A DNA stretch of 64,000 nt from Anaerovorax odorimutans DSM 5092 (GTDB taxonomy: Bacteria; Bacillota; Clostridia; Peptostreptococcales; Anaerovoracaceae), in NCBI RefSeq assembly GCF_000426305.1, contig NZ_AUFC01000001.1:62001-126000 (forward strand), written 5' to 3'. Shown here piece by piece: positions 1 through 64,000 of this stretch. Made by a program: the position numbers and the translations under genes. Numbering within the stretch: the stretch's first letter is position 1; each line of letters starts with the position of its first letter. The notes under the pieces are model-generated. The model searched no databases, had not been told where the DNA came from, and was given only the letters and a program-made list of their open reading frames with translations.

Positions 1-10
1 TCTCTATAAT

Positions 11-48
11 AAAAAGGATTTAAACTGATTTCAGTTTAAATCCTTTTT
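11..48. terminator. Bidirectional terminator downstream of crotonase
   Basis: A perfect 18-bp inverted repeat (11-28 with 31-48, 2-base loop) starts with a run of A and ends with a run of T, so it can work as an intrinsic terminator on either strand. It lies 26 bases past the stop codon of the minus-strand crotonase gene. Confidence 0.85.
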
Positions 49-73
49 AGTTAATTTTTATGTATAAGTTATA

Positions 74-850
74 TTATTTGTTTTCAAATTTAGCAGCTCT
101 TTTTTCTAAGAATGCATTCATACCTTCTTTTCTATCATCAGAGCAGAATGGAGCAGCACATGCTTCACCTTCATAAGCTACACCTGTTTTAACATCAAGC
201 ATAATTCCGTTGTTTACTGCAATTTTAGCGTGCTTAACTGCAATAGGAGCTTTTGACATTATAGTTTTTGCAATTTTTTCACAAGTAGAAATCAATTCAT
301 CACCAGGTACGATTTTTTCAACTAATCCAATTCTGTAAGCTTCATTTGCATCAATCATTTCAGCTGTCATTATCAAATATTTTCCCATGCCTTTTCCTAC
401 TAATCTTGGAAGTCTTTGTGTACCTCCAAAACCAGGTATAATTCCAAGATTTACTTCAGGTTGCCCGAATTTGGCTGCTTCAGATGCAACCCTTATATCA
501 CATGCCATAGCAAGCTCACATCCGCCACCTAGTGCAAAACCGTTTATTGCAGCAATAACTGGCTTTGTAATTTCTTCGATAAAGTTCATGACTTTTTGAC
601 CTTGCTTCATTAATTCTTGCCCTTCTAAACCGGTTAAGTTTACCATTTGAGAAATGTCAGCACCGGCAACGAAAGCTCTTCCTTCTCCTGTTAAAATAGC
701 TATTTTAACTTCAGGATTTTTTTCTACTTCTGTAAAAGCTGCAAGCAAATCATCTAATACTTCTCCATTAAGAGCATTTAAAGATTTTGGTCTGTTTACA
801 GTTATATATGCTATGCTATCTTTTACCTCATACTTTAAATTTTGATACAT
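74..850 (-). CDS. crt: Enoyl-CoA hydratase / 3-hydroxybutyryl-CoA dehydratase (crotonase)
   Basis: This 258-residue protein is a full-length crotonase-fold enzyme. It should interconvert crotonyl-CoA and 3-hydroxybutyryl-CoA in the cytoplasm. The oxyanion-hole segments are visible (AGADIS at 63-68, GFALGGGCEL at 104-113), and the two expected catalytic glutamates are Glu112 (GGCEL) and Glu132 (GQPEV). The GFGGTQRLPR stretch follows the second one. An AGAAAGGAAG ribosome binding site precedes the ATG. It stands alone, with a strong terminator behind it and no thiolase or dehydrogenase next to it. The crotonyl-CoA-forming 4-hydroxybutyrate cluster at 6.7-11 kb gives it a plausible metabolic partner. 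Exact chain-length preference is not readable from sequence. Confidence 0.9.
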   Translation of the reverse strand: MYQNLKYEVKDSIAYITVNRPKSLNALNGEVLDDLLAAFTEVEKNPEVKIAILTGEGRAFVAGADISQMVNLTGLEGQELMKQGQKVMNFIEEITKPVIAAINGFALGGGCELAMACDIRVASEAAKFGQPEVNLGIIPGFGGTQRLPRLVGKGMGKYLIMTAEMIDANEAYRIGLVEKIVPGDELISTCEKIAKTIMSKAPIAVKHAKIAVNNGIMLDVKTGVAYEGEACAAPFCSDDRKEGMNAFLEKRAAKFENK

Positions 851-1394
851 GAATATACTTCCTTTCTATTGTTAAATTAGAGCATAATGCTCCATATTTG
901 AATTAAGTTATAAAATTATATTACCATTTAAACTTTAAAAAATCAACGAACAAAAGGATGTATTATGCATGCATGAAATTTTCAGATAATTTACCTGAAA
1001 TATTTGAAAATAGTAGCCACTTCTTCACATCTTAATGATTCAAATTATAAGTATATTTGTTTTTAAGAAATAAAAGTTCCTTAAAAAATAATGAAAGAAT
1101 GAAGACCATATTATGGAATTATATGCATAGCTTTGTGAAGAGAATAATAAGTATTGCTTATTAATAATTGTAAATAATTGTTATTAATTTAGACTTGTCA
1201 TTTTTTTTACAGGCCTTTTTTTTAAAATAAAATTAGAGTATAATATATGAATAAAAAATTATAATATAATCAGATTATGTCAATATTTTAAAAACTATCA
1301 CAAAAGGAGCTTAAAGCTTGGCTTTGAGTTCCTTTTATACTGATTAATTGAAATAATCATTTTTAATATTAATATAAAATAAATGAGGTAATAT
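851..1394. other. Non-coding region between crotonase and the O-acyltransferase pair
   Basis: About 540 AT-rich bases with no convincing gene. A TATAAT lies at 1239-1244 and could be a -10 box for the downstream plus-strand pair, but no good -35 is visible. A long wobble-containing hairpin at 1302-1336 lies in the presumed leader. A small ATGCATGCAT palindrome is near 965. Confidence 0.5.
1302..1336 (+). terminator. Leader hairpin upstream of the O-acyltransferase gene
   Basis: A 16-bp stem (1302-1317 with 1321-1336) with two G-T wobbles and a TTG loop ends in TTTT. It lies 59 bases before the start of the MBOAT gene. It may be an attenuator or the terminator of a short transcript; the T-run is short. 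Confidence 0.45.
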
Positions 1395-2783
1395 ATGGTA
1401 TTTAGCAGTTTAATATTTATATTTAGATTTATGCCGTTGGCTTTTTTGTTGTATTATTTAACACCGAGAAAATATAAAAATTTTTCCTTATTTTTGTTAA
1501 GTTTAATTTTCTATTCCTGGGGAGAAATTCATTATATTCCGGTACTTTTTTTAGCAATAATAGTAAATTTTTATATTTCTAATAAAATAGAAAAGAAATT
1601 TAATAATAAAAGATTGTGCAAGCTTTTATTAAGTATATCTATGATAACTAATTTAGGTATTTTGGGATTATTTAAATATAGTGATTTTTTTATAGATAAT
1701 ATAAATAATTTGTTCAATGTAAGTATATCTAATTTAGAATTAGCTCTTCCTTTAGGAATAAGTTTTTATACATTTCAGATCATGTCTTATAGCATAGATG
1801 TTTATCGGGGAAAAGTAAAAGCAGAAAAGAATTTTATTGATTTTGGTGCATTTGTAGCTTTGTTTCCGCAGTTAATTGCAGGACCTATAGTAAGATATAC
1901 AGATATAAATAAAGAATTAAAGAATAGAAAAGTAGATTTTGATCAAATAAGGGATGGGATAGAATTATTTATTTTCGGACTAGCAAGCAAAGTTTTAATA
2001 GCAAATGCTATAGGTTCACTTTGGGATGAAGCATCAGAGCTTGGTTTCTCCAATATTTCATCTCCTCTTGCATGGCTTAGCATATTAGCTTTTACATTTC
2101 AAATATATTTTGATTTTAGTGGATATTCTTTAATGGCTATAGGTCTTGGTAAAATGCTTGGTTTTAATTTTCCTAAAAATTTTAATTATCCTTATATCTC
2201 AAAAAGTATGACAGAGTTTTGGAGACGCTGGCATATTACATTAGGATCTTGGTTCAGAGAATATTTGTACATACCTTTGGGAGGGAATAGGAAAGGTACT
2301 CTAAGGCATTATTTTAACTTGTTTTTTGTTTGGGCAGTAACAGGATTTTGGCATGGAGCTAGTTGGAATTTTGTGTTTTGGGGTTTACTTTTCTTTATAC
2401 TGATCAGTTTAGAAAAATTATTTTTACTAAATATATTAGAAGGTAAGCATCTATTATCAAAGATATTTTCAAGAGTATATTTTATTATTTTAACTATGAT
2501 TGGATGGGCTGTATTTGCTATTACGGATTTTAATGATCTTCAATTATTTTTTTCAAGGTTATTTGCATTTGATATAGGTACAGATGTTGTTTATTATATA
2601 AGAAATTATTTTATGGTATTTATTCTTGCAGGAGTATTTTCTACACCAATACTGAAAAAACCTTGGGAGCATTTAAATAAAAACGGAGCTGTCAGAACTA
2701 TTATATTGTTAGTATTATTTATTATTACTGTAGCATATATTGTGGATTCTTCTTATAATCCATTTTTATACTTTAGATTTTAG
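1395..2783 (+). CDS. MBOAT-family membrane O-acyltransferase (AlgI/PatA-like)
   Basis: This 462-residue polytopic membrane protein belongs to the MBOAT family and is closest in layout to AlgI/PatA proteins, which pass acetyl groups across the membrane to exported polysaccharides. Many hydrophobic helices are visible. The family signature FWRRWHITLGSWFREYLY has His280, and TGFWHGASWNF holds the catalytic-type His320. The length of about 460-470 is normal for the family. A GAGGT ribosome binding site precedes the ATG. The next gene begins 15 bases later and encodes an AlgJ/AlgX-like DHHW protein, the usual partner, so the two probably acetylate a cell-wall or capsule polymer. The polymer cannot be named from sequence. 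Confidence 0.88.
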   Translation: MVFSSLIFIFRFMPLAFLLYYLTPRKYKNFSLFLLSLIFYSWGEIHYIPVLFLAIIVNFYISNKIEKKFNNKRLCKLLLSISMITNLGILGLFKYSDFFIDNINNLFNVSISNLELALPLGISFYTFQIMSYSIDVYRGKVKAEKNFIDFGAFVALFPQLIAGPIVRYTDINKELKNRKVDFDQIRDGIELFIFGLASKVLIANAIGSLWDEASELGFSNISSPLAWLSILAFTFQIYFDFSGYSLMAIGLGKMLGFNFPKNFNYPYISKSMTEFWRRWHITLGSWFREYLYIPLGGNRKGTLRHYFNLFFVWAVTGFWHGASWNFVFWGLLFFILISLEKLFLLNILEGKHLLSKIFSRVYFIILTMIGWAVFAITDFNDLQLFFSRLFAFDIGTDVVYYIRNYFMVFILAGVFSTPILKKPWEHLNKNGAVRTIILLVLFIITVAYIVDSSYNPFLYFRF

Positions 2784-2798
2784 AAAGAGGCAATATGC

Positions 2799-3932
2799 AT
2801 GAAGAAACTTTTAAGATATCCTTTAATTATTTTATTTACTCTTATTGTATTTGGATTCACTGTTTTAGATACTTTTACTCATGATAAGTCTTATTCTCAG
2901 TTAGAGAATAGAGTACTGGTTCAAAGACCAAATCCAACTTTAGAGAAAATTATATCTAATGAATATACAAAAGATTATGAAGAATACATAGATGATCAAA
3001 TACTAGGAAGAGATGAATGGATAGACATTAAGTCCAGGGTGGAATTTATACTTGCAAAGGTGGAAAATAACGGAATAATATATGGAACAGATCATTATTT
3101 GTTTGAAAAATATAAGATAATGAATGAAACTAGACTAAATAAAAATGTAAACTTTATTATGGAATTTATAAAAGATTGTAAATATCCAGTAACTTTTGGG
3201 ATTATTCCAAATTCATATATGAAAAATCAAGATAAATTACCTTACGGTCTTGATAATTTAAATCAATATACATATATTAATGATATAGATGATAAGATAA
3301 AAAAAATAAATAATAATAATGGAAAAGAAACAGAAATTTTAAATTTAAATGATTTAAATTTAAAGTATTATAAAACAGATCATCATTGGACAACTCAAGG
3401 AGCATACATTGCTTATGAGCAGCTTATGAAACAATATAGTCTTCCTATTATTAGCGTGGAACAATTATCTGAATTTAAAAAAGTTGAAAAGGATTTCTAT
3501 GGAAGTTATTTTAATAAGTGTAAAGTTTTTAATGCAGAGCCCGATATAATAACTTATTATGATATACCAATAGAAAGAGTAACAATAGATGGAAAAGACA
3601 AAAATGGAATTTATGATTTTTCAAAATTAAAATCACGTGATAAATATGGAATGTTTTTATATGGAAATAATGGGATTACTAAAATAATAAGTAACAATAA
3701 GATAAATAAAACTGATAAAAAGACAAAAATTCTAATTATTAAAGATTCATATGCAAATTGTTTTACTCCGTTTTTAACATATAATTTTGATGAGGTGACA
3801 GTAATAGATTTAAGATCTATAGGAGTTAAGCTTAGTGATTACTTGAACGAAAATGAATTCGATAAGGTGCTTATTCTTTATAATTTTAAGAGCCTTGCTA
3901 ATGATGTTAACATAGCTAAAATAATTTTTTAA
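2799..3932 (+). CDS. AlgJ/AlgX-like DHHW-family protein, O-acetylation partner
   Basis: This 377-residue protein has one N-terminal signal-anchor helix (about 6-24) followed by an extracytoplasmic SGNH-type acetyltransferase domain. The DHHW motif is at 194-197, and an IIKDSYANCF segment near the C terminus supplies the nucleophile serine expected in AlgJ/AlgX/PatB relatives. It lies 15 bases after the MBOAT gene on the same strand with its own GAGG site, so it should be cotranscribed and act as the extracellular half of an O-acetylation machine. A terminator follows at once. Substrate is unknown. Confidence 0.82.
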   Translation: MKKLLRYPLIILFTLIVFGFTVLDTFTHDKSYSQLENRVLVQRPNPTLEKIISNEYTKDYEEYIDDQILGRDEWIDIKSRVEFILAKVENNGIIYGTDHYLFEKYKIMNETRLNKNVNFIMEFIKDCKYPVTFGIIPNSYMKNQDKLPYGLDNLNQYTYINDIDDKIKKINNNNGKETEILNLNDLNLKYYKTDHHWTTQGAYIAYEQLMKQYSLPIISVEQLSEFKKVEKDFYGSYFNKCKVFNAEPDIITYYDIPIERVTIDGKDKNGIYDFSKLKSRDKYGMFLYGNNGITKIISNNKINKTDKKTKILIIKDSYANCFTPFLTYNFDEVTVIDLRSIGVKLSDYLNENEFDKVLILYNFKSLANDVNIAKIIF

Positions 3933-3934
3933 AT

Positions 3935-3980
3935 AAAAAACTGTTTCGATCACGATTGATGAATCTTGAAACAGTTTTTT
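3935..3980. terminator. Bidirectional terminator between convergent genes
   Basis: A 13-bp stem (3935-3947 with 3968-3980) starts with A6 and ends with a long T-run. It separates the plus-strand DHHW gene from the minus-strand thiamine pyrophosphokinase gene and can serve both. Confidence 0.85.
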
Positions 3981-3990
3981 TTATATAATA

Positions 3991-4641
3991 TTATTCTCTG
4001 GATAAAATAATTAATAATTTTCCTGTGGTATTACTTATTGTAATTGTATCTTCAATAAATTCATTACTGACGCCCAATGGAAAATTGCTTTTTAAATCAG
4101 CATTGATTAAGGGGTAGTAAACACCTTGAATACAGACTCCAGTGCAATTTTCTGTATATGAAAAAAGAGAAATTTTATAACCTTCTTTTTTATATTTTTG
4201 GCAAGAGGAAAGTTTTATCTGCATATCTTCAATCATTGCAACTTTGTCGTTCTTGCTGTTTATCCAAAGCCTGATTTTATTATCAATAGCATAGGAAAGA
4301 CATTGGATATTAGCAATTGTATGATCTAATCTACCGCCGATTCCTCCGCATATAATAAAGTCATTAAACCCTCTTTGAATACCGGTTTTTAAACATAATA
4401 ATGTATCGGTATCATCTTTTTCGGGAGTAGTTCTTATTGTTTCAATGCTGATGGGAATATGACCTTTAAAAGAATCAAAGTCGCCTATTACTAAATTAGG
4501 CATAATCTTCTCTGCTTCTGCTAAATTATATCCTCCATCAGCACATATAATATAATCATCACAATTTATATCAATACAATCTTTTATTAGCCCATCTATA
4601 TATGAAGTTATTATAATGCAGCGTTTGTAATTAATGTTCAT
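3991..4641 (-). CDS. thiN: Thiamine pyrophosphokinase
   Basis: This 216-residue enzyme converts thiamine and ATP to thiamine diphosphate. The family motifs are present in order: ADGG (34-37), GDFDS (53-57), EKDDTDT (74-80) and GGRLDH (102-107), covering the ATP/metal site and thiamine pocket. The length is typical for the Firmicute enzyme. It lies 48 bases downstream of metY on the same strand with no terminator between, so cotranscription is likely. An AGAGG site is spaced normally before the ATG. No TPP riboswitch was seen. Confidence 0.93.
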   Translation of the reverse strand: MNINYKRCIIITSYIDGLIKDCIDINCDDYIICADGGYNLAEAEKIMPNLVIGDFDSFKGHIPISIETIRTTPEKDDTDTLLCLKTGIQRGFNDFIICGGIGGRLDHTIANIQCLSYAIDNKIRLWINSKNDKVAMIEDMQIKLSSCQKYKKEGYKISLFSYTENCTGVCIQGVYYPLINADLKSNFPLGVSNEFIEDTITISNTTGKLLIILSRE

Positions 4642-4689
4642 ATTTGAACCTCTTGTTTAAAACGTGATATTTTGTATAATTATCTATTC

Positions 4690-5973
4690 TTAAACTTGTT
4701 CTAAAGCTTGCTTTATATCTTCAATGATATCATCAATATATTCTATACCTACAGAGAGTCTTATTAAACCAGCATCTATTCCTGCGTCTTTAAGCTGCTC
4801 ATCAGAAAGCTGTCTGTGAGTAGCACTGGCTGGATGTAATACGCATGTACGTGAATCTGCAACATGAGTTACAATAGCAGCAAGTTTTAAATTATCCATA
4901 AATTTAACAGCTGCTTCACGACCACCATTTATACAGAAGGCTATAACACCACATGTTCCGTTAGGCATATATTTTTGAGCTAAATCATAATATTTGCTTC
5001 CCTTCAAAGAAGGATAGTTTATCCAAGAAATCTTATCTGAACTTTCTAGCATTCTAGCTACTTCTAATGCATTTTGACAATGTCTTTCCATTCTTAAGAA
5101 TAATGTTTCTAATCCTATATTTAATAGAAAAGCATTATGGGGGGATGGAATTGATCCAAGATCACGCATTAATTGAGCTGTTGCTTTAGTAATATATGCT
5201 CCTTTACCAAAGGTTTTTACATAGGTTATCCCATGATAGGATTCATCAGGTTCAGTTAATCCTGGGAATTTATCTGCATAAGCCATCCAATCAAAATTTC
5301 CACTGTCAACAATGGCTCCACCCACACTTGTTGCATGACCATCCATATATTTAGTCGTTGAGTGAGTTATAATATCTGCTCCGTGTTCAAATGGGTGGCA
5401 GTTTATCGGAGTAGGGAAAGTATTATCCACAATAAGAGGTACACCATTTTTATGTGCAGCAGTAGAAAATTTCTTAAAATCCAATACAACAAGAGAAGGG
5501 TTCGAAATACTTTCTGCAAATACTGCTTTAGTGTTTGATTTAAATTCTTTTTGTAATTCTTCTTCAGTTATATCCGGATTTACAAAAGTAACTTCTATTC
5601 CGAGTTTTTTCATTGTTACAGCAAATAAATTATAAGTACCACCATAAAGAGCAGATGTACTTATAAAATGGTCACCTGCACCACATATATTAAAAATTGC
5701 ATAAAAGTTTGCAGCTTGTCCTGAAGAAGTAAGCATTGCAGCAACCCCTCCCTCTAAGGCTGCAATTTTTGATGCTACTGCATCATTGGTTGGGTTTTGA
5801 AGTCTTGTATAGAAATAACCGCTTTCTTCAAGATCGAAAAGTTTACCCATATGTTCGCTTGAATCGTATTTGTAAGTAGTAGATTGATAAATTGGGATTA
5901 TCCTAGGCTCTCCATTTTTTGGTGTATATCCGGCTTGAATACAATTAGTGTTAATGTGTCTTTCCTTTATCAT
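4690..5973 (-). CDS. metY: O-acetylhomoserine sulfhydrylase (PLP-dependent)
   Basis: This Cys/Met-metabolism PLP enzyme makes homocysteine from O-acetylhomoserine and sulfide. The PLP lysine is in HSTTKYMDGH (Lys208 from the chosen start). GYFYTRLQNPT and the aspartate in VDNTFPTP are typical of the fold. The frame also opens at a GTG at 5982, but that lies only 2 bases after the AAAGGA site. The ATG at 5973 is 11 bases away and is preferred, giving 427 residues. The length of about 425-430 points to the long MetY group rather than MetB/MetC. No SAM riboswitch or T-box is visible upstream. thiN follows 48 bases later. Confidence 0.92.
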   Translation of the reverse strand: MIKERHINTNCIQAGYTPKNGEPRIIPIYQSTTYKYDSSEHMGKLFDLEESGYFYTRLQNPTNDAVASKIAALEGGVAAMLTSSGQAANFYAIFNICGAGDHFISTSALYGGTYNLFAVTMKKLGIEVTFVNPDITEEELQKEFKSNTKAVFAESISNPSLVVLDFKKFSTAAHKNGVPLIVDNTFPTPINCHPFEHGADIITHSTTKYMDGHATSVGGAIVDSGNFDWMAYADKFPGLTEPDESYHGITYVKTFGKGAYITKATAQLMRDLGSIPSPHNAFLLNIGLETLFLRMERHCQNALEVARMLESSDKISWINYPSLKGSKYYDLAQKYMPNGTCGVIAFCINGGREAAVKFMDNLKLAAIVTHVADSRTCVLHPASATHRQLSDEQLKDAGIDAGLIRLSVGIEYIDDIIEDIKQALEQV

Positions 5974-6295
5974 TAATTTCACATTCCTTTCTGAAAATTC
6001 TTATTTTTTTTTTACATATTGTAAAACGCATTTAATTGCAGTATTATATATATAGTTAAGTAATATATATAATTTATGAGTATTTAATGTAATAAACAAA
6101 ATTATATTAATCATGGTCAGATTAATTTGTTAATATATTATATAACTGTGAATTATAACACAATACTTAACAAATTAAAACTAATTATTTTAAAAATCTA
6201 TTAACAAAATTCTACGTTTTTTAAAAAAGTAACTTTTTCATATATTATTTAATATATATTGTAAAAGTTTAAATTGTAGATAGAGGTGATAGCCT
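5974..6295. other. AT-rich divergent promoter region
   Basis: About 320 bases between the divergent metY and NifU-like genes, almost all A and T, with repeated TATATAAT-like stretches. No riboswitch, clear hairpin or small ORF was found. It must hold the promoters for both directions, but no single -10/-35 pair stands out. Confidence 0.5.
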
Positions 6296-6574
6296 ATGGA
6301 AGAAAAAATTAAAAAAGTGCTTGATGAGCAGGTTAGTCCGCTTTTAGAATCTCACTTTGGAGGAGTACAGCTTGCAAAATTTGAGAATGGTGTCTTATAT
6401 GTGAGACTAACGGGAGCATGTAGTTCTTGTCCATCAGCACAATATACTATTGAGGACGTGGTTAAAACTATTGTCCTTAAAGAAGTACCGGAAGTCAAGG
6501 ATGTTGTACTTGACACATCTGTAAGTGATGAACTTTTGGACATGGCGCGAAAATTGTTAAAAAAAGAAAAATAA
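6296..6574 (+). CDS. NifU C-terminal-domain protein (Fe-S cluster carrier)
   Basis: This 92-residue protein is a stand-alone NifU-like (Nfu-type) domain that carries and hands over iron-sulfur clusters. The two cluster cysteines are in GACSSCPSA (Cys42 and Cys45). A GAGGTGA site lies upstream of the ATG. It lies 128 bases before the gene for 4-hydroxybutyryl-CoA dehydratase, a [4Fe-4S] flavoprotein, and runs the same way. It may therefore supply clusters to that enzyme, though this is inferred from position only. No nifS or nifU scaffold gene is in the window. Confidence 0.88.
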   Translation: MEEKIKKVLDEQVSPLLESHFGGVQLAKFENGVLYVRLTGACSSCPSAQYTIEDVVKTIVLKEVPEVKDVVLDTSVSDELLDMARKLLKKEK

Positions 6575-6702
6575 GTATTATTGCGGCATAAAATTTGCAC
6601 GTTTAGTTAAATGGTTAATTATGGAGCATAGTATGATGGGTGGCAATGGGGCTTAACTATCTGCTATAGTATCCAGGATATATAAAAAGGAGAGGACGCA
6701 TT

Positions 6703-8181
6703 ATGGCATTAAAGACAGAAGCTCAATATATTGAGAGCTTAAGAAAATTAAACACAAAAGTTTATTTAATGGGAGAGAAAATTGATAATTGGGTAGACCA
6801 CCCTATGATAAGACCTTCAATTGATTGTGTAGCAATGACTCACAAATTAGCTGAAGATCCTCAGTATACTGATCTTATGACAACAAAATCACATCTTACA
6901 GGTAAAACTATAAATAGATTTACGCATATTCATCAGAGTACTGATGATTTAATTAAAAAAGTTAAAATGTTAAGACTTCTTGGACAAAAGACTGCTTCTT
7001 GCTTCCAAAGATGTGTAGGTATGGATGCATTTAATGCTGTATATTCAACGACTTTTGAAATTGATGAAAAATATGGAACCGAATATCATAAACGTTTTAA
7101 GAAATATCTTGAATTTGTTCAAGAAAACGATTTAGTAGTAGATGGTGCTATGACTGATCCTAAAGGAGATAGAGGTCTTCCTCCGCATAAGCAGGCGGAC
7201 AAGGATATGTTTATGCATGTTGTAGAAAAGAGAGCTGATGGTATTGTTGTAAGAGGTTCAAAAGCTCATCAAACTGGTTGTATTAACTCACAAGAACATT
7301 TAATCATGCCTACAATGGCTATGGGTGAAGATGATAAAGAGTATGCTATTTCATTCTCTATTGAATCAGATGCTGAAGGAATCTTTATGATTTACGGAAG
7401 ACAATCATGTGATACTAGAAAAATGGAAGATCCTGACAGCATAGATGTTGGTAATCCAAAGTATGGTGGACAGGAAGCATTAGTTGTATTTGATGATGTA
7501 TTTATTCCAAACGAAAGAGTATTTATGTGTGAAGAATACGAATTTGCTACTATGATGGTAGAAAGATTTGCCGGTTATCATAGAGAATCATATGGTGGAT
7601 GTAAAGTAGGAGTAGGTGATGTAGTAATTGGTGCTGCTGCACTTGCTGCTGAATATAATGGAGCACAGAAGGCTTCTCACATCAAAGATAAGCTTATTGA
7701 GATGACTCACTTAAATGAAACATTATATTGCTGTGGTATTGCATGTTCAGCTGAAGGTTGGAAGACAAAAGCTGGTAATTATCAGATTGATCTTCTTCTT
7801 GCAAATGTATGTAAGCAAAATGTTACTAGATTCCCTTATGAAATTGTAAGACTTGCTGAAGATATTGCAGGTGGTCTAATGGTAACAATGCCATCACATA
7901 AAGACTTCCATTCAACTGTTAAAGCAGGTAAAGGTGATAAGACTATTGGAGACTGGTGTAATAAGTACTTTGCAGGTAATGCTAATGTAAGTACTGAAGA
8001 TAGAATGAAAGTGCTTAGATTTTTAGAGAATATTTGTCTTGGTGCAGCTGCTGTTGGTTACAGAACAGAATCTATGCATGGGGCAGGTTCTCCACAGGCT
8101 CAAAGAATTATGATTTCTCGTCAAGGTAATACAGAAATGAAGAAGGGCTTAGCAAAAGATATTATTGGTATCAAAAAATAA
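6703..8181 (+). CDS. abfD: 4-hydroxybutyryl-CoA dehydratase / vinylacetyl-CoA delta-isomerase
   Basis: This 492-residue enzyme dehydrates 4-hydroxybutyryl-CoA to crotonyl-CoA using FAD and a [4Fe-4S] cluster. All cluster ligands known from the Clostridium aminobutyricum enzyme (Cys99, Cys103, His292, Cys299) are present one residue later, as Cys100, Cys104, His293 and Cys300. The residues matching its Tyr296, Lys300, Glu257 and Glu455 are also kept (Tyr297, Lys301, Glu258, Glu456). The +1 shift is consistent throughout, so the fold and length are intact. A good AGGAG site precedes the ATG. It heads the catabolic set with the CoA-transferase and 4-hydroxybutyrate dehydrogenase. The enzyme is oxygen-sensitive, so the host should be anaerobic. 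Confidence 0.97.
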   Translation: MALKTEAQYIESLRKLNTKVYLMGEKIDNWVDHPMIRPSIDCVAMTHKLAEDPQYTDLMTTKSHLTGKTINRFTHIHQSTDDLIKKVKMLRLLGQKTASCFQRCVGMDAFNAVYSTTFEIDEKYGTEYHKRFKKYLEFVQENDLVVDGAMTDPKGDRGLPPHKQADKDMFMHVVEKRADGIVVRGSKAHQTGCINSQEHLIMPTMAMGEDDKEYAISFSIESDAEGIFMIYGRQSCDTRKMEDPDSIDVGNPKYGGQEALVVFDDVFIPNERVFMCEEYEFATMMVERFAGYHRESYGGCKVGVGDVVIGAAALAAEYNGAQKASHIKDKLIEMTHLNETLYCCGIACSAEGWKTKAGNYQIDLLLANVCKQNVTRFPYEIVRLAEDIAGGLMVTMPSHKDFHSTVKAGKGDKTIGDWCNKYFAGNANVSTEDRMKVLRFLENICLGAAAVGYRTESMHGAGSPQAQRIMISRQGNTEMKKGLAKDIIGIKK

Positions 8182-8210
8182 TTTGAACCTTTTAGACTTT
8201 ATAATGATAT

Positions 8211-8241
8211 TAAACCGTCGGAGAATCTCTTCGACGGTTTA
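8211..8241 (+). terminator. Hairpin after abfD
   Basis: A 10-bp GC-containing stem (8211-8220 with 8232-8241) capped by a short GAG/CTC extension, followed by an AT-rich stretch with no long T-run. It may be a weak terminator or an mRNA-stabilising hairpin between abfD and the next gene. Confidence 0.55.
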
Positions 8242-8311
8242 ATAAAATATTTTAATGAGATTTAGAATTATCAGAATACATAGTATATAAAATAGGTAAG
8301 GAGAGAGTCCC

Positions 8312-8584
8312 ATGATATGCGGAGTAAAATTTTGTGGTGGCTGCAATCCCAGATATGATAGAGGAGAAGCCTTTAAAAAAATAAAAGAACATTTTACACA
8401 CAGAGTAGATTTTGTCATAGCAGAAGAGGGTAAAACTTATGACTTCCTATTAATTATCGGCGGCTGTACTAATTGTTGTGCATCATACAAACAATATAAT
8501 TGGAAAACCGAGGTTATTAAGATGTGGGATGAAAAACATTTACCAGAAGTAATTGAAAAAATCGAGAGGATTATCTCCAATTAA
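8312..8584 (+). CDS. Small cysteine-rich protein of unknown function in the 4-hydroxybutyrate cluster
   Basis: I do not recognise a named family for this 90-residue protein. It has two cysteine clusters: Cys3, Cys8 and Cys11 (KFCGGCNPRYDR) and Cys52, Cys55 and Cys56 (GGCTNCCA). A hydrophobic strand (FLLIIGG) precedes the second cluster. The layout resembles a small metal- or Fe-S-binding or redox protein; it has no signal peptide. An AAGGAGAG site precedes the ATG. It lies between abfD and the CoA-transferase gene, about 40 bases before the latter, so it is probably cotranscribed. A role in maturing or protecting AbfD, or in regulation, is a guess. Confidence 0.75.
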   Translation: MICGVKFCGGCNPRYDRGEAFKKIKEHFTHRVDFVIAEEGKTYDFLLIIGGCTNCCASYKQYNWKTEVIKMWDEKHLPEVIEKIERIISN

Positions 8585-8621
8585 ATTAATAAATAAAAAA
8601 TTATGATAGGAGGAAATTGAT

Positions 8622-9938
8622 TTGGATTGGAAAAAAATTTATAGTGACAGAAAATGCACTGCAGAAGAAGCTGTTAAAAGTATTAAATCTGGAGATCGAG
8701 TAGCTTTTGCCCATGCTGTTGCAGAACCACCGGTACTTGTTGATGCAATGGTAGCAAATGCAGCAGCATACAAAAACGTAGAAGTTTGTCACATGGTAAC
8801 TTTAGGAAAAGGTGAGTATTCCCATGCGGAATATAAAGACAACTTCAGATTTAATGGATGGTTTACAAGTCCATCTACAAGAAAATCTATAGAAGAAGGA
8901 CACGGAGATTTTACACCTGTATTCTTCCACGAAGTTCCTAGTTATATTAGAAACGGCACTTTTGCTATTGATGTATTTATGGTTATGGTATCTCCACCAG
9001 ATGAACATGGTTATTGTTGCGTTGGAGTATCTTCCGACTATACAATGCAGGCAATTAAATCTGCAAAGATTGTTTTAGCAGAAGTAAATGATCAAGTACC
9101 TGTTGTTTATGGAGAGACATTTGCACATGTAAGTGAATTTGATAAAATTGTTGAAACATCACATCCTCTTCCAGAAATTGGTCTTCCAAAGATTGGAGAA
9201 GTTGAGCTTGCTATTGGTAAAAACTGTGCCAGCTTAATAGAAGATGGATCTACACTTCAATTAGGTATTGGAGCAATTCCAGATGCAGTATTACAATCAT
9301 TAAAAGATAAAAAAGATTTAGGAATACATTCAGAAATGATTTCTGATGGTGTTGTAGATCTTTATGAAGCAGGTGTTATTAACTGTTCTAAGAAGGGCAT
9401 TGATAATGGTAAGATGACTGTTACATTTTTAATGGGAACAAAGAGACTTTATGATTTTGCTGCAAATAATCCTATCGTTGAAATGCGTACAGTTGATTAT
9501 GTAAATCATCCTTGTGTAGTTGCACAGAGTACAAAACTTGTTTGCATAAACGGTTGTTTGTCTGTGGATTTTATGGGTCAAGTTGTATCAGACAGCATTG
9601 GAACAAGACAGTTCTCAGGAGTAGGCGGACAGGTTGATTTTTGCAGAGGAGCTGCAATGTCACTTGATGGAAAGGGTAAGAACATACTTGCTATGCCATC
9701 TGTAGCGAAGAAGAAGGATGGTACAAAGATTTCAAAGATAGTTCCATTCCTTGATCATGGAGCAGCGGTAACAACTTCAAGACATGACGTTCATTATATT
9801 GTTACTGAATATGGAATTGCACTTCTTAAAGGAAAGACATTAAAGGAAAGAGCAAGGGCTCTTATAGCTATTGCTCATCCAGATTTCAGAGAAGAATTAA
9901 AAGTTGAATTTGAAAAGCGTTTTAACGCTAAATTTTAA
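8622..9938 (+). CDS. abfT: 4-hydroxybutyrate CoA-transferase
   Basis: This 438-residue enzyme moves CoA from acetyl-CoA (or a similar donor) to 4-hydroxybutyrate, making the substrate for AbfD. Glu238 in the HSEM segment matches the catalytic glutamate of the C. aminobutyricum enzyme at the same number. LQLGIGAIPDAV and the late FSGVGGQVDF segment are typical of family I CoA-transferases of the acetyl-CoA hydrolase type. Translation starts at TTG, placed correctly after an AGGAGG site at 8609-8614. The dehydrogenase gene begins 12 bases after its stop, indicating an operon. Confidence 0.95.
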   Translation: MDWKKIYSDRKCTAEEAVKSIKSGDRVAFAHAVAEPPVLVDAMVANAAAYKNVEVCHMVTLGKGEYSHAEYKDNFRFNGWFTSPSTRKSIEEGHGDFTPVFFHEVPSYIRNGTFAIDVFMVMVSPPDEHGYCCVGVSSDYTMQAIKSAKIVLAEVNDQVPVVYGETFAHVSEFDKIVETSHPLPEIGLPKIGEVELAIGKNCASLIEDGSTLQLGIGAIPDAVLQSLKDKKDLGIHSEMISDGVVDLYEAGVINCSKKGIDNGKMTVTFLMGTKRLYDFAANNPIVEMRTVDYVNHPCVVAQSTKLVCINGCLSVDFMGQVVSDSIGTRQFSGVGGQVDFCRGAAMSLDGKGKNILAMPSVAKKKDGTKISKIVPFLDHGAAVTTSRHDVHYIVTEYGIALLKGKTLKERARALIAIAHPDFREELKVEFEKRFNAKF

Positions 9939-9950
9939 GGAGGATTTATA

Positions 9951-11069
9951 ATGCAAGCATTAAGAGTGGTACCTAAGGTATTTTATTTCGATACTTTTAA
10001 AGAATTTAATGATGAATTTAAAATTGGTAAAGATGATCTTTTAGTGACTAATGAGTGGATGTATACACCTTATGTTGCTCCTTTAGGCATTGATACAAAT
10101 GTAATTTTACAAGAAAAGTTCGGTTCTGGTGAACCATCAGACGAAATGATTAATGCTATGGCTGCTGAAATGAAGAAATATAATTTTAAGAGGATTATTG
10201 CATTTGGCGGTGGTACAATCGTAGATATTTGTAAAGTATTAGCTTTAGATGTACCTGAACAATCTGTAGATTTATTTACAGGAAAAGTACCTCCTAAGAA
10301 GATTAAGGAATTAGTTGTAGTTCCAACAACTTGCGGTACTGGTTCAGAAGTAACTAACGTTGCAATTGCGGAATTAAAATCACTTCATACAAAGAAAGGT
10401 ATCGCAGTTGAAGAAACATATGCAGATACAGCAGTACTTGTTCCTGAAACAGTGAAGGGTCTTCCTTATAAGTTCTTTGTAACAAGTTCTATTGATGCTT
10501 TAATTCATGCTATTGAATCATATTTATCTCCAAAAGCATCTCCATTTACAGAAATGTATTCATTAAAGGCTATTGAAATGATTATGGCTGGATATAAAGA
10601 AGTTGTTGCAAAAGGAGAAGATGAAAGACTTAAATATCTTAAGGATTTCGTATTAGCTTCAAATTATGCAGGTATAGCTTTCGGAAATGCTGGTTGTGCC
10701 GCAGTACATGCATTATCATACTCAATTGGTGCTGCTTTCCACGTTGCTCATGGTGAAGCAAATTATCAATTCTTTACAGAAGTCTTTAAGATGTACATGA
10801 GAAAAAATCCTGATGGTAAGATTAAGCAAGCAAATAAAATATTCGCTGATATTTTAGGTTGTACAGATGGACCTGAAGTTTATGATGAACTAGAAAAATT
10901 CTTAAATAAATTAATTGTTAAGAAGCCATTGAAAGATTATGGAATGACTGAAGCACAGATTGATGAATTTACTAAGTCAACAGTAGAAAATCAGCAGAGA
11001 TTACTTGCTAACAACTATGTTCCACTAAGTGATGCTGAAATTAGAGAAATCTTTGCTAACTTATATTAG
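9951..11069 (+). CDS. 4hbD: 4-hydroxybutyrate dehydrogenase (iron-type alcohol dehydrogenase)
   Basis: This 372-residue group III (iron-containing) alcohol dehydrogenase should reduce succinate semialdehyde to 4-hydroxybutyrate with NADH. The nucleotide loop GGGTIVD (86-92) and PTTCGTGSE (125-133) are present. The metal ligands are Asp182, His186, His253 and His267, with the +4 and +14 spacing of the family. The gene starts 12 bases after abfT behind an AAGGAGG site. Substrate assignment rests on the cluster with abfT and abfD. No succinate semialdehyde dehydrogenase or GABA transaminase is in the window, so the semialdehyde must be made elsewhere. Confidence 0.93.
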   Translation: MQALRVVPKVFYFDTFKEFNDEFKIGKDDLLVTNEWMYTPYVAPLGIDTNVILQEKFGSGEPSDEMINAMAAEMKKYNFKRIIAFGGGTIVDICKVLALDVPEQSVDLFTGKVPPKKIKELVVVPTTCGTGSEVTNVAIAELKSLHTKKGIAVEETYADTAVLVPETVKGLPYKFFVTSSIDALIHAIESYLSPKASPFTEMYSLKAIEMIMAGYKEVVAKGEDERLKYLKDFVLASNYAGIAFGNAGCAAVHALSYSIGAAFHVAHGEANYQFFTEVFKMYMRKNPDGKIKQANKIFADILGCTDGPEVYDELEKFLNKLIVKKPLKDYGMTEAQIDEFTKSTVENQQRLLANNYVPLSDAEIREIFANLY

Positions 11070-11090
11070 TATATAAATAGCATAATAAAT

Positions 11091-11132
11091 AAAAAAATTG
11101 CAGTGTCTTCTTTTGAAGACCTGCATTTTTTA
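11091..11132. terminator. Bidirectional terminator after 4hbD
   Basis: The stem TGCAGTGTCTTC / GAAGACCTGCA (one bulged base) is flanked by A7 and T-runs. It ends the 4-hydroxybutyrate operon and also serves the convergent minus-strand aroE gene. Confidence 0.85.
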
Positions 11133-11135
11133 TTT

Positions 11136-11876
11136 TTAAGAATTCCAAATTTTTTGAGCTGCTATAGCTTGTTCATAAAGCATATGGCTTCCATTAATAA
11201 TTTTAATACCTAGTTCTTCTGCATATTTTAAAAATAAAGTTTTCTCTGGGTTATATATCATATCGATTGCAACTTCTGCTTTGATAAGGTCTTTTGAAAT
11301 AGGAGAAGCATTTACATTTGGATACATACCTACAGGAGTACAGTTAATAAGTATATCGCATTTTATATTAGCTTCTTTAAAAAATTCATATGATATAGTA
11401 TATAGTGAATGAAAATTATTTTTATTGCGGCTGACGATAGTTATATCAGAAATTCCTTCATCTAAAAGTCCTTTTATCACAGCTTTTGATACACCTCCTG
11501 CTCCTAAAATGACAGCAGATTTTCCTTTAATTTTAGTATTATTATGCTGTATAGTTGAGACAAATCCATTATAGTCTGTATTGTATCCTATTGCTTTGCC
11601 ATTTCTAAATAGGACTGTGTTCACGGCTCCTATAAATTTAGCTTGCGGTGAAATTTCATCTAATAAGGGAATAACTTTTTCTTTATATGGAATAGTAATA
11701 TTTACACCTGTATAATTGGACTTTTTTAAAACATTAAAGTCAGATTCAAAATTCTCCATTGGTATTTCAATTAATTCATAGCTGCCATCAATATTGTTTT
11801 GTTCCATAAATTTTTTGTGAATCTCAGGTGAAAGACTATGAGATAGCTTCTCACCTATTAATCCTAATTTTATCAT
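11136..11876 (-). CDS. aroE: Shikimate dehydrogenase
   Basis: This enzyme reduces 3-dehydroshikimate to shikimate with NADPH in aromatic amino acid synthesis. From the chosen ATG it has 246 residues, slightly short for the family. The shikimate-binding SHSLSP is near 12-17, the catalytic pair is Lys65 (IPYK) and Asp101 (NTDYNG), and the nucleotide loop is LGAGGVSKA. The frame stays open to a TTG at 11891, but that triplet is part of the GGAGG ribosome binding site itself. The ATG at 11876 lies 8 bases after the site and is the better start. It stands alone, divergent from the DUF975 gene. Confidence 0.93.
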   Translation of the reverse strand: MIKLGLIGEKLSHSLSPEIHKKFMEQNNIDGSYELIEIPMENFESDFNVLKKSNYTGVNITIPYKEKVIPLLDEISPQAKFIGAVNTVLFRNGKAIGYNTDYNGFVSTIQHNNTKIKGKSAVILGAGGVSKAVIKGLLDEGISDITIVSRNKNNFHSLYTISYEFFKEANIKCDILINCTPVGMYPNVNASPISKDLIKAEVAIDMIYNPEKTLFLKYAEELGIKIINGSHMLYEQAIAAQKIWNS

Positions 11877-12023
11877 TATGCAGACCTCCAATTTTGTCGT
11901 AATTTATAATAGAATATTTTTATAAAAAATAATAATGTAATTAGTATATACTAATTATTGTAATTTTTAAAGCTATTGTAGCATTTATGGAGACAAAACT
12001 AAAAATCAAATAATTACAGTATA

Positions 12024-12050
12024 TTGACAAATTATAAATACTGATATACT
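12024..12050 (+). promoter_or_regulatory. Sigma-A-type promoter for the DUF975 gene
   Basis: A consensus TTGACA (12024-12029) is followed by an extended -10, TGATATACT (hexamer 12045-12050, spacer 15). A weaker TACTAT hexamer lies at the standard 17 bases. It lies about 105 bases before the chosen start codon. Confidence 0.55.
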
Positions 12051-12155
12051 ATTAAATAATATATGTCTAAGTTATTTAGAAAAATAAGGAAAAACTTATA
12101 AAAATGAGTTTTTATAAGACATGAAGTAATGGAAGGGAGATTTGGAGAATTAGAA

Positions 12156-13163
12156 ATGGAGAATAAAATTATAGTAACAGAAAGTGCTTTTAATATGAGG
12201 TCAATTGCAAGACAGATGCTGGCAGAAAAATGGAAGATCGCTGTATTAGGAACACTTTTATATTTTTTAGCTAGTTATATACCTACTTTAATAATTGACT
12301 TTGTATTGGGTTCAAATAGTACAATTGGTGACTTTTTATCATTGGTTTATAATATTTTGGTTGGAGGTGCTTTGCTTTTTGGATTTTCAGAAATGATGCT
12401 TGCTATACACAGAGGTTCAGAGACTATTCCAAGTCAAGTTTTTTCTGGATTTGAGCAGTTCGGAAGGGCATTTTCTATTTATATACTAACGGGATTATTT
12501 ATTCTTTTATGGGCTATCCCATCAATTATTCTTTTTATAATAGGAATAATATCCATAGCAGGTGCTATGCTTGGTCAAAGTGTAGGTGGTGGTATTTTTG
12601 CAATTATTTGTTTTATTGCAGCTTTAATAGCATTAATACTTCCTATTAGGGCCAGCTTTCAATATTCTCAAAGTTTTTTCTTAGCAATTGATAATCCTGA
12701 TATGGGTGCTTTAGAGGTAATAAACAAAAGCAAAGTATTAATGGACGGTAATAAATGGAAATTATTTTGTCTTAAACTTTCTTTTATAGGGTGGTCAATT
12801 TTATGTACTATTCCAGTTTTTATTGTTACTATGTTATTTATATTTAGTATGAAGTATGCGACAATGTATTCTCTTTCATCTGATAGTATAATGAATAATG
12901 CCATGCTTATGGAAAATATGAATATGTCTAGAGGATACACATTAATGTTATATATTGGAATTTTTGCTTCATCATTTGGATTTTTGTGGCTTACTCCATA
13001 TATGACAGTTGCTACAGCAGGATTTTATGAACTTTTAATAGGAAAGTTAAAAGTTACTCATAAAATGGATTATTCATTAGAAAATGAAAGGTTAGAAAGA
13101 CCTGAAAGCAATAGTAACAATACAGAAAATAACATAGCTGAGTCAATAACAAAAAAAAATTGA
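12156..13163 (+). CDS. DUF975-family integral membrane protein
   Basis: This protein of about 335 residues has six or so hydrophobic helices and matches the clostridial DUF975 family by its N-terminal SIARQMLAEKWK segment just before the first helix and by its overall layout. Function is unknown. An earlier in-frame ATG at 12129 lacks a good ribosome site, whereas the ATG at 12156 lies 8 bases after GGAG and is preferred. The C-terminal tail after the last helix is charged, Asn-rich and probably cytoplasmic. It is a single-gene unit with a promoter upstream and a terminator downstream. Confidence 0.75.
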   Translation: MENKIIVTESAFNMRSIARQMLAEKWKIAVLGTLLYFLASYIPTLIIDFVLGSNSTIGDFLSLVYNILVGGALLFGFSEMMLAIHRGSETIPSQVFSGFEQFGRAFSIYILTGLFILLWAIPSIILFIIGIISIAGAMLGQSVGGGIFAIICFIAALIALILPIRASFQYSQSFFLAIDNPDMGALEVINKSKVLMDGNKWKLFCLKLSFIGWSILCTIPVFIVTMLFIFSMKYATMYSLSSDSIMNNAMLMENMNMSRGYTLMLYIGIFASSFGFLWLTPYMTVATAGFYELLIGKLKVTHKMDYSLENERLERPESNSNNTENNIAESITKKN

Positions 13164-13216
13164 AGATTAATAAAATTAAATATAATATTAATATTTGAAT
13201 AAAGATTATTTGTAAT

Positions 13217-13256
13217 AAAAAGGGGAAATAATATCATAATATTTTTTCCCTTTTAT
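13217..13256. terminator. Bidirectional terminator after the DUF975 gene
   Basis: A long AT-rich hairpin whose base pairs AAAAAGGGGAAA with TTTCCCTTTT, with an inner AATAT/ATATT stem. It lies between the DUF975 gene and the convergent peptidoglycan-binding gene array. Confidence 0.75.
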
Positions 13257-13291
13257 AATACAGTAATAAGCATAAGTTATTGGAGTTGTAA

Positions 13292-14737
13292 TTATTGATT
13301 TTCAGTATTCTCAGTAGGTAAACTCTCGTATATAGTTGATATAAGATTCCAACTAGGAGAGCCAATTAAGCCTGTAACTTCTCCAACATTAAACTCTTTT
13401 TGAACAGCTTTGACAGTAGTTTCTGTTTGTTCATCAAAAACACCTGTTATTTCCACTTTTGGTATATACGGATAATATTGAGAAATTTTTTGCAGATATG
13501 TTTGCATAAGCGTTACATTGTTATCTGCCATACCTTTTGATAGAATATATCCTGGGTAAATAGTTTTATTTTCTAAACAACTTTCAGGTATTCTATTAAC
13601 AATATTCTTATATGCTTTGTCAAGTTCAGCCCAAGTTTGTATTCCTACTACACCATCTACTAAAATGCCAAATTTGGCTTGAATAGCTTTTACGGCTTCT
13701 GTAGTTTCAGGACCAAAGTAACCATCTATTTCTATAACTGGAATGTCATCATAATAACATCCTAATACGCGTACATAATATTGTATCAGTTTAACAAAAA
13801 CGCCTGTGGAACCTTCTTGCCAAGAAACATCAAAGGGACTTTCTATTTCCTCAGCTGTAATTCCTTCAGATACCAGTTCTCCTAAACCTTTTACGCCATT
13901 ATATATGTATTTTATTTTATACCATGTAGCACTTCCTACAATACCATCTACAGTCAAGTTGAATATTCTTTGAAACTCTTTTACAGCAGCTTCAGTCTCT
14001 GCACCAAATACTCCTTCTTTATCTTGTGTTATTTTAGGAATAGAAGGGTAATTCTGACTTATTCTGTTTAATTCATTTTGAATAGTACTGACATCCTGTC
14101 CAAAACTGCCTATTCTAAGAGGGTATAATGGATATGATTCAAAGTTTGCTTGAACAGGTACGTCTGTTACAATATTTATATCATCACCGTAATAATTTTT
14201 TAAAATTTCATATGGTGTATACCCTTGTTCTGCAAGAGATACAGTACCCCATTGGGATAAACCTTCACATTTAGTATTCACACCATCACAATAAGCAGTG
14301 AATGCAGGTTCTATTCTACCTTGTCTTACAACATAAGTATTAAAAATTTCATCAACAATATTAGAAATGTTAGCAAAAATTTCTCTGTTTGGAACGAAAG
14401 AATGATCATATTGAGTTGAATTTGTAATATCAAAATCATATCCACGGCTACGATACCATTCTGTAAATATACGATTTAACGTGAAAGTTGTTTGAGCATA
14501 TATGTTTGCTCTAATAGCACTTTCAGGCCAAGTAGGAAAGATTTCACTTGATGCTACATTTTTTATATAGTCGGGAAATGATAAAGTTATTTCTTCAGCA
14601 GGTTCATCGGGAGTTCCCAGATGTACAGTTACTGTTTCAGGAATAAATGGCAAATCTGGACGGCTGATTATTGTTTCAGGTACTTCAGGTCTTGGTATTA
14701 CAACCTTTTTATTTACATCTAGATTTTTTATATCCAT
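13292..14737 (-). CDS. SpoIID-like / peptidoglycan-binding repeat protein, copy 1
   Basis: This protein of about 481 residues has a short unique lead, a SpoIID-like N-terminal domain with CEGLSQWGTVSLAEQGY, then three peptidoglycan-binding type 1 repeats (each with GYFGPETTEAVKAIQ-like text). It has no classical signal peptide. The frame is open to 14767, but the ATG at 14737 sits 7 bases after an AGAGGAG site and 4 bases after the stop of the upstream copy, so that start is chosen. It is last in a five-gene minus-strand array. Such proteins bind cortex or cell-wall peptidoglycan; a sporulation or germination role is inferred. SpoIID-type catalysis cannot be confirmed because the domain is diverged. 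Confidence 0.72.
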   Translation of the reverse strand: MDIKNLDVNKKVVIPRPEVPETIISRPDLPFIPETVTVHLGTPDEPAEEITLSFPDYIKNVASSEIFPTWPESAIRANIYAQTTFTLNRIFTEWYRSRGYDFDITNSTQYDHSFVPNREIFANISNIVDEIFNTYVVRQGRIEPAFTAYCDGVNTKCEGLSQWGTVSLAEQGYTPYEILKNYYGDDINIVTDVPVQANFESYPLYPLRIGSFGQDVSTIQNELNRISQNYPSIPKITQDKEGVFGAETEAAVKEFQRIFNLTVDGIVGSATWYKIKYIYNGVKGLGELVSEGITAEEIESPFDVSWQEGSTGVFVKLIQYYVRVLGCYYDDIPVIEIDGYFGPETTEAVKAIQAKFGILVDGVVGIQTWAELDKAYKNIVNRIPESCLENKTIYPGYILSKGMADNNVTLMQTYLQKISQYYPYIPKVEITGVFDEQTETTVKAVQKEFNVGEVTGLIGSPSWNLISTIYESLPTENTENQ

Positions 14738-14741
14738 TTTT

Positions 14742-16103
14742 TCACTCCTCTTGAGGTAAATTTTCATATACTCTTGCTATTTCACTCCAAGTAATAGGTC
14801 CGACTAATCCTGTTCCTTGTGATTGTTCAAATTCTTTTTCAAAAGCTCTTACAGCAGCTTCTGTTTGATCGTCAAACACTCCTGTTATATCTACCCTTGG
14901 AATGTTCGGATAAAACTCTGATATTTTTTGTAAATATGTTTGAATTAATGTTACATTTTGATCTGCCATGCCTTTTGACAGTAAATATCCTGGGTAAAGA
15001 GTTTTGTTTTCTAAGCATCCTTCAGGGATATTATTAACAATGGATTTATAATCCTTTTCAAGGTTATACCATGTTTGTATACCTACTATTCCATCAACAT
15101 CAATATTGTATTTTTTCTGAAGTGCTTTTACAGTTTCTGTAGTATCAGGACCGAAATATCCGGTAATATCTATAATTGGAATGTCAGGATAATAACACCC
15201 CATTACACGAAGATAATATTGTAATAATTTTATCCAAATTCCAGAGTCGCCTTCCTTCCACCCAACTCTACTTTCTATTTCTTCAGGAAAATCTTCAGAT
15301 ATAAGTTCTCCTAGACCTTTAACATCATTATAAATATATTTTATTTTATACCATGTGGCAGAACCAATAATTCCATCTTGAATAAGGTTAAATATTCTTT
15401 GAAACTCTTTTACTGCTGCATCAGTTTCAGCACCAAAGATTCCTGCATCATCAAGTTCAATTTTAGGAATAGTAGTATAATTTTCACCAATACGGTTCAA
15501 TTCTTTTTGCAAAGTGTAAACATCTTGACCAAAAGCACCTAATTTTAATGGATATAGAGGGAAAGGTTCAAAATTTGCATCAACAGGGATATCTGTTACG
15601 ATATCAATATCATCACCGAAATAATATCTAATAATACCATAAGGATTATATCCCATATTAGCAAGGGAAACAGCTCCCCATTGTGATAAACCTTCACATT
15701 CCTTACTTACTCCATCGCAATAAGGAGTATACGCAGGAGCTTGTTCTCCTCGCCTAATAAGATAACTAGTAAAAATTTGATCAATTATAAAGGAAATATT
15801 TGCAGGTATTTCTCTTTCTAGTTCAAAAGGCTGATCAAATTCTGAATTTGTAATATCAAATTTATAGCCTTGATCTCTGTAAGTATTATTAAACAGCCTG
15901 TTTAAGGTAAATGTAATTATAGAATAAATATTTGCCCTAATGGCACTTTCCGGCCATGTAGGATAATTAATAATTGAAGCAACATTTTTAATATAATCAG
16001 GAAATGACAAGGTTATATTTTCAGCCTCTTCATCAGGAGCTCCGAGATGCACAGTAATTAATTCAGGAATGAGAGGGACGTTAGGTCTACTAATTATTAC
16101 CAT
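14742..16103 (-). CDS. SpoIID-like / peptidoglycan-binding repeat protein, copy 2
   Basis: This 453-residue protein is a paralogue of its neighbours. It has the same N-terminal segment (SRPNVPLIPE... FPDYIKNVAS), an intact SpoIID-like signature (CEGLSQWGAVSLANMGY) and three peptidoglycan-binding type 1 repeats. The repeats end with the conserved GSATWYKIKY, GIQTWYNLEK and GPITWSEIAR turns. A GGAG site precedes the ATG. It starts 17 bases after the small transthyretin-like gene and ends 4 bases before copy 1, so the genes are tightly linked. It has no signal peptide, as expected for a protein placed on the forming spore from the mother cell, but that location is only inferred. Confidence 0.74.
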   Translation of the reverse strand: MVIISRPNVPLIPELITVHLGAPDEEAENITLSFPDYIKNVASIINYPTWPESAIRANIYSIITFTLNRLFNNTYRDQGYKFDITNSEFDQPFELEREIPANISFIIDQIFTSYLIRRGEQAPAYTPYCDGVSKECEGLSQWGAVSLANMGYNPYGIIRYYFGDDIDIVTDIPVDANFEPFPLYPLKLGAFGQDVYTLQKELNRIGENYTTIPKIELDDAGIFGAETDAAVKEFQRIFNLIQDGIIGSATWYKIKYIYNDVKGLGELISEDFPEEIESRVGWKEGDSGIWIKLLQYYLRVMGCYYPDIPIIDITGYFGPDTTETVKALQKKYNIDVDGIVGIQTWYNLEKDYKSIVNNIPEGCLENKTLYPGYLLSKGMADQNVTLIQTYLQKISEFYPNIPRVDITGVFDDQTEAAVRAFEKEFEQSQGTGLVGPITWSEIARVYENLPQEE

Positions 16104-16120
16104 CGTTTATCTCCTTTCAT

Positions 16121-16597
16121 TTAAATATTCATATCGTTTTCAATAGTTTGATTTTCATTACCATTAGGAAATAAATTTATAGGCTGAATTGATGTAATAT
16201 TATCAAATATAGGTATATCATATACATTGGTGGAATTATAATTTGCTGCTTCTATTTTCGCGTTATATGTTGAATATGGTTTAATAATTTCGGGATTCAT
16301 AGAAAGGGTAGCATCAACTGTTGGTAGAGGTATTGGATCTGTTTTTCCATCCTCATTTGTAGTAACCATTCTGGAAAAAAAATAATCTTCACCTAATTTT
16401 TTTGTTACAGTTATTCTGGCGTTAGCAATGGGTAGTGTACCTTTAAGTGGAGAATCTTCAGTAATTTGAAATACTAGATAACCTGTTTTAGGATTTTCAT
16501 TTAAATACTCTTCTAATAGAATTATTTGAGGGCTGTTTTGGGTGCTATCGTTATCAGCCAATTGCTTTTTAATGTTTTTATTTATGTAACTAAACAT
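16121..16597 (-). CDS. Small transthyretin/CarboxypepD_reg-like protein, copy B
   Basis: This 158-residue protein has a Lys/Asn/Gln-rich start, then one beta-sandwich domain of the carboxypeptidase regulatory type. The recognisable run is GYLVFQITEDSPLKGTLPIA, followed by NARITV and TTNEDGKT turns and a SIQPINLFPNG end. It has no signal peptide and no catalytic residues. It is a clear paralogue of the 159-residue gene at 17927, and each copy lies directly upstream of a SpoIID-like/peptidoglycan-binding gene, so the pair has been duplicated as a unit. A structural partner role is likely but unproven. Confidence 0.68.
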   Translation of the reverse strand: MFSYINKNIKKQLADNDSTQNSPQIILLEEYLNENPKTGYLVFQITEDSPLKGTLPIANARITVTKKLGEDYFFSRMVTTNEDGKTDPIPLPTVDATLSMNPEIIKPYSTYNAKIEAANYNSTNVYDIPIFDNITSIQPINLFPNGNENQTIENDMNI

Positions 16598-16642
16598 AAA
16601 AATTTCACTCCTTATATAATATTAATTTAATATAAAATATTT

Positions 16643-17908
16643 TTATTTAGATTCTTGTATTGGTAGATTTTCATAGAGTAATGCTATTTGATTCCAAGTA
16701 TTAGGACCGATTAAACGTTCATAATCTTTAAGATTTAAATACTCTTCTTGGATTACTTTTACAGCAGCTTCCGTTTGATCATCATAAACACCTGTTATTT
16801 CTACTGTTGGAATGTTTGGATAAAATTCTGAGATTTTTTGTAAATATGTCTGCATTAATGTTACATTTTGATCTGCCATTCCCAGAGATAGTATATATCC
16901 GGGGTATAAAGTTTTACTTTCTAAGCATCCTTCCGGTATATTATTAATTATAGATTTATAATCTTTGTCCAGATGGTACCATGTTTGTATACCTACTATG
17001 CCATCTTCTTTTATATTATATTTTCTTTGGAGTGCTTTTACAGCTTCCGTAGTATCAGGGCCAAAATATCCGGTAATATCTATAATAGGAATATCAGGGT
17101 AATAGCATCCTATTACATGTAAATAATACTGTAATACTTTAATCCAAATTCCGGAATCTCCTTCTTTCCAAGAAATTTTACTTTCGATTTCTTGCTCCGG
17201 TAAACCTATACTTTCACTCAACCCTTTTACACTGTTATAAACATACTTTATTTTATACCATGTGGCAGAACCAACAACTCCATCTTGAATAAGATTAAAT
17301 ATTCTTTGAAATTCTTTTACAGCCGTATCTGTCTGTACTCCAAAAATTCCAATATCATCATCATCTATTTTAGGAATTGTAGGATAGTTTTTTCCTATAC
17401 GATTTAACTCTTTTTGAAGTGTATAAACATCCTGTCCAAAGGCACCTAATTTTAAGGGATATAAAGGATAAGGCTCAAAATTTGCATCAACTGGAATATC
17501 TGTTACAATATCAATGTCATTACAGTAAGGTGTATATGCTGGAGTTTGTTCTCCTCGTCTTATAAGATAGCTAGTGAAAATTAAATCTACAATAAATGAA
17601 ATATTAGCGGGAATTTCTCTTTCAGGTTGGAAAGGCTGATCAAGTGCTGAGTTGGTAATATCAAATTTATAACCGTTATTACGATATTCGTTATTAAATA
17701 GTTTATATAATGTGAATGTAATTATAGAATAAATATTTGCTTCAATGGCACTTTCAGGCCAGGTAGGGTATATTTCAATGGATACAACGTTTTTAATGTA
17801 GTCTGGGAAAGGTACGGTTATATTTTCTGCATCATCATCAGGTTCTCCAAGATGCACAGTAATCATTTCTGGTATAAGGGGAACGTTTGGTCTACTTATT
17901 ACTACCAT
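16643..17908 (-). CDS. SpoIID-like / peptidoglycan-binding repeat protein, copy 3, with internal deletion
   Basis: This 421-residue paralogue keeps the N-terminal segment and all three peptidoglycan-binding repeats but has lost the SpoIID signature. Where copy 2 has 35 residues between YTPYC and DIDIVTD, this copy has a single Asn, a net in-frame loss of 34 residues (102 bases). The lost part holds the SQWG motif, so if the domain has enzymatic or structural activity this copy should lack it while still binding peptidoglycan. An AAAGGAG site precedes the ATG. It starts 18 bases after the first transthyretin-like gene. Confidence 0.7.
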   Translation of the reverse strand: MVVISRPNVPLIPEMITVHLGEPDDDAENITVPFPDYIKNVVSIEIYPTWPESAIEANIYSIITFTLYKLFNNEYRNNGYKFDITNSALDQPFQPEREIPANISFIVDLIFTSYLIRRGEQTPAYTPYCNDIDIVTDIPVDANFEPYPLYPLKLGAFGQDVYTLQKELNRIGKNYPTIPKIDDDDIGIFGVQTDTAVKEFQRIFNLIQDGVVGSATWYKIKYVYNSVKGLSESIGLPEQEIESKISWKEGDSGIWIKVLQYYLHVIGCYYPDIPIIDITGYFGPDTTEAVKALQRKYNIKEDGIVGIQTWYHLDKDYKSIINNIPEGCLESKTLYPGYILSLGMADQNVTLMQTYLQKISEFYPNIPTVEITGVYDDQTEAAVKVIQEEYLNLKDYERLIGPNTWNQIALLYENLPIQESK

Positions 17909-17926
17909 ATTATTTAACTCCTTTCA

Positions 17927-18406
17927 TTAGAATAATTTGGGTTGATTAGCAAAAATTCTATCTCCACTTGGATTAGGTATTAACGTAATGGGTTGAATAG
18001 ATGTAATATTTTCAAAGATAGGTATATCAAATGCACCTGTTGATAAAAAACCTTCTGTTTCTATTATGGCGCTGTATGTTGCATAAGGTTTTATGTTTTC
18101 GGGATTTAGGGAAAGATCAGCATCGACAGTTGGTAGAGGTATTGCAATTGTTTTTCCGTCCTCATTGGTAGTGACAACCCTTGATACAAAATAATTATTC
18201 CCTATCATTTTACTTACAGTTATTTTTGCATTAGCAATAGGAACAGTACCTTGAAGCGGTGAATCTTGGGTTATCTGGAAAACGAGATATCCAGTTTTGG
18301 GGTTTCCATTTAAATATTCTTGAAGCAATGTGTAAAATTCATTATTATTGCTAGGCTGCGATTGTTGTTCTGAATTTTGTTTTATTTTATAAAACATTAA
18401 ATTCAC
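17927..18406 (-). CDS. Small transthyretin/CarboxypepD_reg-like protein, copy A
   Basis: This 159-residue protein is first in the minus-strand array and is a paralogue of the gene at 16121. It shares GYLVFQITQDSPLQGTVPIA, NAKITV and TTNEDGKT. A Gln/Asn-rich N-terminal stretch of about 25 residues precedes the beta-sandwich domain. A strong AAAAGGAG site lies before the ATG. The promoter for the array should be in the 18407-18614 gap, but no clear sigma recognition pair was found on this strand. Confidence 0.68.
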   Translation of the reverse strand: MNLMFYKIKQNSEQQSQPSNNNEFYTLLQEYLNGNPKTGYLVFQITQDSPLQGTVPIANAKITVSKMIGNNYFVSRVVTTNEDGKTIAIPLPTVDADLSLNPENIKPYATYSAIIETEGFLSTGAFDIPIFENITSIQPITLIPNPSGDRIFANQPKLF

Positions 18407-18556
18407 TCCTTTTGAGTATAATATATTAAACTAATTTGATTCATATTATTATATTTATAAATATAATAAATGTGAATTTATTTTTATTAAATTAATGAGA
18501 ATTATTAATTTATAGAAAATTTTTTGCGTGCTGTACTATTTTTAATAAGTTTTGAC

Positions 18557-18584
18557 ACTATTCAAAATGTATCTGCATATTATA
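18557..18584 (+). promoter_or_regulatory. Sigma-K-like promoter pattern upstream of the split ATPase gene
   Basis: The string CATATTATA (18576-18584) matches the CATANNNTA -10 pattern of mother-cell sigma factors, and an AC at 18557-18558 lies exactly 17 bases upstream, as in the sigma-K consensus. An overlapping TTGACA (18552-18557) has no well-placed sigma-A -10, which weakens a housekeeping reading. The match is short and could be chance. Confidence 0.4.
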
Positions 18585-18614
18585 GATGAATGAACCAGAA
18601 AAGGGGAGATGAAT

Positions 18615-18917
18615 ATGGAATTAAAGGGGAAAGCTCGCCATATGTATCCAGGAAATAACACTCCTGAAGGGTTTTTTTCTTATTACAACTATATTTTAAG
18701 CCAAAGAGAGGCAGATAAAATTATATGCATTAAAGGTGGGCCTGGAGTAGGAAAATCTACTTTTATGAAAAAAATTGCTGAAGAACTTTTGGAGGACGGA
18801 TATAATATTGATTTTATGCATTGCTCTTCAGATAATAATTCATTAGATGGTATTGTATTAAGAGATAAAAAAATTGCTATGGTTGATGGAACCAGCCCTC
18901 ATGTGGTAGTAGCATAA
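18615..18917 (+). CDS. PRK06851-family P-loop ATPase, N-terminal part (split gene)
   Basis: This is the first part of a two-P-loop ATPase of the PRK06851 type, cut off after about 100 residues. It has a complete Walker A (GGPGVGKST) and the HCSSDNNSLDG and VDGTSPH segments usual in the family. The last native codons encode SPHVV; two foreign codons (V, A) and a TAA at 18915-18917 then end the frame. The ATG at 18615 lies 6 bases after AGGGGAG and is preferred to the one at 18609, which touches the site. The remainder of the gene is at 25770-26582. Joining the parts at the shared CATGTGGTAG core restores one frame of about 366 residues. Confidence 0.85.
   Translation: MELKGKARHMYPGNNTPEGFFSYYNYILSQREADKIICIKGGPGVGKSTFMKKIAEELLEDGYNIDFMHCSSDNNSLDGIVLRDKKIAMVDGTSPHVVVA
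18900..18909 (+). repeat. Left attachment core (attL)
   Basis: CATGTGGTAG, identical to the right-end core at 25767. The first codons belong to the ATPase (His-Val-Val). The sequence after it (TAGCATAACT) is element DNA and supplies the stop codon. Confidence 0.8.
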
Positions 18918-19278
18918 CTGCTAATTTAATAATTTATCCATTTAAAACACTTAATCTATGATTTTCAGTGTTTTTTTTATGAGAAAATTTATTTTGAAAA
19001 TGAATTTTGAGATGTTTAATAAAACTAATTATTAAATTAATATAAATTTTATTGTTGTTAATGTTTGCAGTAAAATGGATATATTATAATATTTTTTATA
19101 AGACAAAGAAGTAAGTAACATAATTTGCCTATATTTTTGTCATTTTATGCTTATATATATCATTTTTTGCTTTTAAGTATTGACTAATACGTTTATATAT
19201 GATAAGGGTAGAAAGAAGGTCTTTAATTTATGATTTATAAGTGATAGGAAAAATAAAATTAAATGTATTTAATATATT
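18918..19278. other. Left-end non-coding stretch of the element
   Basis: About 360 bases without a gene. It holds the hairpin at 18944-18978, then very AT-rich DNA. No promoter or small ORF could be supported. Confidence 0.5.
18944..18978 (+). terminator. Terminator just inside the left end of the element
   Basis: AAAACACT (18944-18951) pairs with AGTGTTTT (18967-18974) and is followed by a T-run. It would stop transcripts of the broken ATPase gene from entering the element. Confidence 0.7.
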
Positions 19279-19458
19279 TTAAATGAAAAATATAACGAAA
19301 AAATATAAGAATAAGGAAAGGGACACAATTCCTATAAAAACGTTAAAATATAAAACATCTATCGGAGATAAGTCATCTTTCAATTTATGAATTTTAACCA
19401 TTATACTTACTAAATTTATAAAAAAAATATTTGCAAATAAAATACTTATATAAAACAT
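19279..19458 (-). CDS. Small hypothetical membrane protein
   Basis: A 59-residue product with two hydrophobic segments (about 2-22 and 38-59) separated by a charged stretch, HKLKDDLSP. The frame opens at a TTG at 19476, but the ATG at 19458 lies 9 bases after AAAGGA and is chosen. I do not recognise a family. It is the only left-end gene of the element running on the minus strand. It may be real cargo, but a chance hydrophobic frame in AT-rich DNA cannot be excluded. Confidence 0.45.
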   Translation of the reverse strand: MFYISILFANIFFINLVSIMVKIHKLKDDLSPIDVLYFNVFIGIVSLSLFLYFFVIFFI

Positions 19459-19759
19459 TCTTTTATGTCCTTTCAATATTTTGAGACAAATGTATTATCT
19501 ATATTACAGATATGGATATAACAATTAATTAATTCCTTGAAATAGTGCAGCATCAATATTAATAATTATATCATATTTTCATACTTTGTAGGCCAATCTA
19601 TATGGCTATTTCAATCTTTGAGAGGATTTATTATATTATGTGTTTCAGCTGTTGCAATCATTGAAATCATTGCAAATAATTAAAACCTTTTAGAAATAAA
19701 ATATTTAAGTATTAATTAATATAAAATACGCAGAAGACATTAATTGTGAGGTAAGATAA

Positions 19760-20146
19760 TTGAAAATAATAAAAATAATAAAAGTAATTGTCATTGTAAT
19801 ATTAATAGTTATTTTTTCAATAATTGTATCATTTTTTATAAAAATTTTTTTTATAGGAGATATAATCAGTGATGGGTTATATGTGGAAAATATTACAGTT
19901 AGTGATAATCTGGTTACTATTAAAGGCGATTCAGGAGGAAGTGCAGATGCCTATAAGGGTTTTGATTACTATATAGATGGAAATAGTTTATACATCAAGC
20001 TTAGGTATGTTCTAGCTTCACGATTTTCTGATGGGGGGATGAATTTTTCGGTAAAAATAGAAGACGAAGATTTTAGTAAAATAGATAAGATATATTTTAC
20101 CGATGGTAACGATGATAATCTGATATGGATAAAGGGAGAGAGTTAA
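19760..20146 (+). CDS. Hypothetical membrane-anchored protein, element cargo
   Basis: This 128-residue protein has one N-terminal transmembrane or signal-anchor helix (about 5-32) and then an extracytoplasmic beta-rich domain with Gly/Asp-rich turns (KGDSGGSADAYKGFDYYIDG). Translation starts at TTG after GAGGTAAG. Its TAA overlaps the next gene's ATG (TAATG), so the two are translationally coupled. I do not recognise the family. It has no catalytic signature. Confidence 0.65.
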   Translation: MKIIKIIKVIVIVILIVIFSIIVSFFIKIFFIGDIISDGLYVENITVSDNLVTIKGDSGGSADAYKGFDYYIDGNSLYIKLRYVLASRFSDGGMNFSVKIEDEDFSKIDKIYFTDGNDDNLIWIKGES

Positions 20147-20832
20147 TGTCAATAAAAAAAATAATTAAAACTAATATTATAATAACTATATCTTTTATAC
20201 TCATCTTAATAATAGGTTATGGTTTAATAACAATAAATACATATTCCGAAGATTCGTTTGACTTTATTTATTCTTTAAAAAAAGAAACTATAAATGATGA
20301 TATGGGTGAAGCTTATATTTTAAATAATGGTAAAGAATTTATAACTCATATTTGGAATACAAAAGGAGAAGAATTTGATTTAGATGAAGCAGAGTATGTT
20401 TCTGAAAATATAATTGAATTTAAAGCATATGAAGGAAAACTAAATATTCCTACTCCTGAGAGAACAACTGAAATTCAGAATTCATTTTTTTCTTATTATA
20501 AAATTTCACCTGATTATAAAGGGTATGGGAGTGTGAGCTTTAAAGATCCGATAAAAATTACAATTAATGAGTATTTCCCGGAAAATATAGTAAAGGAAAC
20601 TACCAAGCTACAAAGAAAAATCAGAAATTATGACAGCGATTGGAATAAAAGAGATAAATGCAGTATGACTTTATATAATCCAATTATTATTCCGGAAGAG
20701 TATAACGGATATTTAGTTTATATACCTGAATATATTTGTATATCCAATGTTAATAAAGATAGAATTTATGGTTGTTATCCAATAAAGAATAAAGGATATA
20801 TTATGGAAATTTGTGTTGAAGATAAAAATTAA
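20146..20832 (+). CDS. Hypothetical membrane-anchored protein, element cargo
   Basis: This 228-residue protein has one N-terminal transmembrane helix (about 9-31), followed by an extracytoplasmic domain rich in Tyr, Asp and Lys. It overlaps the previous gene by one base (TAATG), with an AGGGAGAG ribosome site inside that gene. The frame also extends 21 bases upstream to 20125, but there the spacing is wrong. I do not recognise a family. Cotranscription with the 128-residue neighbour is nearly certain. Confidence 0.65.
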   Translation: MSIKKIIKTNIIITISFILILIIGYGLITINTYSEDSFDFIYSLKKETINDDMGEAYILNNGKEFITHIWNTKGEEFDLDEAEYVSENIIEFKAYEGKLNIPTPERTTEIQNSFFSYYKISPDYKGYGSVSFKDPIKITINEYFPENIVKETTKLQRKIRNYDSDWNKRDKCSMTLYNPIIIPEEYNGYLVYIPEYICISNVNKDRIYGCYPIKNKGYIMEICVEDKN

Positions 20833-20935
20833 TATATCCTTTTAAAGTAATAATTAACAATGATTTTATTAATGGTAATTAAAATGTTAAATATATTGTG
20901 AAGTTTAAGTTTTAATTTAAGAAAGGAAAATAATT

Positions 20936-21895
20936 ATGAAAAAGGGGAAATTGCGAGTAGTTGTATTTTTATTATTTGTTTCTATGCTATTTACATTTAG
21001 CGGATGTCAATCAAACGAGAAAATAATTATGGCAGACATGAATAAGACAGAAATATTAAATACTGAAAAGGTAGTTAAAATTTTGAATAATAATGGAATG
21101 AATTTATCTAAAGATAATAATTTTCCAATAGATTTATCATTATGTAAGGTTTATGGTAAAAAACCTCAACCGTATTTAAGCAGCCAAACAGGAGCTTATT
21201 ATATATTTTATGAATATGATGGGTATAGTGAAACAAGCATATTAGCCAAAGATGCCATATTTTATGAATATCCTGGTTGCAGCGATGATTTTAAAAAAAA
21301 TATTTACCCTAGTAATATTGTGGGGAAAAATATTTATGTTTGTTTATGGTATCCTGATCTTGATTCATGGTCAGATAGCAGTATGAGTGAAGAAGATAAT
21401 GAAAGATTTGATTTAAGTATTCAGGAAATGATAAAATTAAGACAGGAACTTAATGATAAAGTCTTTAATAAAAAGAAAGCAGTTTTGACCGGATATGGGA
21501 ATAATTGGTTCGTGAAAATTCCTGTTGAATTTATTTACAACCAAAATCATTTATTGGACAAAGTGTTTTTATTAAATGCACAAATACTATTAAAGCCCAT
21601 AAATTTTGAAGAAACTCCTGAAGTAAAATCAATTAAATTAGTAAAGAATATTAATGATTATTCCTTAATGTCAACTGATGGTAATTTCTTAAGGAATAAA
21701 AATGAAGAGGGGTTTTATACTACTTTTTGGATAAATGAAACGGATTTTGATCCTAATAATATGGAATTAAAAGTAACAATTACTTGTGAAGATAGTAAAA
21801 CAGGAGAAATTCTCTGCAAAGTCAGACATGAAGAAGGTAATAATTATATCAAAAATGATAAATTAAAAATGTTGTTTAAAGAATACTTTTTATAA
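20936..21895 (+). CDS. Hypothetical lipoprotein, element cargo
   Basis: This 319-residue protein begins with a lipoprotein signal peptide (lipobox FSGC, Cys about 24) and should be anchored on the outer face of the membrane. The mature part has a run of Asp/Ser/Glu residues (DSWSDSSMSEEDNE) and mixed beta segments. No known domain is recognised. An AGAAAGGA site precedes the ATG. It follows the two membrane-anchored genes by about 100 bases and points the same way. Confidence 0.7.
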   Translation: MKKGKLRVVVFLLFVSMLFTFSGCQSNEKIIMADMNKTEILNTEKVVKILNNNGMNLSKDNNFPIDLSLCKVYGKKPQPYLSSQTGAYYIFYEYDGYSETSILAKDAIFYEYPGCSDDFKKNIYPSNIVGKNIYVCLWYPDLDSWSDSSMSEEDNERFDLSIQEMIKLRQELNDKVFNKKKAVLTGYGNNWFVKIPVEFIYNQNHLLDKVFLLNAQILLKPINFEETPEVKSIKLVKNINDYSLMSTDGNFLRNKNEEGFYTTFWINETDFDPNNMELKVTITCEDSKTGEILCKVRHEEGNNYIKNDKLKMLFKEYFL

Positions 21896-21953
21896 TAGAT
21901 AATTTAAGAAATTGCATTATTAAAATTATTTATATTAGTGAGAGGTGTATTAA

Positions 21954-22514
21954 ATGAAAAAATTAATTATTTTTGTTATACTAAGTATTTTTACTTTTGC
22001 TTTAATAGCATGTTCTAATAATTTAACAGAAGAAACATACAAATATAAAGGAGAAACTACAGTTAAAACGGATGATCGTAATTTTGTATTAGAAGATATA
22101 CCAGAAAATTTGGCGGAGGAAACTATTGCAAAAGATTTTTTATATACTATAACAGGTGAATTCGATAAAAAAGCAGAAATAATAGCAGATACAGAAGAAT
22201 ATTCATTTTCAATAGAAAATGAAAAAAAACAATTCGAAAACGAAGAGTTTCCTAAATCATATATTATACATAATATTTCAACTTTGACAAAAGAAGAATA
22301 CGATCACTATAATGAGTGGCAAGAGTGTGTTGAAAAATATAAACTAAATGATTATAAAATAGTTAATGTTAATTTCACACAAACTTATTCAGAAGAAGCC
22401 ATCGAAAAAGGTCCTCAATGGGGAAATGGAACATATAGCAGAAGTTTTATTGTAGGAAAAAGTAATAACATATATAAAATCTATGATTTTGGTGTAATGT
22501 CGTATAAAGATTAA
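21954..22514 (+). CDS. Hypothetical lipoprotein, element cargo
   Basis: This 186-residue protein has a lipoprotein signal peptide with lipobox LIAC (Cys20). The mature part is acidic, with WGNGTYSRSF near the C terminus. A GAGAGGTG site precedes the ATG. Its stop codon shares the bases TTAA with the stop of the convergent AEC transporter gene. No family is recognised. Confidence 0.7.
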   Translation: MKKLIIFVILSIFTFALIACSNNLTEETYKYKGETTVKTDDRNFVLEDIPENLAEETIAKDFLYTITGEFDKKAEIIADTEEYSFSIENEKKQFENEEFPKSYIIHNISTLTKEEYDHYNEWQECVEKYKLNDYKIVNVNFTQTYSEEAIEKGPQWGNGTYSRSFIVGKSNNIYKIYDFGVMSYKD

Positions 22515-23443
22515 TTTAATTCGAGTAGTATTGCAAAGATTGGAATGGTAATAATGGAGAATACTGTTGAAAGTAAGATTCCTTTAGTTGCAAAAGGTAC
22601 ATCGCTATTATACTGCTGTGAAAAAATAGAAGTACATGTAGCTACAGGCATAGCAAATTCTATAATTATTACTTTTGCAAGTAATGAAATATCATTTAAA
22701 GCAAAACGCATTAATAGAAAAACGACTCCTGGAATAATTATAAGTTTTAAAAATGAAAGCAGGTATAAATTTAAATCACCAAGAAGTTCTTTGATGTTAA
22801 TTTGACCAAGCTGAAGCCCAATTACAAGCATGGTAAGTGGTGTTGTAGCAGAGCCAATCATATTTACTGATTCACCTAAAAAACCTGGTAATTTATAATT
22901 AAATAAAAATAGGCAAAAACCTATAATAATTCCAAATATTCCAGGGGATATTAATTCTTTTAAATTTATTTTTGCTTTTTCTCCAGCAGAAAGTTGTATT
23001 AGTATTATGCCTATGGTAAATATGAAAATATCATTTGCCATTTCAACCATAGAGGCATAAAATACAGCTTTTTTTCCGTAAATAGCATTAATAACAGGTA
23101 TCCCTATAAACCCTGTATTTGCAAATACAAGCATAAAAGTAAAGAGATATGCTTTTTCAATCTTAAGTTTTATAAGCTTTACACTAACATAGCTTAAAGC
23201 AAAAGCAAGGGCAAAGGCAACTATCATGATTATGAATATATACCCACAGCTTATAAGTGTTTCTTTTGAAAAGGGAATCTGCATTCCGCTTATTACAAGA
23301 CATGGCCAAGTTATATTTACAACAATTGTAGAAATTCCTTTAGATTGATTTTCATTTATAATATCTTTCTTAGATAATAATATCCCTGGAATAATCATTA
23401 TAAATATCATAGCAAGAGAGTTAATAATTTCAGAAATACCCAT
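22511..23443 (-). CDS. AEC-family (auxin efflux carrier-like) transporter
   Basis: This 310-residue protein has about ten transmembrane helices and the family features of AEC carriers: an N-terminal MIIPGILLSKK loop, FANTGFIGIPV, and a C-terminal FAMPVATCTSIFSQQY. Members export organic acids or amino acid derivatives; the substrate is not readable. A GAGGTG site precedes the ATG. It is the only recognisable transporter inside the element and the largest minus-strand gene there. Its 3' end overlaps the lipoprotein gene by 4 bases with no terminator between. Confidence 0.88.
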   Translation of the reverse strand: MGISEIINSLAMIFIMIIPGILLSKKDIINENQSKGISTIVVNITWPCLVISGMQIPFSKETLISCGYIFIIMIVAFALAFALSYVSVKLIKLKIEKAYLFTFMLVFANTGFIGIPVINAIYGKKAVFYASMVEMANDIFIFTIGIILIQLSAGEKAKINLKELISPGIFGIIIGFCLFLFNYKLPGFLGESVNMIGSATTPLTMLVIGLQLGQINIKELLGDLNLYLLSFLKLIIIPGVVFLLMRFALNDISLLAKVIIIEFAMPVATCTSIFSQQYNSDVPFATKGILLSTVFSIITIPIFAILLELN

Positions 23444-23801
23444 AAAAACACCTCATTTTTAGATTGAAAAATTTAATATACTAAGTAATATATATTTTAT
23501 TTACTGCTTTTATTATAATACAATTTAATTAGAATGTAAGTATGAACTTTTTAGTAAAATAATTCTAACAGGAAAGTGAAGTCCATATGAATATTATGCA
23601 TAAATTAGAAAAAGTACCTTTTAAGTATACTCTTAATATTATTTGTGGTAAATAGAAGGTGAGGATAATATAAGGTAGCATCTAATAAATAACTAGAATT
23701 TAATGAAATCAAGGAAAATGTATAGGATTTCTTATAAAATATTAAATGATTTATTTAAATAATTTATTCTTAAACAAAAAGATAATATATGGTAACTAAG
23801 A

Positions 23802-23837
23802 AAAGATTAACGCCTGAGTAAAGTGTTAACTTTTTTT
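23802..23837 (+). terminator. Hairpin terminator inside the element
   Basis: AAAGATTAACGC pairs with GTGTTAACTTT (one bulge, one wobble) and is followed by a T-run. It isolates the recombination module from upstream transcription. Confidence 0.6.
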
Positions 23838-23873
23838 ATGTATAATAAGTAAAATATTTTGCAATCAAGAAAG

Positions 23874-23923
23874 TATGACAAGCACTATTTAAAAAGAAAA
23901 GTATATGACAAGCATTATTTAAA
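23874..23923 (+). repeat. Twin 20-base direct repeats upstream of the recombination module
   Basis: Two copies, 23874-23893 and 23904-23923, that differ at one position. Their start points are 30 bases apart, about three helical turns. The core TATGACAAGC matches 9 of 10 positions of the WWRRACARNY pattern I recall for SpoIIID. They end 37 bases before the 51-residue ORF, where an activator could bind. Confidence 0.6.
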
Positions 23924-23960
23924 TAAAATGTGATAATGGATTTTCTAAGGGGGTGTTTTT

Positions 23961-24116
23961 ATGAAAACTATATATGTAGTTAAAGAAACTTATAAATTTA
24001 AAGATAAAGACGAAAGGAATATAAAAATATCACAGAAATTAGCAGAAATAATGAGGAGCGATAATTTTCTAAACAATGAGGCAAATTTTTGCGCTGATAA
24101 GAATACTTACTTATGA
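23961..24116 (+). CDS. 51-residue protein preceding the recombinase (candidate excision factor)
   Basis: A short frame with a strong AAGGGGGTG ribosome site. It encodes a charged 51-residue protein (VKETYKFKDKDERN... ISQKLAEIMRSDNF) with one likely amphipathic helix. It is not recognised. It lies 53 bases upstream of the large serine recombinase gene, on the same strand and behind the twin repeats. Large serine recombinases need a small directionality factor to excise, and such factors are often encoded next to the recombinase, so this is the best candidate here. That role is inferred from size and position only. Confidence 0.6.
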   Translation: MKTIYVVKETYKFKDKDERNIKISQKLAEIMRSDNFLNNEANFCADKNTYL

Positions 24117-24169
24117 TTGTTATATTTTATCATACAGTCAGTTATCATTTTTGGGAGGTGTAGGTTAAT

Positions 24170-25741
24170 GTGAAAAAAGTGGCCATTTATTGCAGACTCT
24201 CAGATGAAGATAAAAATAAAGAAGGCACTTACGATTCAGAAAGCATTAAAAATCAAAAAAAATTACTAACAAACTATGCTTTAGAAAATGAATGGGATAT
24301 TTATAAGATTTACTCAGATGATGATTGGTCTGGATTAGATGCACTCAGACCTGATTGGAATAAAATGATAAATGATGCTGAGACAAAAAAATTTGAAATA
24401 ATTCTTTGTAAAAGCCAGTCTAGATTTACAAGAGATATGGAAGTTGTGGAAAAATATCTTCATAAATTGTTTCCAATTTGGGGGATAAGATTTATAGGCT
24501 ATACTGATTATGCAGATACAGATAATAAAGGAAATAAAAAGCAAAGACAGATTAATGGACTCGTTAATGAATGGTATTGTGAGGATCTTTCCGAGAATAT
24601 TAGAGTTGTATTTGACAAAAAAAGAAAAGATGGGCAATTTATTGGCTCAATGGCTTCATACGGTTTTGTAAAAGATCCATTGAATAAAGGACGGCTAATT
24701 GTAGATGAAGAGGCTGCTTTAATTGTAAAACGCATATTTGATTTATATATAGAAGGTTATGGTTCAAGTAAAATTGCAAAAATTTTTAATGAAGAAGGTA
24801 TTCCTAATCCTACAAAATATAAAAATTTGAACGGAATAAAATGGAAAAACGGTAATGCAAAAAATGATATGGGATTATGGAATCGTACTACAATAAAAAG
24901 AATTTTAAAAAATCAAATGTATATTGGTAATATGGTTCAAGGAATTAATAAAAAAGTTAGCTATAAATCAAAAAAACAGATTTCAATGCCCAAAGATAAA
25001 TGGTTTATTGTGAAAAATACTCATGATGCCATTATATCTGAAGATATTTTTAAAACTGTTCAGCTAATGATTAGTAACCGTAGAAGATCAAACGGAAGCG
25101 GTAAGCCTCATGTACTTTCTGGAAAAGTTAAATGTGCTGATTGTGGAAGTACTTTATCTCGTATTACTCCACACAGTAAAGATGGAAAAACTTTTTCATA
25201 TAAATATTTAAGATGTAGCATGTCAGAAAAGAAAAATTCCCTTTGTAAAGGACATTATATAAGGCTAGATAAGCTTGAAGATATAATTTTGGAAAGAATG
25301 AAAAATTATCTTAAAGATGTAAATGAAAAACTAATAGAAGAAAGTTTAGGAGGTATTAAATCTAAGAATCAGAATTCAATAAAAAATTTACAAATTAAAA
25401 TAAATGATGTAGAACGAGAATTGCTTAATAAAAAGAAGATAATAGAGACTCTTTATATTGATAGAGTAAATGAAAATATTTCTTTAAAACAGTTTAATGA
25501 TTTAAGTGAAAGTTTCAGAAATCAAATTAATATACTGGAAAAAAGAAGAGAATTAATAATGTATGATGTAAAAAGTAAAATAGAAAGTCAAATTAATGAT
25601 GATGTAAATAAGCTTAAAAAGTATAAATATATCGATAGTTTGACACCAAGACTTATAAATGAATTTATTGATTCTATTACTGTAGGAGAAAAAAATAAGG
25701 AAACAGGAGAGCAAATAATTAATATAAATTGGAACTATTAA
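24170..25741 (+). CDS. Large serine recombinase
   Basis: This 523-residue site-specific recombinase should integrate and excise the element. The N-terminal resolvase domain starts with VAIYCRLSDED, nucleophile Ser11, and has SQSRFTRD and the EWYCEDLSENIR segment at the domain end. The recombinase domain (about 150-260) and a zinc ribbon follow (CADCGS near 322-325, with further Cys near 350-360). A coiled-coil stretch covers about 390-465. Start is GTG, 9 bases after GGGAGGTG. It ends 26 bases before the right attachment core, the usual position for such an integrase. The length is normal and the catalytic residues are intact, so it is probably active. Confidence 0.93.
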   Translation: MKKVAIYCRLSDEDKNKEGTYDSESIKNQKKLLTNYALENEWDIYKIYSDDDWSGLDALRPDWNKMINDAETKKFEIILCKSQSRFTRDMEVVEKYLHKLFPIWGIRFIGYTDYADTDNKGNKKQRQINGLVNEWYCEDLSENIRVVFDKKRKDGQFIGSMASYGFVKDPLNKGRLIVDEEAALIVKRIFDLYIEGYGSSKIAKIFNEEGIPNPTKYKNLNGIKWKNGNAKNDMGLWNRTTIKRILKNQMYIGNMVQGINKKVSYKSKKQISMPKDKWFIVKNTHDAIISEDIFKTVQLMISNRRRSNGSGKPHVLSGKVKCADCGSTLSRITPHSKDGKTFSYKYLRCSMSEKKNSLCKGHYIRLDKLEDIILERMKNYLKDVNEKLIEESLGGIKSKNQNSIKNLQIKINDVERELLNKKKIIETLYIDRVNENISLKQFNDLSESFRNQINILEKRRELIMYDVKSKIESQINDDVNKLKKYKYIDSLTPRLINEFIDSITVGEKNKETGEQIININWNY

Positions 25742-25766
25742 TTATTAATAGTTACGGCACATTACA

Positions 25767-25776
25767 CATGTGGTAG
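25767..25776 (+). repeat. Right attachment core (attR)
   Basis: CATGTGGTAG, identical to the left core at 18900. The codons GTG GTA GAT read straight on into the C-terminal part of the ATPase. An AGTTA arm at 25750-25754 would face the TAACT arm at 18915-18919 in the excised circle. Confidence 0.8.
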
Positions 25777-26582
25777 ATCCAATTAATCCAGGTGCAGTTG
25801 ATTCTATTATACATCTGGGGGATTTTTGGAATGAAGAAGGTATACGTAAAAATCGTGATGAATTAATCAGTAACAATGAAAGAATAAAAGAAATTTTTTC
25901 AAGAGCGTATAATTACTTAGCCGCAGCAGGGAATATGTATGATAACGTAAGAAGTATTTATGAAGGAGCAATAAAAAAAGAAGAATTATATAAGAAATTT
26001 GCAAGAATAATAGGACTTGAATTAGCACATAAAGAGCTCAGTCCTGAGTTAGGAGATTTAAAAAAATATTTTGCAAGTGCAATTACACCAAGCGGATTTG
26101 AAAATTACTTAGGTACCTTATTAAATGGATATAAAAGAATCTATGTAATCAATTCTATAGTTGGAGTCAGCGCAGAAAAAATGTTGGATTTATTTGCAGA
26201 AAGTGCTCTTTATAGAGGATTTAATGTGGAGGGATACTATTGTCCGATGAAACCTGCAACAAAACTAGAACATTTACTTGTTCCGGAGTTAGGTATTGCA
26301 TTTGTAACATCCAATAGATTCCATCCAGTTGATAAAAGTGATCTGGAAAGTGAAATTGTATCAATTGATTTAACTAGTGCAGTTAAAGAATCAAAGATTA
26401 CAGGGCAATGGCAAATCTTAGAAGACAGCCAAAGCCGTATGAATGAGTTATTAGATAAAGCTATAGATTGTTTGAAACTTGCTAAAAAAGAGCATGATTC
26501 CTTGGAAGAATTTTATATTCCTAATATGGATTTTAAAAAAATAGAAGAATTAAGAATTGAGCTTACAAAAAAGATTCGTTAA
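25770..26582 (+). CDS. PRK06851-family ATPase, C-terminal part (split gene)
   Basis: These 270 residues continue the ATPase broken at 18900. They begin VVDPINPGAVDSIIHLGDFW, which follows on from GTSPH in other members of the family. The second half holds the diverged second nucleotide-binding domain (INSIVGVSAEK, GYYCPMKPATKLEHLLVPELGIAFVTSN) and a C-terminal helix. The frame formally opens at a GTG at 25770 with no ribosome binding site, so this part is probably not translated unless the element is excised. The intact coding quality over 813 bases suggests selection, not decay. Confidence 0.83.
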   Translation: MVDPINPGAVDSIIHLGDFWNEEGIRKNRDELISNNERIKEIFSRAYNYLAAAGNMYDNVRSIYEGAIKKEELYKKFARIIGLELAHKELSPELGDLKKYFASAITPSGFENYLGTLLNGYKRIYVINSIVGVSAEKMLDLFAESALYRGFNVEGYYCPMKPATKLEHLLVPELGIAFVTSNRFHPVDKSDLESEIVSIDLTSAVKESKITGQWQILEDSQSRMNELLDKAIDCLKLAKKEHDSLEEFYIPNMDFKKIEELRIELTKKIR

Positions 26583-26586
26583 TATT

Positions 26587-26618
26587 TATAGGGACATTTT
26601 TAATGTCCCTATATTTTT
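26587..26618 (+). terminator. Terminator after the ATPase C-terminal part
   Basis: An 11-bp perfect stem, TATAGGGACAT (26587-26597) with ATGTCCCTATA (26603-26613), followed by TTTTT. Confidence 0.85.
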
Positions 26619-26731
26619 AGTTTAGTCATTGATATTTTTTTATATTTCTATTTTTATATATTCACATTGATAATAAATAAAAAAGAGATTATACTATAAA
26701 TATTATGTAAAATAAATAAAGGAGACTGACC

Positions 26732-27934
26732 ATGAGTCAAAATTTCGTACCACTATTGTTTGCAGGTGACATAAATGTTTATAGTGTTTCAAGAGCATTT
26801 TATGATGAGTATAAGATAAAGCCTTTTGTATATGGCAAATATAGTACTTGGCCTTGTCATGAAAGTGAAATAATGAATTATAATGCAAATCCTAAAGCAG
26901 ATGAGCAAGAAACTTTTTTGCAGTTAGTTGAAGAATTTGCATTAAAAAATAAAAATAAAAAAGTAATTTTACTTGGATGTGGTGACAGTTATGTACAGCT
27001 TATTAGTTCAAATAAGGACAACTTACCAGAGAATATAATTGCCCCTTATATAAATGTAGATATGATGAATGATCTAATTCATAAAGAAAAATTTTATGCT
27101 ATGTGTGAAAAAAATGGAGTAGATTATCCGGATACATTTGTACACAAAAAAGAGATGGGACATGATTACAATCTTCCTTTTGAAGGGCCATTTATAATTA
27201 AACCTTCTAATGGAATAGAATATTGGAAACATACTTTTCCAACTCAAAAAAAAGTTTATAAAGTTGACTCAAGAGAAGAAGTCAATCAAGTACTAGATAA
27301 TATTTATGATTCGGGTTATAATGATTCTAATATTATTCAAAATTTTATTCCCGGTGATGACACTTATATGAGGGTTCTAACTAATTATTCGGACAAGCAT
27401 GGAAACGTAAAAATGATGTGTCTTGGTCATGTACTTTTAGAAGAACATACACCGCATGGTATTGGTAACCATGCAGTTATAATTACTGAACATAATGATG
27501 AGGTTGAAGCTCAATATAAAGGTTTATTAGAAGAAATGCATTATATTGGATTTTCAAACTTTGATATAAAATATGATCAAAGAGACGGAAAATTTAAAGT
27601 ATTTGAAATAAATACAAGGCAGGGAAGAAGTAATTATTATGTTACCGGAGCTGGGCAAAATATTGCAAAGTATGTAGTTGATGATTATATAAATGATATA
27701 CAAATGGATTTAAATATTGTAAAAAATAAATTTTTATGGTTGGTTGTTCCAAAGGGTGTAGCTTTTAAATATATTAAACCTCAAAATTACAAAAAAGAAA
27801 TGAGAGATTTAATTAATCAAGGTAAATATGTAAATCCTCTTTATAATAAAGCTGATTGTAAATTTAAACGCATATTAAGGTTAATTAGGTCACAATTAGG
27901 ACATTATTATAAATTTAAAAAATATTTAAAATAA
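26732..27934 (+). CDS. ATP-grasp ligase of the D-aspartate ligase (Asl) type
   Basis: This 400-residue ATP-grasp enzyme resembles the D-aspartate ligase of Enterococcus faecium, with a similar opening (FVPLLFAGDINVYSVSRAF) and overall length. It would add a D-amino acid, probably D-Asp, to the side chain of the third residue of the peptidoglycan precursor. The ATP-grasp lysine and glycine loop (FIIKPSNGIEYWKH) and the metal-binding FEINTRQGRSNYY are visible. An AAAGGAG site precedes the ATG. The next two genes, a racemase and MurE, fit the same pathway. Whether the amino acid is D-Asp or D-Glu cannot be told from sequence. Confidence 0.82.
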   Translation: MSQNFVPLLFAGDINVYSVSRAFYDEYKIKPFVYGKYSTWPCHESEIMNYNANPKADEQETFLQLVEEFALKNKNKKVILLGCGDSYVQLISSNKDNLPENIIAPYINVDMMNDLIHKEKFYAMCEKNGVDYPDTFVHKKEMGHDYNLPFEGPFIIKPSNGIEYWKHTFPTQKKVYKVDSREEVNQVLDNIYDSGYNDSNIIQNFIPGDDTYMRVLTNYSDKHGNVKMMCLGHVLLEEHTPHGIGNHAVIITEHNDEVEAQYKGLLEEMHYIGFSNFDIKYDQRDGKFKVFEINTRQGRSNYYVTGAGQNIAKYVVDDYINDIQMDLNIVKNKFLWLVVPKGVAFKYIKPQNYKKEMRDLINQGKYVNPLYNKADCKFKRILRLIRSQLGHYYKFKKYLK

Positions 27935-27959
27935 TAAAAAATAAAAATAGGAGAATTGG

Positions 27960-28691
27960 ATGAATAAAGATGGAAAGAATAAGGTTCTAGGAGTAATTGG
28001 TGGTATGGGTCCCCTTGCTACTCAATTGTTTTATAAAATGATTATAGAAAAAACGGAAGCACATTGTGATCAAGATCATTTAGATATAATTATCTTTAGT
28101 CATGCTACTCTACCAGATAGAACAAAGGCTATAAAACAGGGTAAAGTTGATGAACTCTTCGCGCTTCTTTTAGAAGATGCTAAAGCCTTAGAAAGAAACG
28201 GTGCAAACAGTATTGCCATTCCATGTAATACATCTCATTTATTAGTGGACAAACTTCAGCAAAACATAAACATAAAAATTATTCATATGATTCGTGAAAC
28301 TATGAACAAAATAGCATCCTTTCATGACCTTAAAGACATAAAAATAGGGATTCTTGCTACTGATGGAACTATCAGTATGAAACTCTATCAGAATGAATGT
28401 AAGAAATTTGGTATTACACCGATAATTCCATCAAAAGACAATCAAAAACTAGTTATGAAAATAATCTATGATGGTATAAAAAATGGAGGGGAAATAGATT
28501 TTAATGATTTTAAAAAAATAGAAGAAGAATTATTAAATAATGGATGTCAAGGAGCAATATTAGGATGTACAGAACTGTCTTGTTTTAAAGAAAAGTATAA
28601 CTTGCCTGAATATTACATAGATGCTATGGCTGTTTTGGCAGAGAAATCCATAGAATCATGTGATAGGAAAATTAAAATTACCAAAAGATAA
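27960..28691 (+). CDS. Aspartate/glutamate racemase family protein, probable aspartate racemase
   Basis: This 243-residue cofactor-independent racemase has both catalytic cysteines, in IPCNTSH and LGCTELS, and the GGMGPLAT opening usual for aspartate racemases. It would supply the D-amino acid used by the ligase 25 bases upstream. An AGGAG site lies before the ATG. Its last codons run to 28691, just before the MurE gene at 28705, so the three genes form one operon. Substrate choice (Asp versus Glu) is inferred from the neighbours. Confidence 0.87.
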   Translation: MNKDGKNKVLGVIGGMGPLATQLFYKMIIEKTEAHCDQDHLDIIIFSHATLPDRTKAIKQGKVDELFALLLEDAKALERNGANSIAIPCNTSHLLVDKLQQNINIKIIHMIRETMNKIASFHDLKDIKIGILATDGTISMKLYQNECKKFGITPIIPSKDNQKLVMKIIYDGIKNGGEIDFNDFKKIEEELLNNGCQGAILGCTELSCFKEKYNLPEYYIDAMAVLAEKSIESCDRKIKITKR

Positions 28692-28704
28692 AAGGAGAAG
28701 AAAA

Positions 28705-30231
28705 ATGGTAGAAAAGGTGCACGATTTAGATGAATATTTAAAAATATTAACAGAAAATAATTTAGTAAGTAATACTAATATTAATTCTGAAAATTGTAAT
28801 AGTAAAGTTGAATATATATCATTTAATTCCAATGATATAAAAAATAATACTTTATTTGTATGTAAAGGTGTACATTTTTCAATAGAATATTTAAAGAGCG
28901 CTATTGAAAAAGGGGCTACTTGTTATTTAAGTGACAAAATGTATGATTTGGAAGATCTGGAATCCGAATTAGATAAAAATATTTGTTATATTCTAGTAAA
29001 TGATATACGAAAAGCTATGGCCATTTTAGCAGACTATTTTTATAATAAGTCTTGGGAAAATATTAATCTAATCGGAATTACGGGGACAAAAGGTAAATCT
29101 ACTACTTCATACTTTATGAAATTTATATTGGACGATTATTTAAGAGGACATAAAAAGCCTGTAAGTGCAATTTTATCAGGTATTGATAATTATGATGGCG
29201 TTATTAATGAAGAATCTCATCTAACTACACCTGAAGCTATGGAACTTCACAAACATTTTTATAACGCAGCAAAAAGTGGTATAGAATATTTAACAATGGA
29301 AGTATCTAGTCAAGCATTGAAGTATGACAGAACTTTAGGTATAAATTTTGATGTAGCCTGTTTTTTAAATATAGGAGAAGATCATATAAGTGATGTTGAA
29401 CATAGTGATGTTGAAGATTATTTTCAATCAAAATTGATTCTGTTTAATCAATGTGAAATGGCATGTATAAATTTAAACTCTGACAGAAGTGAAGAAGTAA
29501 TAGCAGCTTCTAAAAATTGCAAGAAAGTAGTTACTTTTGGTCTAACAGATCAAGCAGATGTTTATGGATATGATATTGTTAAGGAAGGCAAGATAATTTC
29601 CTTTAAAGTTAGGACAGATAGTTTCGATAGAGAGTTTAAACTAACTATGCCGGGATTATTTAATGTTCAGAATGCGTTAGCTGCCATAGCTATATCTTAT
29701 TGCTTAGATATTCCTTTAGAGTATATAGCTTCGGGCTTAAAAAAGGCGAGAGTTAGCGGAAGAATGGAAGTTTATTCGAGTAAATCCAGAAACCTGCAAG
29801 TTATTGTTGATTATGCCCATAATAAGATGAGCTTTGAGACTTTATTCAGATCAACTAAAAAAGAATATCCTAATAAAAAAATTATTATTGTATTTGGATG
29901 CCCCGGGAAAAAGGCTTTTGGAAGAAGGCAAGAATTGGGAGAAGTAGCAGGGAAATATTCAGACAGAGTGTATATTACTGAAGAAGATGCAGGAGAAGAA
30001 CCGGTATTGAAGATATGTGAAGAGATTGCAAAGCATGTTTTAAAACAAAATTGCAAATGTGATATTATTGTTGACAGAGAAGAAGCAATAAAACAAGCCA
30101 TTTCTGGAGCTGATGAAAATACAATTGTTCTTATTACAGGTAAGGGACGAGAGACAAGGCAAAAGAGAGGAACTAAATATATTGATTGTCCTTCCGATGT
30201 GGAATATGTTCAAAAATATTTAGAACCATAA
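28705..30231 (+). CDS. murE: MurE-type UDP-MurNAc-L-Ala-D-Glu amino acid ligase (probably Lys or Orn)
   Basis: This 508-residue Mur ligase adds the third residue of the peptidoglycan stem peptide. The ATP loop is GTKGKSTT (127-134); EVSSQAL and the carbamylated-type lysine in FQSKLILF (Lys243) are kept. The DNPR motif that reads diaminopimelate is missing: the matching place is TEEDAGEEP (425-433). The enzyme is therefore predicted to add Lys or Orn, not DAP. The frame is open to 28660, but the ATG at 28705 follows AAAGGAGAAG and is chosen. Linked to the ligase and racemase genes, it completes a D-amino-acid-bridged wall module. Confidence 0.88.
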   Translation: MVEKVHDLDEYLKILTENNLVSNTNINSENCNSKVEYISFNSNDIKNNTLFVCKGVHFSIEYLKSAIEKGATCYLSDKMYDLEDLESELDKNICYILVNDIRKAMAILADYFYNKSWENINLIGITGTKGKSTTSYFMKFILDDYLRGHKKPVSAILSGIDNYDGVINEESHLTTPEAMELHKHFYNAAKSGIEYLTMEVSSQALKYDRTLGINFDVACFLNIGEDHISDVEHSDVEDYFQSKLILFNQCEMACINLNSDRSEEVIAASKNCKKVVTFGLTDQADVYGYDIVKEGKIISFKVRTDSFDREFKLTMPGLFNVQNALAAIAISYCLDIPLEYIASGLKKARVSGRMEVYSSKSRNLQVIVDYAHNKMSFETLFRSTKKEYPNKKIIIVFGCPGKKAFGRRQELGEVAGKYSDRVYITEEDAGEEPVLKICEEIAKHVLKQNCKCDIIVDREEAIKQAISGADENTIVLITGKGRETRQKRGTKYIDCPSDVEYVQKYLEP

Positions 30232-30250
30232 TAATAAATGTTTAAAAAGT

Positions 30251-30292
30251 AAAGCTTATATAATATCTTAATTAAGATATTATATAAGCTTT
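30251..30292 (+). terminator. Terminator after murE
   Basis: A perfect 20-bp inverted repeat (30251-30270 with 30273-30292, 2-base loop) followed by TTT. Confidence 0.85.
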
Positions 30293-30382
30293 TTTAATAA
30301 GTATTTTTATGAAATACAATAAATATCAATTAAATAAAAATACAAATTTATAATTTAATTAAAATAATATAACGTTATTTTA

Positions 30383-30438
30383 TTGACAATTTTTGATTAG
30401 TAATTTAATATTAACATATGAACAATTATTCATATGTT
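30383..30438 (+). promoter_or_regulatory. Promoter and ArsR/CadC-type operator of the metal efflux operon
   Basis: TTGACA (30383-30388) and TAATAT (30406-30411) are spaced by exactly 17 bases. A 26-base near-perfect palindrome follows at once (30413-30438, arms AACATATGAA and TTCATATGTT). It has the form of ArsR/SmtB operators and covers the transcription start, so the repressor encoded next should block this promoter until metal binds. Confidence 0.85.
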
Positions 30439-30457
30439 TGCGCAAGGAGGAATTAAT

Positions 30458-30829
30458 ATGACAGATAAATTAAAAGATGCACCACTATGTGACTGTACAA
30501 TAATTCATGATGATGTTGTTGAAAAAGTAAAAAATAAGATGCCAGAACAAGAAGATATGTATTTATTATCTGAACTTTATAAGAGCTTTGCAGATCAGAC
30601 AAGATTAAAAATATTATATGCTTTATCAGAAGAAGACATGTGTGTATGTGATATAGCGGCACTTCTTAATCTATCCCAATCAGCCATATCTCATCAGCTA
30701 AGAGTATTACGAAATATTAGATTGGTAAAATATATTAAGAAAGGTAAAGTAGTATACTATTCCTTAGATGATGATCATGTAAGAGGAATTTTTAACTTAG
30801 GTTTGGAACATATAAGTCATACAAAGTAA
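30458..30829 (+). CDS. cadC: ArsR/SmtB-family metal-sensing repressor (CadC-like)
   Basis: This 123-residue winged-helix repressor should release DNA when it binds Cd, Pb or Zn. It carries both known metal sites. The thiol site has Cys11/Cys13 and Cys62/Cys64 (CVC before the recognition helix SQSAISHQLRVL). The C-terminal alpha-5 site is an Asp-x-His...His-x-x-His set with the same +11/+3 spacing as CzrA. The ATG at 30458 follows AAGGAGG; an upstream ATG at 30434 lies inside the operator. The efflux ATPase gene starts 35 bases later, so the repressor is expected to control itself and the pump. Confidence 0.9.
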   Translation: MTDKLKDAPLCDCTIIHDDVVEKVKNKMPEQEDMYLLSELYKSFADQTRLKILYALSEEDMCVCDIAALLNLSQSAISHQLRVLRNIRLVKYIKKGKVVYYSLDDDHVRGIFNLGLEHISHTK

Positions 30830-30864
30830 TTTATAGTATAAAAAAATGAGAAAAGAGGTGTTGT

Positions 30865-32916
30865 ATGTTAGACAAAAATAAAAAGTATAATTCTAGCTTG
30901 AGTTGTGCAATTAAAGAAGATTCAAAAGGTATAAATTGTTGTGGTGAAGAACATAATCATGATCATAATCATGACATTTGCAGCAGCAGTTGCAGTTGCA
31001 GTTGTGGTCATAGTCATGATCACAATCATGAAAGTGAAAACCTAAAATCAAAAAGTTTTATAATAGGAATAGTGCTTTTTATAATAGGAATATTAGTTTC
31101 TATATTTATAAATGAGAGTTATTTATGGATAAAGTTAATAATATTTTTTCTAGCATATATTTTAATTGGAAAAGAAATTTTAAGAACGTCTTTTAGAAAT
31201 ATTCTTAAAGGTCAAATATTTGATGAAAATTTTCTTATGACTGTTGCAAGTATAGGTGCTTTTTTAATTGGAGAATATCCTGAAGCTGTGGCAGTAATGC
31301 TTTTTTATAGAATTGGAGAATACGTTCAAGGGAAAGCAATCTCGCATTCGAAAAGATCTATTTCAGAATTAATGGATATAAGACCTGATACGGCTAATTT
31401 AAAAACAGAAGATGGAATAGTAGAAGTTAACGCAGAATCTATAAATGTGGGAGATGTTATTGTAATTAAGGCAGGAGAAAAGATTCCTCTTGATGGACAA
31501 ATCATTGAAGGAAATTCTACAATTGATACTAAGGCTCTAACAGGAGAATCACTACCCCAAGATGTAACAGTTGGCTCAGAATTATTATCAGGTTCTATAA
31601 ATGGTCAAGGTTTAATATATTTAAAAGTTGAAAAAAAGTTTAAAGAGTCAACGGCGTCTAAGATATTAGAATTAGTTGAGAATGCCAGTAATAAAAAAGC
31701 AAAAACTGAAAATTTTATTACCAAGTTTGCTAGATATTATACTCCTTTTGTAGTTTTTGTAGCAATTGCTTTAGCTATAATTCCACCAATAGTAGGTATG
31801 GGAGAATTTTCTGATTGGCTTTACAGAGCCCTTGTATTTTTAGTTGTATCGTGCCCATGTGCTTTAGTTATCTCTATTCCGTTAGGATTTTTCGGAGGGA
31901 TCGGAGCTGCATCTTCGATGGGTATTTTAATTAAAGGCGGTAATTATCTTGAGGCTATAAATGCAGTAGATACTGTTATATTTGATAAAACTGGTACTCT
32001 TACAGATGGTATATTTAAAGTAATAAGTATAAAAAATGCAAATGGATTCACACAGGAACAAGTCTTAGAATTTGGTGCTTATGCAGAAAATCATTCAAAT
32101 CATCCTATTGCGGTTTCCATTAAAAATATGTATTGCCAAGGGAATTTTAATAATTGGGGAAAGCATGTTATTGATGAAAATAAAATTTCAAATATTGAAG
32201 AACATGCAGGCCTTGGCATTAAAGTAAATTATGACGGCAAAGTAATTTTAGCCGGAAATAGTAAACTTATGTCTAGAGAAAAAGTGAAATTTGAGCAGGC
32301 GGATGATATAGGTTCTATAGTATATATTGCAGTTGATGGATATTTTGCAGGAGTAATAATTATTGCAGATGAAGCTAAAGAGGATAGTAAGAATGTAATA
32401 CAAGGTTTAAAAAAGTTAGGTATAAAACAAACGATTATGCTTACCGGTGACAGCAAGAAGATAGGCAATAAAATTGGAAATGATTTAGGGATAGATAAAA
32501 TATATGCAGAATTGCTTCCTGATGAAAAAGTTGAAACGCTAGAGCATATTTATAGCACGAAAGACAATAGTAAGGGTAAAATTATTTTTGTAGGTGATGG
32601 GATAAATGATGCTCCTGTTTTAGCAAGAGCAGATGTTGGGGCTGCCATGGGAGGAGTAGGATCTGATGCTGCCATTGAAGCGGCGGATTTGGTAATTATG
32701 AATGATGAGCCTACCAAAATTATAACTGCAATTAAGATTGCAAGAAAAACTAGAAAAATAGTTTGGCAAAATATAATTTTAGCGTTGGGAGTAAAGCTTA
32801 TCGTTTTAATACTAGGAGCTTTTGGAATTGCCACAATGTGGGAAGCAGTATTTGCTGACGTTGGAGTTGCAATTATGGCAGTGCTGAATTCAGTAAGGGC
32901 AGGAAGAATAAAATAA
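30865..32916 (+). CDS. cadA: Heavy-metal P1B-type ATPase (Cd/Zn/Pb efflux)
   Basis: This 683-residue P-type ATPase pumps soft divalent metals out of the cell. CPC in the sixth membrane helix is at 330-332, TGES at 226-229, the phosphorylated DKTGTLT at 374-380, the SNHP loop follows and GDGIND closes the site. The N terminus has no standard HMA domain. Residues about 25-56 are instead a His/Cys-rich tail (HNHDHNHD, CSCSCGHSHDHNH) that could bind several metal ions. A GAGGTG site lies before the ATG. It follows the CadC-like repressor gene and is probably driven from the same promoter. Confidence 0.93.
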   Translation: MLDKNKKYNSSLSCAIKEDSKGINCCGEEHNHDHNHDICSSSCSCSCGHSHDHNHESENLKSKSFIIGIVLFIIGILVSIFINESYLWIKLIIFFLAYILIGKEILRTSFRNILKGQIFDENFLMTVASIGAFLIGEYPEAVAVMLFYRIGEYVQGKAISHSKRSISELMDIRPDTANLKTEDGIVEVNAESINVGDVIVIKAGEKIPLDGQIIEGNSTIDTKALTGESLPQDVTVGSELLSGSINGQGLIYLKVEKKFKESTASKILELVENASNKKAKTENFITKFARYYTPFVVFVAIALAIIPPIVGMGEFSDWLYRALVFLVVSCPCALVISIPLGFFGGIGAASSMGILIKGGNYLEAINAVDTVIFDKTGTLTDGIFKVISIKNANGFTQEQVLEFGAYAENHSNHPIAVSIKNMYCQGNFNNWGKHVIDENKISNIEEHAGLGIKVNYDGKVILAGNSKLMSREKVKFEQADDIGSIVYIAVDGYFAGVIIIADEAKEDSKNVIQGLKKLGIKQTIMLTGDSKKIGNKIGNDLGIDKIYAELLPDEKVETLEHIYSTKDNSKGKIIFVGDGINDAPVLARADVGAAMGGVGSDAAIEAADLVIMNDEPTKIITAIKIARKTRKIVWQNIILALGVKLIVLILGAFGIATMWEAVFADVGVAIMAVLNSVRAGRIK

Positions 32917-32940
32917 AATTTAAACTATTACTGTAAAAAT

Positions 32941-32975
32941 AAATGAAACACTAGTATAATAATAGTGTTTCATTT
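32941..32975 (+). terminator. Terminator after cadA
   Basis: A perfect 13-bp stem, AAATGAAACACTA with TAGTGTTTCATTT, followed by ATTTT. Confidence 0.82.
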
Positions 32976-33019
32976 ATTTTATGTAAGCTTTTATTAATAA
33001 TATAATAGAAAGGTAATGT

Positions 33020-33670
33020 ATGTATATTTATTATTATAATAGAGAAAGGGATAAAAACAGCAAAATTAAAGTTAGTAATCAAAAAAATAGTCATATGTTT
33101 TTAAAAGAAGCATTAAAAGATTATATTAAAAGAAAACAATTTGGCTATAGACAAGAATATATAAATAATATTAAAATAGAAAAAGGTTTACATGGAAAAC
33201 CTTATTTTTCTAATTTAAAGCAATATGGTAGTGAATCTTTAAAACCTATATCTTTTTCCATAAGTCATTCAGGGAATTATTGGGCATGTATAATTGGTGA
33301 AATTGAAGTAGGAATTGATATTGAAGTTGTCAATAATATAAATTGTAAAAGTAATGATATTTTGATGAAAACTAGAAATTATGAAGCCATAGCAAAGAGA
33401 TTTTTTACAAGGAATGAATATGAATTTGTAAAAAAATATGGCAGTGATGCATTTCTTGAAATATGGACTAGAAAAGAAGCCTATATAAAACAAAAAGGAA
33501 CAGGATTCTCAGAAGGTTTAAATACTTTTGAAGTTATTGAGAGTGGCAAATATGCTGAAAAAGTTAAAGGCATTTATATTAATAAAATAGATTTAACTCA
33601 TGGAATTAAGGCAGTATATTGTACTAAAGAAAAAAAACAAGTAAAAGATATAATTAATCTATTTGAGTAA
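33020..33670 (+). CDS. 4'-phosphopantetheinyl transferase (Sfp type)
   Basis: This 216-residue enzyme attaches phosphopantetheine from CoA to carrier proteins. The Sfp-family motifs are in order: HGKPYF, SISHSG, GIDIE (magnesium site) and WTRKEAYIKQKGTG. An AGAAAGGT site precedes the ATG. No polyketide, NRPS or acyl carrier protein gene is nearby, so it may serve fatty acid synthesis or a distant cluster. The EamA transporter gene starts just downstream, so the two are probably cotranscribed. Confidence 0.9.
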   Translation: MYIYYYNRERDKNSKIKVSNQKNSHMFLKEALKDYIKRKQFGYRQEYINNIKIEKGLHGKPYFSNLKQYGSESLKPISFSISHSGNYWACIIGEIEVGIDIEVVNNINCKSNDILMKTRNYEAIAKRFFTRNEYEFVKKYGSDAFLEIWTRKEAYIKQKGTGFSEGLNTFEVIESGKYAEKVKGIYINKIDLTHGIKAVYCTKEKKQVKDIINLFE

Positions 33671-33688
33671 TAAGTGGAAGGTGAAATA

Positions 33689-34630
33689 ATGAATCAAAGC
33701 ATAAATGTAACTGAGAAGAAGGATAAAATAAAAATTTATATATATTCTGTAATTTTTTCATTTATTGTAGGTTTTTCTTTTATAGGTGTAAAGACTTGCA
33801 TATCCATTGCAACTCCTATTGAAGTATTAGTACATAGATTTAATTTTGCTGTAATTGGTGCTTTAATACTATTATTATTCGGCTTAATTAAAATTAATAT
33901 CACAGAAAAACCAAAGAAAAAGCTTTTTATTACAGCGGGGTTTTATATTGCATTTATGATACTTCAAACAATAGGATTATTGTTTGCAACTTCAATCGAA
34001 AGTGGAATTATTTTTGCAGTGATTCCTATAATGGCAAAAATAATAGCAGGAATCGTTTTAAAGGAAACTACAACTATAAAGCAAAATATTTTTGTTTGTC
34101 TTTCCGTAGCAGCAGTAATAGCAATGTTTGTTTGCGGTGCTACAGATATTCATGTTAATTTTATAGGTCTTATAATTTTATTTATAGCCAGTTTATGTAT
34201 GGCAATAAGTAATGTTTTTATGAGATATGTGAGGGAAGAATATACAACTTCTGAAATTGCTGTTTGTATTGCGATAATTGGATTTATAGTATTTAATGTA
34301 GCTGCTATTGTAATAGAATTAAAAAATGGAACATTAGGAAATTATTTTCAGCCACTTACAAATATGAAATTTATACTTGCTACAGTATATTTAGGAATAC
34401 CGTCAACATTAATTTCGTCTCTGCTAATGGGTTATATGCTGGCTAATATGGAAGCTGTAAAAGCGACAGTATTTGGAAACTTATCTACAGCAATTTCAAT
34501 TATTGCAGGAGTGATAATTTTACATGAGACGTTAATGTTATACCATATCTTATGTACTATATTAATTATTATAGGTGTTATTGGAGTGAGTTTACCTTCT
34601 AAGATTAAAAGTGAAAAAAATAATATATAA
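33689..34630 (+). CDS. EamA/DMT-family transporter
   Basis: This 313-residue membrane protein has about ten transmembrane helices arranged as two EamA repeats, as in drug/metabolite transporters. A short hydrophilic lead (residues 1-17) comes first. The frame is open from a GTG at 33674, but the ATG at 33689 lies behind GGAAGGTGA and is chosen. Substrate cannot be predicted. The gene follows the phosphopantetheinyl transferase closely and is followed about 45 bases later by recX. Confidence 0.88.
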   Translation: MNQSINVTEKKDKIKIYIYSVIFSFIVGFSFIGVKTCISIATPIEVLVHRFNFAVIGALILLLFGLIKINITEKPKKKLFITAGFYIAFMILQTIGLLFATSIESGIIFAVIPIMAKIIAGIVLKETTTIKQNIFVCLSVAAVIAMFVCGATDIHVNFIGLIILFIASLCMAISNVFMRYVREEYTTSEIAVCIAIIGFIVFNVAAIVIELKNGTLGNYFQPLTNMKFILATVYLGIPSTLISSLLMGYMLANMEAVKATVFGNLSTAISIIAGVIILHETLMLYHILCTILIIIGVIGVSLPSKIKSEKNNI

Positions 34631-34673
34631 AAAGATAAAGCATATATAAAATTTAAAGAAAAGGTTAAAGAGT

Positions 34674-35150
34674 ATGACTGAAAAAATTAGAGATATTGCA
34701 TTAAGATATTTAGCATATAGAGATAGAAGCGAATATGAAGTAAGTAAGTATCTGAAAGAAAAAGATTTTGCTTATGATGATATTGAAAATACTCTTATTT
34801 ATCTGAATGAATTTGGATATATTGATGATAAAAGGTATTGTGAAAATTATATTAACTATGCTATTTTAAAAGGCAGAGGGAGAAATCGTATTAAGCGTGA
34901 GCTTAAAGAAAAAGGAATATCATATGACATGGCACAAATTTATTTAGATGAACTGATTGATAGAAATTTTGAATTTAAAAATGCATTAAAGCAAGCTGAA
35001 AAATTGATTAAAAATAATATGAATGATGAAATTTATGAACTAGATGAAAAAATGAAAGCTAAAGTAGGAAGAAGACTTTTTAATTTAGGATATAATATGA
35101 GCTTGATTTACGAAGTTATTAATAACTTAAAAATAACGAATGAAAAATAA
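34674..35150 (+). CDS. recX: RecX-family regulatory protein
   Basis: This 158-residue protein matches RecX, which binds and modulates RecA filaments. Three-helix repeats with the usual patterns are visible (RDIALRYLAYRDRSEYEVSKYL, LNEFGYIDDKRYCENYI, GRNRIKRELKEKGI). The length is normal. recA is not next to it in this window. A weak AAAGG site precedes the ATG, and there is no strong terminator before the FMN riboswitch region. Confidence 0.88.
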   Translation: MTEKIRDIALRYLAYRDRSEYEVSKYLKEKDFAYDDIENTLIYLNEFGYIDDKRYCENYINYAILKGRGRNRIKRELKEKGISYDMAQIYLDELIDRNFEFKNALKQAEKLIKNNMNDEIYELDEKMKAKVGRRLFNLGYNMSLIYEVINNLKITNEK

Positions 35151-35169
35151 TGGAAATTATAATTTTTTA

Positions 35170-35193
35170 TTGACAAACTGATTGTGTTATGAT
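35170..35193 (+). promoter_or_regulatory. Promoter of the riboflavin operon
   Basis: An extended -10, TGTTATGAT (hexamer 35188-35193), lies 30-40 bases before the FMN riboswitch. A TTGACA at 35170-35175 is too close to it (12 bases) and would instead pair with TATTTT at 35193. Confidence 0.55.
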
Positions 35194-35220
35194 ATTTTTA
35201 TTTTGACAAGTGAATATTTG

Positions 35221-35328
35221 AATCTTCAGGGCAGGGTGAAATTCCCTACCGGCGGTATAGCCCGCGAGCCGTAAGGCAGATTCGGTGTAACTCCGAAGCC
35301 GACAGTAAAGTCTGGATGAAAGAAGATG
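35221..35328 (+). ncRNA. FMN riboswitch (RFN element)
   Basis: The conserved RFN core is present almost without change: TCAGGGCAGGGTGAAATTCC, CTACCGGCGGT, AGCCCGCGAGCC, GATTCGGTGTAACTCCGAAG, CCGACAGT and GGATGAAAGAAGA, in the right order. It lies 260 bases before ribD in the leader of the whole rib operon and should switch off the operon when FMN is plentiful. Confidence 0.97.
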
Positions 35329-35363
35329 CAGTAATATAATTTTATATTATTTAATATTTAAAT

Positions 35364-35397
35364 GCTCTGAAATACGTAATGTGTTTCAGCTTTTTTA
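35364..35397 (+). terminator. Riboswitch-linked terminator 1
   Basis: A hairpin GCTCTGAAATAC / GTGTTTCAGC followed by T6, placed 35 bases after the aptamer where the FMN-controlled terminator is expected. Confidence 0.7.
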
Positions 35398-35428
35398 TTT
35401 AAATAATAAATATCAAAATACTATTAAA

Positions 35429-35461
35429 GATGCCTTGAGATTTTTTCTTGAGGCATTTTTT
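35429..35461 (+). terminator. Second terminator in the rib leader
   Basis: ATGCCTTGAG pairs with CTTGAGGCAT (two G-U pairs) and is followed by T7. It lies 32 bases after the first terminator, still about 130 bases before ribD. Confidence 0.7.
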
Positions 35462-35589
35462 TATGGAAACTTATAAGTCTCTTATTTAGGTAGAAGATAT
35501 ATTATTTTTCTATTCAGATTATAAACTTAGCAATATGTGAAAAGATAAACTTTAGTCTTGTATTATTTTAAATAAAGGAGATGTTAATT

Positions 35590-36735
35590 TTGCAAGATGA
35601 TAAAAAATGGATGAAACATGCAATTAAATTAGCAAAAAGAGGACTAGGCAAAGTTAATCCTAATCCAATGGTGGGAGCAGTAATTGTAAAAGATGGTGTT
35701 TTAATAGGTGAAGGATGGCATGAAGAATATGGAGGGCTGCATGCGGAGAGAAATGCCATTATTGATTGCAAGAATTGTTATAAAAGTAATTGGGATGTAC
35801 TTTTAAAAGATGCAACTATTTATGTTACTCTTGAGCCTTGTTGCCATTATGGCAAAACACCACCTTGTACGGAAGCCATAATACAAAATTCTATAGGAAG
35901 AGTAGTTATAGGTGCTGTAGACCCTAATCCATTAGTAGGAGGCAAGGGGATTAAAATATTAAAAGAGAATGGAATTACAGTAGAAAATGGCTTACTAGAG
36001 GAGGAATGTATAAAGCAAAATGAAATATTTTTTCATTATATAAAAACTAATAAACCGTATGTTGTTATGAAATATGCTATGACATTAGATGGAAAAATTT
36101 CAACATACACAGGTCATTCAAAATGGATAACAGGTGAAGTTTCAAGACAACATGTACATGATACAAGAAAAAGACTAAAAGCAATTATGGTAGGTATAAA
36201 TACAGTAATTATGGATAATCCTATGTTGAATTGCCGTTTAAAAGATTCTCCTTCTGATCCTATTCGTATTATATGTGACAGCAATTTAAGAATTCCATTA
36301 AATTCTAATATTGTTAAAACAGCTAAAAATATTTCTACAATAGTAGTTTGTATTTGTGATGACGATAATCAAGATTATAATAAGGATGAAAAAAAGAAAG
36401 AACTTGAAAGAAATTGTATTAAAGTATTGGAGATAAAAGCAAACAGTAAAGGGCAAATAGATTTGAATGAATTAATGATGAAATTGGGAAAGATGAATAT
36501 AGACAGCATTCTATTGGAGGGAGGCAGTACATTAAACTTCAGTGCATTACAAAGTGGGATAGTATCTAAAGTTCAGGTATATATTGCACCTAAGATATTT
36601 GGAGGTGAAGCGGCAAAAACTCCAGTAGGCGGAGAAGGAGTTCCTTTTGCTTATGAGGGATTTAAATTAGAAAAACCAATTATTAAAATGCTGGGAGAAG
36701 ATTTTTTACTGGAATATAAGATTGTAAAAGAATAG
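35590..36735 (+). CDS. ribD: Bifunctional riboflavin biosynthesis deaminase/reductase
   Basis: This protein of about 381 residues carries out the deaminase and reductase steps after GTP cyclohydrolase II. The N-terminal deaminase holds the zinc site HAERNAI and PCCHYGKTPPCTEA; the reductase starts near 150 (KPYVVMKYAMTLDGKI) and includes SILLEGGSTLNF. A frame start at ATG 35581 touches the AAAGGAG site, so the TTG at 35590, 9 bases away, is chosen; it also matches the usual MQD start of RibD. It is the first gene after the riboswitch. Confidence 0.95.
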   Translation: MQDDKKWMKHAIKLAKRGLGKVNPNPMVGAVIVKDGVLIGEGWHEEYGGLHAERNAIIDCKNCYKSNWDVLLKDATIYVTLEPCCHYGKTPPCTEAIIQNSIGRVVIGAVDPNPLVGGKGIKILKENGITVENGLLEEECIKQNEIFFHYIKTNKPYVVMKYAMTLDGKISTYTGHSKWITGEVSRQHVHDTRKRLKAIMVGINTVIMDNPMLNCRLKDSPSDPIRIICDSNLRIPLNSNIVKTAKNISTIVVCICDDDNQDYNKDEKKKELERNCIKVLEIKANSKGQIDLNELMMKLGKMNIDSILLEGGSTLNFSALQSGIVSKVQVYIAPKIFGGEAAKTPVGGEGVPFAYEGFKLEKPIIKMLGEDFLLEYKIVKE

Positions 36736-36766
36736 AAGATTTAAAATAACGAGAGGAGAGATATGC

Positions 36767-37462
36767 TTGTTTACAGGAATTGTAGAAGAAGTAGGGAAAG
36801 TAGGTGCAGTTCAAAATGGCAGACAATCTTCAAAACTTACTATTGTTGGAAATAAAATATTTGAAGACATGCGTATGGGAGATAGCATAAGCGTTAATGG
36901 TGTTTGTCTGACAGTTACAAATTTTCAAGGAAATTCCTTTAATGCAGATGTTATGGCAGAAACTTTGAGAAGAAGCAATCTAGGGAATTTAAAGCAGGGA
37001 AGTGAAGTAAATCTTGAAAGAGCCATGTCAGTTAATGGGCGTTTTGGTGGTCATATTGTGTCAGGTCATATCGATGGAACAGGAATGATTACATCATTGA
37101 ATAGAGAAGATAACGCAGTATGGATTTACATTAAAACGAGTAAAGACTTACTAAGATACATTATATTAAAGGGATCTATTGCAATTGACGGAATAAGTTT
37201 GACAGTGGCTCATGTAGATACTGACTCTTTCGGAGTTTCAGTTATTCCGCATACAGGCTCAGAGACTACTTTATTAAGAAAAAAAGTTAATGATATTGTA
37301 AATTTAGAATGTGATGTTATTGGTAAATATGTAGAAAAATTAATTCGTCCAATTGAAAAAAACAATAATGAAAATACTTCAAATTTTAGCAAAAATATTA
37401 ATGGATTTAATTCGCAGGAAAGTAATATAAGTATGGATTTTTTAAGTAAACATGGATTTTAA
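36767..37462 (+). CDS. ribE: Riboflavin synthase, alpha subunit
   Basis: This 231-residue enzyme dismutates two lumazines to riboflavin. Two lumazine-binding repeats are clear, with FTGIVEEVG at the start, VNGVCLTV, GHIVSGHIDGTG in the first half and IDGISLTVAH and VSVIPHT in the second. Start is TTG, 8 bases after AGGAG; an ATG at 36763 is out of frame. The C-terminal tail after IGKYVEKL (about 30 Asn/Ser-rich residues) is longer than usual and has no known role. Second gene of the rib operon. Confidence 0.95.
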   Translation: MFTGIVEEVGKVGAVQNGRQSSKLTIVGNKIFEDMRMGDSISVNGVCLTVTNFQGNSFNADVMAETLRRSNLGNLKQGSEVNLERAMSVNGRFGGHIVSGHIDGTGMITSLNREDNAVWIYIKTSKDLLRYIILKGSIAIDGISLTVAHVDTDSFGVSVIPHTGSETTLLRKKVNDIVNLECDVIGKYVEKLIRPIEKNNNENTSNFSKNINGFNSQESNISMDFLSKHGF

Positions 37463-37496
37463 AATATGATTTAAAAATAGGAGGAGAAAAAATAAA

Positions 37497-38105
37497 ATGT
37501 TTCAATTTAACACAATAAAGGAAGCTATAGAAGATTTAAAAAATGGAAAAATAATTATTGTAACAGATGATCCAGACAGAGAGAATGAGGGAGATCTTAT
37601 TTGTGCAGGAGAATTTGCAACACAAGAAGCAGTTAACTTCATGGCATGTCATGGAAAAGGACTTATTTGTATGCCTATGAGCTCTAAAATGACAAGAAAA
37701 TTAGGATTGCCTCAGATGGTTGATAATAATACTGATAATCATGCCACAGCTTTTACAGTTTCTATAGATCATATTGATACTACTACAGGAATTTCTGCTT
37801 TGGAAAGATCAGTTACTGCAATAAAATGTACAGAGGATGATGTAAAACCTGAGGATTTTAGAAGACCTGGGCATATGTTTCCATTGGAAGCAAAAGAAAA
37901 AGGTGTATTGGAGAGAAACGGACATACTGAGGCTACTATAGACTTTATGAAATTAGCAGGATTAAAGGAAATTGGTCTTTGTTGTGAAATTATGGATCAT
38001 GACGGTACTATGATGCGTACACCACAATTAATAGAGTTTGCAAAAGAGCATAATCTTACATTTGTAACTATTAAAGATTTGGTTTTGTATCTTAAAGAAA
38101 ACTAA
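37497..38105 (+). CDS. ribB: 3,4-dihydroxy-2-butanone 4-phosphate synthase
   Basis: This 202-residue enzyme makes the four-carbon unit of riboflavin from ribulose 5-phosphate. The acidic metal loop [11 protein letters not shown] and the [10 protein letters not shown] and GHMFPL segments are present. In most Firmicutes this domain is fused to GTP cyclohydrolase II; here it is a separate gene followed by ribA. A GGAGGAG site precedes the ATG. Confidence 0.95.
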
Positions 38106-38129
38106 ATACGAGTATAGGAGATGATATAT

Positions 38130-38729
38130 ATGGCAATTATGGAGCGGGTAGTTTGTGCTAATCTACCGACTAAGTACGGAGATTTCAAAATTTATGGATA
38201 TATTAATAAGAAAAATGGAGAACATCATATTGCTTTAGTTATGGGTGATATTTCAAATGGTGAGCCAGTACTTGTCAGAGTTCATTCGGAATGCTTGACA
38301 GGGGATGCCCTTGGATCAGAAAAATGTGATTGCGGAGATCAATATGATGCAGCTATGAAAGCAATCGCAAAAGAAGGAAGAGGAATTTTAGTTTACCTTC
38401 GTCAAGAAGGAAGAGGAATTGGACTTATTAATAAGTTAAAAGCTTATGCATTACAAGATCAAGGAATGGATACTGTTGAGGCAAATATTGCATTAGGATT
38501 TAAGGCAGATTTAAGAGATTATACCGTTGGATCTGAAATTTTGGTTGATTTGGGAGCAAATAAATTGAGATTATTAACAAATAATCCTGAAAAAATTTCG
38601 GGATTGGAACGCTTTGGAATTGAAATAGTTGAAAGAGTTCCAATAGAGACAAGGCATAAAGAAGATTGTGATTTTTATATGCATACAAAAAAAGTAAAAA
38701 TGGGACATCTATTAGATACTTATGAATAA
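38130..38729 (+). CDS. ribA: GTP cyclohydrolase II
   Basis: This enzyme of about 199 residues opens GTP to start riboflavin synthesis. The zinc cysteines are in [20 protein letters not shown] and the [11 protein letters not shown] loop follows. The frame is open from 38121, but that ATG touches AGGAG; the ATG at 38130 is 9 bases away and is chosen. It is encoded separately from ribB, 24 bases after its stop. Confidence 0.95.
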
Positions 38730-38804
38730 ATAATAAATATCTAAATAATAATTTATGTTTAATGAGAAATTTAATAAAATTAAAAAATGAAAGGGATTAA
38801 CAAA

Positions 38805-39266
38805 ATGAAAGTATATGAAGGTAATTTAGTAGCAAAAGATATAAAGATAGGGATTGTTGCTGCAAGGTTTAATGAATTTATAGTATCAAAGCTGATTGGA
38901 GGAGCATTAGATGGTTTAAAACGTCATAATGTTGAAGATGATAATATTGAATTAGCATGGGTTCCGGGGGCTTTTGAAATACCTCTTTTGGCTGAGAAAA
39001 TGGCCGAATCAGGGAAATATGATGCAGTTATTTGTTTAGGTGCTGTTATTAGGGGGAATACTACACATTATGATTATGTTTGCAGTGAAGTATCAAAGGG
39101 AATTGCGCAAGTTTCTCTAAAATGTGGGCTTCCGGTTATGTTTGGAGTATTAACTACTGAAAATATTGAACAAGCCATTGAGAGAGCAGGGACTAAGGCA
39201 GGAAATAAAGGATATGACTGTGCTGTATCTGCAATTGAAATGATTAATTTAATAAAACAAATTTAA
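38805..39266 (+). CDS. ribH: 6,7-dimethyl-8-ribityllumazine synthase
   Basis: This 153-residue subunit condenses the ribA/ribD and ribB products to lumazine, the substrate for RibE. Typical segments are [31 protein letters not shown] (catalytic His) and [12 protein letters not shown]. The frame is open to 38787, but the ATG at 38805 lies 8 bases after AAGGG and gives the usual start. It is the last gene of the rib operon; no strong terminator follows it. Confidence 0.95.
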
Positions 39267-39322
39267 AGTTAAAGAAGAATTTTTTCCCTTGTATATGCAT
39301 TTGCAACAAAGCTATTTATTTC

Positions 39323-39352
39323 TTGACATAATAAGCTAAAAGAGTTTAAAAT
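39323..39352 (+). promoter_or_regulatory. Promoter of ileS
   Basis: TTGACA (39323-39328) and TAAAAT (39347-39352) spaced by 18 bases, about 57 bases before the ileS start. No T-box lies between them and the gene. Confidence 0.6.
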
Positions 39353-39409
39353 AAAAGGGTTAGAGATATTGTTAAAATTAATATATAGATAGAAAAGGGA
39401 AGATGAAAT

Positions 39410-42400
39410 ATGTTTGAAAATTTATCGGAAAAACCCATTGCTCAGATGCAGAACGGACAAGCAGAACAGTGGGAAAAGGAAGACTTACTTAATAAGTGTG
39501 TAACAAGTAGGAAAGGAAGTCCTTCATTTGTATTTTATGAGGGACCCCCAACTGCTAATGGAAGACCGGGAATACATCATGTAATAGCAAGAACATTAAA
39601 AGATTCAGTATGTCGTTATAAGACTATGCAGGGTTTTCAAGTAAAAAGAAAAGCTGGATGGGATACTCATGGTTTGCCAGTAGAAATTGAAGTAGAAAAA
39701 ATGCTTAAAATGTCAGGGAAACAGGACATTGAAAAGTATGGAATAAAAGAATTCAATCAAAAATGTAAAGAGTCAGTATTCACATATGAAGGTATGTGGA
39801 GAGAAATGACAAAAAGAATGGGCTATCTTATAGATTTGGATAATCCATATATAACCCTTGACAATAATTATATTGAAACAGGCTGGTGGATTTTAAAAGA
39901 GTTTTTTAAAGCAGATATGATATATGAAGGTCATAAAATTTTGCCTTATTGCCCTAGATGTGGTACTGGTTTAGCTTCTCACGAAGTTGCACAGGGATAT
40001 AAAGAGGTAAAAACAAATACTATTACTGCAAAGTTTAAGAGAAAAGATGCCGATGAATATTTTCTTGCATGGACTACTACCCCTTGGACTTTAGCTTCAA
40101 ATGTTGCTCTTACAGTGGGTGCGGATATTGACTATATAAAAGTAGAGCAGAATGGAACAATTTATTATCTTGCCAAAGCACTTGCACCAAAAGTCTTAGC
40201 GGATGGTGGTGATTATACTGTTATTGCAGAAATGAAGGGAAAAGATTTAGAGTATGTTGAATATGAACAGTTAATGCCATTTATAAAAGTAGATAAAAAA
40301 GCATTTTTTGTTACATGTGCCGATTATGTAACTACTGAAGACGGTACGGGTATAGTTCATACTGCTCCCGCTTTTGGTGAAGATGACTATCAGACGGGAA
40401 GAAGATATAATCTTCCTGTGGTAAATCCTGTAGATGAACAGGGAAAATATACTGATACACCGTGGTCAGGGAAATTTGTTATGGAAGATGGCTTGGATGT
40501 TGAAATTATAAAATATCTTGCAGCAGAAGATAAGCTTTATGCAAAGGAAAAAGTAGCACATAATTATCCACATTGTTGGAGGTGTGGTACACCTTTAATT
40601 TATTATGCAAAGCCAAGCTGGTATATAGAAATGACTAAATTGAAAGATCAGCTTGTTGCAAATAATAATGAGGTAAACTGGTATCCTGATTTTATTGGTG
40701 AGAAAAGATTTGGAAATTGGCTTGAAAATGTAAATGACTGGGCAATTTCAAGGAACAGATATTGGGGAACACCGATAAATATTTGGAGATGTGAATGTGG
40801 TCATTTGGAATCCATAGGAAGCAGAGTAGAGTTGGTAGAAAAAGCTATTGAAGATATTGACGAAAATATTGAACTCCATAGACCATATGTAGATGATGTT
40901 CATTTAAAATGTGAAAAATGCGGTAAGACTATGAGCCGTATTCCTGAAGTAATGGATTGTTGGTTTGATAGTGGTGCAATGCCATTTGCACAACAGCATT
41001 ATCCATTTGAAAATAAAGAACATTTTGATGAAGAATTATTCCCTGCTGATTTTATATGTGAGGGAATTGATCAGACTAGAGGTTGGTTCTACTCTTTACT
41101 TGCTATATCAACTTTTATTAAAGGGAAAGCTCCTTACAGAAATGTTCTTGTAAATGATTTGATCTTAGATAAAGAAGGAAAGAAAATGTCTAAGAGCAAA
41201 GGTAATACAGTTGATCCATTTGAATTGTTTGACAAATATGGAGCAGATGCTACCAGATGGTATTTATTATATGTTTCACCTGCATGGTCTCCTACAAAGT
41301 TCGATGAAGATGGTTTGATTGAAATTCAAAGTAAATTTTTCGGAACACTTAAAAATGTATATAATTTCTTCGTTCTTTATTCAAATCAGGACGAAATTAA
41401 TCCAAAAGAATTAGATGTGGATTATAATAAAAGACCTGAATTGGATAGATGGATTTTATCGAAATATAATCAACTTGTATTGGATGTTACAGAGGAAATG
41501 GATCATTATGATCATATGAAATCTGTGAGGAGGATTCAGGATTTTGTAACGGAAGACCTTTCAAATTGGTATATTAGAAGAGCTAGAAGACGTTTCTGGG
41601 GCGAAGAGATGACTGAAGATAAGAAATCTGTATATTCCACTACGTATGAAATTTTAGTGGGAATTGCACAGCTTTCAGCGCCGTTTGCTCCATTTATCAC
41701 AGATGAAATATATAAAAAATTAACAGGAGAAGAATCTGTTCATCTTTCATATTATCCTAAGGTTAATAAAGATTATATTGATAAAAATGTTGAAAAAAGA
41801 ATGGATTTAGTTCGTGATTTAGTAGCACTTGGAAGAGGCGTAAGAGAAAAGCAGAGACTTAAAGTAAGACAACCTCTTAGTGAAATTTTAGTTGATGGTA
41901 AATATGAAAGCTTAATTGGGGATATGACAGATTTAATTACTGAAGAATTAAATGTAAAAAAAGTAGTTTTTGAAAGCAAATTAGATCAATATATGGACTA
42001 TAATCTAAAACCTAACTTTAAGACTGCCGGACCAATTTTAGGATCTAAAATTAAAGCTTTTGGCGGAGCTCTTGCAAAATTAGATCCTGTTAAAGCTGTA
42101 ACTAAACTAGAAGAAGACGGAGAAATATTGATTAATATTAATGGCGAAGATGTTAATATAACAAAAGATTTTGTTGACGTTAATATCTTAGCTAAAAAAG
42201 GTTTTGCAGTGGCGATGGAAAACAATATTTTTACAATATTAGATACAACTATTACGCCGGAGCTTATTTCTGAAGGTCTTGCAAGAGAACTAATTTCTAA
42301 GGTTCAGCAAATTAGGAAACAAAAAGATTTTGAAATGATGGATAATATTAAAATATCATATAAATCTGATGCAGAGGTAGATTCTGCAATACAAGAGCAT

Positions 42401-42514
42401 AAAGATTATATTATGAAGGAAACTTTAGCGTTAGAATTAAATAAAGTTGACGATGAATTTAAGCCATATGACTTAAATGGTCATATGACCGGAATCAATG
42501 TAGAAAAATTATAA
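39410..42514 (+). CDS. ileS: Isoleucyl-tRNA synthetase (eukaryote-like type)
   Basis: This 1034-residue enzyme charges tRNA-Ile. It has a HIGH-type segment (PTANGRPGIHHV), the Ile-specific GWDTHGLPVEIEVEK, editing domain, WFDSGAMPFAQ and KMSKS near residue 592. The length and the RYKTMQGF... GWDTHGLPVE wording resemble the eukaryote-like (type 2) form, which is often naturally tolerant to mupirocin, more than the shorter type 1 form. An AAGGGAAG site precedes the ATG. Promoter and terminator flank it, so it is a single-gene unit. Confidence 0.95.
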   Translation: MFENLSEKPIAQMQNGQAEQWEKEDLLNKCVTSRKGSPSFVFYEGPPTANGRPGIHHVIARTLKDSVCRYKTMQGFQVKRKAGWDTHGLPVEIEVEKMLKMSGKQDIEKYGIKEFNQKCKESVFTYEGMWREMTKRMGYLIDLDNPYITLDNNYIETGWWILKEFFKADMIYEGHKILPYCPRCGTGLASHEVAQGYKEVKTNTITAKFKRKDADEYFLAWTTTPWTLASNVALTVGADIDYIKVEQNGTIYYLAKALAPKVLADGGDYTVIAEMKGKDLEYVEYEQLMPFIKVDKKAFFVTCADYVTTEDGTGIVHTAPAFGEDDYQTGRRYNLPVVNPVDEQGKYTDTPWSGKFVMEDGLDVEIIKYLAAEDKLYAKEKVAHNYPHCWRCGTPLIYYAKPSWYIEMTKLKDQLVANNNEVNWYPDFIGEKRFGNWLENVNDWAISRNRYWGTPINIWRCECGHLESIGSRVELVEKAIEDIDENIELHRPYVDDVHLKCEKCGKTMSRIPEVMDCWFDSGAMPFAQQHYPFENKEHFDEELFPADFICEGIDQTRGWFYSLLAISTFIKGKAPYRNVLVNDLILDKEGKKMSKSKGNTVDPFELFDKYGADATRWYLLYVSPAWSPTKFDEDGLIEIQSKFFGTLKNVYNFFVLYSNQDEINPKELDVDYNKRPELDRWILSKYNQLVLDVTEEMDHYDHMKSVRRIQDFVTEDLSNWYIRRARRRFWGEEMTEDKKSVYSTTYEILVGIAQLSAPFAPFITDEIYKKLTGEESVHLSYYPKVNKDYIDKNVEKRMDLVRDLVALGRGVREKQRLKVRQPLSEILVDGKYESLIGDMTDLITEELNVKKVVFESKLDQYMDYNLKPNFKTAGPILGSKIKAFGGALAKLDPVKAVTKLEEDGEILININGEDVNITKDFVDVNILAKKGFAVAMENNIFTILDTTITPELISEGLARELISKVQQIRKQKDFEMMDNIKISYKSDAEVDSAIQEHKDYIMKETLALELNKVDDEFKPYDLNGHMTGINVEKL

Positions 42515-42523
42515 ATTTAAAAT

Positions 42524-42559
42524 AAAAAGGCAGTGATATTAAAAGTCACTGTCTTTTTT
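42524..42559. terminator. Bidirectional terminator after ileS
   Basis: AAAAAGGCAGTGA pairs with TCACTGTCTTTTTT. It ends ileS and also lies 49 bases past the stop of the convergent LysM gene. Confidence 0.88.
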
Positions 42560-42607
42560 AGTATATTTTATATTTAATATTTAATTTTATGTTATGTTCT
42601 GTTATGT

Positions 42608-43348
42608 TTATTTTCCCATGTGAATTTTTATGGTTAAATTTTCTAGTGAATCTGAGAAATTAACATTTGGATTGGTTTTTTTTAAAGATTCATATGTTAC
42701 ACCGAATCTGTCTAATATTCTTGCTAATGTATCTCCCTTTTGGGTATTATAATTCATAATATTGATGTTGTTACTGTTAATATTGTTTTTGCTAGTATTA
42801 TTGTTGTTATTATTATTTTCTTTATTTTCATCCATTTTTGGAATACAAATTCTCATGCCCACAGTTAAATTATATGGGTCAAGTTTTGGATTTGCTTTAA
42901 TAATAGCATCTAATGTAACTTTGTGTTTTTTTGCAATCATGTAAAGGGTATCTTGGGGAGCAATAGTATACATCATACCATCACAAGTTTCTCCATTAGG
43001 AGGTGTTACAGGTGTTGTAGGTGTTGGCATTGGAGCCGGGCTGACAGGTGTTGTGATTTCGGGAGTTTCTGGAACTTCTGTAGTTGGAGTTTCCTCCATT
43101 GCTTCTCCTTCCCCTTCTTCCTCTTCCTCCGGTGCTTTACCAGGAATACAAAGTTTTTGTCCTACCAATAGATTGTAAGGATTTAATATTTTATTAACTT
43201 GCATAAGTATTGGTACAGGAACATTGTACTGATTTGAGATTGAATATAGTGTTTCACCTGCTGCTACCGTATGAATATCTACACATACATATTGTATGGG
43301 TGGAGTTTCAGGGAAACAGCCTGGAAACATACAGTTATTTTGAGCCAT
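42608..43348 (-). CDS. LysM-domain protein, possibly spore-associated
   Basis: This protein of about 246 residues has three LysM motifs, which bind peptidoglycan: HTVAAGETLYSISNQYNV near the start, YTIAPQDTLYMIAKKHKV in the middle and NTQKGDTLARILDRFGV at the end. Low-complexity linkers separate them, one Glu-rich then Thr/Pro-rich, the other mostly Asn. The Cys-rich start (NNCMFPGCFPETPP) replaces a signal peptide. The layout recalls spore-coat LysM proteins such as SafA, so a spore surface role is plausible but not shown. The ATG at 43348 lies 9 bases after AAAGGTG and is preferred to the GTG at 43360. Confidence 0.82.
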   Translation of the reverse strand: MAQNNCMFPGCFPETPPIQYVCVDIHTVAAGETLYSISNQYNVPVPILMQVNKILNPYNLLVGQKLCIPGKAPEEEEEGEGEAMEETPTTEVPETPEITTPVSPAPMPTPTTPVTPPNGETCDGMMYTIAPQDTLYMIAKKHKVTLDAIIKANPKLDPYNLTVGMRICIPKMDENKENNNNNNNTSKNNINSNNINIMNYNTQKGDTLARILDRFGVTYESLKKTNPNVNFSDSLENLTIKIHMGK

Positions 43349-43509
43349 AATTCTAATCACCTTTCATTCATTGAGTTTTAGCCTCAATTATTATTTTATT
43401 ATCATATTATTTAAATGGGGTTAGTTTTGTGATAAAATATTGTTAAATTATTAAGATTAAGGACAAATTAATTTTAACTATATAATTTACATATGAATAG
43501 GAGCTTATG

Positions 43510-44769
43510 ATGAACAAAGTAAATTTAGATTTATTGATTTTATTTGATGATATTAGGAAAAACAGCGTTATTACTAGGGTTGTAAAAATATTTAATGAAT
43601 TTTTTTATAAAGATTATATAGTGTATATGGAAGCTGATTATTACAGTGTGCAAAGAGATATTTTTTTTGCTGTGGAGGAAAAAGATATTATAGGATCTTA
43701 TTGGCAGAGTTATGTATGCAAATTAGTGGCGGAAAGTGAAAATAAATTTAGTATTTTAAGTGAAAAGTTTATTAAAAATATAAATACAGAAAAACTTATG
43801 GAAAGAGAATTAACAGAAATTAAAAAATTATATAATTTAGATTGGCAGACTATAATTAACGTTTTTAAAGACCAACAAGCGTCTATTTTTTTTACGGAAG
43901 ATACATCCTTAAATAAAAGCGGATTACTAAAGAGGAATCAAATAAAGAAAGCTTTAATGATAAATGATAATAAACAATCATTAGATTTACTTTATGATTA
44001 TTATTCTAAATGGGGATGTGGTATATATGAGAAGTATAATGCCTTTGTTTGGGATGATAAACTTGTTGGAGTAAAAAATTATGATAAAATTACTTTTGAC
44101 CAGTTAGTTGGCTATGAAAAACAAAAAGAACAGCTAATTGAGAATACAAAATTTTTTATAAATGAATACAGGTCAAATAATGTATTGCTGTATGGAGATA
44201 GGGGCACTGGCAAATCATCAAGTGTAAAAGCTCTGTTAAATGAATTTAAAGATCAAAAACTAAAAATAATATCTTTAAATAAAAATCATATAAAGGATTT
44301 ATATAAAATAATAGAATTAGTGGCAAACAGGGGATGTAAATTTATTATTTTTATTGATGATTTGTCATTTGAAGAAACGGAAGTTGAGTATAAATATTTT
44401 AAATCTGTAATTGAAGGAGGAATTGAAGCACAGCCGGATAATGTATTAATTTATGTAACTTCAAACAGAAGAAATATTATAAGGGAAACTTGGAAAGACA
44501 GAAGTAATGAAACAGGTGATGTTCATCATAATGATGGAATTCAAGAAAGGATGTCTTTGGCTGACAGGTTTGGTCTTTTGATTACTTTTATTTCTCCTGA
44601 TAAAAAAGATTACTTGGAAATTGTAAAGAAACTAGCTATTCAAGAAGGATTAAGAATTAATGAGACTCAATTGGAAGATGAGGCTTTAAAATGGGAGCTT
44701 AGACATAATGGAAGATCAGGCAGAATTGCAAAACAATTTATTTATTATATGAAAGCTAAAATGATATGA
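43510..44769 (+). CDS. DUF815-family AAA-type ATPase
   Basis: This 419-residue protein has an uncharacterised N-terminal half and a C-terminal AAA-type ATPase domain of the DUF815 family. Walker A is GDRGTGKSS (about 229-237), Walker B is FIIFIDDLSFEE, and sensor 1 is YVTSNRRNIIRE. The ERMSLADRFG segment is typical. Biological role is unknown. Of two adjacent ATGs, the one at 43510 has the better spacing (6 bases) from AGGAG. The M50 protease gene follows 52 bases later on the same strand. Confidence 0.88.
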   Translation: MNKVNLDLLILFDDIRKNSVITRVVKIFNEFFYKDYIVYMEADYYSVQRDIFFAVEEKDIIGSYWQSYVCKLVAESENKFSILSEKFIKNINTEKLMERELTEIKKLYNLDWQTIINVFKDQQASIFFTEDTSLNKSGLLKRNQIKKALMINDNKQSLDLLYDYYSKWGCGIYEKYNAFVWDDKLVGVKNYDKITFDQLVGYEKQKEQLIENTKFFINEYRSNNVLLYGDRGTGKSSSVKALLNEFKDQKLKIISLNKNHIKDLYKIIELVANRGCKFIIFIDDLSFEETEVEYKYFKSVIEGGIEAQPDNVLIYVTSNRRNIIRETWKDRSNETGDVHHNDGIQERMSLADRFGLLITFISPDKKDYLEIVKKLAIQEGLRINETQLEDEALKWELRHNGRSGRIAKQFIYYMKAKMI

Positions 44770-44821
44770 TTTAAAATTTGAAGGTAAGGGTAAAAATTAT
44801 ATATATATATAAATAGAGAGG

Positions 44822-45553
44822 ATGATTGATTTTTTGAGATATTTATTAAATAATCCGGTAGCAATGATTTTAATTGCGCTAATGGCAGCAAATTCATTTT
44901 TAAGTGGAAGATTTGAAAACCCGGCAGATTGGTTTATGAATACGTTAATTCTTTTGCCGGCTATAATAATAGGTCTTTCCTTTCATGAATTTGCGCATGC
45001 GAAAGTTTCTAATATACTAGGAGACGATTTACCTGAATTACAAGGTCGAGTTACAATAAATCCTAAAGCACATATAGATCCAATAGGGTTTATAGCTCTT
45101 CTATTTGTTGGATTTGGATGGGGAAAACCGGTTCAAATAAATCCACAAAATTATAAAAAACCAAGAAGAGATGAATTACTGGTAGCTATAGCAGGCGTTA
45201 CTATGAATTTAATACTTGCTGTTTTATTTATAGGTATATTTAGGTTGTTAGTTGAATTCCAATATGAATTTATTACAGAGACATCTATGGGAAGTATAAT
45301 ATCACAGATGATATATGCTATAATACAGATTAACATTGTATTGATGATATTTAATTTATTACCTATTCCGCCTTTAGATGGATTTAATATAGTGACACAA
45401 ATTTTCAATTTGAGAAATACTCAATTATACTATCAAATCTATGACAAGGGCTTTATTATTTTACTTCTTTTAATAATCTTTAATATTACCGATAAAATTC
45501 TTATTCCCGCTGTTAATATAGTTTGGAATCTCTTATGGGGAATTTTCTTTTAA
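44822..45553 (+). CDS. Site-2-protease (M50) family membrane metalloprotease
   Basis: This 243-residue polytopic protein is a site-2-protease relative. The zinc site HEFAH is at 55-59, with the third ligand expected in LLPIPPLDGFNI near the C terminus. Five or six hydrophobic helices are visible. Members cleave within membranes or remain of unknown target. An AGAGAGG stretch directly abuts the ATG, which is unusual; a TTG 12 bases downstream (44834) is a possible alternative start. It may be cotranscribed with the DUF815 ATPase gene. Confidence 0.88.
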   Translation: MIDFLRYLLNNPVAMILIALMAANSFLSGRFENPADWFMNTLILLPAIIIGLSFHEFAHAKVSNILGDDLPELQGRVTINPKAHIDPIGFIALLFVGFGWGKPVQINPQNYKKPRRDELLVAIAGVTMNLILAVLFIGIFRLLVEFQYEFITETSMGSIISQMIYAIIQINIVLMIFNLLPIPPLDGFNIVTQIFNLRNTQLYYQIYDKGFIILLLLIIFNITDKILIPAVNIVWNLLWGIFF

Positions 45554-45579
45554 TATAATTTATTTAATAAATACATAAA

Positions 45580-45606
45580 TTAGCACTCTCGTGTTTAGAG
45601 TGCTAA
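45580..45606 (+). promoter_or_regulatory. CIRCE operator (HrcA binding site) of clpB
   Basis: A perfect CIRCE, TTAGCACTC-N9-GAGTGCTAA. It is followed by an extended -10, TGGTATAAT (hexamer 45615-45620), so HrcA binding would overlap the -35 region. It is 89 bases before the clpB start and predicts heat-shock control by HrcA. Confidence 0.96.
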
Positions 45607-45694
45607 TTTTGTGGTATAATAATAATATAAGTAAGAAAATAGATATAAAATTTTTATTAATAATATGAAAATTTCAAGTAAAGGGGGGTTATAT

Positions 45695-48283
45695 ATGAAT
45701 TTTGATAAATTTACTCAAAATGCTCAGACAGCCGTAATGGATTGTCAGAATATAGGAATTCAGGAAGGTCATCAGCAGATTGATGGTGAGCATTTGCATT
45801 TAGCATTGATGCTTCAGCAGGATGGACTTATTCCTAAAATATTGAATTTTATGGAAGTTGACACAAATAGTATTATAACAGATTTACAGCAGGAGCTTTC
45901 AAAATTACCGAAAGTGCAGGGTGGTAATGACAATATGTATTCTTCCAGAAGATTAAATCAAATTTTATTAAATGCGGAAAAAATTTCGAAAGATTTTAAG
46001 GATGAGTATGTTAGCGTAGAACATTTATATTTAGCTATTTTAGATGAAAAAAATACGCCGTCAAGCAAGATTTTAAAGAAACATAATATTACTAAAGATA
46101 AATTTTTACAATCACTTTCTAAAGTAAGAGGCAACCAGAGAATAACAAATCAAAATCCGGAAGATAATTATGATGCTTTAAATAAGTATGGTAGAGATTT
46201 GGTTGAACTGGCTAGGGAAGGTAAGTTGGATCCTGTAATAGGCAGAGACTCAGAAATACGTCATACTATTCAAATCCTATCAAGACGTACAAAGAATAAC
46301 CCTGTTCTAATAGGAGAACCAGGTGTTGGTAAAACAGCAGTAGTAGAAGGTCTTGCGCAGAGAATTCTTAATGGAGATGTTCCTGAGGGCCTTAAAGATA
46401 AAACCATATATGCTTTAGATATGGGAGCTTTAATTGCCGGAGCAAAATTTAGAGGAGAATTTGAAGAGAGATTAAAAGCTGTTTTAAATGAAATAGAAAA
46501 ATCAGAAGGTAGAATAATTTTATTTATTGATGAAATTCATAACATAGTCGGGGCTGGTAAAACAGAAGGATCTATGGATGCAGGGAATTTGTTAAAGCCC
46601 AAATTAGCTAGAGGAGAATTACATTGTATTGGAGCTACAACTCTTGATGAGTATAGAAAATATATTGAAAAGGATGCAGCCCTTGAACGTCGTTTTCAAA
46701 AAATTCTTGTAGATCAGCCTACAGTAGAGGATACTATTTCTATTCTTCGTGGTCTAAAAGAAAGATTTGAAATACATCATGGGGTAAGAATTACAGATGG
46801 TGCATTGATAGCATGTGCTACTCTTTCCGACAGATATATAAGTGACAGATTCCTACCGGATAAAGCTATAGATCTTATGGATGAAGCTGCTTCTAAAATC
46901 AGAACAGAAATAGATAGCATGCCAGCAGAGTTAGACGAGAGTGCAAGAAAAATTATGCAGCTTGAAATAGAAAAGCAGGCACTTAAAAAAGAAACAGATA
47001 ATGCATCAAGGGCAAGGTTAGAGCATATTGAAAAAGAGCTTTCTCAGCTGAAAGAAGAGAATTCACTCATGAGAGCACAATGGGAAAATGAAAAAAAATC
47101 AATTACAAATTTAAAATCAACAAAACAAGAGGTTGAGGATATAAAACATCAAATTGAAGAAGCTGAAAGAAATTATGATTTGGAAAAATTGGCTAAGTTG
47201 AAATATGGTATACTTCCTGAACTTGAAAAGAAAATGGAGGAAGCGCAGCAATTTCAAGATGATGCTAAGGAAAAAAGACTTTTAAAGGAAGAAGTAGGCG
47301 AAGAAGAAATTGCAGAAGTTGTTGCAAAATGGACAGGTATACCAGTAAATAGATTGATTGAGTCAGAAAAGGAAAAATTACTTCATTTATCAGATATATT
47401 GCATAAAAGAGTAATTGGTCAGGATGATGCAGTAACAGCGGTATCAGAATCGGTTTTAAGAGCTCGAGCAGGGTTGAAAGATGCTAATAAACCAATTGGT
47501 TCATTTATTTTCCTTGGACCTACGGGGGTAGGTAAAACAGAATTGGCAAAGGCTTTATCAGAAGCACTGTTTGATACAGAAAAAAATATGATAAGAATTG
47601 ATATGTCAGAATATATGGAAAAACATTCTGTATCAAGATTAGTGGGGGCTCCTCCGGGATATATTGGATATGATGAAGGAGGGCAGCTTACTGAAGCTGT
47701 TAGAAGAAGACCATATAGTGTAATATTATTTGATGAAATTGAAAAGGCTCATCCAGATGTATTTAACATTTTACTTCAGCTTTTAGATGATGGCAGATTA
47801 ACAGATAATCAAGGCAGAACAGTAGATTTTAAAAATACAATTGTCATTATGACTTCTAACATAGGAAGTCCTTATATAATAGAAAATATATCAAAGGATG
47901 GTACTATTTCTGATAGTGTGAAAGAGCAAGTTGAGAACGAAATGAAAAGACATTTTAGACCTGAGTTTTTAAACAGAATTGATGATATTGTTGTTTTCTC
48001 TCCACTTACAGAAGAACAAATTAAAAAAATTATTGATATTTCTATGGTTGCAATGATACAAAAACTTGCAGAAAAAAATATTACTATTACTCTTACTGAT
48101 GCCAGCAAAAAGTTTATTGCACAAAATTCATATTCTCCAAATTTTGGTGCAAGACCAGTTAAGAGATATTTACAAAAAAATATCGAGACTGAAATTGCGG
48201 CTAAAATTATAAAAGGAGAGGTAAATGATGGAGATAATATAATAGTGGATGTTAAGGATGATGTTTTATCATTCAGTAATTAA
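45695..48283 (+). CDS. clpB: ClpB disaggregase
   Basis: This 862-residue HSP100 chaperone works with DnaK to dissolve protein aggregates. Two ATPase domains are clear: Walker A GEPGVGKT near 206 and GPTGVGKTE near 607, separated by the coiled-coil M domain (about 410-530), with the paired N-terminal Clp repeats before them. The frame is open from an ATG at 45665, but the ATG at 45695 lies behind AAAGGGGGG and gives the standard FDKFTQ start. A perfect CIRCE lies upstream. Confidence 0.97.
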
Positions 48284-48297
48284 TAACAAATTTTATG

Positions 48298-48327
48298 AAA
48301 CTGCATGGATATTTATTCATGCAGTTT
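48298..48327 (+). terminator. Terminator after clpB
   Basis: AAACTGCATG pairs perfectly with CATGCAGTTT (10-base loop) and is followed by ATCTTTTA. Confidence 0.75.
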
Positions 48328-48423
48328 ATCTTTTATATGTATGTTGACTTATATTGATATCAAAATTATAATAAAATATGTATGTCAATTCTAAATTAAA
48401 TATAAAAGAAAGAAGATGAAATA

Positions 48424-49260
48424 ATGAGTGAAAAGTGTGAACATAATTGCAGTTCTTGTGGCGAATCCTGCAGTGAGAGAACAGAACCACAGAGTTTCTT
48501 ATTAGAAGGAAATGCGAACAGTAATATTAAAAATATAATTGGAATAGTAAGCGGAAAAGGTGGGGTAGGCAAATCTTTGATTACATCTATGCTTGCAGTA
48601 ATGATGAAAAAAAAAGGTTTTGAAAGTGCTGTTTTAGATGCTGATATAACTGGCCCTTCAATACCAAAGGCCTTTGGCATTGAAAGTAAGGCGTTAGGAA
48701 GTGAGTTGGGAATTCATCCTGTTAACAGCAAAAATGGTATAAAGATTATGTCAATTAATTTATTGCTTGAAAATGATACTGATCCGGTTATTTTTAGAGG
48801 ACCTATTATTGCGGGAACAGTAAAGCAGTTTTGGACAGATGTTATTTGGGGTGATATAGATTATATGTTTGTGGATATGCCCCCAGGAACAGGAGATGTT
48901 CCATTAACAGTATTTCAATCTTTGCCTATTTCAGGCATTATTGTAGTAACTTCTCCTCAAGAACTTGTTTCTATGGTGGTTACTAAAGCTGTAAAAATGG
49001 CTAGAATGATGAATATTCCAATTATAGGTATAGTTGAAAATATGAGTTACGTGGAATGTCCGGATTGTAAAAAAAGAATTAATATATTCGGGGAAAGTCA
49101 TATAGATCAAATAGCCCAAAAATATGAATTGGATGTTTTAGCTAAATTACCTATAGATGCTCAATTTGCAGCAAGTTGTGATGCTGGGAAGATAGAGGAT
49201 TGCGAAGTTCCTCAGCTTGATGGTATGGTATCAAAATTAGAACAATTTGTAAGAAAATAA
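48424..49260 (+). CDS. Mrp/NBP35-family Fe-S cluster carrier ATPase
   Basis: This 278-residue P-loop ATPase of the Mrp/ApbC family carries iron-sulfur clusters to target proteins. The deviant Walker A, SGKGGVGKS, is at 43-51, and the FVDMPPGTGDVPLT and CPDCKK (near 211-216) cluster-binding motifs follow. A Cys-rich lead (CEHNCSSCGESC, residues 5-16) adds a likely N-terminal cluster site. A GAAAGAAG site precedes the ATG. It stands alone between clpB and a convergent gene. Confidence 0.92.
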   Translation: MSEKCEHNCSSCGESCSERTEPQSFLLEGNANSNIKNIIGIVSGKGGVGKSLITSMLAVMMKKKGFESAVLDADITGPSIPKAFGIESKALGSELGIHPVNSKNGIKIMSINLLLENDTDPVIFRGPIIAGTVKQFWTDVIWGDIDYMFVDMPPGTGDVPLTVFQSLPISGIIVVTSPQELVSMVVTKAVKMARMMNIPIIGIVENMSYVECPDCKKRINIFGESHIDQIAQKYELDVLAKLPIDAQFAASCDAGKIEDCEVPQLDGMVSKLEQFVRK

Positions 49261-49278
49261 TTTTATATTAAAAATATT

Positions 49279-49308
49279 AAAACTCCGAGCTATTTAGCTC
49301 GGAGTTTT
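49279..49308. terminator. Bidirectional terminator overlapping the end of the GntR gene
   Basis: AAAACTCCGAGCT (49279-49291) pairs with AGCTCGGAGTTTT (49296-49308). The minus-strand GntR stop codon lies in the hairpin, so the last codons of that gene double as terminator sequence. Confidence 0.85.
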
Positions 49309-49952
49309 GCATTATCTAAGTGTTTTACTATAGCTGACATACCGGCATCAGGGTCTTTTTTTATAAAAGCATTAAAAATTTCTCTGTGTTCTTCTAAAAC
49401 TTCTTCTAAATAATTTTCCGCATAATTTGTAGAGATTTTACTTTGCTTTATATAAACTTGATATGATGCTAAAACATGTTTCAGCATTCTATTTTTTGAA
49501 GCATTATAAATGAGCTGATGGAAATTACTGTTGATATTAAGCATTTTATCAATATCTTTTTTCTGAGTATAAAATTCCATAAACTCAAAGGCTTCTTCAA
49601 GTTCTTCCAATTCGTCTTTAGTAATTCTTTCTATTGCCCATTTTATTGCAATCATCTCATATGCTTTACGTAATTCATACATATCTTCCATATCTTGTTT
49701 AGAAAAACCAACGACAAATGCTCCCCGATTTGGAATGGTTTCAATAAGCCCTTCTAGTTCAAGTTGTTTAAAGGCCTCTCTGACAGGTGTACGGCTTACG
49801 GCATACTCGTCGCAAACATGTTGCTCAGTCAGTTTTTGCCCTGGACGCAATGATCCTTGTAAAATATCTTTGCGTAATCTAAAGAATAAATCTGTAGATA
49901 AAGGAGCTCCGGTGGCCTTAATACCGAATGTTTCTTTATATTTTAGCTCCAT
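49290..49952 (-). CDS. GntR-family regulator, FadR/FCD type
   Basis: This 220-residue regulator has an N-terminal winged helix (FRLRKDILQGSLRPGQKLTE, VSRTPVREAFKQLELEGLIE) and a C-terminal helical FCD effector domain. It is the third gene on the minus strand after aconitase and isocitrate dehydrogenase, so it most likely controls that operon, perhaps in response to citrate or another acid. A palindrome at 53110-53127 upstream of aconitase is a candidate target. A GGAG site lies before the ATG. Confidence 0.88.
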   Translation of the reverse strand: MELKYKETFGIKATGAPLSTDLFFRLRKDILQGSLRPGQKLTEQHVCDEYAVSRTPVREAFKQLELEGLIETIPNRGAFVVGFSKQDMEDMYELRKAYEMIAIKWAIERITKDELEELEEAFEFMEFYTQKKDIDKMLNINSNFHQLIYNASKNRMLKHVLASYQVYIKQSKISTNYAENYLEEVLEEHREIFNAFIKKDPDAGMSAIVKHLDNAKLRAK

Positions 49953-49968
49953 AATTGATCTCCGATTC

Positions 49969-51099
49969 TTATTTTATTTTAGATAAGACATAGTCTGAAA
50001 ATTCCGCTGCAGTATTTCCTTTTCCGTCAATAGTCATAATGGTGTTTTCTTCTGCATAATTTATTGCAGAAGAAAGTAAGTTAGCTTTCTGTGCATACCC
50101 GATATGGCGAAGCAACATTTCTGCAGCTTTTAGGATACTTGAAGGATTTGCATATTCAGCAACTCCATCAGCAACCATTCTCGGCGCACTTCCGTGTATA
50201 GCTTCAAACATGGCATATTTGCTGCCAACATTAGCACTGCCTGCTGTACCTACACCACCTTGAATTTGTGCAGCTTCGTCGGTAATAATATCACCGTATA
50301 AATTAGGAAGTATGAAGACATGAAAATCACTTCTGATTTGTTCATTTACAAGATTTGCAGCCGTAATATCAACATACCAATCATCAACTGGTATATCTTT
50401 ATAATTTTTAGCAACATCATAGCATATATCAAGGAATTTCCCATCAGTCTTTTTCATTATGTTAGCCTTAGTGATTATTGATACTTTTTGGTTACCGTTA
50501 GCTTTTGAATATTCAAATGCAGCTTTTGCAATACGTCTTGTTCCGTAATCAGTTGTTACTTTAAAGTCCATAGATATTTCATTATTAATATCTACACCTT
50601 TACTTCCTAATGTATATTCTCCTTCAGTATTTTCACGATAAAAAATCCAATCAATGTTTTTTTCAGGAATTGTTACAGGTCTTACATTTGCAAATAAATC
50701 AAGCTCTCTTCTAAGTGTAACATTAGCACTCTCTATGTTTGGTAAATTATCAGATTTACTTGGTGTTGTTGTAGGACCTTTTAATAAAATATGACATTGT
50801 TTTATTTCATCTAATACATCCTTAGGAACCGTCTCCATTTTAGCAATTCTGTTTTCTAAAGTAAGACCATTTATATTCTTTAGCTCAATTTTACCTGATT
50901 CAATTTCATCTTTTAGAAGAGAATTGAGCACTTTTTTTGCTTCTTTAAGAATAATGGGACCAATGCCGTCTCCATCAATAATTCCAATAATAATTTTATC
51001 TATTTTATTATAATCAGTAAAATCATCAGAATTTTTCATTTTTTCAACTCTGGCAATTTGTTCTTCAACTATCTTTTCAAAAGCCTTTATATAATCCAT
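49969..51099 (-). CDS. Isocitrate/isopropylmalate dehydrogenase family, probable isocitrate dehydrogenase
   Basis: This 376-residue beta-decarboxylating dehydrogenase carries IGIIDGDGIGP, the substrate arginines in NVTLRRELDLFANVRP, FYRENTEGEY, and the metal/substrate residues ITKANIMKKTDG and DAAANL-like segments. The AMFEAIHGSAP motif near the end is typical. It has about 35 extra residues at the N terminus relative to short family members. Placement directly after aconitase argues for isocitrate as substrate, feeding 2-oxoglutarate to glutamate synthesis; cofactor is not certain. Confidence 0.85.
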   Translation of the reverse strand: MDYIKAFEKIVEEQIARVEKMKNSDDFTDYNKIDKIIIGIIDGDGIGPIILKEAKKVLNSLLKDEIESGKIELKNINGLTLENRIAKMETVPKDVLDEIKQCHILLKGPTTTPSKSDNLPNIESANVTLRRELDLFANVRPVTIPEKNIDWIFYRENTEGEYTLGSKGVDINNEISMDFKVTTDYGTRRIAKAAFEYSKANGNQKVSIITKANIMKKTDGKFLDICYDVAKNYKDIPVDDWYVDITAANLVNEQIRSDFHVFILPNLYGDIITDEAAQIQGGVGTAGSANVGSKYAMFEAIHGSAPRMVADGVAEYANPSSILKAAEMLLRHIGYAQKANLLSSAINYAEENTIMTIDGKGNTAAEFSDYVLSKIK

Positions 51100-51123
51100 A
51101 TTAAAATCTCCTATACGTTTTTC

Positions 51124-53043
51124 TTATTTTTTTATTGAATTAATTTTTCCTCCAGCTAAAATCATTTCAATATCTAAATCTGAGAAGTTTGTTATTGTAC
51201 GGTATTCTTTTCCTGTTTCAATATTTTTTACAATAACAATTTTATTTTTTACTTGTTGTCTTGCGTTTTCTATAATAAGTTTTTGGCCTAATGAAAAAGT
51301 ATCGTAATCATCAGGATTCTCAAATACAAGTGGAAGGATTCCGCTATTAATTAAATTAGAACGATGAATTCTTGCAAAGGATTTTGCTAACACAAATTTA
51401 ATACCAAGATAAAGTGGTGCAAGAGCTGCATGTTCACGGCTGGATCCTTGTCCATAGTTCTCACCTCCGATAATAGCACCTTCTTTTGCTTCTTTACATC
51501 GAGTTGAAAAATCTTTATCAATCTTCTCAAAACAGAAATTTGCAAGATAAGGAATATTTGAACGATACGGAAGTAATCTTGAATCGGATGGCATAATATC
51601 ATCTGTTGTAATATTATTCCCAGCATGAAGTACAATGGTAGCTGTTAATTCATCTGGTAGATTTTTATTTTGAGGGAAAGGTTTAATATTTGGTCCCATA
51701 GATACCTCAGTATTATTTTTGTTTGTGCCCTTTGGATATACAATAAAATTATCATTTGGGATAAAGTTTTCTTCAGGAATAGAAGGTAAATTACAACCAG
51801 AAATCATACCATCTGTAAGAACTCCCTTTATAGCTGAAATGGCAGCAGTTTCAGGACTTACAAGATATACATCAGCATCTAATGTACCACTTCTTCCTTT
51901 AAAGTTTCTGTTAAATGTACGCAGTGAAACCGCTCCTGATTCAGGAGATTGTCCCATGCCAATACATGGACCACATGCATTTTCAATAATTCTGGCACCA
52001 GCATTTATCATATTTGCAAGGGCACCATTTTCAGCCATTTTACTCATAATTTTACTTGATCCCGGGGAAATTACAAGGCTAACATCTGGGTGAATTTTTT
52101 GCCCTTTTAAGATTTCAGATACTTTCATTAAATCTGTATATGAGGAGTTTGTACAGCTTCCTATTGCAACTTGATTTATTTTAATCTCTCCTATATTTTT
52201 AACAGAATCAACATTATCAGGACTATGAGGTTTAGCTGCAAGAGGTGTAAGGGAGGATAAATCCACCTTTAATTCTTCGTCATAAACTGCATCAGCATCG
52301 GCAGAAAGTTCAACATAATCTTTTTCACGTCCCTGGGAAGCCAGATAAGATTTTGTATTTTCATCACTTGGGAATAATGAAGTTGTAGCACCTAGTTCGG
52401 CACCCATATTTGTAATTGTAGCTCTGTCTGTTACGGATAATGATTTTACTCCTTCACCAGTATATTCAACTATTTTGCCTACTCCGCCTTTAACTGTAAG
52501 CTGCTGTAAAACATATAAAATAATGTCTTTTGCAGATACCCATGGCCTTAGCTTACCTGTAAGTTCAACTTTTATTACCTTCGGTACTGGAAGACTATAT
52601 GTTCCCTTAGCCATAGCAACTGCTACATCAAGACCACCTGCACCTATGGCAATCATACCAAGACCGCCGCCTGTTGGAGTATGACTGTCAGAACCAAGAA
52701 GAGTTTTCCCTGGAATTCCATAATTTTCAAGATGAAGCTGATGGCAAATTCCATTACCTGGTTTTGAGAATAAAACGCCGTGCCTTTTTGCAACACTTTT
52801 AATAAAAGCATGATCATCTGCATTTTCGAATCCTGTTTGTAAAGTGTTATGATCTATATAAGCAACAGATAGTTCTGTTTTAATTTTTTCTATATTCATA
52901 GCTTCAAGCTGTAAATACACCATAGTACCAGTAGAATCTTGTGTAAGTGTTTGATCAATCTTAATAGTAATTTCTCCACCTGGAGTAAGAGTTCCTTCAA
53001 CAAGATGATTTTCTAAAATTTTATAAGCTAATGTTTTCCCCAT
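51124..53043 (-). CDS. Aconitate hydratase
   Basis: This enzyme of about 639 residues interconverts citrate and isocitrate with a [4Fe-4S] cluster. Cluster cysteines are in GSCTNSSYTDL and ACGPCIGMG. LLGSDSHTPTGGGLGMIAIG and the C-terminal swivel-domain GGENYGQGSSREHAAL are clear. The frame is open to 53073, but the ATG at 53043 lies 8 bases after AAAGGA and is chosen. It is the first gene of a three-gene minus-strand operon with isocitrate dehydrogenase and a GntR regulator. No citrate synthase lies nearby. Confidence 0.93.
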   Translation of the reverse strand: MGKTLAYKILENHLVEGTLTPGGEITIKIDQTLTQDSTGTMVYLQLEAMNIEKIKTELSVAYIDHNTLQTGFENADDHAFIKSVAKRHGVLFSKPGNGICHQLHLENYGIPGKTLLGSDSHTPTGGGLGMIAIGAGGLDVAVAMAKGTYSLPVPKVIKVELTGKLRPWVSAKDIILYVLQQLTVKGGVGKIVEYTGEGVKSLSVTDRATITNMGAELGATTSLFPSDENTKSYLASQGREKDYVELSADADAVYDEELKVDLSSLTPLAAKPHSPDNVDSVKNIGEIKINQVAIGSCTNSSYTDLMKVSEILKGQKIHPDVSLVISPGSSKIMSKMAENGALANMINAGARIIENACGPCIGMGQSPESGAVSLRTFNRNFKGRSGTLDADVYLVSPETAAISAIKGVLTDGMISGCNLPSIPEENFIPNDNFIVYPKGTNKNNTEVSMGPNIKPFPQNKNLPDELTATIVLHAGNNITTDDIMPSDSRLLPYRSNIPYLANFCFEKIDKDFSTRCKEAKEGAIIGGENYGQGSSREHAALAPLYLGIKFVLAKSFARIHRSNLINSGILPLVFENPDDYDTFSLGQKLIIENARQQVKNKIVIVKNIETGKEYRTITNFSDLDIEMILAGGKINSIKK

Positions 53044-53363
53044 AATATTAATCCTTTCTTGTGATAATTTCATATTTTTATTCTAATTATAACTATTACC
53101 TTTGTAAACATGTATACAATTATACATTTATTCAATTAAAAAGTCAATAAATATACGTATAATTATCTGATTGAATTATGATAATGTAACAATATATAAC
53201 TTTTAATTATATCGAAATTGTAAAAGTGATTGGCATAATTATACATATAATAAACTATTAAAAATAGTAAAAAATATATATTATGATAGCTTGAATTTAA
53301 ATATAATATACTATATAATGATGTTTAACGCAATACCGATAACAATATATGGGAGGGAAGCTT
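53044..53363. promoter_or_regulatory. Divergent control region between aconitase and nrdJ
   Basis: About 320 bases with the palindrome ATGTATA-CAAT-TATACAT (53110-53127) and a second, TATACGTATA (53152-53161). Both resemble the TGTATACA-type sites of FadR-like GntR regulators. No B12 riboswitch or NrdR box was found on the nrdJ side. Confidence 0.5.
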
Positions 53364-55715
53364 GTGAAGATAGTTATAAAAAGGAATGGAACAAAAGTAA
53401 AATTTAATCATATAAAGATTCAAACCGCTATTGAAAAAGCTATGCTTGAAACAACTGGTGGTATTGATTCTAAATTAGCAAGTAATATTTCTGCAGCTAT
53501 AGAAAATCATATTGAAAAAGCATCGAGAACTTTAAATGTTGAAGATATTCAAGATTTAGTTGAAGACTTTCTTATGGCTAGTGATAGGAAAGATGCAGCT
53601 AAAAAATTTATCATTTATAGATACGAAAGGGATAAGACAAGAGGTATAAGAAAGAGACAGGATGGAAGAATTATATCTGATGAGTTTATAAGCAAATTCA
53701 AACATGCTTCTTCTCCAATGGGACAGCTTGGAAGTTTTGTTTATTACAGAACCTATTCAAGATGGATTCCTGAGGAAAAACGCAGAGAATATTGGTGGGA
53801 AACAGTAAGGCGTGCTGTTGAATATAATTGTAGCTTAGTTCCCACTTCAAAGGAAGAAGCTGAAAAATTGTATGAGAATATATATGAATTAAAGCAATTT
53901 CTTTCAGGCAGAACTTTTTGGGTAGGAAGTACGGAAGTGTCAAAATATTATCCCATGTCAAATTACAATTGCTCATTTCAAGTAATTGATAATTTTATCT
54001 CTTTTAGAGATATTTTTTATTTATTAATGGTAGGCTCAGGAGTAGGTGTTAGGGTACTAAAATCGGACGTTGAAAAATTGCCAATGGTCAGGACAGATGT
54101 TGAATTAATACATGAATCTTATACTCCAATATTAAAAAATTTAAGGCAAGATAATACTTCCCTTGATTTCACACATAATGATACTGTTAAAATAACTATT
54201 GGAGACAGTAAAGAAGGCTGGGTACAGTCTATGGAGTATTTTTTTAAGATATTTTATAGTAATGAATACAGAAAGATAAAGACAGTAATATTAAATTATG
54301 ATAACGTAAGGCCAAAAGGAGAAAAATTAAAAACCTTCGGAGGAACGGCAAGTGGGCATACCAGCATGAAAAATATGTTTATAAAAATATATAAAGTTGT
54401 TGAAAAGGCCAGTATGCGTTCCACTTCCAATAAGGTTAAATTAAAACCTCTTGATTGTTTGGATATAGTAAATATTATTGGAGAAAATGTTGTCGTAGGG
54501 GGAGTTCGGAGAACGGCTGAAATCGTACTTATAGATCAAGATGATAAAGATTGTATTCAAGCGAAAAGCGGGCTTTATAAGAAAGTTGAAGAAAAGTGGA
54601 TTATTGATCAGGAGATATCTCATAGACAAATGAGTAATAATTCTATTTATTATACACGTAAACCTAGCAGAGAAGGATTACATTGGCATTTAGAGCAAAT
54701 GAGGTATTCTGGTGAACCTGGGTGGGTAAACGAGGATGCGGGCAAAAAGAGAAGACCTAATTTTCAAGGTGTAAATCCTTGTGCAGAGATATTATTAGAT
54801 TCAAAGGGGTTATGTAACTTGACTACTGTTAATGCCATGTCTTTTGTAATAGATGGTAAATTAGATTATAAAGGATTAATGGAAGCTCAAAGGCTGTCTG
54901 CAAGAGCCGGTTATCGTATGACCTGTACAGAGCTTGAGATACCTGAATGGAATGACATTCAACAAAGAGATAAATTGCTTGGATGTTCTTTAACGGGATG
55001 GCAAGATATGGTTAATGCATTAAGTTTTGATAAAGAGTCACAAGAAAGCCTTTTAAGAGATTTAAAAAATACAGCTAGAAATGCAGCAACAGAATATGCA
55101 AAAGAATTAGGAATGAAAGAACCTTTGCTTATTACTACAATAAAACCGGAAGGCACTTTAAGTTTGCTTCCAGTTGTCTCTAGCGGAGTACACTTTTCTC
55201 ATTCAACATATTTTATAAGGAGAATTAGAATAAACAGTGATGATCCACTAGTGAAAGTTTGTGAAGAACTTGGTTATCCTGTATTTCCCGAAGTTGGTCA
55301 AACCTTAGAAAATTGTACAACGAAAGTAGTTGAATTTCCTGTTAAAGCACCTGAAGGCAAAATTAAAAGTGATGTTTCAGCAATTGAGCAACTTGAAATA
55401 TACAAAATGTTTATGGCTAACTATGTGGAGCACAATTGCTCTATAACTGTACATGTTAGGGATGATGAATGGGACGATGTGGAAGAATGGGTGTGGGATA
55501 ATTGGGATGATACAGTTGCGTTGTCATTTCTATCTTTTGAAGATAATTTTTATGAACTTTTACCTTTTGAGTCAATTTCTGAAGAAGAATATAATGAAAG
55601 AATAAGTAAAATGAAACCGTTTATTCCTTCTTTAATTTCAAAGTATGAAAAAGAAGAAGTGGAATATGATATTGGAAATGAAGGCTGTGATAATGGGGTT
55701 TGTCCAGTAAGATAA
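53364..55715 (+). CDS. nrdJ: Adenosylcobalamin-dependent (class II) ribonucleoside-triphosphate reductase
   Basis: This 783-residue enzyme reduces ribonucleotides using B12 and needs no oxygen. An ATP-cone is at the N terminus (about 3-95). The thiyl-radical cysteine is in NPCAEI (about Cys473), with its partner in LCNL 11 residues later, the same spacing as Cys408/Cys419 of Lactobacillus leichmannii. The C-terminal redox pair is Cys775/Cys780. Monomer length and FVYYRTYSRWIPEEKR fit the monomeric triphosphate reductase group. The GTG at 53364 lies 7 bases after GGGAGG and is preferred to the ATG at 53349. Confidence 0.94.
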   Translation: MKIVIKRNGTKVKFNHIKIQTAIEKAMLETTGGIDSKLASNISAAIENHIEKASRTLNVEDIQDLVEDFLMASDRKDAAKKFIIYRYERDKTRGIRKRQDGRIISDEFISKFKHASSPMGQLGSFVYYRTYSRWIPEEKRREYWWETVRRAVEYNCSLVPTSKEEAEKLYENIYELKQFLSGRTFWVGSTEVSKYYPMSNYNCSFQVIDNFISFRDIFYLLMVGSGVGVRVLKSDVEKLPMVRTDVELIHESYTPILKNLRQDNTSLDFTHNDTVKITIGDSKEGWVQSMEYFFKIFYSNEYRKIKTVILNYDNVRPKGEKLKTFGGTASGHTSMKNMFIKIYKVVEKASMRSTSNKVKLKPLDCLDIVNIIGENVVVGGVRRTAEIVLIDQDDKDCIQAKSGLYKKVEEKWIIDQEISHRQMSNNSIYYTRKPSREGLHWHLEQMRYSGEPGWVNEDAGKKRRPNFQGVNPCAEILLDSKGLCNLTTVNAMSFVIDGKLDYKGLMEAQRLSARAGYRMTCTELEIPEWNDIQQRDKLLGCSLTGWQDMVNALSFDKESQESLLRDLKNTARNAATEYAKELGMKEPLLITTIKPEGTLSLLPVVSSGVHFSHSTYFIRRIRINSDDPLVKVCEELGYPVFPEVGQTLENCTTKVVEFPVKAPEGKIKSDVSAIEQLEIYKMFMANYVEHNCSITVHVRDDEWDDVEEWVWDNWDDTVALSFLSFEDNFYELLPFESISEEEYNERISKMKPFIPSLISKYEKEEVEYDIGNEGCDNGVCPVR

Positions 55716-55723
55716 TAAAAGTT

Positions 55724-55764
55724 AAAATAAGTAAGTGTATTTTAATATATTTACTTATTTTTTA
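55724..55764 (+). terminator. Terminator after nrdJ
   Basis: AAAATAAGTAA pairs with TTACTTATTTT across an AT-rich loop and is followed by T-runs. Confidence 0.7.
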
Positions 55765-56009
55765 TTTATAGAATAAATTATAAAGCTATGGATGAGAGCC
55801 TAAAAAGAGAAGAAAATAATTAGAATCATTAAAGTGTTAATGTCTTTGATTAGAAATCTTTTGACTTATAATTAGCCCTTTTATTTTTTAGTAATATTTT
55901 TTTGAAATATATTTATAATAATGATATATAGTTTTTTATATTAAAAATCAATCAACTAAAATTTTATTATAGTTTGTAGATTGACAAATAAATATTATTG
56001 TGATAAACT

Positions 56010-56101
56010 ACTTGCATAGTTAGCAAATGCTAACTATGCAAGTATGTAATGGGATGCTAAGCGCCCATATATTTTTACACGCAGGTTAGCTGTGGCTAAC
56101 T
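56010..56101 (+). promoter_or_regulatory. Twin palindromic operator (or structured leader) before the DUF2325 gene
   Basis: Site A is a perfect 16-bp inverted repeat (56010-56025 with 56028-56043) containing AGTTAGC-N4-GCTAACT (56018-56035). Site B is GGTTAGC-N4-GCTAACT (56084-56101). The two share half-sites and N4 spacing, and their starts are 66 bases apart. Site A covers the expected transcription start. A short GGG...CCC hairpin lies between them (56051-56065). The form recalls DtxR-family metal boxes. A structured RNA leader is the alternative. Confidence 0.6.
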
Positions 56102-56123
56102 AAAGAAAAAGGGGGAGATATTA

Positions 56124-56402
56124 ATGAGCGTTGTTATAATTGGAGGTAATGATCGGATGGAAAGGCTTTATATTGATACATGTAAAAATTATGGCTGTAA
56201 GGCAAAGGTTTTTACACAAATGAAAAGAAAATTAATGCATAATATAGGTTCTCCAGATTTGATTATTCTTTTTACAAATACTGTGGCACATAATATGGTT
56301 AACTATGCATTGGGTGAAGCAAAGAGATGTAGTGCAAAAGTAGAAAGGTGTCATAGCAGTAGTCTTGCTTCATTAAATAACATATTGTCATCATATGTTT
56401 AA
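56124..56402 (+). CDS. DUF2325-family protein
   Basis: This 92-residue cytoplasmic protein matches the DUF2325 family: it opens with SVVIIGGNDRMERLY, has a basic middle (FTQMKRKLMHNIG), DLIILFTNTVAHNMV and a Ser-rich end. Function is unknown; the fold looks like a small Rossmann-type domain. An AAGGGGGAG site lies before the ATG. It lies right behind the twin palindromes and 135 bases before a flavodoxin gene on the same strand, so a shared metal or redox signal is plausible. Confidence 0.78.
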   Translation: MSVVIIGGNDRMERLYIDTCKNYGCKAKVFTQMKRKLMHNIGSPDLIILFTNTVAHNMVNYALGEAKRCSAKVERCHSSSLASLNNILSSYV

Positions 56403-56436
56403 TCAAGAATAGGATGAATATGATGATTTGGTTGTT

Positions 56437-56477
56437 ATAAACTTAATGTTAATCAACATTTTTTTATAAGTTTATTA
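56437..56477. terminator. Hairpin between the DUF2325 and flavodoxin genes
   Basis: An outer ATAAACTTA/TAAGTTTAT stem encloses an ATGTT-AATC-AACAT hairpin followed by T7. It could end some transcripts after the DUF2325 gene. Confidence 0.5.
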
Positions 56478-56537
56478 TTCAGCTAATAATAGCTGTTTAG
56501 TATATAAAATTAATTTTAGAAAAGAGGTATAAAAAAT

Positions 56538-56969
56538 ATGAGTAAAATTGCAGTAGTATATTGGAGTGGCACAGGAAATACAAGGGAAATGGCTAATTCA
56601 GTAGCAGAAGGTGTAAAGAGTGTAGGTGGAGAAGTTGAGTTGTTTACTCCGTTGGAGTTTCCTGCTGAAAAAATAAATAATTATGATGGAATTGCTTTTG
56701 GTTGTCCTTCTATGGGTGCGGAAGTATTGGAAGAAACAGAATTTGAACCTATGTTTATAAAAGTTAAACCTTTACTTAATGAGAAGCCTATTGCTTTGTT
56801 TGGCTCATATGGATGGGGTGACGGTGAATGGATGAGAAATTGGGAAGATGATTGTCAAAAATCAGGTTGTAATTTGATTTGCGATCCAGTTATTGCAAAT
56901 GAAATGCCTGATGATAAAGCAAAAGTTGAGTGCAAAGCACTTGGAGAAACTTTAGCAAAAGATATGTAA
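56538..56969 (+). CDS. Flavodoxin
   Basis: This 143-residue FMN electron carrier has the phosphate loop SGTGNT (10-15), the FMN-stacking GCPSMGAE segment and GSYGWGDGEW. Length and acidity fit short-chain clostridial flavodoxins, which often replace ferredoxin when iron is short. An AAAGAGGT site precedes the ATG. It follows the DUF2325 gene, whose leader has DtxR-like palindromes, which fits iron-linked control; that link is inferred. Confidence 0.93.
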   Translation: MSKIAVVYWSGTGNTREMANSVAEGVKSVGGEVELFTPLEFPAEKINNYDGIAFGCPSMGAEVLEETEFEPMFIKVKPLLNEKPIALFGSYGWGDGEWMRNWEDDCQKSGCNLICDPVIANEMPDDKAKVECKALGETLAKDM

Positions 56970-57604
56970 TAAATTACATAAAATAATAATCAAAATAGCA
57001 AGTGTTAATAATGATAACACTTGCTATTTTGATTATACATAAAAACCATATTTCTAATAAGATGTAAAAGACATTGTAGATTTAAGTTTTTAAAAAATTA
57101 ATAAACAGCCAATAAATATTAATAAATATAAAAAAGATTTTTATTTAACTTTTTCATTATGAAGTATTCAAATAATATATGATATTAAAATAAATCATAT
57201 AATAAAATATTTTAAGGATTAATTTATGATTAATGTTTTTTCAAATAGCAAATAATATAATTGATTTATTTTTTATTTAACAAAAATAAAAGAATAAATT
57301 AAGTGAGATTTAAAATAAGATTAAAAGATATATAAGATGGAACCAGGTGCTGTTGTAAGGGGTAGAAATCATTGAATCATGCTTGGTAACTTGTGTCATG
57401 ATATAATCAAATGATGTTAATTTTTATTATTAATATATATTAAAATTTCTTGCTTATTTTATAGTTTTGATATAAAATTAATTGTTAGTTATGTCTTAAT
57501 GAAAGTAACTTGGTGATATAGTTTAATTAAAAAATTTATAATATATAAATTATGAAAAAAATAATATACTAATAATATTAGGTGAATTATTTGAAAGGAA
57601 ATAA
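56970..57604. other. Long non-coding region before the DEAD-box helicase gene
   Basis: About 635 bases without a gene. A perfect 20-bp inverted repeat (56989-57008 with 57016-57035) ends the flavodoxin gene. A relatively GC-rich patch at 57340-57415 has nested pairings (ATCATG 57376-57381 with CATGAT 57397-57402; ATCATT 57368-57373 with AATGAT 57410-57415). It may be part of a long 5' leader, as is common for cold-induced helicases. Confidence 0.5.
56989..57035 (+). terminator. Hairpin after flavodoxin
   Basis: A perfect 20-bp stem with a 7-base loop. It lacks a long T-run, so its terminator strength is uncertain. Confidence 0.65.
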
Positions 57605-59248
57605 ATGGAAAATTTAATTTTTAAGGAATTGAATCTGTCGGATGAAGTTCAAAAAGCTTTAAGTCAAATGGGCTTTGAGGAGGCAACTCCTATACAGTCA
57701 AAAGCAATACCTTATATATTAGAAGGAATGGATATTATTGGACAGGCGCAGACTGGTACAGGAAAAACTTGTGCTTTTGGTATTCCGGCAATTGAAAAGG
57801 TAGATCCAAACATACAGGGAGTTCAGGTGTTAGCACTTTGTCCCACAAGAGAGCTCGCAATACAAGTTTCAGAAGAAATAAAAAATGTTTCAAAATTTAA
57901 AAAAGGTATTAAAATCCTTCCTATTTATGGCGGACAATCAATAGATAGACAAATTATGGCATTAAAAAATAAACCGCAAATTGTAATCGGAACGCCAGGG
58001 AGAATTATGGATCATATGAGAAGGCATACTCTGAAATTTCATAATTTAAAGATGATTGTTTTAGATGAAGCAGATGAAATGTTAAATATGGGATTTAGAG
58101 AAGATATAGATATTATTTTAAAAGAGTTACCTAAAGAAAGACAAACTCTATTATTTTCTGCTACTATGCCAAAAGAAATCTTGGAAATTACAAAACTTTA
58201 TCAGAGTAATCCATATCATATAAAAACAGTCCATAAAGAACTTACAATACCAACTATAGATCAATACTATCTTGAAGTTCGTGAATCGTCAAAGCTTGAG
58301 TTATTATGCCGTCTAATTGATGCTAAAAATATTAAACTGGGTATAGTGTTTTGCAATACCAAAAGGCGTGTAGACGAACTTACGACTTCACTTCAGACTA
58401 GAGGTTATTCTGCTGAAGCTCTTCATGGAGATATGAAGCAATCTGAAAGAGATAGGGTTATGAATAAATTCAGAAAAGGCTTAGTAGAAATTCTCATAGC
58501 TACAGATGTTGCTGCCAGAGGTATAGATGTAAATAATGTTGAAGCTGTATTTAATTATGATATTCCAAGTGATGAAGAATATTATGTTCATAGAATAGGC
58601 AGAACAGGCAGAGCAGGGAATAAAGGAGTATCTTATTCATTTATATTTGGAAGAGATATTTATAAGCTTAAGGACATTCAAAGGTATACCAAATCTGAGA
58701 TTTTGCCGATGAAACCTCCAAGTATTTCTGATATTGAGGAAGTGAAGAAGGATGCGGCAACAAATGAAGTGTTACAGCAGCTTGAAAAAGGAGGCTATTC
58801 TAAATATAATTCAGTTATTGAAAGAATATTAGAGGCATCTGATGATGCTACTACTTTGGATGTTGCATCTGCTTTATTTAAATTAGCTTTTGATGACTTA
58901 GAAAGCAGGAATTATGAAGAATCAGATTTAGATAGAGATGAGACTTTATATAGAAGAGAAGGAATGGTTCGTTTATTTATGAATGTGGGTTCCATGGATA
59001 GAATTCAGCCTAAAAATATAGTTCAAGGCATTGCTTCCAAATCATCATTGTCAGGTAAATTAATAGGGGCAATAGATATTCATAAACAATTTACATTTGT
59101 TGAAGTTCCAGAAGAATATGCAGATGATGTGTTATCGTCTATGAGAGATTTTACACATAGGGGAAGAATAGTAAATATAGAGAAAGCTAATAAACGTCAG
59201 CGTTCGAAAAGTAAAACTAGAACAAAGGGCGGAAGAAAAAGATATTAA
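57605..59248 (+). CDS. DEAD-box RNA helicase with DbpA-like RNA-binding domain
   Basis: This 547-residue RNA helicase has the full core: AQTGTGKT, PTRELA, TPGRI, DEAD, SAT, and HRIGRTGRAG. A DbpA-type RNA-binding domain follows (about 450-525, VRLFMNVGSMDRIQPKNIV) and a very basic tail (KRQRSKSKTRTKGGRKRY). It probably acts in ribosome assembly or mRNA unwinding at low temperature. DbpA-like and CsdA/CshA-like names are both possible, so no symbol is given. A GAAAGGA site precedes the ATG. The leader is long and AT-rich. Confidence 0.92.
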   Translation: MENLIFKELNLSDEVQKALSQMGFEEATPIQSKAIPYILEGMDIIGQAQTGTGKTCAFGIPAIEKVDPNIQGVQVLALCPTRELAIQVSEEIKNVSKFKKGIKILPIYGGQSIDRQIMALKNKPQIVIGTPGRIMDHMRRHTLKFHNLKMIVLDEADEMLNMGFREDIDIILKELPKERQTLLFSATMPKEILEITKLYQSNPYHIKTVHKELTIPTIDQYYLEVRESSKLELLCRLIDAKNIKLGIVFCNTKRRVDELTTSLQTRGYSAEALHGDMKQSERDRVMNKFRKGLVEILIATDVAARGIDVNNVEAVFNYDIPSDEEYYVHRIGRTGRAGNKGVSYSFIFGRDIYKLKDIQRYTKSEILPMKPPSISDIEEVKKDAATNEVLQQLEKGGYSKYNSVIERILEASDDATTLDVASALFKLAFDDLESRNYEESDLDRDETLYRREGMVRLFMNVGSMDRIQPKNIVQGIASKSSLSGKLIGAIDIHKQFTFVEVPEEYADDVLSSMRDFTHRGRIVNIEKANKRQRSKSKTRTKGGRKRY

Positions 59249-59251
59249 GAT

Positions 59252-59292
59252 AAAAAAATTGCTGATGAAAATGATACATCAGCAATTTTTTT
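59252..59292. terminator. Bidirectional terminator after the helicase gene
   Basis: AAAAAATTGCTGATG pairs with CATCAGCAATTTTTT. It also serves the convergent hydantoinase gene, which ends 6 bases away. Confidence 0.9.
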
Positions 59293-59297
59293 ATTTA

Positions 59298-60677
59298 TTA
59301 AAGACTTGGACTTGTTAACTTAATTGGTTTGCATTTTACAAATTTCCCAGATCCCTTTTTACCAAGGAATTCACCATCTTTGTATACTAGATTACCTCTG
59401 CTGTATGTAGCAATAGGATAACCATTTAACTTAGCACCTTCCCAAATTGTATGATCGCTGTTAGAATGCATTGCATCTTGAGTAATCGTAAATTCTTTAT
59501 CAGGATCATATATAACAATATCAGCATCAGCACCAGGTACTAACATACCTTTTTGCGGTGCACAGCCGAAAATTTTAGCAACATTTGTTGAACATAGTTC
59601 AACAACCTTGTTAAATGAAATTCTTCCTTTATTTGCTTCACTTAGCATATATGGATACATATTTTCAATTCCGGCGCATCCATTTGGGATTTTACTAAAA
59701 TCATCTTTACCCCAATCTTTTTCATATGATTGGAAAGGGCAGTGATCTGTAGCAACAGTAGTAATATCACCTCTTTTTATACCTTCCCAAAGGGCATCCT
59801 GACTTTCTTGTCCTTTCATTGGAGGTGAGCAAACAAAGTTCCTTCCGTCTTCTCTTTTATACACTTCGTTTGTGAAATATAAGTATTGTGGGCAAGTTTC
59901 GGCAAATATAGGATAGCCTTCATCTCGTGCTTTGGTAACAGCTGCCATACCTTGCGCATTAGCTAGATGTACAATGTACAGAGGTGCATTTAAGCTTTTT
60001 GCCCATTGAATAGCTCTAACATCAGCTTCTGCCTCAACAAATTCAGGACGACTCATATAATGATACCAAGCAGAAGTTTTTCCTTCTTCTAAAAATTGCT
60101 TTGTGAACATGTTGACCATTTCATTATTTTCAGCATGAACTTCAATTAAAGCACCATATTCTTTTGATTTTTGTAATACTTTATAAAATGTACCATCAGT
60201 TACACCAAAGTCATAAACCATAAATACTTTAAAACTTGGGACTCCATATTCAACGGATTCAGCAATACCATCTATCAAGTTGCCTGATACATCTTTAATT
60301 CCGGTATGGAAAGCGTAATCAACTACAGCTTGAGGATCGCAAATTGCTTGACGTCTTTTAACAGCATCTACTAAATTTTCTCCAAAATCTTGAAGTACAA
60401 AATCAAATACTGTTGTAGTTCCGCCACAAGCAGCAGCACGTGTGCCAGCTTCATAATCATCAGAAGAAATTGTTCCTCCAAAAGGCATTGCTAAATGTGT
60501 ATGTGCATCTATGGCACCAGGTAGAACCAGTTTACCATTTGCATCAACAACCTCAGTGTTATTTTCAGCTTTGATGTTTTGTCCAATTGCCATAATCTTT
60601 CCGTCTGTAACGGCAATGTCAGCTTTAATCGTGGAATCTGCAGTAACAATAGTACCGTTTTTAATTAATAAATCCAT
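59298..60677 (-). CDS. hydA: Dihydropyrimidinase / D-hydantoinase
   Basis: This 459-residue amidohydrolase opens dihydropyrimidine or hydantoin rings. All binuclear metal ligands are visible: His59 and His61 (DAHTHL), the carbamylated Lys150 (PSFKVFMVYDFG), His181, His237 and Asp311 (TDHCPF). Length is normal. An AGGAGG site lies before the ATG. It is downstream of an NCS1 permease gene of the hydantoin/allantoin type on the same strand, which points to uptake and use of hydantoins or related cyclic ureides. No carbamoylase gene is nearby. Confidence 0.92.
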   Translation of the reverse strand: MDLLIKNGTIVTADSTIKADIAVTDGKIMAIGQNIKAENNTEVVDANGKLVLPGAIDAHTHLAMPFGGTISSDDYEAGTRAAACGGTTTVFDFVLQDFGENLVDAVKRRQAICDPQAVVDYAFHTGIKDVSGNLIDGIAESVEYGVPSFKVFMVYDFGVTDGTFYKVLQKSKEYGALIEVHAENNEMVNMFTKQFLEEGKTSAWYHYMSRPEFVEAEADVRAIQWAKSLNAPLYIVHLANAQGMAAVTKARDEGYPIFAETCPQYLYFTNEVYKREDGRNFVCSPPMKGQESQDALWEGIKRGDITTVATDHCPFQSYEKDWGKDDFSKIPNGCAGIENMYPYMLSEANKGRISFNKVVELCSTNVAKIFGCAPQKGMLVPGADADIVIYDPDKEFTITQDAMHSNSDHTIWEGAKLNGYPIATYSRGNLVYKDGEFLGKKGSGKFVKCKPIKLTSPSL

Positions 60678-60733
60678 ATAAAATACCTCCTTCTTAATTA
60701 TTATATTTTATGCAATTTAATGTAAGATATAAG

Positions 60734-60761
60734 CAGAAGCCCTTGAAAAACAAGGGCTCTG
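60734..60761 (-). other. Hairpin between the permease and hydantoinase genes
   Basis: AGCCCTTG pairs with CAAGGGCT around A5, extended by CAG/CTG. It lacks a T-run on the minus strand, so it is more likely an mRNA-processing or partial attenuation element than a terminator. Confidence 0.55.
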
Positions 60762-60785
60762 TTAAATTTATAAATATTTAAATAT

Positions 60786-62297
60786 TTATCTTTCAGTCAT
60801 TGCTTCTTCTTCTTCATTACTTATGAATGAAGTAGTTTCATTTTTCATCAGTATTACATATACAATTAAACCAATAAAGAAACCAACAAAATATCCATTA
60901 GCTGATACCCATTTTAAAGAATCAACTCCAAGGCTTCCAAGTGTTGGAAGGATAAATCCGCAAATCCAAGCGATTATAGCTTTAATATTCCAGCCACCTT
61001 GATACCAATATCTGCCGTTTTGACCGTGGTATAATGCCATAACGTCAATATTTCTCTTTTTAACAATATAGTAGTCTGCAATAAATATAGCAGCTATTGG
61101 TGCTAAAATTCCACCGTAGGTATTTAACCATCCAAAAATATAAGAACCTGCGCCGCCGAATATCCACCAAGGTCTGTATGCTATTGCCAAAATACAGGAA
61201 ATAGTTACACCTAGTTGATAATTAATCCTCTTAGGTGAAATATTAGAAAAACCATTGGCAGGAGCAACTACATTTGCTGCAATATTTGTAGTAAGTGTAG
61301 CAATAATTACACCAACTGATACTATAAATGCAATAAATGAATTATTGATAAGCGGTAATACTTCAGTTGGATTAAATATTGCAGTTCCAAGTGCAAGTTT
61401 TGTAGATTGAGCAAAGAAAGCACCTATAAAAGCACAAGCTGCCATCATAATAGGCATTCCGTATATTTGACCTTGAAATTGTGCTTTTTGTGATTTTGCA
61501 TATCTTGAAAAGTCAGGAATATTAAGAGCCATTGTTGCCCAGAAAGATATATTTGCAGTTAATCCTCCAAGGAAGATGTAGAGCATTCCACCTTTGGAAT
61601 TTACTATAGACATATCGGTTTTTGCTTGTATTACATCTCCAATTGAGTATCCTGAGTTTGCAGCAAGCATTATAGACCAAATAAATAATGCAATTGTTAA
61701 AATAACAAGTATAGGAGCACCCACAGCTTGTAAGTATTTAATACTTTCTGAGCCTTTAACTGTGATAAACCATACAATAAGTAAGAAAATACCAAATCCG
61801 ATAAATGGAGCAGACGGCATGTCATTAAAAGCAGGAATAATGGAAGCTATAAGAGTAACAATCGCTGCACCACCAATCCAAGATTGAATAGCATTCCATC
61901 CACAGGCAGTTAATGCTCTGGATAAAGATGGAATATGAGCACCTATAGAACCAAAGGTTAATCTTGCAAATACAGGGAATGGTATACCATATTTTGTACC
62001 TGCATGAGAGTTTAATTGAATTGGTATTAATATTAGAATATTACCTATTGCTACATTAAATACTGCTAACCATGGTGATAAACCTAAAACTACTAACGAT
62101 GATGCCATTGTAAAGGATGGAATACAGACTGACATTCCTATCCATAATGATGTAATATGGTAAGTAGTCCAAGTTCTTTGAGATAAACTGGTTGGCGCTA
62201 AATCTTCATTATAATATTTTGATGACGCCAATTCTGCACGAGCGGAATCTGTTAATTCATATAGACCATTCCGTTCTTTTTGTGTGTAATTTGACAT
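60786..62297 (-). CDS. NCS1-family nucleobase/hydantoin permease
   Basis: This 503-residue transporter has about twelve transmembrane helices and the NCS1 features known from Mhp1, PucI and allantoin permeases: NEDLAPTSLSQRTWTTYHITSLWIG near the first helix, FGSIGAHIPSLSRALTACGWNAIQSWIGG, and NIPDFSRYAKS. It should carry hydantoin, allantoin or a pyrimidine with sodium or protons. A GGAGG site precedes the ATG. The next gene downstream is hydantoinase, which supports hydantoin-type substrates. Confidence 0.92.
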   Translation of the reverse strand: MSNYTQKERNGLYELTDSARAELASSKYYNEDLAPTSLSQRTWTTYHITSLWIGMSVCIPSFTMASSLVVLGLSPWLAVFNVAIGNILILIPIQLNSHAGTKYGIPFPVFARLTFGSIGAHIPSLSRALTACGWNAIQSWIGGAAIVTLIASIIPAFNDMPSAPFIGFGIFLLIVWFITVKGSESIKYLQAVGAPILVILTIALFIWSIMLAANSGYSIGDVIQAKTDMSIVNSKGGMLYIFLGGLTANISFWATMALNIPDFSRYAKSQKAQFQGQIYGMPIMMAACAFIGAFFAQSTKLALGTAIFNPTEVLPLINNSFIAFIVSVGVIIATLTTNIAANVVAPANGFSNISPKRINYQLGVTISCILAIAYRPWWIFGGAGSYIFGWLNTYGGILAPIAAIFIADYYIVKKRNIDVMALYHGQNGRYWYQGGWNIKAIIAWICGFILPTLGSLGVDSLKWVSANGYFVGFFIGLIVYVILMKNETTSFISNEEEEAMTER

Positions 62298-62677
62298 TTA
62301 AACACCTCCAAATTAAAAAAATAACAAGTTAAAGATCATTACAGGCATATTATACTACATAAAAATAGAAATGTAACTAGTTTTTTTCTAAATAATTAGA
62401 AAATTTTTAAAATAGCGAATTTGCAAAATAGAAAATACTTTTTGAAATATAGTCAGAATTTAAAGAAAATCAATATCTAGGAGTTTATAAATTTATTTAT
62501 AGTATTTCTTGTAAACTTTATAAATATACAAACTTTAAAAATTATTGGATATTTATTTTGAAATTTAAAAAATAAGAAATTTTTTATTCAAAGATATAAT
62601 ACGTTTAACGTAAAGTTTTTATATACAAAAACGAGAGTCTATATAATGTATAAACTCTCGTTTTTGTAATAAGATAT
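62298..62677. other. Non-coding region between the permease and TetR genes
   Basis: About 380 very AT-rich bases. It contains the palindrome TACGTT-T-AACGTA (62600-62612), possibly an operator, and the TetR terminator at 62625-62667. No gene was seen. Confidence 0.55.
62625..62667. terminator. Terminator after the TetR gene
   Basis: ACAAAAACGAGAGT pairs perfectly with ACTCTCGTTTTTGT; flanking A5/T5 runs allow use on either strand. Confidence 0.85.
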
Positions 62678-63292
62678 TTATTTTTTTAAACCATAAAAAA
62701 TCAATTTTAGAAACTCTTGAATATCCCAGGGATTTTTTTTTATTTTTTCTAAATTTTCGGGGGGGCTTTTTAAATCATATCCAAAGCTTATATAAAAGTG
62801 AGTAGCACCGATTATGGAAACAGCTGCCATTAATGGATCTACTTCAACAAATTCACCTTTATCTATGCCTTCCTTAATAATTTTATGAATTAAATTAAGT
62901 TTAAAATTTTTTAATTCATTCATAGAAGTTATTAATTCTTGATTGTTGATTAAATCTGACTTCATCATTATATAGTGCAGAATATTTTTATTGTTGCCGG
63001 TTAGGTTAGCATTTTCAATATCAAAGTTAATAACTACTTCTAGTTTTTCGGAACATGTCATACTATCGTTAATAATATTGTCTATTTCCATATATTTAGC
63101 TACAAACTTTTTTTTAAATATTTCGCAAAATAAGGATTCTTTACTGGAAAAATATTCATATACAGTTCCTTTGCCTATTCCACATTCATTTGCAATATCT
63201 ATTATTTTTGTATTTATATATCCTTTATCCATAAAAAGCCTATAGGCTGATTCTAAAATTAAGTCTCCCTTTGCTTCCTTACGCTCTTCCAT
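62678..63292 (-). CDS. TetR-family regulator
   Basis: This 204-residue repressor has the TetR helix-turn-helix near the N terminus (ILESAYRLFMDKGYINTKI, IANECGIGKGTVYEYFSSKE) and a helical ligand-binding domain. The frame is open to 63310, but the ATG at 63292 lies 9 bases after GGAGG and is chosen. It overlaps the 3' end of the RND efflux gene by 14 bases, so the two are coupled and the regulator probably controls that pump. Confidence 0.9.
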   Translation of the reverse strand: MEERKEAKGDLILESAYRLFMDKGYINTKIIDIANECGIGKGTVYEYFSSKESLFCEIFKKKFVAKYMEIDNIINDSMTCSEKLEVVINFDIENANLTGNNKNILHYIMMKSDLINNQELITSMNELKNFKLNLIHKIIKEGIDKGEFVEVDPLMAAVSIIGATHFYISFGYDLKSPPENLEKIKKNPWDIQEFLKLIFYGLKK

Positions 63293-64000
63293 GGGATTGT
63301 TCCTCCTCAAGCCATTTTTGTTCTTGCATATAAATTCTTTCTTTTTTCATCAGTTTTTTATTTTTTCGTTTTGTTTGTTTATCATCTACTACAGCGTATA
63401 GTACAGGAATTAAGATTAATGTAACAAGTGTAGATGCAATAAGTCCTCCAATTATGGAAATTCCCATAGGGGATAGTACTTCACCGCCATCTCCGATACC
63501 AAGTGACATTGGAACCATTCCTACACATGTTGTTAAAGAAGTCATAAGTATTGGTCTTAAACGAAGTTTTCCGGCTTGAACAATAGCTTCATTTCTATCC
63601 ATAGTCTTTTTGTGCTGTTTAATAAATTCTATTAGTAGTATGGAATTATTTACAACTATACCAATAAGCATTATTAATCCAATAAATGATGTCATAGACA
63701 AAGATTTACCACAAATAAATAACGCTATAAATGCCCCCGACATTGCAAATGGAATTGACATCATAACTATTAAAGGTAAGATTAAAGCTTCAAACTGAGC
63801 AGCCAATAGGAAATATACAAGTAAAACGGCAGCTACGAGAGCCAGTAATAATTGACCGAAGGCTTCTACCATTTCTTCTTGCTGACCACCCGTGTCATAT
63901 GAATATCCTTCAGGGAATTGATATTCATCAACTTTAGCAAGCACATCTTTAGATACGGAGCCTAAATCTCTTCCGTCAACATCAATTGATAGTGTGGTAT
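63279..64000 (-). CDS. RND-family efflux transporter, C-terminal part (cut by window edge)
   Basis: The last 240 or so residues of a large RND/HAE1-type efflux pump; the gene continues beyond the window. Visible are GGQQEEMVEAFGQLLLALVAA, LPLIVMMSIPFAMSG, the MLIGIVVNNSILLIEFI helix and RLRPILMTSLTTCVGMVPMSLGIGDGGE, followed by the last two membrane helices and a basic tail. These match the AcrB/MexB-like family. It lies directly upstream of an overlapping TetR gene. Substrate is unknown. Confidence 0.9.
   Translation of the reverse strand, partial: TTLSIDVDGRDLGSVSKDVLAKVDEYQFPEGYSYDTGGQQEEMVEAFGQLLLALVAAVLLVYFLLAAQFEALILPLIVMMSIPFAMSGAFIALFICGKSLSMTSFIGLIMLIGIVVNNSILLIEFIKQHKKTMDRNEAIVQAGKLRLRPILMTSLTTCVGMVPMSLGIGDGGEVLSPMGISIIGGLIASTLVTLILIPVLYAVVDDKQTKRKNKKLMKKERIYMQEQKWLEEEQSHGRA

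Follow-up and report, generated by a model that had tools for sequence, protein, structure and literature searches.

Within the 64,000-nucleotide stretch of DNA analyzed here (the window), a gene of the PRK06851 family, encoding a dual P-loop NTPase (dwNTPase) and spanning positions 18615 to 26582, is interrupted by a 6,867-bp nonphage insert, which is probably a skin-like element that is excised in the sporulating mother cell, restoring the gene. By analogy, the dwNTPase gene is likely a spore-maturation gene, a role known for the Clostridioides difficile member, CD3298, only; the latter has been described as a mother-cell sigma-E gene required for loading of Ca-dipicolinate (Ca-DPA) into spores. 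The element is a new, widespread addition to the known sporulation gene-intervening elements: we found no published element inserted in a dwNTPase gene in the open-licence PMC literature. This agrees with the original prediction, which did not know this gene as a published target and proposed a skin-like element, a reading supported both by the anatomy of the locus and by the sporulation role of the family of CD3298.

In line with that prediction, the ATPase frame runs for 98 residues (18615 to 18908), the last ones being GTSPHVV, and then meets a stop codon (18915 to 18917), to be picked up at 25770, after an identical core, by a 270-amino-acid frame ending at 26582. Deletion of 6,867 bases was claimed to yield a single 366-residue frame, and scripted in silico joining of the parts gave exactly that, free of stops. 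NCBIfam profile PRK06851.1-6 aligns to both parts (profile positions 2 to 96 and 95 to 356 for the 5' and 3' parts, respectively), on the basis of which the split gene is assigned to sporulation by extension from its C. difficile relative, the sole member with an established role. A search of the window's genome with this profile did not find a second dwNTPase copy. The features of the locus are as follows.

18615 to 18901, + strand: 5' part of the dwNTPase gene (PRK06851/CD3298-type), including the first P-loop and ending at the CA of the His codon
18900 to 18909, + strand: left core CATGTGGTAG (attL), longest shared word
18902 to 25768: inserted element, 6,867 bp, with edges placed at the inferred CA crossover
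18902 to 18931: inferred attP, right arm, from inverted-repeat comparison of the arms
19760 to 22514, + strand: cargo, four open reading frames (ORFs) of 128, 235, 319, and 186 amino acids, from the ORF list and profile searches
22511 to 23443, - strand: cargo, auxin-efflux-type transporter (Mem_trans), from a profile match
23874 to 23928, + strand: two direct repeats starting TATGACAAGCA, 5' of the small ORF
23961 to 24116, + strand: 51-amino-acid ORF, candidate recombination directionality factor; related ORFs precede the recombinases of relatives
24170 to 25741, + strand: large serine recombinase, 523 amino acids, with Resolvase, Recombinase, Zn-ribbon, and DUF4368 domains
25737 to 25766: inferred attP, left arm, from the same comparison of arms
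25767 to 25776, + strand: right core CATGTGGTAG (attR), longest shared word
25769 to 26582, + strand: 3' part of the dwNTPase gene, from the ORF list and a profile match
26732 to 27934, + strand: ATP-grasp-like neighbor gene, outside the element, from a profile match; also present in many other dwNTPase loci, both intact and split

The longest word common to both edges is CATGTGGTAG, found at 18900 and 25767, i.e., at a spacing of 6,867 nucleotides. Since a shared word of at least 10 nucleotides was also obtained in 14 of 2,000 shuffles of the ~60-nt edges, this repeat by itself is only moderately unusual. The G+C content of the element is 25.2%, versus 30.0% across the window, and neither a tRNA scan of the window nor an Rfam scan of positions 17500 to 27500 returned a match. 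A crossover search based on the longest shared word was dropped, having produced false cores for pairs with short cores and placed only 10 of 20 in phase. Instead, the conserved His codon was used as the anchor for placing crossovers, a procedure that relies on protein knowledge and that covered 19 of the 20 split genes with both halves in hand (L078, in which the motif was not found, was omitted). CA is the sole dinucleotide common to all 19 anchorable elements. The inferred attP is palindromic across this family, its arms being inverted repeats (on average 15.9 of 26 positions identical, versus 9.8 after shuffling; the window's own arms, with 12 of 26, are near the bottom of the 19), while the attB arms are not inverted. 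At the level of the 19 elements, the sites therefore display the palindromic attP, nonsymmetric attB, and shared central dinucleotide by which serine-integrase att sites are recognized.

The recombinase gene, predicted to be complete and located at the right edge, is indeed so, with all four domains and a stop codon 25 nt ahead of the right core. The element has several hallmarks of a sporulation gene-intervening element: a likely sporulation gene split by it, a short direct repeat at its ends, a frame restored by precise removal on paper, and its own site-specific recombinase at the edge. Two of the four cargo ORFs have, as judged by eye, lipoprotein-like starts; none of the four matched Pfam or NCBIfam, and their PHROGs matches were weak. 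Among the six larger ORFs and the small ORF, no phage structural or lysis genes were recognized, and we do not class the element as a prophage; nor is it classed as an integrative conjugative element, since no conjugation genes were recognized in it.

The 51-amino-acid ORF, which had no Pfam or PHROGs match, is a candidate recombination directionality factor, judging from its conserved placement: among 80 recombinase relatives, 46 have a related ORF upstream and 34 loci are unmatched, versus 1 match in 4,827 decoy ORFs, as counted with a profile that was retrained iteratively on its own hits (the initial version matched 25 of the 80). Ahead of this small ORF, a sigma-E-like pattern was found in 19 of 52 elements, versus 18 of 633 control upstream regions, and two elements of the window's genome, the cotJC one and the D,D-carboxypeptidase one, score within the top 2% of controls. 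The pattern is absent in the window and in three other members of its GTDB family, G191, G087, and G163; in the window's element, the sigma-E-like promoter score is not significant, being equaled or exceeded by 42% of control upstream regions. The TATGACAAGCA direct repeats, a region with no significant promoter score, are a possible regulatory site. Enrichment of SpoIIID boxes was rejected (7 of 52 elements, versus 6.1 expected by chance).

The strongest evidence that the split did not arise by chance comes from four more members of the GTDB family, in which the gene is cut at the identical codon. Comparison with related genomes, as proposed in the original prediction, gave strong matches (E < 1e-40) in 79 genomes of the family, 5 of which, the window's included, carry this same-codon split, with inserts of 3.5 to 59 kb; an intact, empty site was present at the identical locus in a genome sharing its genus with a split one. 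In a collection of named genomes, 45 of the best 80 recombinase relatives have half of a dwNTPase gene nearby (within 300 nt in 35 cases), and 26 more are found at other spore genes, mostly cotJC-type and otherwise CspBA-type or SleB-like, giving spore-gene targets for 71 of the 80, a list ranked by likeness to a query drawn from spore-gene elements. Cultivable carriers include Sinanaerobacter chloroacetimidivorans BAD-6 (L060), Clostridium magnum (L076), and Geosporobacter ferrireducens. Viral contigs yielded 25 recombinase loci, 3 of which carry a cotJC piece; no dwNTPase piece was found beside any of the 25 in the stretches examined, and the window's predicted circle junction was absent from the viral contigs. 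Read from sequence, the same-codon splits in many bacteria suggest programmed DNA removal during spore formation.

In the window's genome, recombinase-edged elements also split the sigK, pdaB, and D,D-carboxypeptidase genes; the interruption of a cotJC-like gene is less certain. The sigK-element recombinase is only 28% identical to that of the dwNTPase element. Of eight recombinases compared, five lie at a split gene; for the other three (C5, C41, and C36), reading of ORF lists revealed no recognizable split gene. Some elements of this genome carry mutually related recombinase/small-ORF pairs. With five genes at recombinase-edged elements in one genome, the mother cell would need to excise the whole set. 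It is an even call whether this amounts to a programmed multisite somatic genome rearrangement, in which the sigK, dwNTPase, pdaB, D,D-carboxypeptidase, and cotJC-like Mn catalase elements would all be excised in the terminal mother cell and kept in the spore line, one recombinase lineage having specialized on spore genes across Clostridia. If so, spore DPA loading would hinge on mobile DNA in many species.

Could the insert be an ordinary mobile element, for which the dwNTPase gene is just a hotspot where integration does no harm? Excision would then be low and unregulated (or triggered by stress, for transfer), sound spores would come only from chance excisers, and developmental control would be lacking. 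Site choice could reflect plain mobility, because two large elements share the identical codon: that of G087 (53 kb), which carries VirB4, coupling-protein, and TrbL genes, and that of G163 (59 kb). The patchy presence of the split within one genus, the nonsignificant sigma-E-like promoter of the window's element, and the reported excision of the yin element of Clostridium botulinum at all time points (PMC10747680) fit this scenario, too. However, the short elements of G191 (3.5 kb) and the window (6.9 kb) are intact with no recognized transfer genes, the recombinase family mostly targets spore genes, and the family as a whole shows enrichment of the sigma-E-like pattern ahead of the small ORF, with two high-scoring cases in this very genome. 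We therefore consider a mere hotspot unlikely.

That the insert is a scar in a gene broken in a lineage that abandoned sporulation is more improbable still, and we give it little weight. The gene is split, with no second copy found with this profile, and in G139, of the same GTDB family, the dwNTPase gene is broken in a different way. Decay of the halves into pseudogenes, named in the original prediction as evidence against it, was nevertheless not what we saw: all 19 split genes that could be anchored consist of two open halves whose joining restores the frame, and dN/dS was 0.03 to 0.18 wherever computable (excluding rows involving the second part of G163), which indicates that both halves are under selection. 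Moreover, spo0A and spoIIID exceed their cutoffs in profile searches of the window's genome, and the recombinase and both core copies are intact. Finally, although the genome is a 54-contig draft, an assembly artifact is refuted in substance, since relatives show the same-codon split, on single contigs in G087, G163, and G191 and in the complete chromosomes of Geosporobacter ferrireducens (L068) and Clostridium sp. OS1-26 (L084); its probability is negligible.

For the favored skin-like element, we propose that a large serine recombinase put a small, nonphage mobile element into a fixed attB within the dwNTPase gene, with the crossover at the CA in the conserved His codon of the motif DGTxP-H-VVDP. 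Growing cells probably do not need this gene, so the insert would be carried silently. In the sporulating mother cell, the 51-amino-acid protein, encoded just upstream, might turn the recombinase to excision; joining of attL and attR would free the element as a circle and restore the 366-codon gene, the product of which would help Ca-DPA loading (target function and sigma-E control have been shown for the relative), while the forespore would retain the element.

Sporulation gene-intervening elements described in the cited papers are few and were reported singly or in pairs. In contrast, the recombinase family found here, with its constant att site, a candidate directionality factor, and a target whose function is known in C. 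difficile, recurs in dozens of genomes, in elements ranging from 3.5 kb to one of 53 kb that carries conjugation genes, and offers a large supply of recombinases, att sites, and small ORFs to work with. The taming of mobile elements into developmental switches, simultaneous mother-cell excisions, and the timing of DPA loading by excision thereby become testable questions.

Among known systems, as far as the cited papers describe them, skin elements interrupt sigK in Bacillus subtilis and C. difficile (PMC5025042 and PMC6957869). They are comparable in their serine recombinase with a small directionality factor (a candidate one in the window) and, as proposed for the window, in restoration of the gene in the mother cell and retention of the element by the spore line; they differ in being prophage-like and in their target. 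The SP-beta prophage in B. subtilis spsM (PMC4191935 and PMC6957869) has the window's layout, attL - small factor (sprB) - recombinase (sprA) - attR, but is an active phage with another target. Of vfbin in spoVFB and vrin in spoVR, both named in PMC4191935 and phage-related, vfbin likewise strikes the dipicolinate pathway, albeit at DPA synthesis (a DPA synthase subunit) rather than DPA loading. The yin element, in yabG of C. botulinum V73, the circle and rejoined gene of which coexist in culture (PMC10747680), also splits a clostridial spore gene but is prophage-like, with a different target and excision at all time points. Given the lack of recognized phage genes in the window's element, gin, in gerE of Bacillus cereus ATCC10987 (PMC5595907), is a better model for it than skin. 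Gin differs in its target, three recombinase genes, Bacillus host, and demonstrated excision; in the features described, it shares the absence of phage genes, a short shared core, a serine recombinase with a small extra factor (GirX in gin), a palindromic element-side att site with a nonsymmetric attB, and the splitting of a mother-cell spore gene.

In its anatomy, the 6,867-bp insert in the dwNTPase gene (18615-26582) conforms to the definition of sporulation gene-intervening elements. The two gene halves, the core with its spacing, and the recombinase could all be reproduced from the sequence at the positions of the original prediction, and, with the CA of the core taken as the crossover, the element comprises:

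18902-25768, the window element, 25.2% G+C (whole window, 30.0%)
24170-25741, serine recombinase, with a DUF4368 domain
51-aa small ORF, ending 53 nt upstream of the recombinase
four further ORFs of 128-319 aa, the cargo
in addition, as cargo, an auxin-efflux-type transporter gene, on the strand opposite to the other ORFs

No phage structural or conjugation genes were recognised in the element by profile searches including PHROGs, in which the recombinase matched as an integrase and the cargo ORFs gave weak matches only (E 0.0009 or worse). Cargo at this insertion site differs wholly from element to element: the G191 element (L043, 2712-3995) carries a CitMHS/ArsB-type transporter, that of G065 (L042, 4130-6888) a glycosyltransferase-TPR protein along with a tandem-repeat protein. 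Directly before the split gene, a row of paired minus-strand genes (13292-18406) encodes SleB-like peptidoglycan-binding repeats; genes related to those of this row lie at the recombinase edge of Faecalibacterium loci L104 and L119.

Both parts of the split gene match NCBIfam PRK06851.1-6, with scores that fall under the curated cut-off here and in all 296 genomes of the family searched, intact genes included. PRK06851 is described as a dual-wield NTPase family (PMC10949312). Its C. difficile member, CD3298, is reported as a mother-cell gene under sigma-E control (PMC5509370, PMC3789822), required for Ca-DPA in spores, deletion spores holding <1% of normal DPA (PMC5509370, PMC10449524). The same profile found no further PRK06851-type gene in the window's genome. 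Since the degenerate second P-loop of the window's dwNTPase is also present in intact relatives, we do not regard it as decay. In line with the original prediction, which knew of no published case, a search of open-licence PMC articles found no report of a dwNTPase as an element target.

Within the GTDB family, the profile finds a match in 88 of 296 genomes, a strong one in 79 (E < 1e-40, by our own count), and in five the gene is split at profile position ~90-100, by inserts of 3.5 (G191), 5.6 (G065), 6.9 (G000, the window's own genome), 53 (G087) and 59 kb (G163). Three more (G139, G126 and G224), in which the gene is broken otherwise or spread over contigs, were kept outside this count. An order-level draw yielded matches in 167 of 392 genomes; among the matches listed, at least nine genomes (G352, G361, G366, G370, G376, G386, G437, G441 and G457) have a C part starting at position 80-93 and no N part. 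Intact and interrupted forms of the same locus, whose comparison the original prediction had proposed, were indeed found: in G070, of the same genus as G191, the gene is intact, and both G191 flanks align at 82-83% with nothing inserted between.

A motif for anchoring the join is contained in 19 of 20 elements with both halves known, including the window element and that of G065 (presumably the same as L060). In all 19, both frames are retained and stop-free when rejoined, which bears out the predicted in-frame restoration of the ATPase. Were the halves decayed pseudogenes, the alternative named at the outset, neither these open frames nor the low dN/dS values would be expected: dN/dS was 0.03-0.12 for the first part (four pairs with computable dS) and 0.10-0.18 for the second (five pairs, two with dS > 2, near saturation), the remaining pairs being saturated and those with the G163 second part left out. 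The shared core measures 2 to 12 bp, and common to all 19 is CA, bases 1-2 of a His codon, as would be expected of a serine-recombinase central dinucleotide; in five, the left half has CAG, and joining brings back CAT or CAC. Arms of the inferred attP are inverted (mean 15.9 of 26 identical; shuffled mean 9.8, maximum 11.05 in 2000 shuffles), whereas those of the inferred attB are not (9.9 versus 9.6 shuffled); the window's own attP arms, at 12 of 26, are low for the set.

The window's genome contains eight recombinases similar to that of the window element, five of which adjoin a split gene. Besides the dwNTPase, these are:

L055 (C1:8000-22000), sigK, 3.5-kb element, 11-bp core, 551-aa serine recombinase at the edge; halves seamless on the SigK profile (12-114 and 115-226)
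L057 (C13:28000-42000), pdaB-type sporulation deacetylase, serine recombinase beside the C part; profile 3-130 and 127-191, 4-bp shared word, hand-read join WDVDSLDW in frame
L052 (C15:52000-68000), 764-9977, S11 D,D-carboxypeptidase, 8.0-kb element with metabolic cargo, 10-bp core CAGCTAATGA; halves meet at Pfam 106/105
L051 (C6:133000-142936), Mn-catalase/cotJC-like C part directly after the recombinase, assigned by tblastn kinship with other loci (profile E 0.006 only); the N part would lie past the contig end

The sigK search also matched, under its cut-off, an unsplit gene on contig C42, presumably SigE; should the genome have no sigK besides the split one, late sporulation would, by analogy with skin, require its halves to rejoin. 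Both spo0A and spoIIID score above their cut-offs. Elsewhere in this genome, at ~13620 of L053 (C5:178000-194000), a GidA/FAD-type oxidoreductase starts abruptly without its N-terminal part; there is no recombinase alongside, and the missing part did not turn up within the stretch.

The query was an alignment of six recombinases, five from elements located in spore genes. Of 563 relatives confirmed in the named genome collection, the best 80 by likeness were retained; because of this ranking and the spore-gene-derived query, the target fractions describe this recombinase family, not serine recombinases generally. A dwNTPase half lies at 46 of the 80 loci, or 45 without L071 (Alkaliphilus transvaalensis), where the gene is intact (15986-17050), ~4.4 kb downstream of a same-family recombinase; in 35 of the 45 the half is ≤300 nt from the recombinase, and in L087 almost 4 kb away. 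A cotJC-type Mn-catalase gene is found at 21 (18 from tblastn hits at the edge, the other three, L122, L124 and L137, from inspection by eye), a CspBA-type germination protease at three (profile check for L125 only) and a relative of the window's SleB-like neighbours at two, while nine lie elsewhere or have no assigned target (L063, L071, L102, L105, L117, L126, L127, L128 and L135). Target tracks recombinase lineage: on a FastTree tree of the 80, to which near-copies contribute and in which several long branches are flagged, target labels change 14 times over seven groups, versus 35.5 when shuffled (0 of 200 shuffles that low). The window recombinase groups with four others in a clade of local support 100, every member of which is located in a dwNTPase gene. 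DUF4368 is thereby present in a one-target group; in one survey, this domain is given for 63% of a multi-targeting clade versus 0.73% of site-specific recombinases (PMC10083194). Among 25 viral-collection contigs that carry a related recombinase, three (L152, L153 and L146) hold a cotJC piece as well; certain catalogued viral contigs may hence be elements of this kind plus host flank.

A profile from seven seed ORFs placed a small ORF upstream of 25 of the 80 recombinases, and of 46 after rounds of retraining on the hits it had collected; in its final form it matches one of 4827 decoy ORFs. Of the 34 misses, some have a look-alike ORF (by eye only) and several have no candidate. Of 52 elements, 19 have a sigma-E-like pattern (ATA-N14-18-CATAnnnT) ahead of the small ORF (shuffle mean 1.6, maximum 7 in 300 rounds); among other upstreams, 18 of 633 contain it. 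It was not found before the window's small ORF. A promoter model was trained on 19 elements other than the window's, cotJC ones for the most part. Within the window's genome, 1.6% of control upstreams scored at least as well as the D,D-carboxypeptidase element and 0.5% at least as well as the cotJC element; the window's score was reached by 42%, G087 likewise giving no signal. For its sporulation-specific part, the skin-like reading therefore draws on target, family and precedents rather than on the promoter of the window element.

The window's 51-aa ORF has no match in Pfam or PHROGs. Known directionality factors include sprB, located before sprA (PMC6957869), and CD1234, of 72 aa (PMC5025042); given its likeness to both in place and size, we propose that the small ORF may encode a recombination directionality factor. 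The window element is predicted to work as skin does, and its closest likeness in detail is to gin, which is described with an inverted-arm attP and a non-inverted attB (PMC5595907), as in the element set analyzed here.
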